A stretch of 50,336 nucleotides of DNA from the IMG/VR virus record IMGVR_UViG_3300021091_000116, positions 1 to 50,336 of that record. One strand, 5' to 3'. A program made the translations under genes and the position numbers. The notes beneath the pieces are model-generated. The model did not search any database and was not told the origin of the DNA. It was given only the letters and a program-made list of their open reading frames with translations. Positions 1 through 50,336 of this stretch are shown one piece after another. This DNA is from a virus. Within the stretch, counting starts at the first letter, position 1, and every line of letters begins with the position of its first letter.

Positions 1-154
1 CTACTTCTTTGATGACAGTTTTCTCACCAACAATTTTTCTTGGCATGTATAGAACATCTTGTCCATACATTTTAAGTTGTTCGTTGATTAGATCTTGAAT
101 AAGTCTTTGCTCACTCGGAGATCCTTGTAAAAAATAAGAATTGAGTGGTGACAT
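1..154 (-). CDS. 14: Neck protein gp14, N-terminal part (cut by window edge)
   Basis: The first 51 codons of a gene that runs off the left edge. The start ATG at 154 lies one base after the gp13 stop (TGA, then A, then ATG), so the two genes are probably translationally coupled. The visible product begins MSPLNSYFLQGSPSEQ and continues with LIQDLINEQLKMYGQDVLYM and PRKIV. The 'EQ.LI.DL..E....YG.DV.Y.PR..V' pattern is the N-terminal signature of the T4 gp14 neck (tail-completion) family. In T4, gp14 acts with gp13 to close the DNA-filled head and form the tail-docking surface. Position directly after gp13 supports the call. The C-terminal part cannot be judged. Confidence 0.85.
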   Translation of the reverse strand, partial: MSPLNSYFLQGSPSEQRLIQDLINEQLKMYGQDVLYMPRKIVGEKTVIKEV

Positions 155-155
155 A

Positions 156-989
156 TCAACCTATAAGGTCTAGTGGTGGTAATTCATATTCATTCTTAAG
201 TTGTTGTTCAAGTTTTTCTACTTCTGAGACCCCATCATCATAAATTTGTCTTCCATTCAGTTGGACTCCACCAGGAAGTTGAACACCATTGAACTTAATC
301 ATATTTTGACCCCACTGTTTCTTAATAAGTGCAGTGAGATATTTCTTTAGCCACCAATCATTATAAAGTCTTGGAGCATCTCCAGGATTTACGATTCGAT
401 AACAATCAATAATTACATAATCATTATCTGAAACTTCCTTCCAATCAATATCCAAATACAATTTATGATTTAGTTTATTAAAACGAATTTGTGCGTGTGG
501 ATTCAAAAGATAGTCTAAATCCTCTAGGTATCTTTTAACCATCGAATAGTTTAGAAGATCTAATGCACCATAATAATAAACATCATTTAAAAATAATTGA
601 TATTTTATATTAAACAATCCAGCAGATGCAGTATTTGTTGAGTTTATCTTAAGAATATTATTAACACCAATAATAGAGTCTGGAAGAGGGAGATAATTAA
701 CACCTTCAACATAAGTAAGAGATGTTACTCCAGCGCCAACAACATTTGGTGAAGTTGTTGAAGATCCAACTGGGCCAGACTGCTTTAAAATATTTTTAGT
801 TGCGGGAGTAAGTTTATGCTTTAAAAATACACGATCAATGCCATCATAATGACGCTCATGAAAATACTGAATTGCATCATCAATTAGGTTATCGATTTGA
901 TCGTCATCTACATTTATTTCTAAAACTGGCTTACCTAGTTGTTTGAGGCAGTAATCTTTCAATTCCGCTCTACTAGATGGTTGCGCCAT
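156..989 (-). CDS. 13: Neck protein gp13
   Basis: A 277-aa homologue of T4 gp13 (309 aa), which with gp14 forms the neck that seals the packaged capsid for tail attachment. The N-terminus has the conserved 'SR.ELKDYCLKQLGKPVLEINV' region followed by 'DDQIDNLIDDAIQYFHERHYDG', typical of T4-type gp13 in cyanophages. The middle has 'YLPLPDSIIGVNNILK' and 'YDLL' type segments, and the C-terminus carries the WWLKKYLTALIKKQWGQN helix. The start is ATG at 989, with AGGGG eight bases upstream. That Shine-Dalgarno lies inside the 3' arm of a hairpin that also carries a late-promoter octamer, so expression may depend on where the transcript starts. The gene is followed without a real gap by gp14. Confidence 0.93.
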   Translation of the reverse strand: MAQPSSRAELKDYCLKQLGKPVLEINVDDDQIDNLIDDAIQYFHERHYDGIDRVFLKHKLTPATKNILKQSGPVGSSTTSPNVVGAGVTSLTYVEGVNYLPLPDSIIGVNNILKINSTNTASAGLFNIKYQLFLNDVYYYGALDLLNYSMVKRYLEDLDYLLNPHAQIRFNKLNHKLYLDIDWKEVSDNDYVIIDCYRIVNPGDAPRLYNDWWLKKYLTALIKKQWGQNMIKFNGVQLPGGVQLNGRQIYDDGVSEVEKLEQQLKNEYELPPLDLIG

Positions 990-992
990 AAA

Positions 993-1020
993 AAATACCC
1001 CTAGTTTCCTAGAGGTATTT
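993..1020 (-). terminator. Terminator-shaped hairpin with GAAA tetraloop in front of gp13
   Basis: On the minus strand the arms AAATACCTCTAG (1020-1009) and CTAGGGGTATTT (1004-993) pair over 12 bp with one U-G wobble, closing a GAAA tetraloop. Six T follow at 995-990, partly within the arm, and then the gp13 ATG. This is an intrinsic-terminator architecture for read-through transcription leaving the fibre gene, whose stop is at 1041. The 3' arm contains AGGGG, the gp13 Shine-Dalgarno, so the hairpin would also hide the ribosome-binding site. Confidence 0.8.
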
Positions 1021-1023
1021 ATA
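1016..1023 (-). promoter_or_regulatory. T4-type late promoter TATAAATA for gp13-gp14
   Basis: A perfect match to the T4 late-promoter octamer TATAAATA, read on the minus strand in the gap between the fibre stop and gp13. T4 late transcription starts about six bases past the octamer, which would be near 1010. That is inside the 5' arm of the hairpin, so the late message would lack most of that arm and leave the gp13 Shine-Dalgarno open. Confidence 0.75.
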
Positions 1024-1040
1024 AATTATGGGTTACGTTT

Positions 1041-4000
1041 TCACTCGCCCTTTAGTTTTTTGATTTCATCGCGGAGTTCATTGATTTGAACTTGTTGTTC
1101 TTTAATTGCTTCAATTAGGACGGAAACTATGTTTCCATAAGCAACAGACTTGATTCCTTTTTCTCCAACTCTAACTACCTCTGGAATAACTTGTTCAATT
1201 TCTTGAGCAATAACACCTATTTGACGTTCGTTAAAATCAATTCTATCGTAGACTACTCCACGTAGACTCAGAACTTTATTAAGAGCATCTGGAATAGTCT
1301 CAATGTTTGTCTTGAGTCTAATATCTGAGTTTGCAGTAACGTTACCAGAAGCAGTTAATGCACCACCATTTGAAATAGTCACCGGACTTCCAGTGTTGCC
1401 GCCACCATAAAGTCTTGTGTCACCAGAGTTAGCGTTTCCATAACCAATGTACATGCCATCGCGTAAGTTTGAAGAGTTATTGTTTCTCATAACTCTGAAG
1501 TTCACATAATCATCATTATTATCAAGCATACCAAAGGTTACATACTGTGATCTCAGGTTACTTACCGTTGTAGTCGATGTGACTGAGAGAGGTGAAGTTC
1601 CTGTTGCAATTGTTGATGTTAATGCAGTACAAGTAATTGTACCAGCAGTAAAGTTACCAGAACCATCACGAGCAACGATTGTAGATGCAGTGTTTGCTGA
1701 GGTTGCATTAGATGTTACAGTAAATGTAGCCGCGCCAGAGTTATTAAAGGTCGTAGAACCAGAAAGACCAGTTCCTGAGGTATTCAAAGTTAATGTGTTC
1801 GCTAAGTTTCCAGAGAATGTTGTAGCAGTAATAGTACCAGCACTGAAGTTGCCAGATCCATCACGAGCGACAATAAAATTAGCAGTGTTGGCATTAGTAG
1901 CATTGATGCCAAGTGTAACAGCAGCAGAGTTGTTATAAGAGGTTCCAGTTAAGTATGTTGAAGAAATTGTTAATGTGTTTGCAAGAGGTCTTTGCCAAAC
2001 ACCAGCGTCACTCCAAAGTTGTAAATTAGACGCAACGTTCCAAGAACCAGTACCATTATTAGATGCATACCATCTTGCACCACTTCCAGGTTGTAATACG
2101 AACAACTGGTTATTATTATTTCCACTTGGAGCATCATGCACCCATGCACCATTAACATAATACATGTTAGCGGTTAAGAAAACTATTCCATCCCAAGAAA
2201 GAACACCAAACGAAGATTGTGATGGTTTCTTAATAATTAACTGAGAATCATTGTTGTCTGTGGTTCCATTGACAACTAATCCACCACCGCCAATTGCAGA
2301 TCCAGTTCCACCAACAATTGTTGTACCTCTAATTGTTCCAGCATTAAAGTTACCAGAAGCATCACGTCTTACAATAGTATTACCAGTGTTATCTGATGAT
2401 GAAGAAAATCCATTAAGTAATGCAGCGTTTAAATTAGCTACTTCTGTAGTTGATGTAACTGTGAGTGGTGCTGTTCCTGTTCCAATTGTAGAAATTAATC
2501 TTGTACCACTAACGGTTCCTGTAGCAGTAAATACACCCGCACCAGTTAATGTTGCAGCAACAGTTGTTCCACCATACCATCTGAATAGTTCTGAGGTAGT
2601 TGGAACTGAATGCCATAAAGTAGAACCTTCAATACCTGCCGCATAATCTGCGGAAGAAGCACTTAAATTAGTATAATAAACAACTTTAGTACCAACACTT
2701 CTTGTATTAAATGTAGGAGCAGCAACACCATTTGTACCAAATGTAATCCAGTTATTTGTTGAACCGCTAAAGGTTAACTGTGCAGCAGTTGTTGAACCTG
2801 CAGAAGAAAGTTCAATTCTTCCAGTACCGAAGCTACCAGAACCATCACGTCTTACAATTGCGTTTGCCGTATTCGAGGTTGATGAAGCAAATCCATTAAG
2901 TAATGCAGCGTTTAAGTTAGCTACTTCTGTAGTTGATGCAACCGTGAATGGTGCTGTTCCTGTTGCAACTGTTGATGTATATCTGGTTGCCGAAAGGGCT
3001 CCAGTAATAGTTAAACCACCAGAATTAGTCAAGGTGAATACATTTGTTCCACTAGCATTTCTACCGATAAGCTCAGTGGTGAATTGTAGGTAAAGATTGT
3101 TACTATGGAATTGAATTTTGCCTGCTTTCTCACCTGTCCAACTTCCTGTTGTAAAACTTATGTCATGGTTTGCTCCAATCGCAATTGATTGTGTAGTCAA
3201 TAACCCCTGTAACGTTGGAGTTGTAGTCAAAGTATAAGCAGTTCCATTGCCAATCAGTAGAGCACCATTTGAAGGTAATCCAGAAAGTCCTGTGCCGCCT
3301 CTTGCGATTGGAATAGTGCCCTGATGATTGAGAACATCTAAGTAATATGAAGAGTTATTTCCTCCAAGAGTTGCAGCGTCAACATCACCGCCACCAGCAG
3401 CAGTTTTAATTTGAACCGTTCCAGTTCCATCAGCTCCAATCGCAAATGTTGAGGATTTAAATCTAGAAACACCTAAGGTTGAATAAGCATCAACTGTTGG
3501 TACGACTCTATTAAGAGAAATTTGAACATTACCAAAATAAGTATTAATTCCAACTCCATCTGGAGCTAATACAGATGAAGTTGCTAAAACAGCAATTGGT
3601 TGAGTAGTTCCTATACCAACAGAAGTTACAACTTTTTGGAAAGAAGAATCTCCCCTCAAGAAAGTTTCATTATTCGCGGTTCCAGAAGAGGCAAGTCTAC
3701 TAGGACTAATCGTTCCTGAAATAACATTACTAGCATCAATATCACCACCGCCCACAGCTGCCCAGTTAAGTGGAATTTGTCCTGAAGTATTGACAACATT
3801 AGTGAAACTAATGTTTTGTTTTGTGAAAGAAACAATACCACTTCCGTTAGTTCCAAGACCAACTTGGCCAATAATTAATCCACCAATAGAAACAAGAGCA
3901 CTATTTCGACTTTCATGTAATGTAAATGAGTTTGTAGTTGCAGAACCAACAAAATAATAGAATCCTGTTGTAATTCCAGATGTAAGTGTTCCAGCACCAT

Positions 4001-7000
4001 CAGCAGCGTTAACTTGAACTGGATCTCCTTGTGTAAAACCGTGATTTACTAAGACAATTTGATCTGTTTCAGTTCTGAATCCAACTCTTGTAAAAGTATG
4101 TGTTCCAGTTCCAGAACTGTTTAAATCAATCAAAGAAGATGCAGCAACGGCATAATCAGAGTGAACCGAGTAGGAAGAAACTCCAACTTTTTTAACATAG
4201 TAAATCTGATCAGGCACTAATGTTGATACTGGTGTTCCTGATGTTGTATACTGGACAGGATCTCCATTCCCAAATGGTAAGAAATTAGTAGTAATTCTGT
4301 CATTGGCGAAGTCAACATTACCACCAACATCAATAGATGTACCAGTAAAAGTGAAACTAGTTGTGGCGGTGCTTACATTGGTACTGATAGCAACTGCATT
4401 CCTATCTGCAATGTGATCCGGAAGTGCAGTAGTTGGTGTAAATTTCGCTCCATTTTGAAGCTTCACATAAAGTCTGGTTTCAACTGTAGCAATTTGAACC
4501 GTAAAATTAGAACCACCTGTTCTACCACCAATAGGATCGGGATCATTAAGTGTTAAAATATCGTTAACAGCAAAATAACGTCCGCCAGTATTAATTGCAA
4601 CAGATTGGACAGTACCTGCAGCGCTAACTGTAATTGTTCCTGTTATACCAGTACCAATACCACTAGCAGTATCAAATCTTACTCCAGTGTAAATACCAGC
4701 AGAATTATATCCAGAACCACCCGCAAGAGTCTTGAGTGTTAAGGCAACACCTCTTACGAGACCAGTAGTGCCATAACCAACTTGTGGAAACGCAAGTCCT
4801 TGATCAGTAGTTATTCCAGCGGCAGTATTAATACCAATGAGTGGTGGTCTAGTAACTATACCTGTTACAGCCCCTTGATTTAGGACACTTCTTACTGTAT
4901 CTCCATCCTCGAAATTATATACAGTTGAATTATTTAAAATAAAGAACTGCGAATGAGTATCAGATATTAATACATATGGAGACCCTGGTTCAACAACGGT
5001 ATCTCCATTACCCAAATTAACAGAAGGAATTTGGTTATGTAATTGAAGTCTACCAAAATTACTTGTAACCCTGTAGTAATTAGTAACTTTAGGTGGAATT
5101 AGATCGGAGTTAATTTGTCCAATTGCATTTAATTGTACAATTGCATTTGGAACAGCATTTGTAGAAACAGATTTATCAATGAATCCACCAAGTCTGCCAT
5201 TTAAGAATGAACGTATAGCTAACTGAGTTGAAACTCTCTTATTTTGTGGACCACCAAGTTCATTATCACCCAATCCAGCGTCTGTAGAGAATTCTTCTAC
5301 AGCAATACCACCCGAAAGAGTTAGTCGGATAGAATCAAGAGTACCAATAGTTACTGTATTATTGAAGATGATATTACCAGTTCTGTTGAATGCGGTAATA
5401 AAATCACCAATCTTAAAGTCTCCTAGTTCATTTGTGCCAGAAGAATAAACCCTTCCACCTCTTTCACTAACTTGTTCAGATTTCGTAACTGTTTTACCAC
5501 CATTTTGAGGTAAAGCGTTATAGTCAATACCAGATCCAGAATATTCCCAAGTATGGGACGAAGAGTTAATAATAGATGGTCTATGCCAATGCAGTTTATA
5601 AGTTTCTGGAAGGTTCTGAACACCCTGAATAGTCTGGCCAGTCAGAGTGGTATCAATTTTACTATTCGTTGACCAAAAAGTAGTTACTCCAGCAACTGTC
5701 GTTACTGCGACTCCAATAGGAGTTGCACTATGATCAGTGATATTTAATATCGTTGTTTCATTTGTTACTGCAAAGTTTCTCTTAGTTCCAGAAGAAAGTT
5801 CAACAGATACTAACAATTGTCTGGTAGTTTGATTATAAGTAACAGCAATACCAAGAGCAGTTCCACCGATAACTGTTTGTGTAATTTCTCTACCAGCAAC
5901 AAAGTTTGCTGTACTACCCACCCCAGCAAGAGTTACATACTGATAATCATTGTGTCTGTCAATAACAGAGCTAGCAAAAAACTCAAAAGTATTTTTTTGG
6001 AACGTATGAAGACCAGTAGAAGCAGAAGTTAAATCTACAATTCTAAGTAAACTATCATCCTCAGCAAGTTGGAAGCTGTTAGCATCAATATATTTTACAT
6101 AATATTGGTTTTGGTTAACCAATCCTCCGATAACTCTGTTGGGAATTACTCCCTCATCTCCAAAATAAACTACACTATCTTGATTAGCGAATGGATGTAA
6201 AGAAATATTAAAAGTATTTGCACTAATATCTACTACTCCACTTGCAGTAACCGCAGCTCCAATAAACTCTTTGGTAACTGGAGATGCTTTAAAGTTTGAA
6301 GTGACATCTTGATTTGCATTATTAAAGAATCTTGCAACATATAAATCTTGCTCGGATCTACCCAAACCAACTACTTTCAGAGTAGTTAAGCCACCAGAAG
6401 TACCAGTTGCAGCAATTCTTCCTCTATCAAATATAAATGAAGCCGGACTAAATCCTGTTGATCTAAGCGCGAACAAACCAAAGTTAGTTGCAGAGTTAGT
6501 AATGGACAGATATCCACCAGACTGAGTTAGAGATCCATAGCGACAGAAGATTTGGAAACAAGATACAACCTGTGCATATCCATCATTAATAGTTCTCCAA
6601 CCAATACCACCAAAAGAAACCATGGTAAATGCCGCAGCAACCATAGATTTACCTTGTTCTGGTTGTTCTAAGTCGGCATTAAGTTCCACTTCCTGTTTAA
6701 CGAGTGGAACGTTTGGCGAATTAACTTTGTTTCCATCTACTAAAATACCATTTGCACCTAGGAAAGAAAGAATAGAACAGTTTTGAATATATGGAGATCT
6801 TACGATAAAAGGTTTATCTCCTTTTGTAGCATATCCAGTTCTAGATGTAAGCTGATCATCCGGATCATCAAATGCAACAGCGTAATCAAAAGTACTTAGT
6901 GGAACACCCGCGGCATCAACTGAGTCTTTCATTGCAAAACCAGTTACATAAACACCGTTTCTTACTCTGAATAAATCTTTACCTGCGTTCAGTGGTCTAA

Positions 7001-10000
7001 TAATTGTATTTCTTAGGTTGTCTCCAACTACTGCAACGTCATCATAGAGTAAAATTGGATTATCTTCAATATAATCACCAGCCTCAACAAAGATACAGAC
7101 TGGTTTTGATTTTGTCAATGGATTACTTAATTGTGGCGCGGCGGTAGTGCCAAATCCAACAATATTAGTCATAATGCCAACATAGTTGACAATCGCAGTT
7201 CTTACATCGGCACAATCAGTTAAACCAATATTTGTTGACGCAATACCTACTAGACTTCCAGATAATAGCGCAGTTGTAAGAATACCAACAAGACTATCAA
7301 TTGTAGCTCTTGTAGTTGCACAGATATTTGGATTTTTATTAGTTCCGCCAATTGAGACATCACCTATAACTGTAAGATCTTGATAATTCAGCCAATTGGT
7401 AACCGCTTGTTTTGCATATTTACCCAAACTTTGGAAAGCATATACAGAAGCAGCTTCTTCTCCAAGAACTCCATTAGATATTAGTGCTCCAGCACCATCA
7501 AAATACTTTTTAGTTGCATATAAAGTATGTTGATTCGTTCCGAAAGAAACATCTTGTGCAATAGCATCTATAATATATCCAAGATCTCTTGCACACTTAC
7601 GACCACCAACGACTGTTGTAGATCCAACTCCTACAGAACTTATTCCGATTCCAAGAGTACTAATCCCTGAAAGATTTCTTACATTATATGTAGAATTAAC
7701 AAGGAAATAACCATAGTTGGTTGTAGTTCCAATACCTGCAGTGCTTCCTGCAGCAACAACTGTAGTAACAATTCCAGCAAGAGATGTAATTGTTGATCTA
7801 ACGTTTGCACAGGACTCAGGACTTAAGTTTGAACCAACTTTACCAGCTACTGATAGAGATCCAGTAGTAGAGTTAGCATAAGTCACTGTAGTTGTAGTGC
7901 AATTTGTCACTACGTAATTTCCGTTGTATCCCGCTGGAGTTACTCCAGTAACAGAAATTACTTGATTGACTTGGAATGGAGCAGTTTCTTGAGCATCAAA
8001 TGTTAATGTTGCTGCATCACCAAATGTTATTGTTTCTCCGTTTGTATTTGCAGTATTTGGGTGAGAAAGATTTGCAAAAGTAGCACCAAGTCCAGTAATA
8101 TAAGCACCTGATCCAATTCCAGTTCCAAAAACTGGCATTCCCAATACAAGTCCAGTATTATTTGCAATACTTACATATCCTTGACCTGTAGTGCCTCCTG
8201 TAGAGGTTTTAGTGGTTGAAACTGTTCCAGTTGTTGCAGTAATTGTAAGATAAGGATCTGCAGTAATTGTTAAATCTCTAGTGTTTAACTGATTGGTTAC
8301 AGCCAATCTCATTAAATCTCTAGCAGTTGTAAATACATAATTTGATTGAGCTTCTTCTCCAAGAAGTCCATTAGTTGTTGGTTGACCGACATTATTAAAA
8401 TAGAATCCAGCAAATCTTCTACTGTAATTATTACCTCCAGTAAATACGTCCGTCTTAACTGCATCTACAAAAAATCCAGTATCTCTAGCACACTTCCAAA
8501 TTCCTGCAGTGGTTCCAAATCCAATTACACTCAGATTAAAGTTTCCAAGATTTAGTGCAGGAAGTCCACTAGTATTTCCAGCACCAACTACGGCAGTAAT
8601 GACTCCAACAAGAGAAGTAATATTATTTTGCACATCAGTACATGCTGTAGTATCAGAAACTCCTACATTTCCACCACCTCCTCCAAAAACTGTTGGTCCA
8701 GGAGTAGCATTTAAATTTTTATTGCTGAGCTGGTTCGTAATAGCTCTTCGCATTTCGATTCCAGCTTGTTGGAATCCGTAAATTGATTGTTGTTCTTCTC
8801 CAACAAGACCGGTTGATAGAGCTGCTCCAACACTATCAAAGTAGAAGGCAGCAAATGTTCTTGCATAATTATTACCCCCGGTAAATACATCTGTTGAAAC
8901 GGCATCAACAAAGTATCCAAGATCTCTCTGACATTTAGCTGAAGATATTCCAGAAGACCAAAAAGTAGGATATTCAGTATTAATAGCCGTTAATGCAGTA
9001 GCAACGATCTCACTCTTATTGAGTTGTATTAATTGATATGCACGATAGTATCTAGAATCTTTAGTTGTAGAAGTAACACCCGGACCTGGTACATAGAATC
9101 CGGTAGGGAATCCAACAGCAAGAGAAGCTATTGATTTATCAACAATTTCTTGTTTGTTGATTTCAATTAATTTATGAGCATAATAATATCTTGATCTTGT
9201 AGTAGTTTCAGCATCTCCAGGGAAGAAGAATGTTGATCCTACTCCAACTGCAACAGAAGCAAGAGATTTATCAATGATCTCCTGTCTATTTCCTACGATA
9301 AGATTTCTAGCATCTTTAGATGTATGGAAATAATTACCATTTGAATTTGCTGGATCCTGTATAAGAGTAAAATCAAATGTTTGATTTACACTAGTTTGAT
9401 ATAGTGTAGGTGGTGACTGGTTATTGATTATATATTGTCCAATAAATTTTAGATAATCAAGAGCAAAAATGAAAGGTACCTCTTCACCGGCGTAAGTTCC
9501 TTGATTATAAAAATCAAGCGAAGTAGATCTAGATTTAGAATTTCCTCCAAATCTTACATCATAAGTCAGAGCTTTTACAGCAGATCCGATTCCAGCTTTC
9601 CAAGTATTTTCGTTAAAATCTGGGAATATCGTAGCAATTCCAATATTTTCAAAGTTAAATTTTACATATGCAATTACTTCTTCTTTGATAAATTGTTCGT
9701 TTACCTCAAGTAAATCACCAGCATCGAGATATCTTTGACCAGGATAAAGGAAACTATCAAATGATGCTAATTGAGCCGCACGTTTGATAGTTTTAACTGG
9801 TAGAGCTCTACCATCAAAAGTATCGTCACCGTTTTCAGCAGAAACATAATATCTACTTTCAAATAATCCAGCACCATTTGTTGTAAATCCTAAAGTTCCA
9901 TCTGGAAGTAATGCTAAAAGTTGTCCTGCAGTTCCTAACTTTGGAGGTAAAGTTAATGTATAATTTGAAGAAATACCAGAATTAGAAAGTTGAATCTTTA

Positions 10001-12710
10001 CAGATTTGTCCTGACTACTTGCAGTATTAACACCGACAAGAGATAATGTACTTACACCTACATTATTAAATGTAGAAACTCCAGAATAATTAATATTAGT
10101 TCCAGAAAGAGTTGTAACAAATCCAGCAATAACTCTCAAACTTTCTATACCAGAAACTGAAGAATTTTCTCCATTAATGGTTATAGTTCCAGATCCAACA
10201 GAAAGAATGCCAGTAATCCTAGCATCACCGGAAACAATCAAATCAGTGTCACCAATTCCTATAGTAACATTTCCAAAAGTAGAGAGACCGGTATAGTTAA
10301 TATCAGATCCATTTAGATAAGTAATGAATCCAACTGGAGATTCTAATCTTTGAACCGTTCCCACTCCAGTTACGTCAAAGTATGTTGCAAATCCAGTATT
10401 AACTCTGGAAAGATTGGTGTTAGATGTTTCAATATTTAAATCGGTAGCGATACCAGAAGAAATATATGCAATATCTAATCTTGCACTAGAAATTCCTGCA
10501 GTAGTTACGATACCACTTGTAGCAAAGAAGTTGTCTACTCTAGCGCTTGTAATTCCTACGGTTGTTACAATACCGCTTGCAAGATATAAATTATCGATAT
10601 ATCCGAAAGAAATTCCTGCAGTAGTTACAATACCTGTAGTTACAAAAAGATCATCTACTCTACCACTAGAGATTCCTGCGGTTGTTACAATACCTGTAGT
10701 TACAAAAAGATCATCTACTCTACCACTAGAGATTCCTGCAGTGGTTACGATACCAGAAGTTGCAAAGAAATTATCGACTCTAGCGCTTGTGATTCCTGCA
10801 GTGGTTACGATACCAGAAGTTGCAAAGAAATTATCGACTCTAGCGCTTGTAATTCCTACAGTTGTTAGAATACCAGTGTTAATATATACATTGTCTATTG
10901 ATGCAGTTGAAATTCCTGCAGTAGTTACGATACCAGAAGTTGCAAAGAAATTATCTACTCTAGCGCTTGTGATTCCTGCAGTGGTTACGATACCAGAGTT
11001 GATGTAACCATTATTAGCTGATAAAGTTGTGGTATAAAGATTAGTTATAATACCTGAAGCTACATAAGCATTTGTAATGTTAAAACTAGTAGCGATACCA
11101 CCATTGATATTAGCAGTATCAATGTACTCTGTAGTTGCAAATAGAGTGGTTACAATACCTGTAGTTACAAAAAGATCATCTACTCTACCACTAGAAATTC
11201 CTGCAGTAGTTACGATACCTGTAGTTACAAAAAGATCATCTACTCTACCACTAGAAATTCCTGCAGTAGTTACAATACCAGAAGTTGCAAAGAAATCATC
11301 TACTCTAGCACTAGAAATCCCTGCAGTGGTTACGATACCAGAGTTGATGTAACCATTATTAGCTGATAAAGTTGTGGTATAAAGATTAGTTATAATACCT
11401 GAAGCTACATAAGCATTTGTAATGTTAAAACTAGTAGCGATACCACCATTAATATTTGCAGTATCAATATACTCTGTAGTTGCAAATAAGGTTGTAACAA
11501 TACCAGAAGTTGCAAAGAAATCATCTACTCTAGCACTTGAAATTCCTGCAGTGGTTACGATACCAGAAGTTGCGAAGAAGTTGTCTACTCTAGCACTAGA
11601 AATCCCTGCAGTGGTTACGATACCAGAAGTTGCAAAGAAATCATCTACTCTAGCACTAGAAATCCCTGCAGTGGTTATAATTCCTGTGTTTATTCTTGAA
11701 GTATTTGCATTTGATTCACTGGTTACGTTTAATCTAGAAACCGACTCTTCTTGAACATCTAGGACATCAATGAATGCTTTACCGACAATGGGATCAGTGA
11801 AAGTAAAACTTGTTGATATGCTTAAATTTGAAAAATAATAATCATTAAGTTGAGTAAATTCAAAATCTCTAGTTCCAGTTACATTATTAGTTTCATTTAT
11901 TGTTATTTCGCCAACTCCAATACTTTCAATATTGGCGGCCGCAGTTAATCCACTAGAAGGATCAAATATTATATCATATCCCACTGCCAAATTAGAAGTA
12001 TCAATTCCAGTAATTATTGTACCAGCTGAAGAAACTGTTCCAGATACAGTTAAAACTCCAACAGTACCGGTTGTATTTTGAGATAGAGTTACAAATCCAG
12101 TACCTAGAGAAAGGATGGTTGTTCCTGCACCAATCCCAAAACCACTAACTCCATATCCGACAGCTAAAACGGATGTATCAATGCCCGCAGGGGATGACAA
12201 TTCATTTCCATTAGAAGTAACTAGATAAGCAGATGTTGATATTTGGGCATCTGTGGTAAATTGACTTATAATGATAGAACCGGTTTCAATACCTACCACT
12301 GTTGTTCCAACAGAAACATATGTGGAATTAGTAACAGAATATCCTACGCGAATATCATTCGTAGAAATTCCAATAATTAGAACGTCTGGAGTTGAACTTA
12401 TAATACCGGTCCTTTCAACAGGTTGGTTGTAAGCTATAGATAAACTTCTGGCATTTACATTACCAGCAAATACAGCATCTCCAATTACGTCTAAAGCAAC
12501 TGCAGTTCCACTAGTTCCAATTCCAATTGAAACTTTATTAATTAAATTTTGAGTCGAAGCTGCACCAACTAGATAATGACCGCCAGCAGTAGATCCATCA
12601 TGGACCACTGCGACATCTAGATTAGTATCAATTGTTAACTCTCCAACTGCCCCCGTAAATACTAAATGTTCTGCTGTGGTTCCTCTTCTAAGCTGTACCT
12701 GCTTGGTCAT
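1041..12710 (-). CDS. Giant tail fibre with C-terminal S74 intramolecular chaperone (3889 aa)
   Basis: A distal fibre or adhesin, probably for host recognition. Residues 1-50 (MTKQVQLRRGTTAEHLVFTG, then GELTIDT and AVVHDG) resemble the N-terminal domain of Mtd-type tail fibres. Residues about 340-757 are about twenty 20-residue units of the type 'ISSARVDDFFATSGIVTTAG'. At about 955-980 'GDDTFDGRALPVKTIKRAA' looks like the start of a right-handed beta-helix. This is interrupted at about 983-1860 by Cys-containing helical cassettes and resumes with 'VEAGDYIEDNPILLYDDV'. Further beta modules follow. 'EVANLNAALLNGF' fibre repeats lie near residues 3250-3700. Residues 3795-3889 form a Peptidase_S74 domain beginning SDIRLKTNIETIPDAL with 'GVIAQEIEQVIPEV' and a C-terminal coiled coil. 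In this family the domain trimerises the fibre and cleaves itself before the Ser, here residue 3795. The Shine-Dalgarno before ATG 12710 is weak. Confidence 0.85.
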   Translation of the reverse strand: MTKQVQLRRGTTAEHLVFTGAVGELTIDTNLDVAVVHDGSTAGGHYLVGAASTQNLINKVSIGIGTSGTAVALDVIGDAVFAGNVNARSLSIAYNQPVERTGIISSTPDVLIIGISTNDIRVGYSVTNSTYVSVGTTVVGIETGSIIISQFTTDAQISTSAYLVTSNGNELSSPAGIDTSVLAVGYGVSGFGIGAGTTILSLGTGFVTLSQNTTGTVGVLTVSGTVSSAGTIITGIDTSNLAVGYDIIFDPSSGLTAAANIESIGVGEITINETNNVTGTRDFEFTQLNDYYFSNLSISTSFTFTDPIVGKAFIDVLDVQEESVSRLNVTSESNANTSRINTGIITTAGISSARVDDFFATSGIVTTAGISSARVDNFFATSGIVTTAGISSARVDDFFATSGIVTTLFATTEYIDTANINGGIATSFNITNAYVASGIITNLYTTTLSANNGYINSGIVTTAGISSARVDDFFATSGIVTTAGISSGRVDDLFVTTGIVTTAGISSGRVDDLFVTTGIVTTLFATTEYIDTANINGGIATSFNITNAYVASGIITNLYTTTLSANNGYINSGIVTTAGITSARVDNFFATSGIVTTAGISTASIDNVYINTGILTTVGITSARVDNFFATSGIVTTAGITSARVDNFFATSGIVTTAGISSGRVDDLFVTTGIVTTAGISSGRVDDLFVTTGIVTTAGISFGYIDNLYLASGIVTTVGITSARVDNFFATSGIVTTAGISSARLDIAYISSGIATDLNIETSNTNLSRVNTGFATYFDVTGVGTVQRLESPVGFITYLNGSDINYTGLSTFGNVTIGIGDTDLIVSGDARITGILSVGSGTITINGENSSVSGIESLRVIAGFVTTLSGTNINYSGVSTFNNVGVSTLSLVGVNTASSQDKSVKIQLSNSGISSNYTLTLPPKLGTAGQLLALLPDGTLGFTTNGAGLFESRYYVSAENGDDTFDGRALPVKTIKRAAQLASFDSFLYPGQRYLDAGDLLEVNEQFIKEEVIAYVKFNFENIGIATIFPDFNENTWKAGIGSAVKALTYDVRFGGNSKSRSTSLDFYNQGTYAGEEVPFIFALDYLKFIGQYIINNQSPPTLYQTSVNQTFDFTLIQDPANSNGNYFHTSKDARNLIVGNRQEIIDKSLASVAVGVGSTFFFPGDAETTTRSRYYYAHKLIEINKQEIVDKSIASLAVGFPTGFYVPGPGVTSTTKDSRYYRAYQLIQLNKSEIVATALTAINTEYPTFWSSGISSAKCQRDLGYFVDAVSTDVFTGGNNYARTFAAFYFDSVGAALSTGLVGEEQQSIYGFQQAGIEMRRAITNQLSNKNLNATPGPTVFGGGGGNVGVSDTTACTDVQNNITSLVGVITAVVGAGNTSGLPALNLGNFNLSVIGFGTTAGIWKCARDTGFFVDAVKTDVFTGGNNYSRRFAGFYFNNVGQPTTNGLLGEEAQSNYVFTTARDLMRLAVTNQLNTRDLTITADPYLTITATTGTVSTTKTSTGGTTGQGYVSIANNTGLVLGMPVFGTGIGSGAYITGLGATFANLSHPNTANTNGETITFGDAATLTFDAQETAPFQVNQVISVTGVTPAGYNGNYVVTNCTTTTVTYANSTTGSLSVAGKVGSNLSPESCANVRSTITSLAGIVTTVVAAGSTAGIGTTTNYGYFLVNSTYNVRNLSGISTLGIGISSVGVGSTTVVGGRKCARDLGYIIDAIAQDVSFGTNQHTLYATKKYFDGAGALISNGVLGEEAASVYAFQSLGKYAKQAVTNWLNYQDLTVIGDVSIGGTNKNPNICATTRATIDSLVGILTTALLSGSLVGIASTNIGLTDCADVRTAIVNYVGIMTNIVGFGTTAAPQLSNPLTKSKPVCIFVEAGDYIEDNPILLYDDVAVVGDNLRNTIIRPLNAGKDLFRVRNGVYVTGFAMKDSVDAAGVPLSTFDYAVAFDDPDDQLTSRTGYATKGDKPFIVRSPYIQNCSILSFLGANGILVDGNKVNSPNVPLVKQEVELNADLEQPEQGKSMVAAAFTMVSFGGIGWRTINDGYAQVVSCFQIFCRYGSLTQSGGYLSITNSATNFGLFALRSTGFSPASFIFDRGRIAATGTSGGLTTLKVVGLGRSEQDLYVARFFNNANQDVTSNFKASPVTKEFIGAAVTASGVVDISANTFNISLHPFANQDSVVYFGDEGVIPNRVIGGLVNQNQYYVKYIDANSFQLAEDDSLLRIVDLTSASTGLHTFQKNTFEFFASSVIDRHNDYQYVTLAGVGSTANFVAGREITQTVIGGTALGIAVTYNQTTRQLLVSVELSSGTKRNFAVTNETTILNITDHSATPIGVAVTTVAGVTTFWSTNSKIDTTLTGQTIQGVQNLPETYKLHWHRPSIINSSSHTWEYSGSGIDYNALPQNGGKTVTKSEQVSERGGRVYSSGTNELGDFKIGDFITAFNRTGNIIFNNTVTIGTLDSIRLTLSGGIAVEEFSTDAGLGDNELGGPQNKRVSTQLAIRSFLNGRLGGFIDKSVSTNAVPNAIVQLNAIGQINSDLIPPKVTNYYRVTSNFGRLQLHNQIPSVNLGNGDTVVEPGSPYVLISDTHSQFFILNNSTVYNFEDGDTVRSVLNQGAVTGIVTRPPLIGINTAAGITTDQGLAFPQVGYGTTGLVRGVALTLKTLAGGSGYNSAGIYTGVRFDTASGIGTGITGTITVSAAGTVQSVAINTGGRYFAVNDILTLNDPDPIGGRTGGSNFTVQIATVETRLYVKLQNGAKFTPTTALPDHIADRNAVAISTNVSTATTSFTFTGTSIDVGGNVDFANDRITTNFLPFGNGDPVQYTTSGTPVSTLVPDQIYYVKKVGVSSYSVHSDYAVAASSLIDLNSSGTGTHTFTRVGFRTETDQIVLVNHGFTQGDPVQVNAADGAGTLTSGITTGFYYFVGSATTNSFTLHESRNSALVSIGGLIIGQVGLGTNGSGIVSFTKQNISFTNVVNTSGQIPLNWAAVGGGDIDASNVISGTISPSRLASSGTANNETFLRGDSSFQKVVTSVGIGTTQPIAVLATSSVLAPDGVGINTYFGNVQISLNRVVPTVDAYSTLGVSRFKSSTFAIGADGTGTVQIKTAAGGGDVDAATLGGNNSSYYLDVLNHQGTIPIARGGTGLSGLPSNGALLIGNGTAYTLTTTPTLQGLLTTQSIAIGANHDISFTTGSWTGEKAGKIQFHSNNLYLQFTTELIGRNASGTNVFTLTNSGGLTITGALSATRYTSTVATGTAPFTVASTTEVANLNAALLNGFASSTSNTANAIVRRDGSGSFGTGRIELSSAGSTTAAQLTFSGSTNNWITFGTNGVAAPTFNTRSVGTKVVYYTNLSASSADYAAGIEGSTLWHSVPTTSELFRWYGGTTVAATLTGAGVFTATGTVSGTRLISTIGTGTAPLTVTSTTEVANLNAALLNGFSSSSDNTGNTIVRRDASGNFNAGTIRGTTIVGGTGSAIGGGGLVVNGTTDNNDSQLIIKKPSQSSFGVLSWDGIVFLTANMYYVNGAWVHDAPSGNNNNQLFVLQPGSGARWYASNNGTGSWNVASNLQLWSDAGVWQRPLANTLTISSTYLTGTSYNNSAAVTLGINATNANTANFIVARDGSGNFSAGTITATTFSGNLANTLTLNTSGTGLSGSTTFNNSGAATFTVTSNATSANTASTIVARDGSGNFTAGTITCTALTSTIATGTSPLSVTSTTTVSNLRSQYVTFGMLDNNDDYVNFRVMRNNNSSNLRDGMYIGYGNANSGDTRLYGGGNTGSPVTISNGGALTASGNVTANSDIRLKTNIETIPDALNKVLSLRGVVYDRIDFNERQIGVIAQEIEQVIPEVVRVGEKGIKSVAYGNIVSVLIEAIKEQQVQINELRDEIKKLKGE
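10420..11700 (-). repeat. 60-nt tandem repeat array inside the fibre gene
   Basis: Head-to-tail units with a 60-bp period (20 codons), read on the minus strand as variants of 'GIVTTAGISSARVDDFFATS'. Neighbouring units at 10631-10690 and 10691-10750 are almost base-identical, as are units around 11150-11270. A longer direct repeat of about 163 bp occurs at 10981-11143 and again at 11326-11488, exactly 345 bp apart. It encodes 'YIDTANINGGIATSFNITNA' and flanking residues. The period is a multiple of three, so gain or loss of units keeps the frame. Confidence 0.85.
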
Positions 12711-12738
12711 AGTACTATACGACTCAAATTACTATTTC

Positions 12739-12758
12739 TTCTGATTTATTTATCAGAA
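12739..12758 (-). promoter_or_regulatory. Hairpin carrying a late-promoter-like GATAAATA upstream of the giant fibre
   Basis: On the minus strand a perfect 7-bp inverted repeat TTCTGAT / ATCAGAA with loop AAATAA sits directly after the stop of the 1472-aa gene. The octamer GATAAATA (12754-12747), one base off the T4 late consensus, begins in the 5' arm and spans the loop. No T-tract follows, so as a terminator it is weak. As a late promoter for the fibre gene (ATG at 12710) the distance is reasonable. Confidence 0.5.
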
Positions 12759-15700
12759 TTAAATGATAACAACATAAGTTCTTGGAATCTGGAATGGATT
12801 GTTAATAGTTGTTCCCGAAGTTTCCTGAATATAAATTGTTCCAAGTCCGACATAAGTTGATTTAGTAAACGACTCAAATCCTGAAGAGAATCCAAATAAA
12901 GATCCAGATGTATCTTTGTAGATTTTGACAACAAAATTATTTGAAGATCCAAGAATACTAATTGATCCAGAACTCTTATATGCAGGTATGAATATAATAT
13001 TTGGATATAGAAGTTCTCCCGATAAAGTTGCAATTCCAGACCCAATTTGAGTGTAAGTTGAAACTTTTTTGGTTGATGAAGTTCCACTAATATTGAATAT
13101 TCCAATTCCAACAACAGAGTATTCGGATTCAACTTTGGTTGTTGCGGAACCATTGATAGAAATAAGTATCGTAGACTCTGGAGTTTGTGCAGAATAAGAT
13201 TCTGATTTACCAGAAAGAGCAAACAGACTACCAGATCCATTATAAGTATCTACCTCTTTTTCACCAGAAGATGTGGCAATAAAGATAGTTCCAAATCCAA
13301 TTTCCGAACTTACAAATTTAACACTCTGATAAGATCCAAAAATTGACTCTACTCCAACACCAATATAAGAATAAGTTGCAATTTCTCTTGTAGAAGCAAC
13401 TCCACTTAATGTGAATAGTATTGTATCCTCAACAGGGTTCGCAACAAATGTTATATTCGCTGCATTTTGATAATCACATGTAAATTCTTCACTATCACAG
13501 GAATCATAAAGAACATCCGAAGTATGTTGAGTAAACTTAAATAGTACAGTATTAGAAATACTTGGAGTGTAAGCACTTACTGCAGCAACACCAAATACAT
13601 CTACAGGTATTACTCCAGTTCCAACTTCAGATATAGTAATACTTTCATCAGAAGCTGCACCATTAATACTTAATGTTGGTTGATCTGTTGGAGGTATGCT
13701 TGATAAAGACTCATTTGCAGAAGAGGTAAATTGATATAAAACAGTATTCTCTGGAGTCTGTGCAGATATTGACTCTAATGTTTCTGAAATTCCAGATATT
13801 ACAAATAAAGTTCCTTTACCGTTTATCAGAATTTTTCTAATTATCTTGTCAGCACCGGCACTAAGAGTTATGGAACCGGATCCACGATAAGCATCTACCT
13901 CTTTTTCTAATGTTGCAGTTGTTTGTTGCGAAATAGTTGCATTTCCAGATCCAGAATATGTAAATGTTCTTACCGGTCTGGTTAATGCATTACCAGGAAT
14001 AGTTACAATACCAGAAGTAATATAAGTGGATCTTGTGAAACTCCAAGATTTACCAACTCCAGGGCCGCCAGGATAAGCTATCGTATCCTCTGGACTAAAT
14101 CCAGTAATTACATTGAATAATCCAGTTCCAGAATATGGAGTTAATGGACTATACTTGGCAATATTATTAGTTTGATCAAACTTGAATGTTCCTATTCCAG
14201 TTCCAGGAACCTTATCATTAATTGGATATCTATTTGAATATGTCTTAGCATCACGAAGATTTCCTTCACTATCCGGCGCAGTTCCTACGCCAATACCAAA
14301 CTTAATGCCTGTTGTGCCAATACCAATATTTTTTTCAATACCATAGTGTGGAGTGTAATCAATATTTGGATGTAATAGTTCTCCAGAAATACTAAAGAGT
14401 TGAGTATTCTCTGGAGTCTGAGCTGAATAAGCTTCTAGAGCTACTCCAGAAATACTAAAGAGTTGAGTATTCTCTGGAGTCTGAGCTGAATAAGCTTCTA
14501 GAGCTGTTCCAGAGAATGTTAGAGTACCTAAGCCAACATAGGAATCTACATCTTTTTCTACAGCTACTCCAGAGAATGTTAGAGTACCTAAGCCAACATA
14601 AGATTCTGTATTCTTCTCTACAGCTACTCCAGAGAAAGTATAAAGAACAAAGTCTTCTGGAGTCTGAGCTGAATAAGCCTCTAGAGCTGTTCCAGAAATA
14701 GTAAAGAGTTGAGTATTCTCTGGAATCTGAGCTGAATAAGCTTCTAGAGCTACTCCAGAAATACTAAAGAGTTGAGTATTCTCTGGAGTCTGAGCTGAAT
14801 AAGCTTCTAGAGCTGTTCCGGAGAGTGTTAGATTACCTAAGCCAACATAGGAATCTACATCTTTTTCTATAGCTATTCCAGAGAATGTTAGAGTACCTAA
14901 GCCAACATAGGAATCTACATCTTTTTCTATAGCTACTCCAGAGAATGTTAGAGTACCTAAGCCAACATAAGATTCTGTATTCTTCTCTACAGCTACTCCA
15001 GAGAAAGTATAAAGAACAAAGTCTTCTGGAGTCTGAGCTGAATAAGCCTCTAGAGCAGTTCCAGAGAACGTATAAAGAACTAAATCTTCTGGAGTCTGAG
15101 CTGAATAAGCCTCTAGAGCAGTTCCAGAGATTTGAATTCCTGTGGTTCCAATACCAATATTCTTTTCAATACCATAATGTGGAGTGTAATCAATATTTGG
15201 ATGTAATAGTTCTCCAGAAATTTTAATTCCGGTAGTTCCAATACCAATATTCTTTTCAATACCATAATGTGGAGTGTAATCTACAAATGGGTGTATGATA
15301 GAAGTATTGGTAATTGTAAATAATCCAGAAGGAAAGTAATTATAGGCGGCTGTTTCTCGACAAGAAGCAATTCCAGAAATAGAATATAAAGCAGTATCAC
15401 CGATATATCCCTTTCTAGTAAAACTCCAGGATTTACCTACACTAGGACCTCCAGGATAAGCTTCTGTATCCTGTGGGCTAAATCCATTTACAACATTAAT
15501 CGGTCCAAATGGATATACAAGTTCACCGACAATAGATGGAACTACAGCACTTACTTCACCAAAATCAAGTGTTAGTCCAGTTGGCGATAGATATACATCA
15601 CCATAATCAGCGGGTTGTTCAGTTGGATTGTGAATTATTAATCCATAATCCAAAGCACCTTCAATGATAGAACTTTCATTATAATCATAAGTGACCCTTT

Positions 15701-17177
15701 CAACTAACTGACCAAATTCAAATAGTGTACCAATACCAACATAAGATTCTGTATTCTTTTCTACAGCTACTCCAGAGAAAGTATAAAGAACAAAGTCTTC
15801 TGGAGTCTGAGCTGAATAAGCCTCTAGAGCTGTTCCAGAGAAAGTATAAAGAACAAAGTCTTCTGGAGTCTGAGCTGAATAAGCTTCTAGAGCTACTCCA
15901 GAAATACTAAAGAGTTGAGTATTCTCTGGAGTCTGAGCTGAATAAGCCTCTAGAGCTGTTCCAGAGAATGTTAGAGTACCTAAGCCAACATAGGAATCTA
16001 CATCTTTTTCTACAGCTACTCCAGAAATACTAAAGAGTTGAGTATTCTCTGGAGTCTGAGCTGAATAAGCCTCTAGAGCTGTTCCAGAAATAGTAAAGAG
16101 TTGAGTATTCTCTGGAGTCTGAGCTGAATAAGCTTCTAGAGCTGTTCCAGAGAATGTTAGAGTGCCTAAACCTATATAAGATTCAGTTTCAGACTCTAAT
16201 GCAGAAGTTGATAAAACTATAGATCCAGAAACAACTTCTGAATAAGAAGCTCTTACTATCGCAATACCATCAATATAAAGCCTATAGTTTGCAGAACATA
16301 TTGCTGATCCACTTAGAGACATTCCTCCAAATGGATATGGTATTACTGGATCAACAATAAAAGCATAATCGCCAATTTGTGGAATTGGTGTTCCTGATAC
16401 TTGACCATAATCAAGGGGAATACCAGATAAAACATCTACAATACTACCATAATCAACAATACTTTCAGTTATTGAAGATTCATTATAGTCATAAGTAATA
16501 CTTTCTTCAGCAGTATCTAAACTGAAAAGAGTGCCAGATCCCGTATAATTACCTGTTATAAATCGTTCTTCCGCGCTTCCAAATATCTGTATATTTCCTG
16601 AACCAACATAAGATTCTGTATCATTCTCTATAGCTACTCCAGAAATACTGAAGAGTTGAGTATTCTCTGGAATTTGAGCAATGAACTGTAAGCCTGTATA
16701 GTTACCAGTAATTGTGTAGAGAGTAGTATCTCCTACAGGACTTATCGTAGTGGACTCTAGGGCCGTCTCGGCGACGGCTGTATCTAGTCGGAGAGTACCA
16801 GAAGACAGATATGCATTTACGGTCCTTTCTAGACCATTTCCTATCTCAAATACAGTACCATTTCCTACCCAAGTAAATACAACATTTTCAGTTAGAGTTT
16901 CACTTGTAAATTCAAATAGTATACCAGAAGAAATATATTGATAACTTGCAGATTCTTGTAGAGTACTTAATGTACCTATATTACCGTAAGGAACTAATGA
17001 CTCGCTAACAGAGATATTATACCAGTCATCTTCTAAGAAATTAAAAGTTGGACTTCCATCACTTACAGCTCCAATATCCTCCGAAGATGTTGATGCAGAC
17101 GAAATTAATCCATAATCTTCGGTAGAATATGGATTATTTACTTCTGGATTATCTAGATTATAGACATAAACTGCCAT
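12759..17177 (-). CDS. Repeat-rich fibre-like virion protein (1472 aa)
   Basis: Probably an extended structural or fibre protein; I recognise no catalytic domain. Almost the whole chain consists of 20-23 residue units ending in a beta-strand of the form 'GTALFSISG'. Two types dominate: 'GTALEAYSAQTPENTQLFSI' (12 copies of LEAYSAQ, at residues about 339-476 and 681-929) and 'SGVAVEKDVDSYVGLGTLTF'. Longer units also recur: 'HPNIDYTPHYGIEKNIGIGT' three times, and a 'GFSPEDTIAYPGGPGVGKSW' unit twice. The very high base identity between copies points to recent tandem duplication. The start is ATG at 17177 (MAVYVYNLDNPEVNNPYSTE) with only a weak Shine-Dalgarno. It lies between two other apparent tail-appendage genes, and a terminator separates it from the 335-aa gene upstream. 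Confidence 0.7.
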   Translation of the reverse strand: MAVYVYNLDNPEVNNPYSTEDYGLISSASTSSEDIGAVSDGSPTFNFLEDDWYNISVSESLVPYGNIGTLSTLQESASYQYISSGILFEFTSETLTENVVFTWVGNGTVFEIGNGLERTVNAYLSSGTLRLDTAVAETALESTTISPVGDTTLYTITGNYTGLQFIAQIPENTQLFSISGVAIENDTESYVGSGNIQIFGSAEERFITGNYTGSGTLFSLDTAEESITYDYNESSITESIVDYGSIVDVLSGIPLDYGQVSGTPIPQIGDYAFIVDPVIPYPFGGMSLSGSAICSANYRLYIDGIAIVRASYSEVVSGSIVLSTSALESETESYIGLGTLTFSGTALEAYSAQTPENTQLFTISGTALEAYSAQTPENTQLFSISGVAVEKDVDSYVGLGTLTFSGTALEAYSAQTPENTQLFSISGVALEAYSAQTPEDFVLYTFSGTALEAYSAQTPEDFVLYTFSGVAVEKNTESYVGIGTLFEFGQLVERVTYDYNESSIIEGALDYGLIIHNPTEQPADYGDVYLSPTGLTLDFGEVSAVVPSIVGELVYPFGPINVVNGFSPQDTEAYPGGPSVGKSWSFTRKGYIGDTALYSISGIASCRETAAYNYFPSGLFTITNTSIIHPFVDYTPHYGIEKNIGIGTTGIKISGELLHPNIDYTPHYGIEKNIGIGTTGIQISGTALEAYSAQTPEDLVLYTFSGTALEAYSAQTPEDFVLYTFSGVAVEKNTESYVGLGTLTFSGVAIEKDVDSYVGLGTLTFSGIAIEKDVDSYVGLGNLTLSGTALEAYSAQTPENTQLFSISGVALEAYSAQIPENTQLFTISGTALEAYSAQTPEDFVLYTFSGVAVEKNTESYVGLGTLTFSGVAVEKDVDSYVGLGTLTFSGTALEAYSAQTPENTQLFSISGVALEAYSAQTPENTQLFSISGELLHPNIDYTPHYGIEKNIGIGTTGIKFGIGVGTAPDSEGNLRDAKTYSNRYPINDKVPGTGIGTFKFDQTNNIAKYSPLTPYSGTGLFNVITGFSPEDTIAYPGGPGVGKSWSFTRSTYITSGIVTIPGNALTRPVRTFTYSGSGNATISQQTTATLEKEVDAYRGSGSITLSAGADKIIRKILINGKGTLFVISGISETLESISAQTPENTVLYQFTSSANESLSSIPPTDQPTLSINGAASDESITISEVGTGVIPVDVFGVAAVSAYTPSISNTVLFKFTQHTSDVLYDSCDSEEFTCDYQNAANITFVANPVEDTILFTLSGVASTREIATYSYIGVGVESIFGSYQSVKFVSSEIGFGTIFIATSSGEKEVDTYNGSGSLFALSGKSESYSAQTPESTILISINGSATTKVESEYSVVGIGIFNISGTSSTKKVSTYTQIGSGIATLSGELLYPNIIFIPAYKSSGSISILGSSNNFVVKIYKDTSGSLFGFSSGFESFTKSTYVGLGTIYIQETSGTTINNPFQIPRTYVVII
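14390..15135 (-). repeat. Tandem 60-63 nt repeats, block 2 of the 1472-aa gene
   Basis: About twelve consecutive coding units, seven of the LEAYSAQ type and the rest of the EKDVDSYVGLGTLTF type, with near-identical bases from unit to unit. The 'gagaatgttagagtacctaa' segment, for example, recurs with little change at about 14511, 14571, 14881 and 14941. Unit order differs from block 1 (15750-16160), which suggests unequal exchange or gene conversion. Confidence 0.85.
15750..16160 (-). repeat. Tandem 60-63 nt repeats, block 1 of the 1472-aa gene
   Basis: Five LEAYSAQ-type units and two EK..SYVG-type units in a row, with the same base-level units as block 2. The two blocks are separated by about 600 bases of non-identical but related sequence, including the PGGPSVGKSW unit. 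Confidence 0.85.
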
Positions 17178-17200
17178 GCAAGTCGTCCAACAACTTTTTT

Positions 17201-17238
17201 AAAAAAGAAGGAGGATCGCCATAAAAAAGCAACCCTCC
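17201..17238 (-). terminator. Intrinsic terminator downstream of the 335-aa gene
   Basis: On the minus strand GGAGGGTTGC (17238-17229) pairs with GCGATCCTCC (17219-17210) in a 10-bp stem with two G-U wobbles and a 9-base loop. TTCTTTTTT follows at 17209-17201. The stem-plus-T-tract form and the location just after the 335-aa gene (stop at 17275) and before the 1472-aa gene fit a Rho-independent terminator. Confidence 0.7.
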
Positions 17239-17274
17239 CACCAATAACTTATTATATTTTTTTATTAAAATAAA

Positions 17275-18282
17275 TCAGTCAAGAGCAACATTCAATGTGA
17301 TCTTGATTTGGTCACCGTTATTTTGAATGGTGTATGGACCATTTGTAAATCTTTCTGCATACATTACAGAACTATAAAGAGTTGCGGTACTTAAACCAGC
17401 ACTTGAATTTGGTGTTGCTGTCAAAGCGGGAGTAGTGTGAAACTCGTTTGCATTAGGAACAGAGAATACTGTATAAACATTAGATGTTAATGTAGTATTA
17501 CCAGTTCCGGCAGCAATGTAAAGTACATCTCCAGCAACTAGTTGGTGATTGGTTACTGCAATTTTACCAAAACTGAAGGTAACACTTGAATCAGTAGCAA
17601 CTTGAATATTATCGATAAGAACTTTATCTAAATAAATTACTTTTAATGCTCTGTCAATACCTATAACTGTAGTTCCTGTTTGAATTCCTGCGTTTCCACC
17701 AACAACCATTCCCAAAGTTAAATCGTCTACGCTTTGATCTGGATCAATTGTGATATAAGAGTTACCAATAACACCAATTACTGGATCAGTATTGTCACCC
17801 TTGGTAACTGTAGTACCGATACCAACCGAGGCATAGTGAACAACGCCTTGTACAGCAACAGGCATGTTGTTTGCACGAGTTACATAGTAACCATAAACAT
17901 CACCAGCATCTCCAGTGAATGTAAAAGTTTGTTCTGGATATGTTGCAGTTGTACCAGAACCTACTTGATTAATTCTCCAACGAGAACCATTGAGAAGAAT
18001 ACCAGTCTGAGATGTATATGTCTGATCTCCTCTATTGTTTACACAATATGGATACCCTGTGGTAGGAGCAAATCCATAAGCATTGGTATTTCCAATTCCA
18101 TATGGTTCATAATATCTGGAATCAGAAGGGACATCCGACTCAGCTGGAGTGGTGTTACTTGTAAAAAGTTTTAAAACTAAGTTTCTGGGAGACTGGTCAG
18201 CAAGACTTGCAGTGTGGTTGTTGTTTGCAACCAAGTATCTGAGTGACTCAAGTTCTCCAATATTTGGAACTAATAGTGCCAT
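17275..18282 (-). CDS. Virion structural protein (335 aa), cyanophage tail-associated type
   Basis: A conserved-looking structural protein of unknown exact role. It begins MALLVPNIGELESLRYLVAN and continues with 'PRNLVLKLFTSNTTP', a start I associate with cyanophage virion proteins in this locus. The N-terminal half has 'GSRWRINQVGSGTTATYPEQ' and 'FTFTGDAGDVYGYYVT', which suggest a beta-sandwich. The middle 'SVDDLTLGMVVGG' and the C-terminal 'VTNHQLVAGDVLYIAAG' match a small module also seen in the giant fibre and the gp7-position protein. No signal peptide or membrane segment is visible. The start is well supported by AGGGGAG eight bases before ATG 18282. A perfect TATAAATA lies about 44 bases upstream, so the gene can be transcribed on its own late in infection. 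Confidence 0.75.
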   Translation of the reverse strand: MALLVPNIGELESLRYLVANNNHTASLADQSPRNLVLKLFTSNTTPAESDVPSDSRYYEPYGIGNTNAYGFAPTTGYPYCVNNRGDQTYTSQTGILLNGSRWRINQVGSGTTATYPEQTFTFTGDAGDVYGYYVTRANNMPVAVQGVVHYASVGIGTTVTKGDNTDPVIGVIGNSYITIDPDQSVDDLTLGMVVGGNAGIQTGTTVIGIDRALKVIYLDKVLIDNIQVATDSSVTFSFGKIAVTNHQLVAGDVLYIAAGTGNTTLTSNVYTVFSVPNANEFHTTPALTATPNSSAGLSTATLYSSVMYAERFTNGPYTIQNNGDQIKITLNVALD

Positions 18283-18325
18283 TTAAACAACTCCCCTACA
18301 GGTTATGAATTTTAATAACTATCTT

Positions 18326-18333
18326 TATTTATA
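18326..18333 (-). promoter_or_regulatory. T4-type late promoter TATAAATA upstream of the 335-aa gene
   Basis: A perfect TATAAATA on the minus strand, overlapping the stop codon of the 225-aa gene (TAA at 18331-18329). A start about six bases further on leaves a leader of about 38 bases containing the strong AGGGGAG ribosome-binding site of the 335-aa gene. Confidence 0.7.
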
Positions 18334-19006
18334 ATTTTAATTTTAAAGAGATTAGAAATCTGGTAATATTATTTACAGCAATAACGTCAAAAGTGAGAAT
18401 ATCTCCAGCTGTTATTGTTTTTGTCCATCCGGTTAAATCATCATCACGAACTTTTCTTGCATTGGACATTTGTGGATATACCCCACCAACAATTGAGGTA
18501 AAAGTGGGAAATGTTGAATAACTTGACTTTTTAATGTCCAGTGTTAAATTGCCTTGTTGGTCTGATAATATCACTAAAGATTCTAAAACCCCTGTTACAT
18601 CAACAGTTAATGATCCTTTATTTCCTGTTATCATTGCAATAGATCCACTATCAATTATATAATTAATCGTTCTAGTTAAATCTGCAGTTGCGGCTAAAGC
18701 GACAATAGTGCAATCTTGACCATTTGTTGGTGCAGTTGTAAATATTATATTATTTGTGGATAAAGTATAATCTTTCCCTGGTTGTAAAATAGATCCATCA
18801 AGCATTACCAAAAGTTGTTGGTCATTAATAGGAACATAAGAAGTCGCATTTTCAGTAAGAACAAATGTTGAAATTGATCCGTTAAATTGTGAACTTATGT
18901 CATCTAAGATAATGTTACCATATTGAATTGATTTAGTAGGAATTTCATAATCAACACCAATTCTATATGCACCTGGTTCATTTAATGTTACTAAGTAATC
19001 TGTCAT
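18329..19006 (-). CDS. Virion structural protein (225 aa)
   Basis: Probably a tail or fibre-associated structural protein. The segment 'QQLLVMLDGSILQPGKDYTL' followed by 'NIIFTTAPTNGQDCTIVALA' is a beta module common in phage fibre proteins (variant 'vyldG.lq.pg.DYt...i.F..aP..g..i.i'). The same module appears in the gp7-position protein as 'SYTFQGSRVIFKEAPRKNSK'. The C-terminal half has a stretch 'NARKVRDDDLTGWTKTITAG', suggestive of a second beta domain. The start ATG overlaps the upstream stop as TAATG, with AGGAG seven bases before it. That Shine-Dalgarno is part of a short palindrome AGGAGTCTCCT. The gene is likely co-translated with the 110-aa gene. Confidence 0.7.
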   Translation of the reverse strand: MTDYLVTLNEPGAYRIGVDYEIPTKSIQYGNIILDDISSQFNGSISTFVLTENATSYVPINDQQLLVMLDGSILQPGKDYTLSTNNIIFTTAPTNGQDCTIVALAATADLTRTINYIIDSGSIAMITGNKGSLTVDVTGVLESLVILSDQQGNLTLDIKKSSYSTFPTFTSIVGGVYPQMSNARKVRDDDLTGWTKTITAGDILTFDVIAVNNITRFLISLKLKL

Positions 19007-19338
19007 TAGGAGACTCCTGGAGTTACTAAAACATTTCCTTGAACAGCTCGGGTTCTATAAGAATTTGGAGATATCAAGATAACATCATAAACATAACGAC
19101 CACCTTCAATGGAATCGGTTGCAGTAAACCCCATGGAGACAACGATTTTTCCATTAATTCTATCTGGAAAACTTAAAGTTAGTGGATATGAAGTTGAAGA
19201 TGTTGGATGTTTCCTGATAGAAGAAATACCAGTATATCCTGTTAAGTTTAATGGTGCGTTGTTGGTATTCCTGATTGTAAAGGTGGCTTGAAAGTCAACC
19301 CCTTGTTCAAGAACTAAGTTTACATTCCTTGCCGCCAT
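19006..19338 (-). CDS. Small virion structural protein (110 aa), Ig-like beta fold suspected
   Basis: A 110-aa protein starting MAARNVNLVLEQGVDFQATF. It continues with 'IRNTNNAPLNLTGYTGISSI' and ends with 'GRYVYDVILISPNSYRTRAV' and 'GNVLVTPGVS'. The pattern (Q..DF..T..i....g.plnLtGyt, then G.Y.YDv......g) resembles small Ig-like baseplate or fibre attachment domains of the BppU N-terminal kind. This is a resemblance only. The stop overlaps the next gene's start (TAATG). A CATAAATA octamer lies about 20 bases upstream. The ATG at 19338 has only a weak GGA 13 bases before it. Confidence 0.65.
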   Translation of the reverse strand: MAARNVNLVLEQGVDFQATFTIRNTNNAPLNLTGYTGISSIRKHPTSSTSYPLTLSFPDRINGKIVVSMGFTATDSIEGGRYVYDVILISPNSYRTRAVQGNVLVTPGVS

Positions 19339-19358
19339 TATGGGAATCCATTTTTAAA

Positions 19359-19366
19359 TATTTATG
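19359..19366 (-). promoter_or_regulatory. Late-promoter-like CATAAATA upstream of the 110-aa gene
   Basis: One mismatch to TATAAATA, located at the junction of the 81-aa gene stop and the 110-aa gene. The octamer would put a start about 14 bases before the ATG, which leaves little room for a ribosome-binding site. Tentative. Confidence 0.4.
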
Positions 19367-19607
19367 ATTCAGAATCCAATTTTGATAGAATCAATTTCAT
19401 CATATTTTTTAATTCATCCACATCATTTTTTAAATTCCCAAGTTGTTCAATTTTATCATTCATAGTATTAAATTGTTCAATTTCTTTTAATTTTCTTTCT
19501 TTAGTCTGCAGATATGCAGAAAACTCGTTTCCAGAACAATTTAAAATTGCTCCTGACTTAGAATCACGAAATAATCCACTATTTCCTTCTACTGGTATTA
19601 ATTCCAT
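19362..19607 (-). CDS. Small coiled-coil protein (81 aa)
   Basis: An 81-aa protein. The N-terminal third (MELIPVEGNSGLFRDSKSGA, then ILNCSGNEFSAYLQTKERKL) contains a 'R.D..SGAILN....EF..YL' pattern I associate with small cyanophage proteins in the baseplate region. The C-terminal half is charged and heptad-like (IEQLGNLKNDVDELKNMMKL), predicting a coiled coil that could form a trimer or bind another structural protein. It lies one base after the stop of the 2500-aa gene (TAA, then T, then ATG), so translation is probably coupled. Exact function unknown. Confidence 0.7.
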   Translation of the reverse strand: MELIPVEGNSGLFRDSKSGAILNCSGNEFSAYLQTKERKLKEIEQFNTMNDKIEQLGNLKNDVDELKNMMKLILSKLDSES

Positions 19608-19608
19608 A

Positions 19609-22600
19609 TTATATTGATGCTATTGCTCTCAAATCTCTTATTAAAGGAACAAAAGAAGAATTAGTTCCAGACATCAGAATTTTTATTTGGAATCCTTTAA
19701 ATTGCGGTAAGAATGAAGCTGTAAACTCATAGGATCTGAAATCTTCTTCTGAAGAAGCGGACAATACTTTTTTGTCTGGTAATCCATTATTATCTTTTGC
19801 ATTTTTAACTTGTCCATTATCATCCAAATTATTATACCCAGGGAAAAGTTCCCAAAGTGGTGCTGAATTTGAATCACCTCTAAACAATCTATAACAAACT
19901 CTGATGTCACTACTTGAATGTCTAAGTGCATCAAAATACACCTTTAAATTATCTGCTGCCTTTTCAAGACGAACAATTTTACTTAAGTAAGTAGCAGCAG
20001 TTGGATCATCAGTTAGAGAATTAACTCTGCCATCAGTTGCGTAATTTTTAACTTTTGAATTGATTCTATTTGCAATAGTAATTACATTCGTTCTATCCAA
20101 ATCTATCATTGGAGACACTTTAGTATCTTGACTAGTTAATTCTAATTCTATTGTAAAAGACTTATTTCCAGGAAAATCTTGTAAATATGTATTTTCATTG
20201 ATTTGTGATGCTACCAATCTTGGACTGGAGAGTTCATTAGTTTTTACTAAAGAAATATCTTCAAACCCCTGATCGACAAAAGAAATTAAGTTACTGTCGG
20301 GAGTTGACGCAGAGAATGTTCGTGCTTTCGCCGTAATGTTAGTTTTCTCAGGTAACATTATTTGGAAATTAGTTAAAAATGAATTAAAAGGTATATTTTG
20401 TGTTGCTTTTGGTCCTTTTGGAGATCCCATTAAAGGAACAATATCATAAGATCCGCAAGATTTATCTGCCTTGAAGAATAATTCTGGGAACCCGTTTGCG
20501 TTTCCTGTTGTTCTATCTGTTCCTCCAGTATTCATACCAACCTTAATATAATAGAAATCCAAATCATTTGGATAAATTGTTTGATTTGCAGCTGATAAAT
20601 TATGAGTTTTATTGATCCTTCTCAAAGAAACTCCATTAAGCTCATACTTGTAAACAGAAATACCGCTAGAGTAAGATCCACCAATTGTTCCGTCTACTTT
20701 TCTAGATATACCAGTTAGAGAATTAGTAGAAGTTACAACTCCAGTATATTTAATAACTTCAGTATCAATCAAAATATATCCAGGGTTCAAAGAAGATACC
20801 GGAATATTTTCAAAACTAGTAAAGATTCCAACAGAATTGACTATAATTGAATCAGTTGAAGATGCAGTATATGAGGAATTCAATGTTTGCGGTTTCAGAT
20901 CTGATTCTAATCCAGAAAGAACAACCCTATCATTCGTAGCATACATTCCATGGTTATAATGACTTACTTTAAAATGAAGTCCATCTGAGATAGTTTTGAT
21001 ATACGTAACATTGGCATTTGATAAAGAGACTGTTCCAGCAGTGCCAACATAGAATAAGATATCAGTTGAGTTTTGTTGTGGAGTTCCTTGAACTCTGTCA
21101 ATAAGTAAAGAATTGAATGCAGAGATTACCCCAATATTATTTGGTATAGAAAGAATCAGGTTGTTGCCCAAATTATCAGTTTGGCTATAATCAACTTCTA
21201 AAGCATCTCCATAAACATATCCAGTGCCACCAACAGATACGGTAGCTGCAATTGCAACTCCACCTTGTACACTCAGATTGACTTTTGCGCCGACACCGCT
21301 GCCAGTTAACGCTATTACGTTCACATTTGAATAAGTTTTAAATCCAGTCGTAAATGCAGATCCAGGAGAAGTTACTGATAACGTGCTGCCAATACCAATT
21401 GATCCGACGACACTTTTCAAATTACCCCTGAAGTTTCCGTTATTGTTTTGAAGTATTGTAACTCCACTAGTAAGATCAGTAACTTCAGAAGTAGTTAAAC
21501 TCTTTCCAAGTCCAACTATTAATGATCTGGAAATACAATCAAGTGGATTTGGCTTTAATGTAACTATCTGTCTGTTACCAACATCTAAATCTGGATTATA
21601 GAATCTAACAGTAGAAGATCCCTTATAAAAATCTGCTCTATATATTGTTAATTTAAGGTCTTCAAGTTGACTTGGATCCCATGTGGCACCATTTTGAGAT
21701 TTAAACAAAGATCCTAATAAAGGTTGTTGTGATACAATAATTTTTTCAGACTCTACTTTATTTACAGTAGTTACATCTTCTTCACCCATTCTAGAAATAA
21801 AGACGTTATATTCGTCAGACGCCGAAAGAAGAACTACTGCATATGACTTACCAGTTTCACAATAAACTGGTGAAGGAAAAGTAAATGTAGTAGCAACAGA
21901 TCCCGAATCTGAGGTTTTAACATCAACTGGATCTAAGATTATTTCGCCAAAAGGCAAAATTTCTGTAGTGGGCAAACCAGTTTGCATAGTTCTGATTTGT
22001 GCTGTAATTGGTAATCCTTTAGTATCTTTTGTCTTAAAGAAGACATCAACTTTGGTTATAAAAATTCCAGTTTCGTCAGGAACTTCAAAAGATTGTGCAA
22101 GTGGATCCACCCAACGCTGTTGTGTAATACTTCTATTCTTAAATGAAGTACTAGCAACAGTTTCCGTTTTTTCAGAAGTTAAAGTTCTTTCATCAGTTTT
22201 AGCAATTTGTTCAACTTTTGCATTTCTAATTCTTAAAGTTGTTTCTTCTGTATTATTAAGGGTTCCGGAAGAAACAAAATTAGTTGATGCAGTGCTGTCT
22301 GTAGCTCCAGATATTGTAGTGTTAATAGAACTAGTTGTAAGTGTAAATGTTTTTGTTCCGGTTTCAAAAGAAGGTGATGAAGGTAATGTTGCGTTAGGAA
22401 TAAACAATGATCCTATTAATGTTCCGGCAGAATCAGTTACTAATCTGACTTTTGTTACCTTTGCAATCGCACCACTTGTCTCACCTTTTAATTGCATATC
22501 GCTAATAATAAAACCATAATATCCAGCCGAGGATTGCAGTTCTAAAGATGCAGTGTCTAAATTCAATATTGTTGACGTGCTAGAATATGAAGAAGGTATT

Positions 22601-25600
22601 GATTCAGTAGGTATATAAGGATTTTCAGTATATACCTGGGTAGGACTGTTGTAGGGTCCATATTTATGATTTGGTTTTGCCAATCTAGCTCTTACAGCAG
22701 TAGTTCCAGAAGTTCCTTGTATTGCTTCTCCAACAGCAAATGTACCACTAACCATCTGCACTTCAACTAATTTTGGTGTTGCGTATTTATTCATATCAAC
22801 ATTATCAAAAAATGCATACATCTGAGTTTTTGGTTTCAGTCTTTTTGCAATAAACTCAACATTCCTTGATCTCATAGTATGAATAACTTCAGTAGACACT
22901 ACCTTAGTTCCCAAATTCACATAATCAAATTGTTCGCTTACTTTATATTGAATTCCCTGCCTAGATTGTTTAGTAGTTGTTAAAGTAGTTACATTAGCAA
23001 AATCAGTATATTGATCTTGATAATCAATCTTTGTCCATTCTGGAATACCTCTACCTTTTTGATATCCGCCTCTCCAACTAGTTCTACCAGTTTCTTTAGT
23101 TCCAATATAAATGGAACCCATATTTTTTCTACCTGTTTCTACGGTTCCAGTCCAAGTAGTTTCCCAAGCTCCCCACGTAATAGGTGATAATCCAGTGTTT
23201 GTATCAACCCCTAATTGTTGAATAGTTGTATTATAGGTTCCTTCCTGGTCAACTGTTTTTTTGGTTCCCTTTGTTTCAATCCAAGTATCAGTAGCAGGAT
23301 TTAATTCAATTGCACCAATCCAATTAACAACATTAAAAGGATTTACGTTTACAATTCTAGTTGCAAACTTATTTTGCAACCATTGTTTATCTGTATATTT
23401 TAAACAGACTACATCTCCAACTTTTACTGTATTTGGATTTCCCAAGTCTTTAACAAATCTCAAATCTGCATCTGGGTTAGATGTATTTGCTGCGCCAACT
23501 ACAGCTTCAGATCCAAGTAAAAGGTCAATCGAAGTTGTGTAGTGTTGTGGTCTCAAATGTCCTTCTAGGGTATCAATACTGCATTTATGATTTGGATTTC
23601 CTAAAGAACCTGCAAAATCTGATTTAAAATTATCAACAAAGAATCCGGTCTTAAATCTATCTAATCCGGTTTGACCATCCTTTAAAGTTAAATTTTTAGT
23701 GTCACTCTCTAATAAAGATAACGAAGTGTAGTATTCTACATTTTTCAGCCTATCCTCAAGTCTTGCAATGTCTTGCATTCTATAACGTTTATGCGTAGAT
23801 AATTGAACTTTTACATCGTTAGAATTGTAAACATATGGAGGCATTAAAATTGTAGCCACTTCTAATGCTGTTTCAATATCTTTAGGATTTTGTGGCTTTA
23901 ATGATGGCACACCACTACTTACAAAAAATTCTCCAAATTTATTTAAATATAGTTTATCGATTCTTCCCAGATAATAATCATAAGAAACTATGATATTTTT
24001 ATCCTTTGCTATATTAAATTGGCTTGAGTTTGTTGATGCTGAGTATGTTCTTGCCGCATATTCAAATGGAGAATAAATATTGGTTGCTTGATCATATGGT
24101 GAAACTCTGGGCCTTACATCAATAATATCATTTGCTCTGTAGGTATCAATATAAGGCAAATCATTAGAAAATCTTTCTTTATCATACGAAGTTACTGTTA
24201 CAAAATCACCAGTATCTGCTGGATCAATTACGTAGTTATGATATATAATTTTTAATTTTTTAGTTGGGGCTATGATTCCCTCTTTTCTAGTGATATATGC
24301 ATAATTTGCAATTTCACGTTCTTGTCCATAATCAATAATAAAGTCATTGATTATATTTCTATCTCCCTCAATAAATTTGACAACATTAGCGGTTAAATTT
24401 GATTCAACAAAAATAATTTTTTCATCTGCAACAAAAGAATTTTCATTGACATAAACGATTTCGATGGTATTTGATCCATTATTTTCAACTAATACAGCCA
24501 TAGCTTGACTAGATTCACCATATATCATTTCTCCTCGTTTAGAATTGAGAATATTACCATTCAAATTAGATAATTCTAATTTTGGAAGGTCCGCTTGATT
24601 TGAATCTGAAGATTCAAATATACCCATAACAAAACTAACATCTGCAACTTGTAATGAAATATTTTTATCTTGGACTCTAGTTCCATAAATTGAACTATAA
24701 GTTAATCCATCGGCCAAAGTTGTACTTGTTATTCCGGATGATGAATTTGCTGATCTAGTAATATTTAAAACTGTTGATCTATTATAGAATTTTTTTCTTG
24801 ATTTTAAACCTGTTTTTTTCAAAGTTGCAGTTAATGTTGCTGGCCCATTTGCAGTTAATTGAACTAGGTTTATAGTTCTTCCAGCACTAATTGAAAATTT
24901 AGAACTAGTTAATGGTTCATTAGTTCCATTAGAATAAACTAAAGTATAGTCTTCCTCATCAAATGGAACTAATGTAACATCTGTTCCAGATTCTAAAGTA
25001 GCAGTAAGTGCATTTGAAGATACCGTTACGTCATAAGATTTTCTAAATATAATTTCACCACTTGTTAAATCAACCGACGCAATATCCGTATTTTCGTATT
25101 CAGTAAATAAAAATGATTCTTTAGTATTAGTTAATACTGGGATAACCTTAAATACATCTGTAGAAGTTATAGAAGAAATTGATAGAGTTCCATCACAAAC
25201 TCCACTAACTGAAGTTGTGGGTTTAACAATTATTCTTTTGCCAGCAGTATTAACTTCAGAAACTATATTGTATGTTGGAACTGTTTGACCGGATTTAGTA
25301 TAAGAGATAATATCTCCGGTTTTGATACCTATTCCAAAAATAGAAGTAGAAGCTGAAATCGTACTAATTCCAGATGAGGCAGTAGAAATACTAAAAGTTG
25401 TTCCCTGCGGGGATAAAAGTAATGGTTGACTTAATAACAAATCTCCAGTAAAAGAAGTTCCATCAAGACTTACAACTTGTCTAACATCTGATAATGAATA
25501 ATCTCGTATATTAGTTACAGTTCTTGAAATTTCTACTTCATTAACCAATAATGATTCATCTTGTAAAAAAGTTCCAGATACTTGATATAAAATAAGTTGA

Positions 25601-27111
25601 TCGGTATTTGTTGCTACTTTAGCTAAATATCCAGAAGCAGAACTATTTTTACCTTCAATGAACGCAGGAAGATTTAGAGTAATTGTAGAATTGATAGTTA
25701 AATAGGTATAAGTTTGGACATCATATACCGATCCTTCAAAAATAGTCGTAGCATTTGAGTATTGTGTATTTTTTAACTTCAAATCATAAACCCTTGCAAT
25801 TCCAACTTCAATTCCAGACGCAGTTCCGGGTGTAGATGTTCGTTGAGAATATAGTTTAACTTGACTAGTCGCTCCAAATCCAACTTTTACTCCACCAAAA
25901 ACATTATTAATCTCAAGTTGATTCCCTAAACTAAAAGGTAAAGTGATATTTTTAACTGATGCTGTGGTTCTTGGTTTTGCTAAATCAAAATTAATAGTAT
26001 TTAAAGTTTCTACTTCATAGCCTCTGACATATGCTTTTCCTGGAGATATTTGAAGGGTTAATAAGTCATCTGACGGAGTGTTTCCTTGTTTAGTTAGTTG
26101 ATTATATTGGAAAACTCCATTATTACCTATTTTATTATTTAAAGATTCTTTAGCTATAACCGAATATGGTTTTACATAATAATCACCGGATTCATCATAT
26201 GTTCTTCTAGCTAATTCATCCGTTATAAGATTTGGATCTTCTTTTTTTGTAAATTTTTTTAAGATGCCGTTTTCAACTCGCATCAATTCAACAAAATTTT
26301 CATCATTAAAATCATCTAAAGATTTTTTACCCAATGTTGCTGTAATTTTTAATCTATCCGCTCCTGGGGCTGCAAAATTTGAAAATCCCCTAGCATTGTC
26401 ATAAAGATCTGGATTTGATTGAGACGCTACAGAAAGTTCTTCTAAAATATTTAAACCAATTCGATACGAAGGTAAATTTGAATATTGATCAAGAATTACT
26501 GTTTGTGCATAAACATCAATAAAAAAACCTCTAATAAAATAAACACCTTGATCAATTTTTGCAGCCGAACCAGTTTCTACCGATCCTGTTACTATTGATG
26601 TTGCAAATGATGAGTTTTCAAGTATAACTGCCGTCGTATAGTCAATATTTTCTAAAGAAATTAAATTTTCTCCATCAACAAATGTGTTTGATGAAAAATT
26701 AGTATCACTTGAACTTTGATATTTTATATAAAGAGTATAATTATCATTTTCAGATTGAGTATTTGTAATATAACTTTCTACTTTCGCAATTACCCCACTA
26801 GTTTCTCCTTTTATTAATTTTCCAACTAACTTGTCGATATAAAAAGAAACTGAAATTCCTAAGTGAGTTGGATCTATTTGGACACAAGAATATTCGGGAT
26901 CATACGCAATACTCCCAGGTATGACTACAGACCCTTCTTTAAAAAAATGTTTGCCAAATTTTTCAATTTGATTTTGCAGTATTGATTGTGACGTTGTTAA
27001 TTCTCTGGCCTGTATTGGAGTTCCGGGTTTGAATAATACTCTTTGATAACCCTTAGTTACATCAAAATCATCAAAGTATGGCGATGCATTTAAATTAGTA
27101 TTTTGTGCCAT
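19609..27111 (-). CDS. Giant baseplate structural protein with DUF4815 (2500 aa), gp9/gp10 position
   Basis: The N-terminus (MAQNTNLNASPYFDDFDVTK, then YQRVLFKPGTPIQARELTTS and ILQNQIEKFGKHFFKEGSVV) matches the DUF4815 family of cyanophage tail and baseplate proteins. It probably covers the first several hundred residues, including 'NVEYYTSLSLLESDTKNLTL' near the middle of the chain. At about residues 1665-1775, 'WVDPLAQSFEVPDETGIFIT' and 'KVDVFFKTKDTKGLPITAQI' form a beta domain often seen at the end of such proteins. After that come a 'G.GY' beta module and a C-terminal domain ending 'GFQIKILMSGTNSSFVPLIR'. It lies directly after gp8, where T4 has genes 9 and 10, so a baseplate-to-fibre connector role is inferred from position. 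Start ATG 27111; GGAG lies 12 bases upstream, inside the gp8 end. Confidence 0.8.
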   Translation of the reverse strand: MAQNTNLNASPYFDDFDVTKGYQRVLFKPGTPIQARELTTSQSILQNQIEKFGKHFFKEGSVVIPGSIAYDPEYSCVQIDPTHLGISVSFYIDKLVGKLIKGETSGVIAKVESYITNTQSENDNYTLYIKYQSSSDTNFSSNTFVDGENLISLENIDYTTAVILENSSFATSIVTGSVETGSAAKIDQGVYFIRGFFIDVYAQTVILDQYSNLPSYRIGLNILEELSVASQSNPDLYDNARGFSNFAAPGADRLKITATLGKKSLDDFNDENFVELMRVENGILKKFTKKEDPNLITDELARRTYDESGDYYVKPYSVIAKESLNNKIGNNGVFQYNQLTKQGNTPSDDLLTLQISPGKAYVRGYEVETLNTINFDLAKPRTTASVKNITLPFSLGNQLEINNVFGGVKVGFGATSQVKLYSQRTSTPGTASGIEVGIARVYDLKLKNTQYSNATTIFEGSVYDVQTYTYLTINSTITLNLPAFIEGKNSSASGYLAKVATNTDQLILYQVSGTFLQDESLLVNEVEISRTVTNIRDYSLSDVRQVVSLDGTSFTGDLLLSQPLLLSPQGTTFSISTASSGISTISASTSIFGIGIKTGDIISYTKSGQTVPTYNIVSEVNTAGKRIIVKPTTSVSGVCDGTLSISSITSTDVFKVIPVLTNTKESFLFTEYENTDIASVDLTSGEIIFRKSYDVTVSSNALTATLESGTDVTLVPFDEEDYTLVYSNGTNEPLTSSKFSISAGRTINLVQLTANGPATLTATLKKTGLKSRKKFYNRSTVLNITRSANSSSGITSTTLADGLTYSSIYGTRVQDKNISLQVADVSFVMGIFESSDSNQADLPKLELSNLNGNILNSKRGEMIYGESSQAMAVLVENNGSNTIEIVYVNENSFVADEKIIFVESNLTANVVKFIEGDRNIINDFIIDYGQEREIANYAYITRKEGIIAPTKKLKIIYHNYVIDPADTGDFVTVTSYDKERFSNDLPYIDTYRANDIIDVRPRVSPYDQATNIYSPFEYAARTYSASTNSSQFNIAKDKNIIVSYDYYLGRIDKLYLNKFGEFFVSSGVPSLKPQNPKDIETALEVATILMPPYVYNSNDVKVQLSTHKRYRMQDIARLEDRLKNVEYYTSLSLLESDTKNLTLKDGQTGLDRFKTGFFVDNFKSDFAGSLGNPNHKCSIDTLEGHLRPQHYTTSIDLLLGSEAVVGAANTSNPDADLRFVKDLGNPNTVKVGDVVCLKYTDKQWLQNKFATRIVNVNPFNVVNWIGAIELNPATDTWIETKGTKKTVDQEGTYNTTIQQLGVDTNTGLSPITWGAWETTWTGTVETGRKNMGSIYIGTKETGRTSWRGGYQKGRGIPEWTKIDYQDQYTDFANVTTLTTTKQSRQGIQYKVSEQFDYVNLGTKVVSTEVIHTMRSRNVEFIAKRLKPKTQMYAFFDNVDMNKYATPKLVEVQMVSGTFAVGEAIQGTSGTTAVRARLAKPNHKYGPYNSPTQVYTENPYIPTESIPSSYSSTSTILNLDTASLELQSSAGYYGFIISDMQLKGETSGAIAKVTKVRLVTDSAGTLIGSLFIPNATLPSSPSFETGTKTFTLTTSSINTTISGATDSTASTNFVSSGTLNNTEETTLRIRNAKVEQIAKTDERTLTSEKTETVASTSFKNRSITQQRWVDPLAQSFEVPDETGIFITKVDVFFKTKDTKGLPITAQIRTMQTGLPTTEILPFGEIILDPVDVKTSDSGSVATTFTFPSPVYCETGKSYAVVLLSASDEYNVFISRMGEEDVTTVNKVESEKIIVSQQPLLGSLFKSQNGATWDPSQLEDLKLTIYRADFYKGSSTVRFYNPDLDVGNRQIVTLKPNPLDCISRSLIVGLGKSLTTSEVTDLTSGVTILQNNNGNFRGNLKSVVGSIGIGSTLSVTSPGSAFTTGFKTYSNVNVIALTGSGVGAKVNLSVQGGVAIAATVSVGGTGYVYGDALEVDYSQTDNLGNNLILSIPNNIGVISAFNSLLIDRVQGTPQQNSTDILFYVGTAGTVSLSNANVTYIKTISDGLHFKVSHYNHGMYATNDRVVLSGLESDLKPQTLNSSYTASSTDSIIVNSVGIFTSFENIPVSSLNPGYILIDTEVIKYTGVVTSTNSLTGISRKVDGTIGGSYSSGISVYKYELNGVSLRRINKTHNLSAANQTIYPNDLDFYYIKVGMNTGGTDRTTGNANGFPELFFKADKSCGSYDIVPLMGSPKGPKATQNIPFNSFLTNFQIMLPEKTNITAKARTFSASTPDSNLISFVDQGFEDISLVKTNELSSPRLVASQINENTYLQDFPGNKSFTIELELTSQDTKVSPMIDLDRTNVITIANRINSKVKNYATDGRVNSLTDDPTAATYLSKIVRLEKAADNLKVYFDALRHSSSDIRVCYRLFRGDSNSAPLWELFPGYNNLDDNGQVKNAKDNNGLPDKKVLSASSEEDFRSYEFTASFLPQFKGFQIKILMSGTNSSFVPLIRDLRAIASI

Positions 27112-27117
27112 GTTAAG

Positions 27118-28713
27118 TTAAAACTCCAGTATGACTTTAATATCTTCTTTTTGGCTAGAAGATCTGGGAATTGGCTGCCTATTATCTATGTAGATAATTT
27201 CACCAGACTTTTTATTATATTCTGCAGAGGATATACCCGAAACAAAATCAAGACCTAACTGATATATTCTATTATTTATTGTGGTCGTTATACCGTTAAA
27301 ATTGGTATTGATTGATAAAGCTGGTCCAATAATTGAAGATCCGTTTATTGTAACTCCATAACCAATGTCTGGATTTGATGTGAAAGGAATTATTCTAAAT
27401 GCAGTTTCACTTGAAGCTAGTCCCGTTGATTGATAGTATTTAAGAACCCCTGTTATTGGATCCCATGATGCAACAAATCCTATTGCAGTTGACCCAAATC
27501 CAACTGTTTGAGTAATTTTTGAATCTATTGCATAAGTTGTGTTAGTAGTAATTCCAGATAATTTTAAAGCCTGCAATCCACTTACTAGAGAAGTATTTAA
27601 TACTTGGACATTACTGCCAACAACGGTTGGATTTTTTATCACTCCTACTCTAGCGAAATCGTTTCCAAGAATAATATCCGGATTACTGTCTAATGTTTCA
27701 AATCTAGAATATAACAAAACACGATATGCACCCAGTTCTCTGTATATATCATATCCATGTCCACCTTTCGGGGGGATAATTACTTGAAAAGTTGCTACAG
27801 AAGTTGTACCAATTCCAGTATTACTTAACTGACCTAATGGGCCATTAATATTTGATTCTGGAGCTCCTGGATAAAATTGAATGGTGCCATATGTATAGTC
27901 TTTCCCACCTTCAGTGACGAATACCTCAGATATTTTTCCAAAAGAATCGATTGTAATTGTAGCTTTACCTCCAGAACCATCACCCAATATTGGAACATTC
28001 GAAAAAGAAGTTGAGATTGGTTGATAATTTGAACCCCTGTTTGTGACAAGAATTACTTCTATTTTTCCATCAATAGAATTATTTTTTGTTGCAACACTTT
28101 CTCCAACTACTCCCCAATCTTCAGGAACTGGAATATACTCAATAGAATCAAATTTAACAATTTCCGAAGGTTTAATGGTGTAAAGATATTTCCAAATATA
28201 TCCGTCTCCACTAGCGCCCGCAGATCTGGGCTCCAAATCAATAAAAGTTGGTTGATCATATGATGGTCTGCCCTTAGGATTTTCAGGATCCGTGCCATTT
28301 TGGAGACAAATATAAACTCTTAAGTCATCATTAATTGCGTAATAATTTGATTCATATAGAGAAGTTGAATTTGAAACTGGTGAAGGGTTGTAAACATTAT
28401 AATCATGCCTATACATTTCATAGGTATTGCCGGCAACCCAAGGTGTTTTTCTAATTAATCTCCTAACATCTTGATTTGTTATTTGTTTCATTGCAATAAT
28501 ACTTTCTTTTATCTGGTTTTCCTCTTGAAAACCATCCAAAGGAGATGGTGTATTAGCAATCCAATTTGGTGTTCCACCAGTAGCCGGATTTAATGCGTTA
28601 GGAAGGCCAATAAAAGTATAATATTTACTATCAGTATTCCCAGCGCCAGAAACACTCTTTGCAAAAGTTTCTGCATTTAGAATTCTAAATTGATCTGATA
28701 TAATTGCGGGCAT
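27118..28713 (-). CDS. 8: Baseplate wedge subunit gp8
   Basis: A 531-aa homologue of T4 gp8 (334 aa), a dimeric baseplate wedge protein. Landmarks shared with T4 are 'GDGYIWKYLYTIKPSEIVKF' followed by 'YIPVPEDWG' (T4 GDGYVWEYLFEIPP, then RWG), and the C-terminal 'SGEIIYIDNRQPI' followed by 'KEDIKVILEF' (T4 SGEMIYMENRPPI, then EINILFTF). The N-terminus MPAIISDQFRILNAETFAKS is the cyanophage form. The extra length lies mainly between residues about 221 and 495. This region includes 'GDGSGGKATITIDSFGKISE' and 'FVTEGGKDYTYGTIQFYPG', a beta module shared with the neighbouring giant protein. The gene follows the gp7-position gene after a 23-base gap. Confidence 0.9.
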   Translation of the reverse strand: MPAIISDQFRILNAETFAKSVSGAGNTDSKYYTFIGLPNALNPATGGTPNWIANTPSPLDGFQEENQIKESIIAMKQITNQDVRRLIRKTPWVAGNTYEMYRHDYNVYNPSPVSNSTSLYESNYYAINDDLRVYICLQNGTDPENPKGRPSYDQPTFIDLEPRSAGASGDGYIWKYLYTIKPSEIVKFDSIEYIPVPEDWGVVGESVATKNNSIDGKIEVILVTNRGSNYQPISTSFSNVPILGDGSGGKATITIDSFGKISEVFVTEGGKDYTYGTIQFYPGAPESNINGPLGQLSNTGIGTTSVATFQVIIPPKGGHGYDIYRELGAYRVLLYSRFETLDSNPDIILGNDFARVGVIKNPTVVGSNVQVLNTSLVSGLQALKLSGITTNTTYAIDSKITQTVGFGSTAIGFVASWDPITGVLKYYQSTGLASSETAFRIIPFTSNPDIGYGVTINGSSIIGPALSINTNFNGITTTINNRIYQLGLDFVSGISSAEYNKKSGEIIYIDNRQPIPRSSSQKEDIKVILEF

Positions 28714-28736
28714 TTTATAAATATACTTTTCTTTAT

Positions 28737-31700
28737 TTAGTTACTTAATAGTCCTCTTGTTCTAAAGATCTTAGCAGAGGTACTTAATCCAACCAATCCA
28801 TTATTTGTATAAGTTTCAAAAGATTCTGCTCCGGTTAAAGACAAAGCTCTATTTTGGTAGTCATATATTTTACCCCAACTATATCTTCCATAAAAATTAT
28901 TAGTTCCGACACCAGTATTATTTGGACCTCTTTTATAAACTTTAACATAGTTATCTACCATAGGAGCAAAATGACATGTTACCGTCACTATGCCCAGATT
29001 TGGAGTTGTTACATTGTCTGCAATATAAACTCCATCTATAAAACTTTTTGCAGTTCCAATTCTTGAATTTGGATAATTACTCATTCCGCCAAGTAAAGTT
29101 GTTATTCCTACCAAATCACCTCCAGTGGAAACATTACTATCAGTAATTACAAAATAATCACCTTTTTGTAATTGACTATTAGAAATTCCAAATGTATTAA
29201 GAGATGAATATCCGATTCCTAAAGTATTATTATCATAAGTTTCAGACTGTAAGACAAATTCTATTTTTGGTGAGGTTGTTCCTATGCCAGGAGTTCCAGA
29301 AATAAATGTGTTTATTCCAATAATTATTCCATGGTCACCTACTGCCTTAAAAGATTTAATAGTTTCAGATCTAAACACATCTGGTTCAATCATTACTGCA
29401 GGTGGAGAATTTTGCAAGTATCCAAATCCACCATCTATAATAACGATTGAAGTTACTAATCCAGAAGTTACTGATGATTGTGCTACAGCCCTATGGAAAA
29501 CAGGTTCAGCATATATTACAGTCGAAGCTGCACCAACTGCAATATATTTTCCATTTGTGCCAAGAGATTCCTCAAATGATAAATCTTTTATGTTATTAGT
29601 TCCCACATAATTCCTAATAACCCATGTAGATAGATTAAATGAGTAGTATAAATCCCCACTAGATGTAATAGCAACGTAAAAACCATAATTATATTTAATA
29701 TTTACAAAATTTGTTAATCCATACAAATTAGTTGTTATAAATTCATACGAACTTCTACTAATAGATTTTAATATAGCTCCATTATTTGCAGCAATAATAA
29801 AATTACTTCCATCAAAAGTAACTTTATTTAAATTATTACTAGTTGGAGATGGTTCTAGTTCCCAGAACAATCCAGTATTTGATGTTAATATAGTTCCGTC
29901 ATTACCAACTGCAACGAAATATCCATTACCAAATGCGATACTATTTAAATCTTTAATTGTTCTAGAATATCTGTTAACAAAAGTATTAGTATGTATTCCT
30001 GAACCAACAAATATAGATCCAGCGGTTCCAACAGTTACCCATGTATTTGGTAATGGATTATATACAATTTCTTTTAACGTTCCGTTATATGAACTAGATT
30101 GTTGCAATAATGCTCCATATCCAGGAATAGATAATTCTTCTACAAGATTTAATTGTGTCCAACTTGAAATAGTAGTAGCATATCCAGTCGCTTTTCCAAT
30201 TTTTCCAAAAGATCCAACAGCTAGTATTGTATTAGAATTACCATATCCAACAGATGCCGAATATACAGAATTAAAATTAGTTGTTGATCCCAGTCCAATA
30301 TTTCCAACTTCCCATTCAGAACCATCTGCACTAATAACATATAAAGAGCTATTTCCGACAGAAATAATTCTTTCTCCAAAACTTAACGAATTTAGTTGTG
30401 AAGTTGTAGATAGTCCAGAAATACCAGTAACAGTATTCCATTCATATATGGGATCTTTAATTGAAATAGCAGAAAGGGATATATTAACATATGGAGAAGT
30501 AGTATATGCATATCCAACTCCAGGAGAAGTTACTGTTATTGAAGAAATTGTAGATGCTACTGAAACTGTAGACGTAGCTTCTGCTGCTTCAGTAGTTCTA
30601 TTTTCAACTATGAATAAATTTCTTAAATCTTCAACCAAGTTATCAGTTCCAGCAAAAATTGGAAAAGCATTATCAACATAAATTGAAGTATCTTCCGGAG
30701 ATATACTTTTTATTATAGTAGCATTTGGTCTTATGTTGCTTTGTAGATTCGGTCTAGATTTTGCAAATAATGATCCTGTTATAATTTTATCTTGTTTTTG
30801 TTTTTTCCATGTCAATGGTCTTTCTTTACTGGAATCTGTAATAATTCCTATGCTGCCATAAGTAAATGTATCCAATTGATCTGATGATACTATTTTTTTG
30901 ACTGTTCTTTCAAATTGAGAAATGTCATAAAGATCATCACGATTTTCTTGAATTACTAATGAATCGCCAACTTTTATAGTTTTTGGTGGTTCTATTTCTT
31001 CAACATCAATTGATGAGCCTCTGTAATAAAGAATACTACATTTAGAGTTTTTTCTGGGTGCTTCCTTAAAAATTACTCTACTTCCTTGGAATGTATAAGA
31101 ATCTAGAGGATTTTGTATTACATTATTAATGTAGATAAAGATATTATTTGTAATATCCAAATCTGACCCAACTGGAGTTTTTAAACTTAAAACTTGTTTA
31201 ACACCATTAATCATCGCACTCAAAGTAAATTTCTTTCTAAATCCATTAAAGTTTTCGGAAATATCATCGAATATGATAAATTGTCCTGGATAAAAACCAC
31301 TAAACTTATCAGTTTGAATTTCTTGTACTGTTAGAATGAGATCTTCTGGTTGTCTGAATGAAACTATGCCGCTTTGCGTATAAAAATGAGGAATGGTTGT
31401 GATTCCAGATAGTATAGTGAATACATTTGTTGATCCAAGGCCAACGGTATCAGGAATTCCAGTTACTTGGAAATCATAAGCACCATCAGAACTATCATCG
31501 GTATATCTAAGAACTCTTTGAACAGTTGCAGCTTTTTTGGTTTTTCCACCACTTACGTAATCATGAACGATTGTAGAAATACCCGCATTAAATGTAAAAG
31601 TATTTGTAGTTATACCAATAACAGTAAATGTATATCCATAAATGGAGGATCCTGGATACGGGAATATTGTAGATGTAATACCAGCTTGAGCTGTGCCACC

Positions 31701-34700
31701 AGAAACATAAGTATGTGTAATACTGGAAACTCCCACATTGATTGTAAATTGCGTCTGACTTAAAACAGAATTGACTTTAAAAATATCCCAATTACTCAAT
31801 GTATTTTGACTAGATCCTGGATACGGGAATATTGTAGATGTAATACCAGATCCACTAGGACAGGTGAGAGCGATTCCAGCTAACTTGATTTGCTTTCCTG
31901 TAATAGCTAAGTGATTACTTGCGGTAGTGATTGTTGCTATTCCAGATACTTTATCGTAGATGAGATTTGTAATATTTACAATTGGATTTTGAACATATCC
32001 AGGACAGGTAAGAGAAAGATCTTCTAAAGTAACTTTATCTCCAATTAAATAGTTGTGATTACTTGAGGTGGTTGCTGTTGCAATACCTGTTGTATTAGTA
32101 TATTTAAATGTGGTGATTCCTATTTCTGGCCAACCAACAAATGTATGTGGAATTGTAGAAATTCCAGAGTTTATTGTAAAACTCGTAGATCCTAAAGATG
32201 TGAGAACTGGGAATACTTTTCCATAAGTGCTTGTGCCATCCGGGAATATTGTAGTTGTTACACCTGATTGAGCTGTCCCACCAGAAACATAAGTATGTGC
32301 AATACTAGAAACTCCGGCTATAATTGTGAATTGTGTATTACTTAAAACTGAGTTAACTTTAAATACATCAAATGTTCCACTTACAGCAGTAGGACTAGAT
32401 CCTGGATATGGGAATATTGTAGACGTAATACCCACTGTTGCTGTGCCACCCGAACTATAAGTATGTGCAACAGTAGAAATTCCTGCATAGAATACAATTG
32501 TTGTGCCAGAGGTTCCTACAAGAACTCTGAACACATTGAAAGTTCCCCCAAGGGTATTTGGACTACTATTCGGATAAGAATTGCCCAAGGTTCCTATACC
32601 AGCTGAGTATGGGAACTTGGTGGTTGAATATCCGATAGCTTCTGATGGACAAGAAAGAATAATATCAGAAAGTTGAACATATTCCCCTGGTATTAATTCA
32701 TGATTTGCGTCAAGTGTAATCGTTGTTATACCGGTAGAATTAGTATAGACAAAATTGGTAATATTATAAGTTGCAATTCCTGTTGCACTATGTGCAGCAC
32801 AAGAGAATGCAATTCCAGCCAGTTTTACTTGTTTTCCGGTAACCGCACCATGATCAGAGGATGTTGTAATTGTAGCGATACCAGCTATATGATTATAAAC
32901 AACATTACTAATATTAACTGCAGCATTTGTTGTATATGATGGACAAATAAAAGGTAAATTATATAAAAATACTTCATCACTAGTTTCATTATTTGGAACA
33001 TCAGTTCTCAATAATCCATGAGGAGAATAAGTAACAATTGTAGAAATTCCGGTAACATTATCGTATGAGAATGTGCGAATTCCCACTTCATCATATCCAC
33101 AAGTAAGTGCAATTCCAGACAATCTAATACTGTCACCAACTTTTAATAAATGACTTTGTAATGTTCTTATTGTGGTAACTCCTGTTGTATTATCATATAA
33201 AACATTATTAATAGTTAATATATCATTTCTCATATTGATATTTGTGGCAATTCCAACTACCTTTAACTTATCACCAACTTTATAACCAATTCCAGGACTA
33301 TCGATCTTAAAGTCGATAATACTTGATCCGGAACCAACTTCCACAGTTATTTTAGCTTTTTGGCCAACTCCAGATGTACCTCCAGTATAAACTACTGGTA
33401 AATTACTATACCCTGTTGGAATACCTACATTGATTTTAGGTATGGATGATCTTGTATATCCAGTGCCGGGATTAACAATAATAAAACCAGTAATAGTTCC
33501 CGAAACTCCAACAGTAGCAGTAATGCTAGCCCCAAATCCAATGGTTGAAGATATACTGACTGATGGAGATTGTCTATATCCAAGTCCACCTTGAGCTATA
33601 ACAATAGATGAAATAGTACCAGATGCAGAAACTACAACTGTAGCCGCTGCTCCAATTCTAGGTTGATATCCAAATCCGGTTGTAATAGCTACTTTTGAAA
33701 TTCTGCCTGATGATGGAGTGCCTGATAAAAACTTTAAAACATTTTGAGAGTCATTATCAATTGTAAAGTCTGATTGCGGAACTTGTGGAACATTATTTAT
33801 TAAAATAAAAGGATTATTGTTGATATTTGATCCACTGTTAATATTATTAAAAAGAGTAGTTGTATTCTGTCCGTTTGATTTTATGGTAAACTCTGTTGCC
33901 GCAATTCCCGTAAATGATAGGGATATGTCATCAAGCAATATATTTTTATCTTGTGGTGTAGCAGCATTAAATTGTCTTGAAAAAACTCTTCCTCCAAAAA
34001 TAGATCCAGTGGACAGTCCGGCTGGTCCAATTTTACCATATGGAGCAGTAGTAAAGAATATTGTATCTTTAACAATATTAAAATCTCCAGTCAATACAGT
34101 TGCAGAGACCCCTACCGTATGAACTCCTGCAGTTGTTCCCAAATATCCCCTTTCAACAAAAATGGAATTGCTGGAAGATATTCCAATACTTTTAACTAAG
34201 ATAAATTCGTTATTTAAATTTAAAATATCATATGTATTAAGAGAAGATATTCCACTAGAGACATTAAGTATAGTTGTATTAGCGGTTGAAACATTAGAAG
34301 CTAAGCTCACTGATAAAGATTTTCTTCTGATGGCTGTTTGTATAACTCCATCTAGTGTTATTATTACACTTGCATTTGGATCTTTATGACTTAAAGTATG
34401 ATAACCAGTGCCAAATCCAGTAAAATCTAAAAATCTAGAACTAGTTGAGAGACCAAAAACTTTAAATTCGTTATCATTTAACTTATATACAAATAAAGAT
34501 TCTGGAAGTTTTGAGGCGCCTAGTTCTAACGGAGTAAATGTAATAAAATCATTTGTTGATCCTCCGATGTAAGTTCCTGCTATAGAAATAATAGAAGTAG
34601 AAGCATATCCAGCTGCTGGATTTGTTACTTGTACATTAGAAACATATCCGCCAGAATCATTTCTAGTAACATTAAATAGAGCACCACTTAAATCTGTTGA

Positions 34701-37700
34701 TGGAACATTTGTATAGGTATTATTTGCTTGCGTTTGTATTCCACTTGGCCCCGTATTAGAAACAACAAAGCTTAAATTATTAGCCGGAGTTGACCCACCC
34801 ATGTAAGTTCCGGCTATAGAAACTATTTGGCCAACTTTATATCCAGTGCCGCCAGACTTCAAAGTAATAGAAGTTGATAATGGTTGTCCTGTAGATGGTG
34901 AGTATGTGATTAAAACATTAAAAGTTGCATTTACGCCAGAAGTAGTTCCAACACCAATAACTTGAGTATATTGTTTTAAAGATGGTCCAACTGGCGAAAG
35001 AACAGTTGAAATTCCAGTTATACTAGTAGATATTGATACATCGTATCCCTGTTGTAAAATAGCGGTTCCATTAATATTGCCAACTACCATAACTTCCGTT
35101 TTATTTCCTAAAATATACGAAGTCGTTGCTATTCCTATTGGATTTCCACCAGAATATTCATAAATTAATTCGTGTCCTGTTTGGAAATTATGGTTTGGAA
35201 TAATAAATTTATTCGATTCCAAATCAATATAAGTGCTTGCAGAAGAAACTATGGTGTGACTGAATAATGAAGTTCCTTTATTTTTTAGTTTAAATGATGA
35301 TACTCCAACAATACCGCCACCTCTAGATATTGATGGGAGAACTACTATTGGTGCAAAACTAGGCCCAAGTCCAATAATTGTAGTAATAATTCCAACATAA
35401 TTACCTAACGAAGTTCTGACATCTGCACAGTCTGCAGTGCCATAATTTTCTGTTGGTATACCGGCCAAACTACTATTTCCTATTGCAACTGTCAATATTC
35501 CAACTAGAGTATTAATGTTTGTTTGAATGCCTGCGTATGAATTTGGATCAGTATTAAATCCAGTTATTGGATCTACAGCAATGGTTAAATTTTTGACATT
35601 TAATTGATTTGTAATTGCCTTCTTCATTAATGATTTAGCCGTTTCAAAAGCATAAATTGATTCGGATTCTTCGCCAACTAACCCAGAATTTAAGGGAACC
35701 CCTGCTCCAGTAAAATATTTTTTAGTATTATAAAGAGTATGTTGATTAGTTCCATAAGATATATCCTGAGCAACTCCATCAATAATATATCCAAGGTCTC
35801 TAAAACATTTTGATTGGCCACTAGTGTATGTGCCAACATTAGTTGCCGGTAAATTGCTTGTAGATCCTATAGAAATAGACGCAGTAACTATTCCAACAAG
35901 GGTTGAAATATTATTTTGGACATCAGTACATGCTGCTGTAGAGGTAACTCCTACTATAGCTCCAATACCATACACTGGAGGGCCAGGTGTTACAGTTAGA
36001 TCTTGTATTGTAAGTCCATTTCTCACGGCAGATCTCATTAAGTTGCGAGCTGCAACAAAAGCAAAAATAGATTGCGCTTCTTCACCAGCCAAACCATTTG
36101 GAATTGGTGATCCCTGGTTGAAGTATTGTAAAATAAATTGTTTAGTGTAAGAGTTTCCTCCTAAAAATACATCTATTGAAATAGCATCAATAAAATACCC
36201 GATATCACGTTTACACTTATTTTGAGTTGTAGAAATTCCAGGGTAAACACTGACCGTATCATTCCAAGAAGTATCAACAATTTCTTGTCTATTTTGTTGT
36301 ATCAATCTATAACCATCTGCATATCTTGATCTAAATGTAGTTTGTGGATCTGGGGGGAAATAAAAGTCTGGAAATCCTACTGCAACGGAAGCTAAAGATT
36401 TATCTTGTATTTCTCTTCTGTTGGATACTATTAGATTTCTTGCATTTTTAAGACCAATTACGCTTAGATTCAATGGATCTTGTATGATCTCAAAATCAAA
36501 TTCCTGAGGCACTAATGATTGATATAGAGTAGGTGGAGTTTGATTATTAATTACATATTGTCCTAAGAATTTAACATAATTATAAGCAAATAAAGTTTGT
36601 TCAGTTTCATTAACAACATAAGAAGCTCCGGCGTTCCAATACGCAAGACCAGCCTCAACGGATTTATCATTTGAATTATATTTTATATCATGAGAAACTG
36701 CGTCAACAATATATCCAACATCTCGTTTGCATTTTTCTGCACTATAAGTTGAACTTAATACAATATCGGGATAATTAAATTCTACAAATGCTACCACCTC
36801 AGCTTGAATGAATTCCTTATTTAAATCAATTAAATCGGAAGCATCGGCATATCTGCCATCTAAATTTTGTAATGAACTTCCATTAAATTGCTCACTAATG
36901 TCATCAATTCTCAAAACTTTATTAGTTTTATTAATAATAAATGGTCTTAAATTTATACCTTCAGTAAAATAAACAGATTCGACAGATCCATCATCCAAGG
37001 TTTGGTCTTCATAAACTTTTGCAAAATTAAATTTATCATACATTGAAACTTCATTGTCAACATTTATTGATAATGTAGAATCGGAACCCTTAAGTTTTAC
37101 CCTCATATTTGTAGATTTTGCATATCCAATGTTAGTTGGATTTGTATAAATTACAAGATCTGAAAATTCTTTAAATCCAGATGGGTGGACAATAGATCTA
37201 ACAGATTCTCTCCATTTATCATATGATATATCACTTTTAAGTGAGTATGAGAATTTTTGATAATAAAAATTATCCGAGATTCTCTGTTGGAAATCATTCA
37301 ATATTCCTACAGAACTATCCACTGAAGCCACTTTATCTCTAAAAACTCCAAGTGTTGATTTTAGATCAAAAGTATCAAAATAATCTACTTTACCATTAAT
37401 TTTAGATCTCTCCCCATACAAATAGTCACCAACCTGAAGAGTACCATATCCATCGTTCATTCTCAGTTGGTTTAAATTATTGTCCCAACCGTTTTCCATA
37501 ACAGTAGCTGTAAAATCAGAACTGATTACTTTTTCCGAAGATTGATAACTAACATCATCAGCTAAATTCATTTGGAAAACCGGTAAATCTTTTTGATTAA
37601 TAACTGTTCCCAAATTAAATTCATCATTATATGTTCCGAATTGACCGGTCGAGATACCACTCATACTGTATGTAACAGTATTGTTTAGAGAACTGATACC

Positions 37701-40700
37701 TGTTACGGTAAAAAATCTATAATTATATGAAGAGGAATTGAAATTGGCTTTATCTCTTGTGCTTGAAGTTAATCTACAATTTTCAATAAAAATTTTATCT
37801 CCCACAGCAAAAGGATATGCTACTAATGTATTACCGTAACCAATGGTTACGAATGGATTCAGTCCTGGAGTATTATTTAATTCTAAAGTTACAAAATTAC
37901 CAGCATATGTAATGTTATCAATTTCATATCCATTAGAATTTCTAATAGGAATTATTTCTAATGGTGACGAGAGAGATGTTGAATTATTAATAATATTAAC
38001 TTTAGAGATAGCTCCACCAGTTACAGAACAAGATAATTTAATACTAGGATCGTCCTTGACTAATAATTCTGGTGGACCATTATAGTTTCTTCCTCCAGTA
38101 ATTATTCCAATATTGGATATTGTTCGTATATCTTTTATTCCACAAATAACAGGAACACTAAGTCTAGGGGATAACGTTGGATCTGTTGGATAATCAAATC
38201 CATCTTTAACTCTTTCGTATGATTCTACTCTGCCTATTTTTTCAGACTTTAATTTTAAAATAGCATTTTTTCCAAGTTTTGTATCAATTTTTTGAATGAA
38301 TGGTAGTTTTTTATATCCTCTGCCAGCAAAGTTTATTTTAACGTTAGAAATTGGACCAATAGCTGAAGTTGAAGTAGTTTTGTATGATGAATTAGATGAT
38401 AAAACAGAAGTCAATTCATTAAATGAAAATTTTGTATCTAGCAAAAAAGTAAATTCAGTATTTGATATTGTGGTAATTCCAACTTTTCTGTTCAAAGGAT
38501 GATTTCTTACAATTATTTGATTATTCCCAGGAACAGAATAATCTGAACTTAATTGAGTTTTACTTTCTTCAATTGGACTCTTAAATATTAAATTATAATA
38601 TAAAATAGTTGGAAAATTTTTATTAGACGTGTCCAATGTTACATAAGCATCATTAGTTCCTGGAGTTCCTGAATTGACTATTGCAAATCCATTAATATTA
38701 TTTCCAATAATATCCAATCGTTTCGAATAAAAAGTATCAGAATAAAATTTAATATCCATATTCAATAAACTTGGATCAGATAAATTAAATTTAATTTTAT
38801 CACCTTTTATAAATTTTAATGGTGGATTTACGAAGTAGAGAGTTTGTGATGCGGATCCAACAGTTGTAAAGTCTATAACATTTTTTTGAGATCCGGAATT
38901 AGTTTTTGTGTCACTTTCATATAAACATAATTTTATTTTGTCATCATCTTCTTTCAGTACATAATACGTTGCACCATTAGCCAGGCCTCCTATAGGTGTG
39001 GAAGCAAAATATGTAACTTTATCTCCATTTTTTATTTCATTAACATAACTAGATAAATTAATAGTATTATTTGAGATTGAAACATTGCTATCAGAAAATG
39101 ATATTTCATTTACTAATAATTTTCTATTAATTTGGTCAAATTTAATTTTGATTTCATTTTCGATAGAGCTGGAAAGCGAAATTGATACCTCATCTCCAGT
39201 CACTAATCCATGACTAACATTTGTTGTAACAATTCCACTAGATGTTATAATTGTACCGGTTATTTTCTTATTTGTTGTACTTAACGAATGAGCGGATCCA
39301 ACTACACCAAAGGCCTCTGTTAAGGGCCAGAATTCTAAGGAGTTTAAATTTGTTCCTATCCCTGATGAAGTAGTGAATCCTAAGGTTGATAATCCAACAT
39401 AATTTTTACCTAGATTAACTGCATAAACTTTTTGATTTTGTTGTAAACTAAACGATTGTCCAGATCCTACATTATTAACATATAAAGATGTTCCACCTAA
39501 TCCACAATTATAAATTAATTCTTGACCAGTAAAAAAGCTATGCCCTGGTATGTAAATACTTTTACTTGGTAAAAATATTGAAACAAAAGAAGAAGTTCCA
39601 AGACCAACGACATTTCTACTTACTCCGGCTGTGCCTGTTCCAACAGATTCTTTTGGATCAAAAAAAGTAACTGTATTTTCAAAAGTGTAATCGGAAAGTG
39701 GTTCTTTTAAGTTCAGTTCAAATCTTTTTGGCAATAAATCCACCGTATCGAGGCCTGCAGTATGAATGCCGGTATTTTCAATACGATTAACATAAAATCC
39801 TGATCTTTCGGGAGAAATACGAGTAATTAATAATTTTTCTGTACCAATTGCTACGGTATCATTAACTCTAAATCCACTGACATCCTTTACAAAAATAATT
39901 GTAGAAATTCCCGTATTAGCTACTACATCAATATTCTTTAATAATTGAACCGATTTTTGAGTAACTTTGACAGATCTTCGTCCAGACAAACCACTTGAGG
40001 TAATAGTTGAAATTCCAGAAATAGAAACTACTTCATTATTTCTGATTTGATGTGGATAATCCACGACCCCAGTTATGTTATTAGATCTTATTACAAATGA
40101 AACATTATCTAACTTATTTTTTAATATTGTAAGGCCGCTTATTTTTTTTCCTTCTATCTCGGATATTACAAGATTTGCACCATTTCCGAAAGTATTTTCA
40201 TTATTGAGGATAATATCATCTTCAACTTTATAATCTTGGCCTGCAGAAAATATTACAACATCATCAATAACTGATGATTGTATGTCCAATATCCTGAACT
40301 CTTGTTTATATTCATCTACAACTTTATCAATTAAATTATAAAATGAATTTTGTTTATCCAAATAATATGGTGCAATATTTCTGGTTAGGTCATTCGTAAA
40401 AATATTTAAATCTTGATTATATTTTGGTAAAAAATTCTCCTCTACAGGAGTATTATAAAAACTATTCGCAACTACATAGGGATACGATGGAGTAGATCTT
40501 TTTGCAGCATCTACACTTATTGAATAAAAATAAGCATACGTTCCATCAGGGTATTGTGGGGTTATGCAAAATCTTCCATTATTTTCATCCAGATCGCCAG
40601 ATCCATTGTAAGTAAAATCATTAACAAAGTATCCGGGTTCAAATAAAGGTGGTCTCAATGATTCGTTTGTATTCAAATTTAATATATAACTTGATTTCAT

Positions 40701-43700
40701 TTGTCTTACAAATCCACCTAAAGTAGAATTAAATCCATATGGACCATAAATTGGATTTCCATCATAAGCAAATCCTAAAATAGGAGAGTGTATTAATGTT
40801 CCAGAAGTTTCTTTATCGGTTTCTGTAAAATTATCAGAAAGTTGATATCTAAGTTTTTTAGGAATATAAAAATTAACGAATTGAAGTCCTAAGTTTACAT
40901 TTTTATTTGGATATAAAACTCCATCATCATTAACGGAAATTTGATTTTTTAATTTTACAACTTGATTTATTTTCCATTCTGTTACATTTGCCAAAAATTT
41001 AGCATCTAATCCTCTATTTTGTAATGTAAGTTGAGTAGTAGATACACCATATCCTATGCCACCTCTTAAGATATTAACAGCGGATAATCTACCGTTAGAA
41101 TCAATAATAGGATCAATTTCTGCAAAAGATCCCTTTCCAGAAATAATAATATCAGAGTCTTTTCTATATCCTCTGCCTTTATTAATAATTTTAACATCAA
41201 CAATATTACCATTAATAATGATAGGTTGTAGTATTGCTTCCGATTTTATGCTAGAGATTCCAACATTTGGTCTACGATGAAAGTTGATAATATCTGTACA
41301 ACCAAATCCAACTCCACCATCTTCAACATAAACATCGTTTATACTACCCAATACCAAAGGCTCAAGTATAGGTTTTATAATTGTGGTCGATCCAATTGCA
41401 GAGATTGTTTCAACAGATATTTTAATTGGTGGATAAGATACACTATGAGTACCTACTCCCAGATTATTAAACTTTACGAATCTTTTTTCAAGAAAAAGTA
41501 CATTGGTTTGTGTCGTTCCAATCCCAGCTGGAGCCAATCTAAATTTATTGTCATCAATAACCCCGACATAATAGTAGATAGAAGTTGATAATCCAGAAAT
41601 AACTGTTCCTGTAGTGGAATATTGTACAAGTTCTCCATCTAAGAATCCGTGTTTTCTAGCAAAAAAATATGAATCAAATGTATTAATTCCCAGTGTCCTG
41701 TTATCAGCGGATAATATTGATGGGACTTTAATAGTTCTATTGGAGTATCCTTCACCAGGATCTTTAACATATACTTCGGTAATTGTATTTTTATTTTTTA
41801 AACTACTGAAGTAGTGGAATCCAGAACTTGTTCCGGTTATATCAATGACATTAGTTGAATTTAGTGCATCTTGTTGTGTATTATAAATTTTTAATTTTGT
41901 GGGGGTTACAAACCCAATAAAATAGCGAGATCCATTAACTAATCCAGGCACATCATTGTTAGTATTTGAATCGTAAATAATTTCTTCACCATTTTCAAAT
42001 AATACATTTTCTAGAAAAGTTATAGTATTATCTACAGAATTAACATTAATATCTGCTTTAAATCCAAATCTAAGTCTTGAACTTACTAAATTGCAATCTA
42101 AAGCACAACCCTTTCCATTGCCACCACTAATAGTAATTTTTGGTTTCTCTTTATAACCAACACCAGCAGAAATAATTTTTACTTTTTTAATACTTCCAGA
42201 TAAGTTAAGATGTGCTTTTACAGACGATCCAACTTCATCCTTAATTTCAATTGAAGGGGTATTTACAATATCATAGTTTTTTCCAGAATTTATAACTTCA
42301 ATAGATTGTATTGCTCCGTAATAAATATTTTCATCGAATAAAGTTGGAGATAATATTTCAACTCCATTTACTAATAAACCTATTGGCCTATTTGTAGTTT
42401 TTCTTTTATTAATATCATCAAATAAAGTAGATTGTTTTTGTAAAGGAAACTTTTTAAGTATTTTTTGATTTCTTAAAATTTTATTTTCAAATCCGGCTTT
42501 AACTATTGTATCAGATGATATATCAGAATTTGATGTAATATACTTTTTGGAAAAAATATCAGATTTACTATAAGATAATTTAATAGAATTTGAATCAATT
42601 TTGGTTACATAATAATATCCGGTTGATATTCCACTTTCTGGAGTGAAAGAATTATAATATATGAAATCACCATTTATCAATTGGTGATTTTGTACATAAA
42701 ATATTGATGTGATTCCGGATCCAAATGTTTGTGGCAATAATGATAATGATGGTGATTGCGTAGAAATTATTTGTTTATTATCAGTTGAAAAAATAGGATA
42801 ATTTGGTAATCCAGTTGAAGTTACATAAAAATTTTCATGTTTGGAATCAACATAAGTGTTTTGGATTCCAGCCGGAATCGAAGTAACTTCTGGAAAATAA
42901 TTTGAATAATGATTAGACTTATATATTTTTTTTCTTATAGATTTTATTCTAGTTAAATCAAATGAGGCACTGAGACCCGACTGAACTAAGATTCTATTAG
43001 TATATTTTCTTATTTTATCTGAAGAATTATACTCAACAGATAAAATACTAGCGTCACTAAAATTATTATTTTGATCGACTAAAATTATGTTTTCATTTTG
43101 ATAAAAAGAAATCTCATCAAATAGTATAATTCTATATCTGTTGTTAGCAACTTGAGAAAGACTTTTTACATTGTGTTCAGTTGGAATATTATAAATCCAA
43201 TTATTAGAAGATACTTCATCTGCTAAATTTTTTCCAAATCCAGATAATTTTACTTTATCATTTATTCTAAGACTTTTTGTTTTTGAAAAATCAACTTTAT
43301 CAATAACATTAATAACTCTAAATTTAACTTCTGAGGTATTTCCAATACCAATATAACTAAAAGCAAATTTTTCTTCTATAACATCTAGTCCAAATGTTAA
43401 ATTTTTAGTTATTCCAGTTACACCCAAAAATTGATTCGTGGTTATATCAGTATAAGACAATTCAATAAAATCGGAATTTTCTGGTTTTACAAGAATTTTA
43501 CCAGTTTTTGAAAATCCAATAGTTGAATCTACCAAAACAGTATTTGATCCTATTGGAGTGTCTTCTAATAATTTAGTTTTACCCGAAACTTCAAAGTTAC
43601 CACTAAAAGAAGTAGAGTCTAAAGATATTTCATAAAATTGTTTTTTGTCTACAGGTCTATACTCAATATTATAAATTGAAGCGCTGACAGTTCCTATGCC

Positions 43701-44495
43701 AGTTAAATTTTGATATAAAAAATTACCCCTAATATCTGTAGGATTTCCACCGGAAATTTTTTCTACTAGAATATTTTTCGTAGTAAAATATGGATTTGAT
43801 GATGGTATTAATGTATAATCTTGTGGTTTTATTACCTCAACATCAGTACCGAATAAAACCTTGAATAGTAATTTATAAGATGAATCTGTTCCTTTAGAGC
43901 TATAAAAATCTCGAGCACTAGTTAAAACATTTTCAATTGAAATTTCTTCGTTAAAGTCTCTATCTTCAAATCCAGGAAAAAATTCCGACTTAAACTTTTC
44001 AAAAAACTTTAAAAGAAAAAGATTGCTTAAATTTAAAACAATAGAATTTTCAAGATGTTCTTCAGATGATGTAGAAACAAAATTTAAAAACTCGGAATTT
44101 TTTATAGAATTAATGGCATCAATCCCACTAAATCCTCGAATACAACCCTCGAAGGTAGTATTGGTTTTTGATGTATATGTAATGATCTCATTATCTATTT
44201 TTAATAATCCATATGTTGATGGCCACCCATCAGTAGATATAACATTTATTGAGGTATCAAATTTTAAAATATTTTTTGTTAATTTTGTAGATTCTGTTAA
44301 ATTTAACTTATTGAATTGAGAGATATCTTTATACTTTTTTACATTTATAGCAAGATCTATTGCTCCAGACTGATGTTCAAGAGATTGGTAGTATTGTTTT
44401 AAAAACTCTACAAAAAGAGGAGATTCTTCTATTAAAAACTCTGGGATTTGTGATTCTATTATAGAATCAATTTTAACTCTTTTAATTTCTGACAT
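28737..44495 (-). CDS. Giant baseplate protein at the gp7 position (5252 aa)
   Basis: It lies between gp6 and gp8, where T4 has the baseplate wedge gene 7 (1032 aa), but is five times longer. The N-terminus (MSEIKRVKIDSIIESQIPEF, then LIEESPLFVEFLKQYYQSLE) is the conserved anchor. Rough modules: many 'G.GY..P.i.i' beta units (for example 'GVGYKEKPKITISGG'); a YHYH-like domain at about 1229-1339 ('GFAYDGNPIYGPYGF', then 'DLDENNGRFCITPQYPDGTY'); Cys-containing helical cassettes at about 2539-3049 (CKRDVGYIVDAV, CKRDIGYFIDAI, CFRDLGYIIDGV); a repetitive stretch at about 3749-4332 ('HTYVSGGTAQSGVTTTIFP'); and a BNR/Ycf48-like propeller at about 4689-5002 ('GYFVAVGNDGTILTSNTGLF'). It probably combines a wedge-anchoring N-terminus with a long surface-exposed extension. 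The gp6 stop and this ATG are one base apart (TAAAATG). Confidence 0.8.
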   Translation of the reverse strand: MSEIKRVKIDSIIESQIPEFLIEESPLFVEFLKQYYQSLEHQSGAIDLAINVKKYKDISQFNKLNLTESTKLTKNILKFDTSINVISTDGWPSTYGLLKIDNEIITYTSKTNTTFEGCIRGFSGIDAINSIKNSEFLNFVSTSSEEHLENSIVLNLSNLFLLKFFEKFKSEFFPGFEDRDFNEEISIENVLTSARDFYSSKGTDSSYKLLFKVLFGTDVEVIKPQDYTLIPSSNPYFTTKNILVEKISGGNPTDIRGNFLYQNLTGIGTVSASIYNIEYRPVDKKQFYEISLDSTSFSGNFEVSGKTKLLEDTPIGSNTVLVDSTIGFSKTGKILVKPENSDFIELSYTDITTNQFLGVTGITKNLTFGLDVIEEKFAFSYIGIGNTSEVKFRVINVIDKVDFSKTKSLRINDKVKLSGFGKNLADEVSSNNWIYNIPTEHNVKSLSQVANNRYRIILFDEISFYQNENIILVDQNNNFSDASILSVEYNSSDKIRKYTNRILVQSGLSASFDLTRIKSIRKKIYKSNHYSNYFPEVTSIPAGIQNTYVDSKHENFYVTSTGLPNYPIFSTDNKQIISTQSPSLSLLPQTFGSGITSIFYVQNHQLINGDFIYYNSFTPESGISTGYYYVTKIDSNSIKLSYSKSDIFSKKYITSNSDISSDTIVKAGFENKILRNQKILKKFPLQKQSTLFDDINKRKTTNRPIGLLVNGVEILSPTLFDENIYYGAIQSIEVINSGKNYDIVNTPSIEIKDEVGSSVKAHLNLSGSIKKVKIISAGVGYKEKPKITISGGNGKGCALDCNLVSSRLRFGFKADINVNSVDNTITFLENVLFENGEEIIYDSNTNNDVPGLVNGSRYFIGFVTPTKLKIYNTQQDALNSTNVIDITGTSSGFHYFSSLKNKNTITEVYVKDPGEGYSNRTIKVPSILSADNRTLGINTFDSYFFARKHGFLDGELVQYSTTGTVISGLSTSIYYYVGVIDDNKFRLAPAGIGTTQTNVLFLEKRFVKFNNLGVGTHSVSYPPIKISVETISAIGSTTIIKPILEPLVLGSINDVYVEDGGVGFGCTDIINFHRRPNVGISSIKSEAILQPIIINGNIVDVKIINKGRGYRKDSDIIISGKGSFAEIDPIIDSNGRLSAVNILRGGIGYGVSTTQLTLQNRGLDAKFLANVTEWKINQVVKLKNQISVNDDGVLYPNKNVNLGLQFVNFYIPKKLRYQLSDNFTETDKETSGTLIHSPILGFAYDGNPIYGPYGFNSTLGGFVRQMKSSYILNLNTNESLRPPLFEPGYFVNDFTYNGSGDLDENNGRFCITPQYPDGTYAYFYSISVDAAKRSTPSYPYVVANSFYNTPVEENFLPKYNQDLNIFTNDLTRNIAPYYLDKQNSFYNLIDKVVDEYKQEFRILDIQSSVIDDVVIFSAGQDYKVEDDIILNNENTFGNGANLVISEIEGKKISGLTILKNKLDNVSFVIRSNNITGVVDYPHQIRNNEVVSISGISTITSSGLSGRRSVKVTQKSVQLLKNIDVVANTGISTIIFVKDVSGFRVNDTVAIGTEKLLITRISPERSGFYVNRIENTGIHTAGLDTVDLLPKRFELNLKEPLSDYTFENTVTFFDPKESVGTGTAGVSRNVVGLGTSSFVSIFLPSKSIYIPGHSFFTGQELIYNCGLGGTSLYVNNVGSGQSFSLQQNQKVYAVNLGKNYVGLSTLGFTTSSGIGTNLNSLEFWPLTEAFGVVGSAHSLSTTNKKITGTIITSSGIVTTNVSHGLVTGDEVSISLSSSIENEIKIKFDQINRKLLVNEISFSDSNVSISNNTINLSSYVNEIKNGDKVTYFASTPIGGLANGATYYVLKEDDDKIKLCLYESDTKTNSGSQKNVIDFTTVGSASQTLYFVNPPLKFIKGDKIKFNLSDPSLLNMDIKFYSDTFYSKRLDIIGNNINGFAIVNSGTPGTNDAYVTLDTSNKNFPTILYYNLIFKSPIEESKTQLSSDYSVPGNNQIIVRNHPLNRKVGITTISNTEFTFLLDTKFSFNELTSVLSSNSSYKTTSTSAIGPISNVKINFAGRGYKKLPFIQKIDTKLGKNAILKLKSEKIGRVESYERVKDGFDYPTDPTLSPRLSVPVICGIKDIRTISNIGIITGGRNYNGPPELLVKDDPSIKLSCSVTGGAISKVNIINNSTSLSSPLEIIPIRNSNGYEIDNITYAGNFVTLELNNTPGLNPFVTIGYGNTLVAYPFAVGDKIFIENCRLTSSTRDKANFNSSSYNYRFFTVTGISSLNNTVTYSMSGISTGQFGTYNDEFNLGTVINQKDLPVFQMNLADDVSYQSSEKVISSDFTATVMENGWDNNLNQLRMNDGYGTLQVGDYLYGERSKINGKVDYFDTFDLKSTLGVFRDKVASVDSSVGILNDFQQRISDNFYYQKFSYSLKSDISYDKWRESVRSIVHPSGFKEFSDLVIYTNPTNIGYAKSTNMRVKLKGSDSTLSINVDNEVSMYDKFNFAKVYEDQTLDDGSVESVYFTEGINLRPFIINKTNKVLRIDDISEQFNGSSLQNLDGRYADASDLIDLNKEFIQAEVVAFVEFNYPDIVLSSTYSAEKCKRDVGYIVDAVSHDIKYNSNDKSVEAGLAYWNAGASYVVNETEQTLFAYNYVKFLGQYVINNQTPPTLYQSLVPQEFDFEIIQDPLNLSVIGLKNARNLIVSNRREIQDKSLASVAVGFPDFYFPPDPQTTFRSRYADGYRLIQQNRQEIVDTSWNDTVSVYPGISTTQNKCKRDIGYFIDAISIDVFLGGNSYTKQFILQYFNQGSPIPNGLAGEEAQSIFAFVAARNLMRSAVRNGLTIQDLTVTPGPPVYGIGAIVGVTSTAACTDVQNNISTLVGIVTASISIGSTSNLPATNVGTYTSGQSKCFRDLGYIIDGVAQDISYGTNQHTLYNTKKYFTGAGVPLNSGLVGEESESIYAFETAKSLMKKAITNQLNVKNLTIAVDPITGFNTDPNSYAGIQTNINTLVGILTVAIGNSSLAGIPTENYGTADCADVRTSLGNYVGIITTIIGLGPSFAPIVVLPSISRGGGIVGVSSFKLKNKGTSLFSHTIVSSASTYIDLESNKFIIPNHNFQTGHELIYEYSGGNPIGIATTSYILGNKTEVMVVGNINGTAILQQGYDVSISTSITGISTVLSPVGPSLKQYTQVIGVGTTSGVNATFNVLITYSPSTGQPLSTSITLKSGGTGYKVGQIVSIAGTYMGGSTPANNLSFVVSNTGPSGIQTQANNTYTNVPSTDLSGALFNVTRNDSGGYVSNVQVTNPAAGYASTSIISIAGTYIGGSTNDFITFTPLELGASKLPESLFVYKLNDNEFKVFGLSTSSRFLDFTGFGTGYHTLSHKDPNASVIITLDGVIQTAIRRKSLSVSLASNVSTANTTILNVSSGISSLNTYDILNLNNEFILVKSIGISSSNSIFVERGYLGTTAGVHTVGVSATVLTGDFNIVKDTIFFTTAPYGKIGPAGLSTGSIFGGRVFSRQFNAATPQDKNILLDDISLSFTGIAATEFTIKSNGQNTTTLFNNINSGSNINNNPFILINNVPQVPQSDFTIDNDSQNVLKFLSGTPSSGRISKVAITTGFGYQPRIGAAATVVVSASGTISSIVIAQGGLGYRQSPSVSISSTIGFGASITATVGVSGTITGFIIVNPGTGYTRSSIPKINVGIPTGYSNLPVVYTGGTSGVGQKAKITVEVGSGSSIIDFKIDSPGIGYKVGDKLKVVGIATNINMRNDILTINNVLYDNTTGVTTIRTLQSHLLKVGDSIRLSGIALTCGYDEVGIRTFSYDNVTGISTIVTYSPHGLLRTDVPNNETSDEVFLYNLPFICPSYTTNAAVNISNVVYNHIAGIATITTSSDHGAVTGKQVKLAGIAFSCAAHSATGIATYNITNFVYTNSTGITTITLDANHELIPGEYVQLSDIILSCPSEAIGYSTTKFPYSAGIGTLGNSYPNSSPNTLGGTFNVFRVLVGTSGTTIVFYAGISTVAHTYSSGGTATVGITSTIFPYPGSSPTAVSGTFDVFKVNSVLSNTQFTIIAGVSSIAHTYVSGGTAQSGVTTTIFPDGTSTYGKVFPVLTSLGSTSFTINSGISTIPHTFVGWPEIGITTFKYTNTTGIATATTSSNHNYLIGDKVTLEDLSLTCPGYVQNPIVNITNLIYDKVSGIATITTASNHLAITGKQIKLAGIALTCPSGSGITSTIFPYPGSSQNTLSNWDIFKVNSVLSQTQFTINVGVSSITHTYVSGGTAQAGITSTIFPYPGSSIYGYTFTVIGITTNTFTFNAGISTIVHDYVSGGKTKKAATVQRVLRYTDDSSDGAYDFQVTGIPDTVGLGSTNVFTILSGITTIPHFYTQSGIVSFRQPEDLILTVQEIQTDKFSGFYPGQFIIFDDISENFNGFRKKFTLSAMINGVKQVLSLKTPVGSDLDITNNIFIYINNVIQNPLDSYTFQGSRVIFKEAPRKNSKCSILYYRGSSIDVEEIEPPKTIKVGDSLVIQENRDDLYDISQFERTVKKIVSSDQLDTFTYGSIGIITDSSKERPLTWKKQKQDKIITGSLFAKSRPNLQSNIRPNATIIKSISPEDTSIYVDNAFPIFAGTDNLVEDLRNLFIVENRTTEAAEATSTVSVASTISSITVTSPGVGYAYTTSPYVNISLSAISIKDPIYEWNTVTGISGLSTTSQLNSLSFGERIISVGNSSLYVISADGSEWEVGNIGLGSTTNFNSVYSASVGYGNSNTILAVGSFGKIGKATGYATTISSWTQLNLVEELSIPGYGALLQQSSSYNGTLKEIVYNPLPNTWVTVGTAGSIFVGSGIHTNTFVNRYSRTIKDLNSIAFGNGYFVAVGNDGTILTSNTGLFWELEPSPTSNNLNKVTFDGSNFIIAANNGAILKSISRSSYEFITTNLYGLTNFVNIKYNYGFYVAITSSGDLYYSFNLSTWVIRNYVGTNNIKDLSFEESLGTNGKYIAVGAASTVIYAEPVFHRAVAQSSVTSGLVTSIVIIDGGFGYLQNSPPAVMIEPDVFRSETIKSFKAVGDHGIIIGINTFISGTPGIGTTSPKIEFVLQSETYDNNTLGIGYSSLNTFGISNSQLQKGDYFVITDSNVSTGGDLVGITTLLGGMSNYPNSRIGTAKSFIDGVYIADNVTTPNLGIVTVTCHFAPMVDNYVKVYKRGPNNTGVGTNNFYGRYSWGKIYDYQNRALSLTGAESFETYTNNGLVGLSTSAKIFRTRGLLSN
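31500..33250 (-). repeat. Irregular coding repeats in the gp7-position protein
   Basis: Two alternating unit types recur on the minus strand. One reads like 'GIATITTSSDHGAVTGKQVK' plus 'LAGIAFSC', with several close variants. The other reads like 'TIFPYPGSS', then 'FDVFKVNSVLSNTQFTI' and 'GVSSIAHTYVSGGTA', with about five variants. Base identity is high between some copies: 'cctggatacgggaatattgt' is repeated exactly near 31650 and 31816, with a one-base variant near 32400. Confidence 0.75.
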
Positions 44496-44496
44496 T

Positions 44497-46365
44497 TTAT
44501 CTTGTATACTTACCGTTTAAATAACTTGAAGTTGGAACATATAATGTGGCGGAAATATTTTCACCAGAGGTTATTGTATCCTCTACCATATTTACCACAG
44601 AATTTTGAACGTCAACTTGTAAATATAAATCTTTCAGTCCAATAATATCATTAGATTCGGGAACAGCTTGAACTTCAATAAGACCATTGGATAAAGATGT
44701 TGATGTAATATTAACTACATCTAATAATATGTCACCTTTTTTATAGTTTATAGATCCTGCAGTATTTTTAACTATAACTGGAATATTATTTTCCAATTTA
44801 AAGAAAAATATTTTTCCAGAATTTTCAGAGACTTGAATATCAGCCATATATAAAGTTTCAGCTATACCATTGATCTTAAATCCGGTTGATTTTACAGAAT
44901 ATCCATCTTTTTTAATATGAACCTCATTCCCATAACAAAGTTCATAGGTTGCAGAAGTATTGAATTCTGGGGTTAGATCTCTTCGCATTCTTACTTTTGT
45001 AATATTTGAAGTAATTGATTTATCTGAGTCATCGATTAAAGTAACAACCTTACTATACTTAAATCTACCTCCAAAATTATTGACATCACTTGAATTTGCA
45101 TAAGATGTTAATGTATTTAACACTTTTGTGCGAACTAATTCTGGTCTGGTTGAAGCATTTACATTATAATAAACTGTAGAATCAACCTCAACATATAGAT
45201 ACGATAGATCTATTATTTCTGGTCTTATACCAGCGATTGAATATTGTTTTAAATTTCTTAAAATATCTAATTTTGTAATCTCTGATAAAAAAGTACCATT
45301 TCTGGGTTTAATTGATATAAAAACTTTCCCATATTCTGGGGGTTCTAACTCTTCTCCACCATAAGAAGTTACAGAATCAACGTTAGAATATATGTATGGT
45401 ATTAGTCCTTTGTAATCATTAGCGGTTACTGCACGAAATTGTGATGCATATACCCTTGGGGCTAAGTATTTAATTGAATCTAAACTTTCAATATTATCAC
45501 CGTTCTGAGAAGAAGACTCAGTTATTACTAGAGAAATTCCAGATGTTACATCTAATAAATTATTATCGATCAATCTACCAGAAAATGTGAAATTATTAGC
45601 ACCATTACCAAGAGTTCCATTTGTTACAATATAACTTACTTCTATCCTACTTCCGCTGGTGGGTCTTTTACCTACTATGTTATCACCAAAAATAATTTCA
45701 TATTTTTCATCTGATACTTCTTGTATCAAAAATATTCTAGAATCTTTTCCAATATTTAAAATATTATTATAAGCGCTATAAACTTCTGTTACTTGATTGG
45801 TAGATTTAATTCGAATAGTAGTAGTATCAATATTTACATTTGGTAGAATAAATCGTTGATTTTTTTGAGAAGAATCTACAATAAAAGTACTAGTTAAATA
45901 TACTCCTTCATATACTTCTAAATTTTCAAATAATGCAACTCCGTCTGAATTTACTGGAGTAATTACATCTTCAGGTATTGAAAAAATAGAATTACCATTT
46001 GTTACAGCGCCAAGGGCTACTTGACCTGCATTAATTTTGACTGTTCTTGCATTAGTCTGACTCATATCAACGCTAAAAGTAATTTTAGCTTTTGACGATC
46101 TTTTAGATCTTGGTACATATCCAATATTACGTGCAAGAGCAACTACATTTTCTCTAAGAGTTGCACTGTCTAAGAATGTTTCATTAACTGCCATGTTAGT
46201 ATTGTAGGCAGTAATGTAACTATTATACGCTAATAAATCAATCAATGTTGAAAAATTAGACCCCTCAAAGTCAAAATCAGTAAAATTACTGTTGGAACGC
46301 AAGTAATCTTTGATTTGAACTCGTAGATCCCCGAAGTCTAAATTTGTAAATTGATTGAATGACAT
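44497..46365 (-). CDS. 6: Baseplate wedge subunit gp6
   Basis: A 622-aa homologue of T4 gp6 (660 aa), the dimeric wedge protein that forms the inner ring of the baseplate and drives sheath contraction. The N-terminus MSFNQFTNLDFGDLRVQIKD, then 'YLRSNSNFTDFDFEGSNFST' and 'LIDLLAYNSYITAYNTNMAV', is the standard gp6 signature. 'NETFLDSATLRENVVALARN' and 'GYVPRSKRSSKAKITFSVD' follow. The middle has 'YEIIFGDNIVGKRPTSGSRI', the J-like core, and 'SQFRAVTANDYKGLIPYIY'. The start overlaps the gp25 stop (TAATG), as expected for coupled wedge subunits. Confidence 0.93.
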   Translation of the reverse strand: MSFNQFTNLDFGDLRVQIKDYLRSNSNFTDFDFEGSNFSTLIDLLAYNSYITAYNTNMAVNETFLDSATLRENVVALARNIGYVPRSKRSSKAKITFSVDMSQTNARTVKINAGQVALGAVTNGNSIFSIPEDVITPVNSDGVALFENLEVYEGVYLTSTFIVDSSQKNQRFILPNVNIDTTTIRIKSTNQVTEVYSAYNNILNIGKDSRIFLIQEVSDEKYEIIFGDNIVGKRPTSGSRIEVSYIVTNGTLGNGANNFTFSGRLIDNNLLDVTSGISLVITESSSQNGDNIESLDSIKYLAPRVYASQFRAVTANDYKGLIPYIYSNVDSVTSYGGEELEPPEYGKVFISIKPRNGTFLSEITKLDILRNLKQYSIAGIRPEIIDLSYLYVEVDSTVYYNVNASTRPELVRTKVLNTLTSYANSSDVNNFGGRFKYSKVVTLIDDSDKSITSNITKVRMRRDLTPEFNTSATYELCYGNEVHIKKDGYSVKSTGFKINGIAETLYMADIQVSENSGKIFFFKLENNIPVIVKNTAGSINYKKGDILLDVVNITSTSLSNGLIEVQAVPESNDIIGLKDLYLQVDVQNSVVNMVEDTITSGENISATLYVPTSSYLNGKYTR

Positions 46366-46763
46366 TAGACTCTAGTAGGTTGTAAAATAAAATCTATAGT
46401 TTGAATCGGGACGGGCAATCCAAGTATATCATAAGAAAGACGAACATTTAGTTCATTTGATTCTTCTGGATATGTAACTAAAATAGAATTCACAAAAATT
46501 CTTCGTTCGTAGTTTTTTAATAAAGTTTTTATTTCAAGTTCTAAAGAAGATGCCAGTTCTGGTGTTTGAAGTTCAAATATTGAATTTTCAACTTGTGTTC
46601 CCAATAGACTGTTAAAAAATCTTTCTCCAACTCTTGTTCTGACTAAATTTATAATAGATTTTTTAATAGCATCAGAGTCATTTAATGACAAAATATCACT
46701 ATTTACAGGATTTCTTACAAAAGAAAGACTGATGTCCTTAAATTTGCGAGAAATCCTGGTCAT
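46365..46763 (-). CDS. 25: Baseplate wedge subunit gp25
   Basis: A 132-aa protein of the GPW/gp25 family, the same length as T4 gp25, a lysozyme-like-fold wedge protein at the baseplate-sheath interface. Visible features are 'SFVRNPVNSDILSLNDSDAI', 'SIINLVRTRVGERFFNSLLG' (the family's R..GeR.f....G motif), and a C-terminal 'RIFVNSILVTYPEESNELNV' that continues the usual beta hairpin. It overlaps gp6 by one base. A weak late-promoter-like AATAAATA lies just upstream. Confidence 0.92.
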   Translation of the reverse strand: MTRISRKFKDISLSFVRNPVNSDILSLNDSDAIKKSIINLVRTRVGERFFNSLLGTQVENSIFELQTPELASSLELEIKTLLKNYERRIFVNSILVTYPEESNELNVRLSYDILGLPVPIQTIDFILQPTRV

Positions 46764-46778
46764 AACTCAAACTAAGGG

Positions 46779-46786
46779 TATTTATT
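46779..46786 (-). promoter_or_regulatory. Possible late promoter AATAAATA upstream of gp25
   Basis: One mismatch to TATAAATA, in the 40-base gap between the 79-aa gene and gp25. The octamer ends about 15 bases before the gp25 ATG. The surrounding ATATAATAAATA is AT-rich enough for a chance match. Confidence 0.3.
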
Positions 46787-46803
46787 ATATGTATAAGACA
46801 TTA

Positions 46804-47043
46804 TTACCACTTTTTACCGTAAACTGGCTCGGTTCCATACTCCCAATCATCATAATCTTCATCATTGCGAATTTTTTCATGAAGGTCTGTTTGTCTCATC
46901 AGATCATGTTTAGGCGCACGATCATACATTACTTCTTGAATAATTCTATTCTTAGGGACTTCATAGTAATCTGTAACTAATTTTACGGTCCCCCACATGG
47001 TTTTCATGTAATTAGAGTCTCTATCGACTGGTAGATTTGACAT
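46804..47043 (-). CDS. Conserved-looking small protein of unknown function (79 aa)
   Basis: A 79-aa acidic, Tyr-rich protein: MSNLPVDRDSNYMKTMWGTV, then KLVTDYYEVPKNRIIQEVMY, ending 'YDDWEYGTEPVYGKKW'. I recognise no family. It does not resemble T4 gp53, which might be expected near gp25. The start is firm, with AGGAG five bases before ATG 47043. However, AGGA is paired in a 9-bp hairpin (47070-47050), which may limit translation. It lies directly upstream of gp25. Confidence 0.7.
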   Translation of the reverse strand: MSNLPVDRDSNYMKTMWGTVKLVTDYYEVPKNRIIQEVMYDRAPKHDLMRQTDLHEKIRNDEDYDDWEYGTEPVYGKKW

Positions 47044-47049
47044 TTTAGC

Positions 47050-47070
47050 TCCTGATTTGTTAAATCAGAA
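47050..47070 (-). promoter_or_regulatory. Hairpin covering the ribosome-binding site of the 79-aa gene
   Basis: On the minus strand TTCTGATTT and AAATCAGGA pair over 9 bp (one U-G) with loop AAC. The 3' arm contains AGGA of the AGGAG Shine-Dalgarno, which is five bases from the ATG. This could be a translational control element. The arm sequence TTCTGAT/ATCAG is also found in the hairpin at 12739-12758. Confidence 0.45.
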
Positions 47071-47085
47071 CTTTTTACGGGGTTG

Positions 47086-47553
47086 CTATCCCGAAATTTC
47101 TTCTACCATTATTGATTCATACTCATCTCCAAGTATTTTCTTAAGATATTCCTCTTTCCAATACGTATAATACTCGGTTTTTGCTAATTTTTTGCGAATT
47201 TTGCTCAATTTTGCCTTAGATTGACACAAAATTAAGTTAAATTTCTTATTATTTGTCTGAACTCCGTTGATAAAAGTGGGTTGAGACGCACAATCTTCAA
47301 GAAATGTGTAGTAAGGGAACTTTTTATTGTAAACCTCTGCCCATTTTTTAACTATATCGAGTCTCCAAAAGTCATCTACAATAAAAATGATGACATCATA
47401 CCCAGGTTCAGGTACAATCTCATCAATTGGACATTCCACAATTTTAGTATTTGACTTAGAAGCATACGGACAAACAGAAAAACCACCAAGTTCTTCTCTT
47501 TCTTTGGCTACTTCGTTAGCCCATTCATGAATGTATGCCTCTTTTTCGTTCAT
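47086..47553 (-). CDS. Unknown protein (155 aa), possibly DUF1415-like
   Basis: A 155-aa soluble protein. The N-terminal pattern 'IHEWANEVAKEREELGGFSV' followed by CPYASKS recalls the 'W....V......lnlCPFA' start of DUF1415-type proteins, but the likeness is short. Further on are 'DVIIFIVDDFWRLDIVKKW', 'FLEDCASQPTFINGVQTNNK' and 'KFNLILCQSKAKLSKIRKKL'. Six Cys are not obviously arranged as a metal site except CPYA. The start ATG 47553 follows the 51-aa gene's stop by one base, with AGG six bases before it. No function can be assigned. Confidence 0.65.
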   Translation of the reverse strand: MNEKEAYIHEWANEVAKEREELGGFSVCPYASKSNTKIVECPIDEIVPEPGYDVIIFIVDDFWRLDIVKKWAEVYNKKFPYYTFLEDCASQPTFINGVQTNNKKFNLILCQSKAKLSKIRKKLAKTEYYTYWKEEYLKKILGDEYESIMVEEISG

Positions 47554-47554
47554 A

Positions 47555-47710
47555 TCAACCTGCAGCTAATGGTGAGTTAGGATTTGGTTTAATTACGGGT
47601 GCAGTTCTAGCTTGAGAAGCAACATCATATCCAAATACATGTGCGGTCTCGGGAGGTATTTCCGGAGAATCGGAAAGATTTGGTCCAACTTTAGGTGTTA
47701 ACTCTTCCAT
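47555..47710 (-). CDS. Small unknown protein (51 aa)
   Basis: ATG at 47710 to TGA at 47555. The product begins MEELTPKVGPNLSDSPEIPP and ends 'VIKPNPNSPLAAG'. It is Pro-rich (9 of 51) and likely unstructured. The stop and the next ATG are one base apart (TGATATG), as at the gp13-gp14 junction, which supports a real coupled gene. No Shine-Dalgarno is seen before ATG 47710, so the start is less certain than the frame. Confidence 0.5.
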   Translation of the reverse strand: MEELTPKVGPNLSDSPEIPPETAHVFGYDVASQARTAPVIKPNPNSPLAAG

Positions 47711-47738
47711 GGTTAGTTTTTATAAAATAAAACTTAAA

Positions 47739-47849
47739 TTATTTAGACTTTTTGCCTTTATTTGCTTTTGCTTGAGTTTTGATACCTTTATATCTTTTAT
47801 CTGGTCGGCAAAGATTACCCTCTCTTACTGTTCTTTGAGTTTTACTCAT
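47739..47849 (-). CDS. Very small basic protein (36 aa)
   Basis: ATG at 47849 to TAA at 47739. The product is MSKTQRTVREGNLCRPDKRY followed by a Lys-rich tail ending KANKGKKSK. About a third of residues are Lys or Arg, which suggests binding to nucleic acid or an acidic protein partner. The start overlaps the stop of the 50-aa gene (ATGA) and has AAGGA directly before it. Function unknown. Confidence 0.6.
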   Translation of the reverse strand: MSKTQRTVREGNLCRPDKRYKGIKTQAKANKGKKSK

Positions 47850-47998
47850 TTTCCTTGTCCTCGATAAGGTTTACGAGCCTTGTTACGGCTTGTTGCAGCA
47901 TATTTAGTTCCAGTTCCCATACCTTGACGAGTCAGTTTGGGTTTTCCAGGTATATAACCTATATTTTTATTTAATCCACCTTTTGATTTTACTGCCAT
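47846..47998 (-). CDS. Small basic protein (50 aa)
   Basis: ATG at 47998 to TGA at 47846. The product begins MAVKSKGGLNKNIGYIPGKP and ends 'NKARKPYRGQGK'. It is rich in Lys, Arg and Gly without hydrophobic segments, so it is probably unstructured and perhaps nucleic-acid binding. It forms an ATGA overlap with the 36-aa gene, so the pair is very likely co-translated. GAGG lies 13 bases before the ATG. I do not recognise a family. Confidence 0.6.
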   Translation of the reverse strand: MAVKSKGGLNKNIGYIPGKPKLTRQGMGTGTKYAATSRNKARKPYRGQGK

Positions 47999-48029
47999 TT
48001 TTCTAATACCTCACAATTGGTTTTATTTG

Positions 48030-48060
48030 CGCGCCGAAATTGCGTTTTAAACGCGCCGAA
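48030..48060. promoter_or_regulatory. Paired GC-rich repeats with central dyad between the glycosyltransferase and the small-gene cluster
   Basis: CGCGCCGAA occurs at 48030-48038 and 48052-48060, exactly 22 bp apart (about two helical turns). Between and overlapping them is the perfect dyad GCGTTT-T-AAACGC at 48042-48054. The rest of the 91-base gap is AT-rich. The arrangement looks like a two-site operator or protein-binding element. It could also form part of a transcript-end structure for the glycosyltransferase. Confidence 0.4.
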
Positions 48061-48089
48061 CATCAGTCTCTAGGAGTTAAGGACTCTTA

Positions 48090-48842
48090 TCAGATAATAC
48101 GAGTCTTTTCATGTCCTACGCGAATCTTCGGATCACACCAGATCTCAAATCCCGCCTCTTTTGCATCAAGACAGAACGATACATCTTCACCACACATATC
48201 TTGAACCTCTCCAGAGTCAAAGACTTGCATCTTCGGAGCGAACCAGGGATACTCCAAAGACTCAAAGACACCCTTCTTAATCAGAACCCAACCAAACCCC
48301 GTATAGTCTACCGTAAAGGGTTTACGGCGCTTCTGCATGGTCTCTCCGGTCTCATGATTCATGACTCCACCATTGCTCTTAAAGTCGTCTTCTTCAAGCC
48401 AATGAGCAACAGAAGTTGTATGACCATCTTCAGTCATATACCATCCAGCTGCAATGTCTTTTTCCATTGCAACAAGACGATAAAACTTCTCAGTATCAAA
48501 GACAATATCATTATCAATCCAGAGTTGATAATCATAATTCAATTTACCATCCCAGGGAACCTGTTTTGGACCACGAAGAACATTTGCACCTAGACATTTG
48601 CAACGTGCAAAGTTCACCATGGAAGAATAATCCTGTGAAATTTGAATACTTGCACCATTTTGCACAAGATCAAAACAAAGTTGAACAAAATTCTTTAAAA
48701 AGATGTAAGAACATGAACGACCAGGAAGACAAAAAACGATGGCTTTACCACGAACCATCTGTTTTGCAACTTCTAGGTCAAATTCATCATCGTTCTTTTT
48801 AGGGGTTGGAGCATTAGCCTTAATCGTAAATCCTTTAGACAT
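48090..48842 (-). CDS. GT-A type glycosyltransferase (250 aa)
   Basis: A single-domain family-2-like glycosyltransferase. Landmarks: 'GKAIVFCLPGRSCSYIFLKN' near residue 32; 'NFARCKCLGAN'; the DxD-type 'LWIDNDIVF' at D110-N111-D112 (metal and sugar-nucleotide binding); 'AAGWYMTEDG' near 131-140; 'CGEDVSFCLDAKEAGFEIW' at 217-235, the usual ED motif before a terminal His; and H244 in 'RVGHEK'. The length is normal for a phage GT-A enzyme. It may modify virion proteins, DNA or host glycans; the sequence does not say which. No Shine-Dalgarno is evident before ATG 48842. An extended -10-like box lies about 24 bases upstream. Confidence 0.8.
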   Translation of the reverse strand: MSKGFTIKANAPTPKKNDDEFDLEVAKQMVRGKAIVFCLPGRSCSYIFLKNFVQLCFDLVQNGASIQISQDYSSMVNFARCKCLGANVLRGPKQVPWDGKLNYDYQLWIDNDIVFDTEKFYRLVAMEKDIAAGWYMTEDGHTTSVAHWLEEDDFKSNGGVMNHETGETMQKRRKPFTVDYTGFGWVLIKKGVFESLEYPWFAPKMQVFDSGEVQDMCGEDVSFCLDAKEAGFEIWCDPKIRVGHEKTRII

Positions 48843-48865
48843 AAAATTAGAATAGCAATGTAGTT

Positions 48866-48874
48866 ATTTTACCA
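48866..48874 (-). promoter_or_regulatory. Possible extended -10 box upstream of the glycosyltransferase
   Basis: TGGTAAAAT on the minus strand is a TGN-TATAAT-like extended -10 with one mismatch. A weak TTGCAT lies 17 bases upstream as a poor -35. It falls in the 44-base gap between the 55-aa ORF and the glycosyltransferase gene. Such host-type sites in T4-like phages are usually early promoters. Low certainty. Confidence 0.3.
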
Positions 48875-48886
48875 CCACAAGTCAAT

Positions 48887-49054
48887 TTATGCAATGGTTT
48901 CTGTGTTATTTAGAGTATAAGTAATTCGAACATTCCAGAGATCTTTTTCTAAATTACAGTATGCCCTGATGATTTCCATTTTATGATTTAGATCACATTG
49001 TTGAACATCTCTTGCAACAATGTGATCGTCTACTAGTATATTATACACATTCAT
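48887..49054 (-). CDS. Small unknown protein (55 aa)
   Basis: ATG at 49054 to TAA at 48887. The product begins MNVYNILVDDHIVARDVQQC and continues with 'LEKDLWNVRITYTLNNTETI'. The alternating pattern suggests a small beta-alpha-beta fold. It overlaps the end of the 49-aa ORF by 14 bases, so the two are likely co-translated. A perfect 13-bp inverted repeat lies inside the coding region. No family recognised. Confidence 0.55.
   Translation of the reverse strand: MNVYNILVDDHIVARDVQQCDLNHKMEIIRAYCNLEKDLWNVRITYTLNNTETIA
48991..49027. repeat. Perfect 13-bp inverted repeat inside the 55-aa ORF
   Basis: GATCACATTGTTG at 48991-49003 and its exact complement CAACAATGTGATC at 49015-49027, separated by 11 bases. 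As RNA it would form a strong hairpin, and as DNA a spaced palindrome. It encodes the DDHIVARDVQQCD region of the 55-aa ORF, so it is under both coding and structural constraint if both readings are real. Confidence 0.85.
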
Positions 49055-49190
49055 CTTCAACTTTCACTAATAAATCTTCAATTTCATTTTTAAGAGATTC
49101 ATTAATTACTAAAATTTTGTCAACATCAAGACGGTATTGAATGCAATCAAGTAGTAAATCTTTTTCCTGATAATCTAGTTTAAGTTCCAT
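49041..49190 (-). CDS. Small unknown protein (49 aa)
   Basis: ATG at 49190 to TAA at 49041. The product begins MELKLDYQEKDLLLDCIQYR and ends 'KNEIEDLLVKVEDECV'. It is acidic and Leu-rich with heptad spacing in the C-terminal half, suggesting a short helical hairpin or coiled coil. It is the first ORF after a good sigma70-like promoter at 49249-49278 and overlaps the 55-aa ORF. Function unknown. Confidence 0.55.
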   Translation of the reverse strand: MELKLDYQEKDLLLDCIQYRLDVDKILVINESLKNEIEDLLVKVEDECV

Positions 49191-49358
49191 ATATTTAATT
49201 ATTCATTTCAAACATTATATATGATTTTATATTCCTTAAGGTCCCCATATTATAACACATTTTTTTATTTTGCGTGAACCTATGAATTAATTTATGGCCG
49301 GCAAAAAAAATTTTGAATACGATGAAGCTTTATGAGCGCTTTTTGGGGTCGTTATAGA
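49191..49358. other. Intergenic stretch spanning a base-composition change
   Basis: About 170 bases without a convincing gene. It contains the promoter at 49249-49278, runs of A and T, and a short GGCCGGC at about 49296. Leftwards the sequence is AT-rich like the rest of the window. From about 49380 rightwards it turns GC-rich within a few tens of bases. Confidence 0.6.
49249..49278 (-). promoter_or_regulatory. Sigma70-like (early-type) promoter with extended -10
   Basis: On the minus strand TGTTATAAT gives a perfect -10 (TATAAT, 49254-49249) with the extended TGN. TTCACG (49278-49273) sits 18 bases upstream as a -35 with four of six matches. It faces the 49-aa and 55-aa ORFs and the glycosyltransferase. 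This is the only strong host-type promoter I can see in the window. Confidence 0.6.
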
Positions 49359-49514
49359 TTAGGGTAGTTTAGCGTTTTTATATACGGGGGCCACCGCGCC
49401 CCGCGCCAACATAAACCGCGCACAAAATCGCTGCTCAAACTGCGCCAGATTACACGAGAACTGCTGCTCGTCCAAGGTGTATTCGTGTCCCCTTAAGTGC
49501 TCATAAGCCTTCAA
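49359..49514 (-). CDS. Possible small protein (51 aa), start uncertain
   Basis: An open frame in phase with, and directly after, the stop of the 81-aa gene. It runs to TAA at 49359. From a TTG at 49514 it would read L(M)KAYEHLRGHEYTLDEQQF, then 'CNLAQFEQRFCARFMLARGA' and 'VAPVYKNAKLP'. Codons are GC-rich in third position, like its neighbours to the right. However, there is no ATG until residue 35 and no Shine-Dalgarno, and the TTG lies within a hairpin (49487-49520). It could instead be a C-terminal remnant. Confidence 0.35.
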   Translation of the reverse strand: MKAYEHLRGHEYTLDEQQFSCNLAQFEQRFCARFMLARGAVAPVYKNAKLP

Positions 49515-49520
49515 GGGGAC
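49487..49520 (-). other. Strong hairpin after the 81-aa gene
   Basis: On the minus strand GTCCCCTT (49520-49513) and AAGGGGAC (49494-49487) pair perfectly. AAG/CTT and GCT/AGC extend the stem inward with two single-base bulges around a TATG loop, 14 bp in all. There is no T-tract, so an intrinsic terminator is doubtful. A processing site or mRNA 3'-end stabiliser is possible. Confidence 0.5.
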
Positions 49521-49535
49521 GCTACATCTACTCCA

Positions 49536-49781
49536 TCAGCCGCTGGTCTTGAAGTATGCTGCACCGTTGCCCTCAGTGACAGCATTCTGTGCATGTGTGG
49601 CGTGCCCATTGTATGCCTGACCGCGACGGTTAGTGTTAGTCCGAGGGCCATTCGTGCGGCTCATGATCAGCTCAGATTTCTTAGCTTTACGGGTGGGGAG
49701 CACAGTGTATTTAATCTGCCCCTGCACATCAGCAACCAGGAGATCCAGTTTGCTTGCTTTGGAGATGTCAATGTTGGTCAT
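49536..49781 (-). CDS. Unknown small protein (81 aa)
   Basis: The product begins MTNIDISKASKLDLLVADVQ and continues with 'GQIKYTVLPTRKAKKSELIM' and 'SRTNGPRTNTNRRGQAYNG', then a polar Ala/Asn/His-rich tail ending 'NGAAYFKTSG'. The basic middle and flexible tail would suit a nucleic-acid or protein-binding accessory factor, but no family is recognised. I chose ATG 49781. The same frame is open to a TTG at 49829 that overlaps the stop of the 88-aa gene (TTGA), which would add 16 residues. Neither start has a clear Shine-Dalgarno. GC content is clearly higher than in the structural genes. Confidence 0.55.
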   Translation of the reverse strand: MTNIDISKASKLDLLVADVQGQIKYTVLPTRKAKKSELIMSRTNGPRTNTNRRGQAYNGHATHAQNAVTEGNGAAYFKTSG

Positions 49782-49825
49782 GAGATTGTTAGCGAAGGTG
49801 TGTTGGAAAGTATACACGAATGAGA

Positions 49826-50092
49826 TCAAAGCTCACTCATCATTTCATTCATCTCCACATCACAGATCTTGTCATCGTTCCAGCTAACCCCATCAGGAGT
49901 TTGCATCAGGTGACGACCAATCTGGCCCTCAGTCATACAACGAACGAACTTAGCCCATGGGGTCTCAGAGTCACCACAGAAGGTCACACAAGCCTTTGCA
50001 GTGTTATACAGAAACTCATCATTGCCAATCCACAGAGCAGCATTCCAGGTCTCGTAGTTAGCCCAGCCGTTGTAGGTTGTCATGGTGGTCAT
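49826..50092 (-). CDS. DUF7249-like small phage protein (88 aa)
   Basis: The N-terminus MTTMTTYNGWANYETWNAAL followed by WIGNDEFLYNTAKAC matches a small phage family with the 'GW.NYETWN.ALWI.ND..LY..A' signature, which I recall as DUF7249 and common in cyanophages. The C-terminal half, 'TPDGVSWNDDKICDVEMNEM', is acidic. The role is unknown. Two in-frame ATGs exist (50092 and three codons later); the first is taken. The stop overlaps a possible TTG start of the next gene. GC-rich codon use sets it apart from the main gene block. Confidence 0.7.
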   Translation of the reverse strand: MTTMTTYNGWANYETWNAALWIGNDEFLYNTAKACVTFCGDSETPWAKFVRCMTEGQIGRHLMQTPDGVSWNDDKICDVEMNEMMSEL

Positions 50093-50336
50093 TGTTGTTA
50101 CTTATGAGTGTTGGGGTGAGGGTTCCCCTAGTTCCCTCATTCTAGCAGTGGTGCTAGTTCCTGGAGAAAGCTCGGAGGTCTGGGAGCAGTGCTCTTCGTC
50201 TCTCCCCCGATATGGCTAAGATACAGGTTCTGAGCCCCCTTTGGCGGTTCATTGGGCCAGTTAGATAGCTGTCCATTGTGTCTCTCAGTTGTCAAGGTTC
50301 TATGGTAGGCTCATGAGTCTTTGTGGCTTGAGCTTT
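50093..50336. other. Right-end leader with hairpins, no convincing gene
   Basis: The 244 bases upstream of the 88-aa gene hold several small dyads: CTAGCA-GTGG-TGCTAG at about 50142-50157, GAGCA-TGCTC around 50185-50200, and repeated GGAACTAG words on the minus strand. A 40-codon minus ORF (50276-50154) is open but has no Shine-Dalgarno. I see no firm promoter, although TTGACA occurs on the minus strand near 50296 without a -10 at normal distance. The window ends here. Confidence 0.5.

Follow-up and report, generated by a model that had tools for sequence, protein, structure and literature searches.

A 34-base element that directly precedes the gene for the neck protein gp13 probably acts as a boundary switch, in which a T4-type late promoter is nested within a transcription terminator that also masks the gp13 ribosome-binding site. 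The element lies at positions 990-1023, on the minus strand, of a 50,336-nt stretch of DNA from a marine T4-like phage (hereafter, the window). RNA polymerase arriving from the upstream tail-fibre gene would transcribe the whole hairpin, and the resulting read-through RNA would either terminate in the U-tract (~988-992) or keep the gp13 ribosome-binding site masked. Polymerase associated with the phage late sigma factor, on the other hand, would start at ~1010, within the hairpin's 5' arm, and because the late RNA would be without that arm, it would not terminate and its Shine-Dalgarno sequence would be exposed, with gp13 and the following genes expressed late. By virtue of such nesting, the terminator would be seen by upstream transcripts only. 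No description of a nested late promoter and terminator was found in the open-licence literature searched.

Layout of the 34-base element

The minus strand from 1023 to 987 reads TATAAATA CCTCTAG GAAA CTAGGGGTATTTTTT ATG. The element, TATAAATACCTCTAGGAAACTAGGGGTATTTTTT, adjoins the gp13 ATG directly and is situated inside a 51-base gap between the stop codon of the fibre gene and the start of gp13. The features are as follows, all on the minus strand:

1041-12710, minus: tail-fibre gene, 3889 aa, upstream of and co-directional with gp13; read-through from it would meet the element
1016-1023, minus: T4-type late promoter octamer TATAAATA, at -13 to -6 relative to a predicted +1 at A1010 (register from PMC1524935)
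1009-1020, minus: hairpin 5' arm AAATACCTCTAG, whose first 5 bases are the last 5 of the octamer; mostly missing from RNA started at 1010
1005-1008, minus: loop GAAA (GNRA-type); AAGA, GACA and others in relatives
993-1004, minus: hairpin 3' arm CTAGGGGTATTT
998-1002, minus: gp13 Shine-Dalgarno AGGGG, within the 3' arm, 8 nt before the ATG
990-995, minus: T6 tract, terminator-like, running straight into the ATG; unlisted by a generic terminator scan
987-989, minus: gp13 ATG
156-989, minus: gp13-like neck protein / head-tail adaptor Ad2, 277 aa (phrog_211, 3.6e-47)

The initial annotation had described a 12-bp stem with a GAAA loop, followed by six T and the ATG of gp13, and this anatomy is borne out on the minus strand. 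The stem consists of 11 Watson-Crick pairs and one G.U pair, and the octamer's end accounts for only five of the twelve 5'-arm bases, a refinement of the claim that its last bases form that arm. The late-promoter octamer of T4-like phages is positioned at -13 to -6 (PMC1524935), in agreement with a start at 1010. The minimum free energy of the hairpin is -15.7 kcal/mol (z = -5.4), a stability reached by 0 of 200 shuffles, and when the octamer was held fixed and the next 26 nt were shuffled, 0 of 3000 sequences reached -15, excluding a chance origin of the hairpin. Among the 12 NATAAATA words in the window, only the one at the element coincides with a strong hairpin. The octamer word itself occurs 3 times in the window versus 9 expected and shows no enrichment; its significance derives from position and conservation, not from word frequency.

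Of the six U residues, three pair with the AAA of the octamer and only three are free, which is why the generic terminator scan leaves the window site out; our own scan scores the copy of the element in Synechococcus phage S-SCSM2R as terminator-like. No sigma-70-like match is listed at 990-1040, the promoter word there being the late octamer. On the plus strand, the antisense hairpin has a poor tail (ATAAATTATG).

Elsewhere on the minus strand of the window, a strong terminator-like hairpin (17206-17242, -20.1 kcal/mol) with a T-rich tail lies between two co-directional genes. The same strand carries very large genes at 1041-12710, 19609-27111 and 28737-44495 (3889, 2500 and 5252 aa, respectively), the first of which is full of near-identical repeats, for instance GIVTTAGISSARVDDFFATS.

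Predicted masking and comparison with T4 hairpins

In silico folding predicts that the Shine-Dalgarno AGGGG is fully paired in read-through RNA (probability unpaired 0.00), and that it is ~0.60 unpaired in RNA starting at 1008-1010. These predictions agree with the earlier suggestions that the 3' arm contains the gp13 Shine-Dalgarno, that read-through RNA would hide the ribosome-binding site, and that late RNA from ~1010 would be translatable. A start at 1012 gives a value of only 0.24, and the predicted outcome is thus sensitive to one or two bases. The late leader is also predicted to keep partial pairing of the Shine-Dalgarno with gp13 codons 4-7. In the segment 960-1004 (minus strand), the leader ACTAGGGGT can pair with these codons (ACCATCTAGT); the codons are conserved in close relatives, and the leader-codon pairing is no more stable than that of shuffles.

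Masking of this type has precedents in phage T4, where hairpins before e, 49 and I-TevI block translation of early or middle RNA and are missing from late RNA (PMC3014915), and the same hairpin masking applies to I-TevI and segB (PMC2988022). Hairpins with embedded late promoters have likewise been reported for soc and for mobE of phage Aeh1 (PMC3014915, PMC2988022). In an unbiased scan of T4, in which every NATAAATA before a reading frame was scored for Shine-Dalgarno masking that relaxes in late RNA, gene e, gene 49, I-TevI and segB were all among the top sites. The window element resembles these four in having the octamer in the 5' arm, the Shine-Dalgarno in the 3' arm, the ATG immediately after, and the +1 inside the hairpin. 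The leader of T4 e, TATAAATACC..GGAGGTATTATG (also written TATAAATACCTTC..GGAGGTATTATG), shares the CC/GG and TATT core with the window element, and the analogy to gene e drawn in the initial annotation is exact at the sequence level. The masking half of the device would, by this analogy, work like the hairpins of T4 e, 49, I-TevI and segB.

What departs from T4 is the termination half. The T4 hairpins have no U-tract, whereas in the window-type elements a tract of U6-U8 runs into the AUG, and this U-tract is the new addition that makes the hairpin terminator-like; none of the T4 late-promoter words overlaps a terminator-like hairpin. The window element further differs from the T4 cases in its 4-nt GAAA loop and in preceding the gene for a neck protein, and, since both flanking genes are virion genes, a boundary between early and late expression is harder to discern than in T4. 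The merger of promoter, terminator and ribosome-binding site had been called unusually compact. Its added part is the U-tract, absent from the T4 versions; the placement of octamer and Shine-Dalgarno in one stem is already present in T4 e, 49, I-TevI and segB, and the layout recurs in many viral contigs and several gene classes.

Recurrence in viral contigs and loop-type terminators

A pattern consisting of the octamer plus CC (ATAAATACC), 8-20 nt, GGTATTT, 0-7 nt and ATG was scanned against 2.9 million viral contigs. Among the matches listed, 92 of 130 distinct octamer sites have at least 3 further inner pairs, where shuffling predicts 6.9, and at 80 of the 92 stemmed sites the ATG opens a frame of 50 aa or more; the contigs counted share ancestry and are phylogenetically non-independent, and the viral sets are query-biased. 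A control with a permuted octamer, run over the whole collection, yielded 93 stretches with 72 distinct sites, of which 15 were stemmed and 6 of those 15 had reading frames. The stems differ between elements yet stay paired, as evidenced by an inner-arm pairing of 0.865 in native elements versus 0.575 when arms were swapped between elements (maximum 0.651 in 2000). In addition, GGTATTT is followed by TT in 38 of the 49 true elements, as against 5 of the 25 sites lacking a stem, an enrichment that holds although extension of the stem into the octamer would demand AT at this position.

Among the downstream genes are those for two families of gp13, for Holliday junction resolvases (both RusA-like and RuvC-like), for homing endonucleases, for an endolysin and for a tail tube cap. 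By function, the marine set of endolysin, resolvases and homing endonucleases is similar to the T4 set of lysozyme, resolvase and homing endonucleases, a match that supports, by analogy, a common logic. Cyanophage late promoters have been published, and a homologue of g55 is found in all cyanophages sequenced to date, according to a review (PMC2984593). In S-SCSM2R, AATAAATATAGCTACTTTTAGAGAGCTATATG (178520-178549; L606) precedes a gene annotated as SegE, and represents a late-promoter hairpin that would mask the start of this homing endonuclease gene, as in T4 segB.

A looser pattern lacking CC/GG was set aside since it returned mostly chance sites (11 of 112 with at least 5 inner pairs versus ~1 expected). 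Likewise, a scan of bacterial genomes recovered mostly ordinary hairpins and chance ATGs, 17 of 61 sites among the matches listed opening frames of 50 aa or longer; raw site counts do not discriminate phage from bacterium, but reading frames do. A chromosomal leader of similar anatomy, the conserved hairpin ATAAATACCTTCATT..GGAGGTATTTTTT(TT)ATG, was observed in Colwellia and related contigs (L469, L467, L509, L534, L553), where the protein that follows, starting MAISFEKAFGIHPQ, looks like flagellar FlgB.

In other cyanophages, the late promoter before gp13 is nested by a different arrangement. The gp13 leader of Sf-FR1 reads TCCCTACCTG-ATAAATA-CAGGTAGGGA-TTTTTT, and that of S-WAM2 and S-H9-1 reads CCCTTCTTCCTAAATAGGTAAGAAGGGATTTTTT; each is a canonical terminator with a 10-15 bp stem and T6 that carries the late promoter in its loop. 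Among relatives fetched with the two gp13 genes (Sf-FR1 and S-WAM2 types), the loop-type leader is kept in 137 of 157, with changes compensated. Both the loop-type leaders and the window element nest a late promoter in a terminator before gp13. In the loop-type leaders, however, the octamer occupies the loop instead of the 5' arm, the predicted +1 is in the 3' arm, and the start codon is farther away, with the Sf-FR1- and S-WAM2-type hairpins standing 11-17 nt from it. In S-BM3, a terminator is followed by a separate late promoter.

Overlaps of a late-promoter word with a terminator number 6 in six genomes (~0.6 expected), all just before genes: 3 before gp13, 1 before a RusA-like resolvase after nrdB (Sf-FR1), and the remainder, in S-WAM2 and S-BM3, before hypothetical genes located after metabolic ones (thioredoxin or ferredoxin, mazG). 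In these layouts the predicted +1 is inside the hairpin, with the 5' arm wholly or mostly upstream of it, and the promoter's own RNA would therefore lack the terminator. A terminator hairpin with a late-promoter word, differing in sequence each time, was noted in S-SCSM2R (L605, 148611-148642), S-WAM2 (L817, 143172) and S-BM3 (L818, 68094), in each case at a boundary of metabolic genes (mazG, thioredoxin or ferredoxin) with a hypothetical gene; an NMNAT/cytidyltransferase gene adjoins in two of them.

Given these nested layouts elsewhere, the window element is read as a nested late promoter and terminator that additionally masks a ribosome-binding site. The alternative that comes closest, although it is unlikely, is that of a pure mask of the T4 gene e type, whereby the hairpin only hides the Shine-Dalgarno, the T-run is an incidental spacer, and no termination occurs. 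Its appeal is that the anatomy is identical to that of the T4 e, 49, I-TevI and segB hairpins, which mask without a U-tract (PMC3014915, PMC2988022), and that the generic scan passes over the window site. However, an incidental spacer is at odds with the enrichment of the U-tract in true elements and with the loop-type gp13 leaders, which keep stem, T6 and promoter even though the hairpin stands apart from the start codon, and T4 itself has no late-promoter word in a terminator-like hairpin. Somewhat less probable again is the converse, namely that terminator and late promoter serve only to insulate transcription, the Shine-Dalgarno falling in the stem as a by-product of compactness. The loop-type leaders, which nest alike at a distance from the start codon, and the co-directional upstream genes are in keeping with this explanation; against it, the start codon of window-type elements is 0-6 nt past the U-tract and the sole Shine-Dalgarno lies in the stem before many unrelated genes, and the T4 counterparts are masks. 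Relative to both of these alternatives, the dual switch is preferred. Termination is probably its primary function at gp13, because relatives keep the terminator and the late promoter while all else changes.

Conservation before gp13 and its implications

The initial annotation had proposed aligning relatives for compensatory changes, and such an alignment reveals a stem that is kept and changes that are compensated: one inner position occurs as C-G, U-G and U-A, and the next as C-G, A-U, G-U and U-G. The element persists in close relatives (L003, L006, L008, L011, L013), including at loci with a different sequence upstream, and the cultured S-SCSM2R has the same element with two extra T, being the only match other than chance-level ones when the 41-nt element was compared with phages by blastn. 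Among gp13 proteins that are 50-60% identical, the elements are 93% identical, a value partly imposed by the search pattern, as compared with 67% for the first 300 coding bases and 59% for the 60 upstream bases, the latter near background for such alignments. Conservation of the stem with gp13 thus holds for close relatives but not throughout: in L010, L015, L016 and L020 a late promoter before gp13 is kept without a good hairpin (the stem of L010 is degenerate), and the element is absent before the more distant gp13 genes examined.

Of the 48 gp13 loci that bear the element, 47 have a co-directional upstream gene, which in most cases ends 35-64 nt away, and L003 has a small divergent frame upstream. 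In the S-SSM7-like clade, the upstream gene is divergent, and a CTAAATA-type late-promoter-like word is present with no hairpin. This pattern of orientation fits a device acting on read-through, the contrast being that of one clade.

Near-identical cores before gp13 proteins of ~50% identity, with unrelated sequence upstream, together with the fact that the element marks the breakpoint with the upstream gene, might instead reflect a mobile regulatory cassette, kept by recombination rather than for its function as a switch. The differing stems with compensatory changes, and the differing layouts at gp13, argue for structural selection, however, making such a cassette improbable. The comparison that suggests itself is with PeSL, composite motifs in which T4-type phages join a promoter to a terminator (Arbiol 2010, Comeau 2014) and which, as cited by others, also combine an intergenic promoter with a stem-loop at boundaries where the upstream gene changes. 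PeSL, at least by name, concern early promoters, whereas the window promoter is late and within the hairpin, and the early sigma-70 promoter beside a stem-loop that would be expected of PeSL was not found at the window site. Finally, an ordinary intrinsic terminator of the fibre gene, with a coincidental octamer and gp13 transcribed from elsewhere, would accord with the lack of enrichment of TATAAATA words in this AT-rich window but is very improbable in light of the permuted-octamer control, the retention of the octamer next to differing upstream genes, the nesting of the promoter by other means in relatives, and the published cyanophage late promoters (PMC2984593).

The recurring layouts thus point to a common design of a late promoter nested in a terminator, such that read-through RNA would stop or stay untranslated and late RNA would escape. 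Whether this is a general feature of marine T4-like phages is an evenly balanced question: the proposal is that intrinsic terminators recurrently house a late promoter in their loop or 5' arm and are blind to that promoter's own transcripts, with different layouts at gp13, and that such devices also mark boundaries such as nrdB/resolvase and mazG-ferredoxin/hypothetical gene.

If the switch operates as proposed, late transcription would be shielded from upstream read-through at no cost in sequence, and the start site of the promoter would decide whether an RNA contains its own terminator. A mechanism known from a handful of T4 genes would thereby extend to genes for virion assembly and to many phages of the sea, for which S-SCSM2R, on Synechococcus WH7803, represents a cultured isolate with the same hairpin. 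The nested arrangement would also serve as a signature by which operon boundaries could be searched for in phages known only from sequence.
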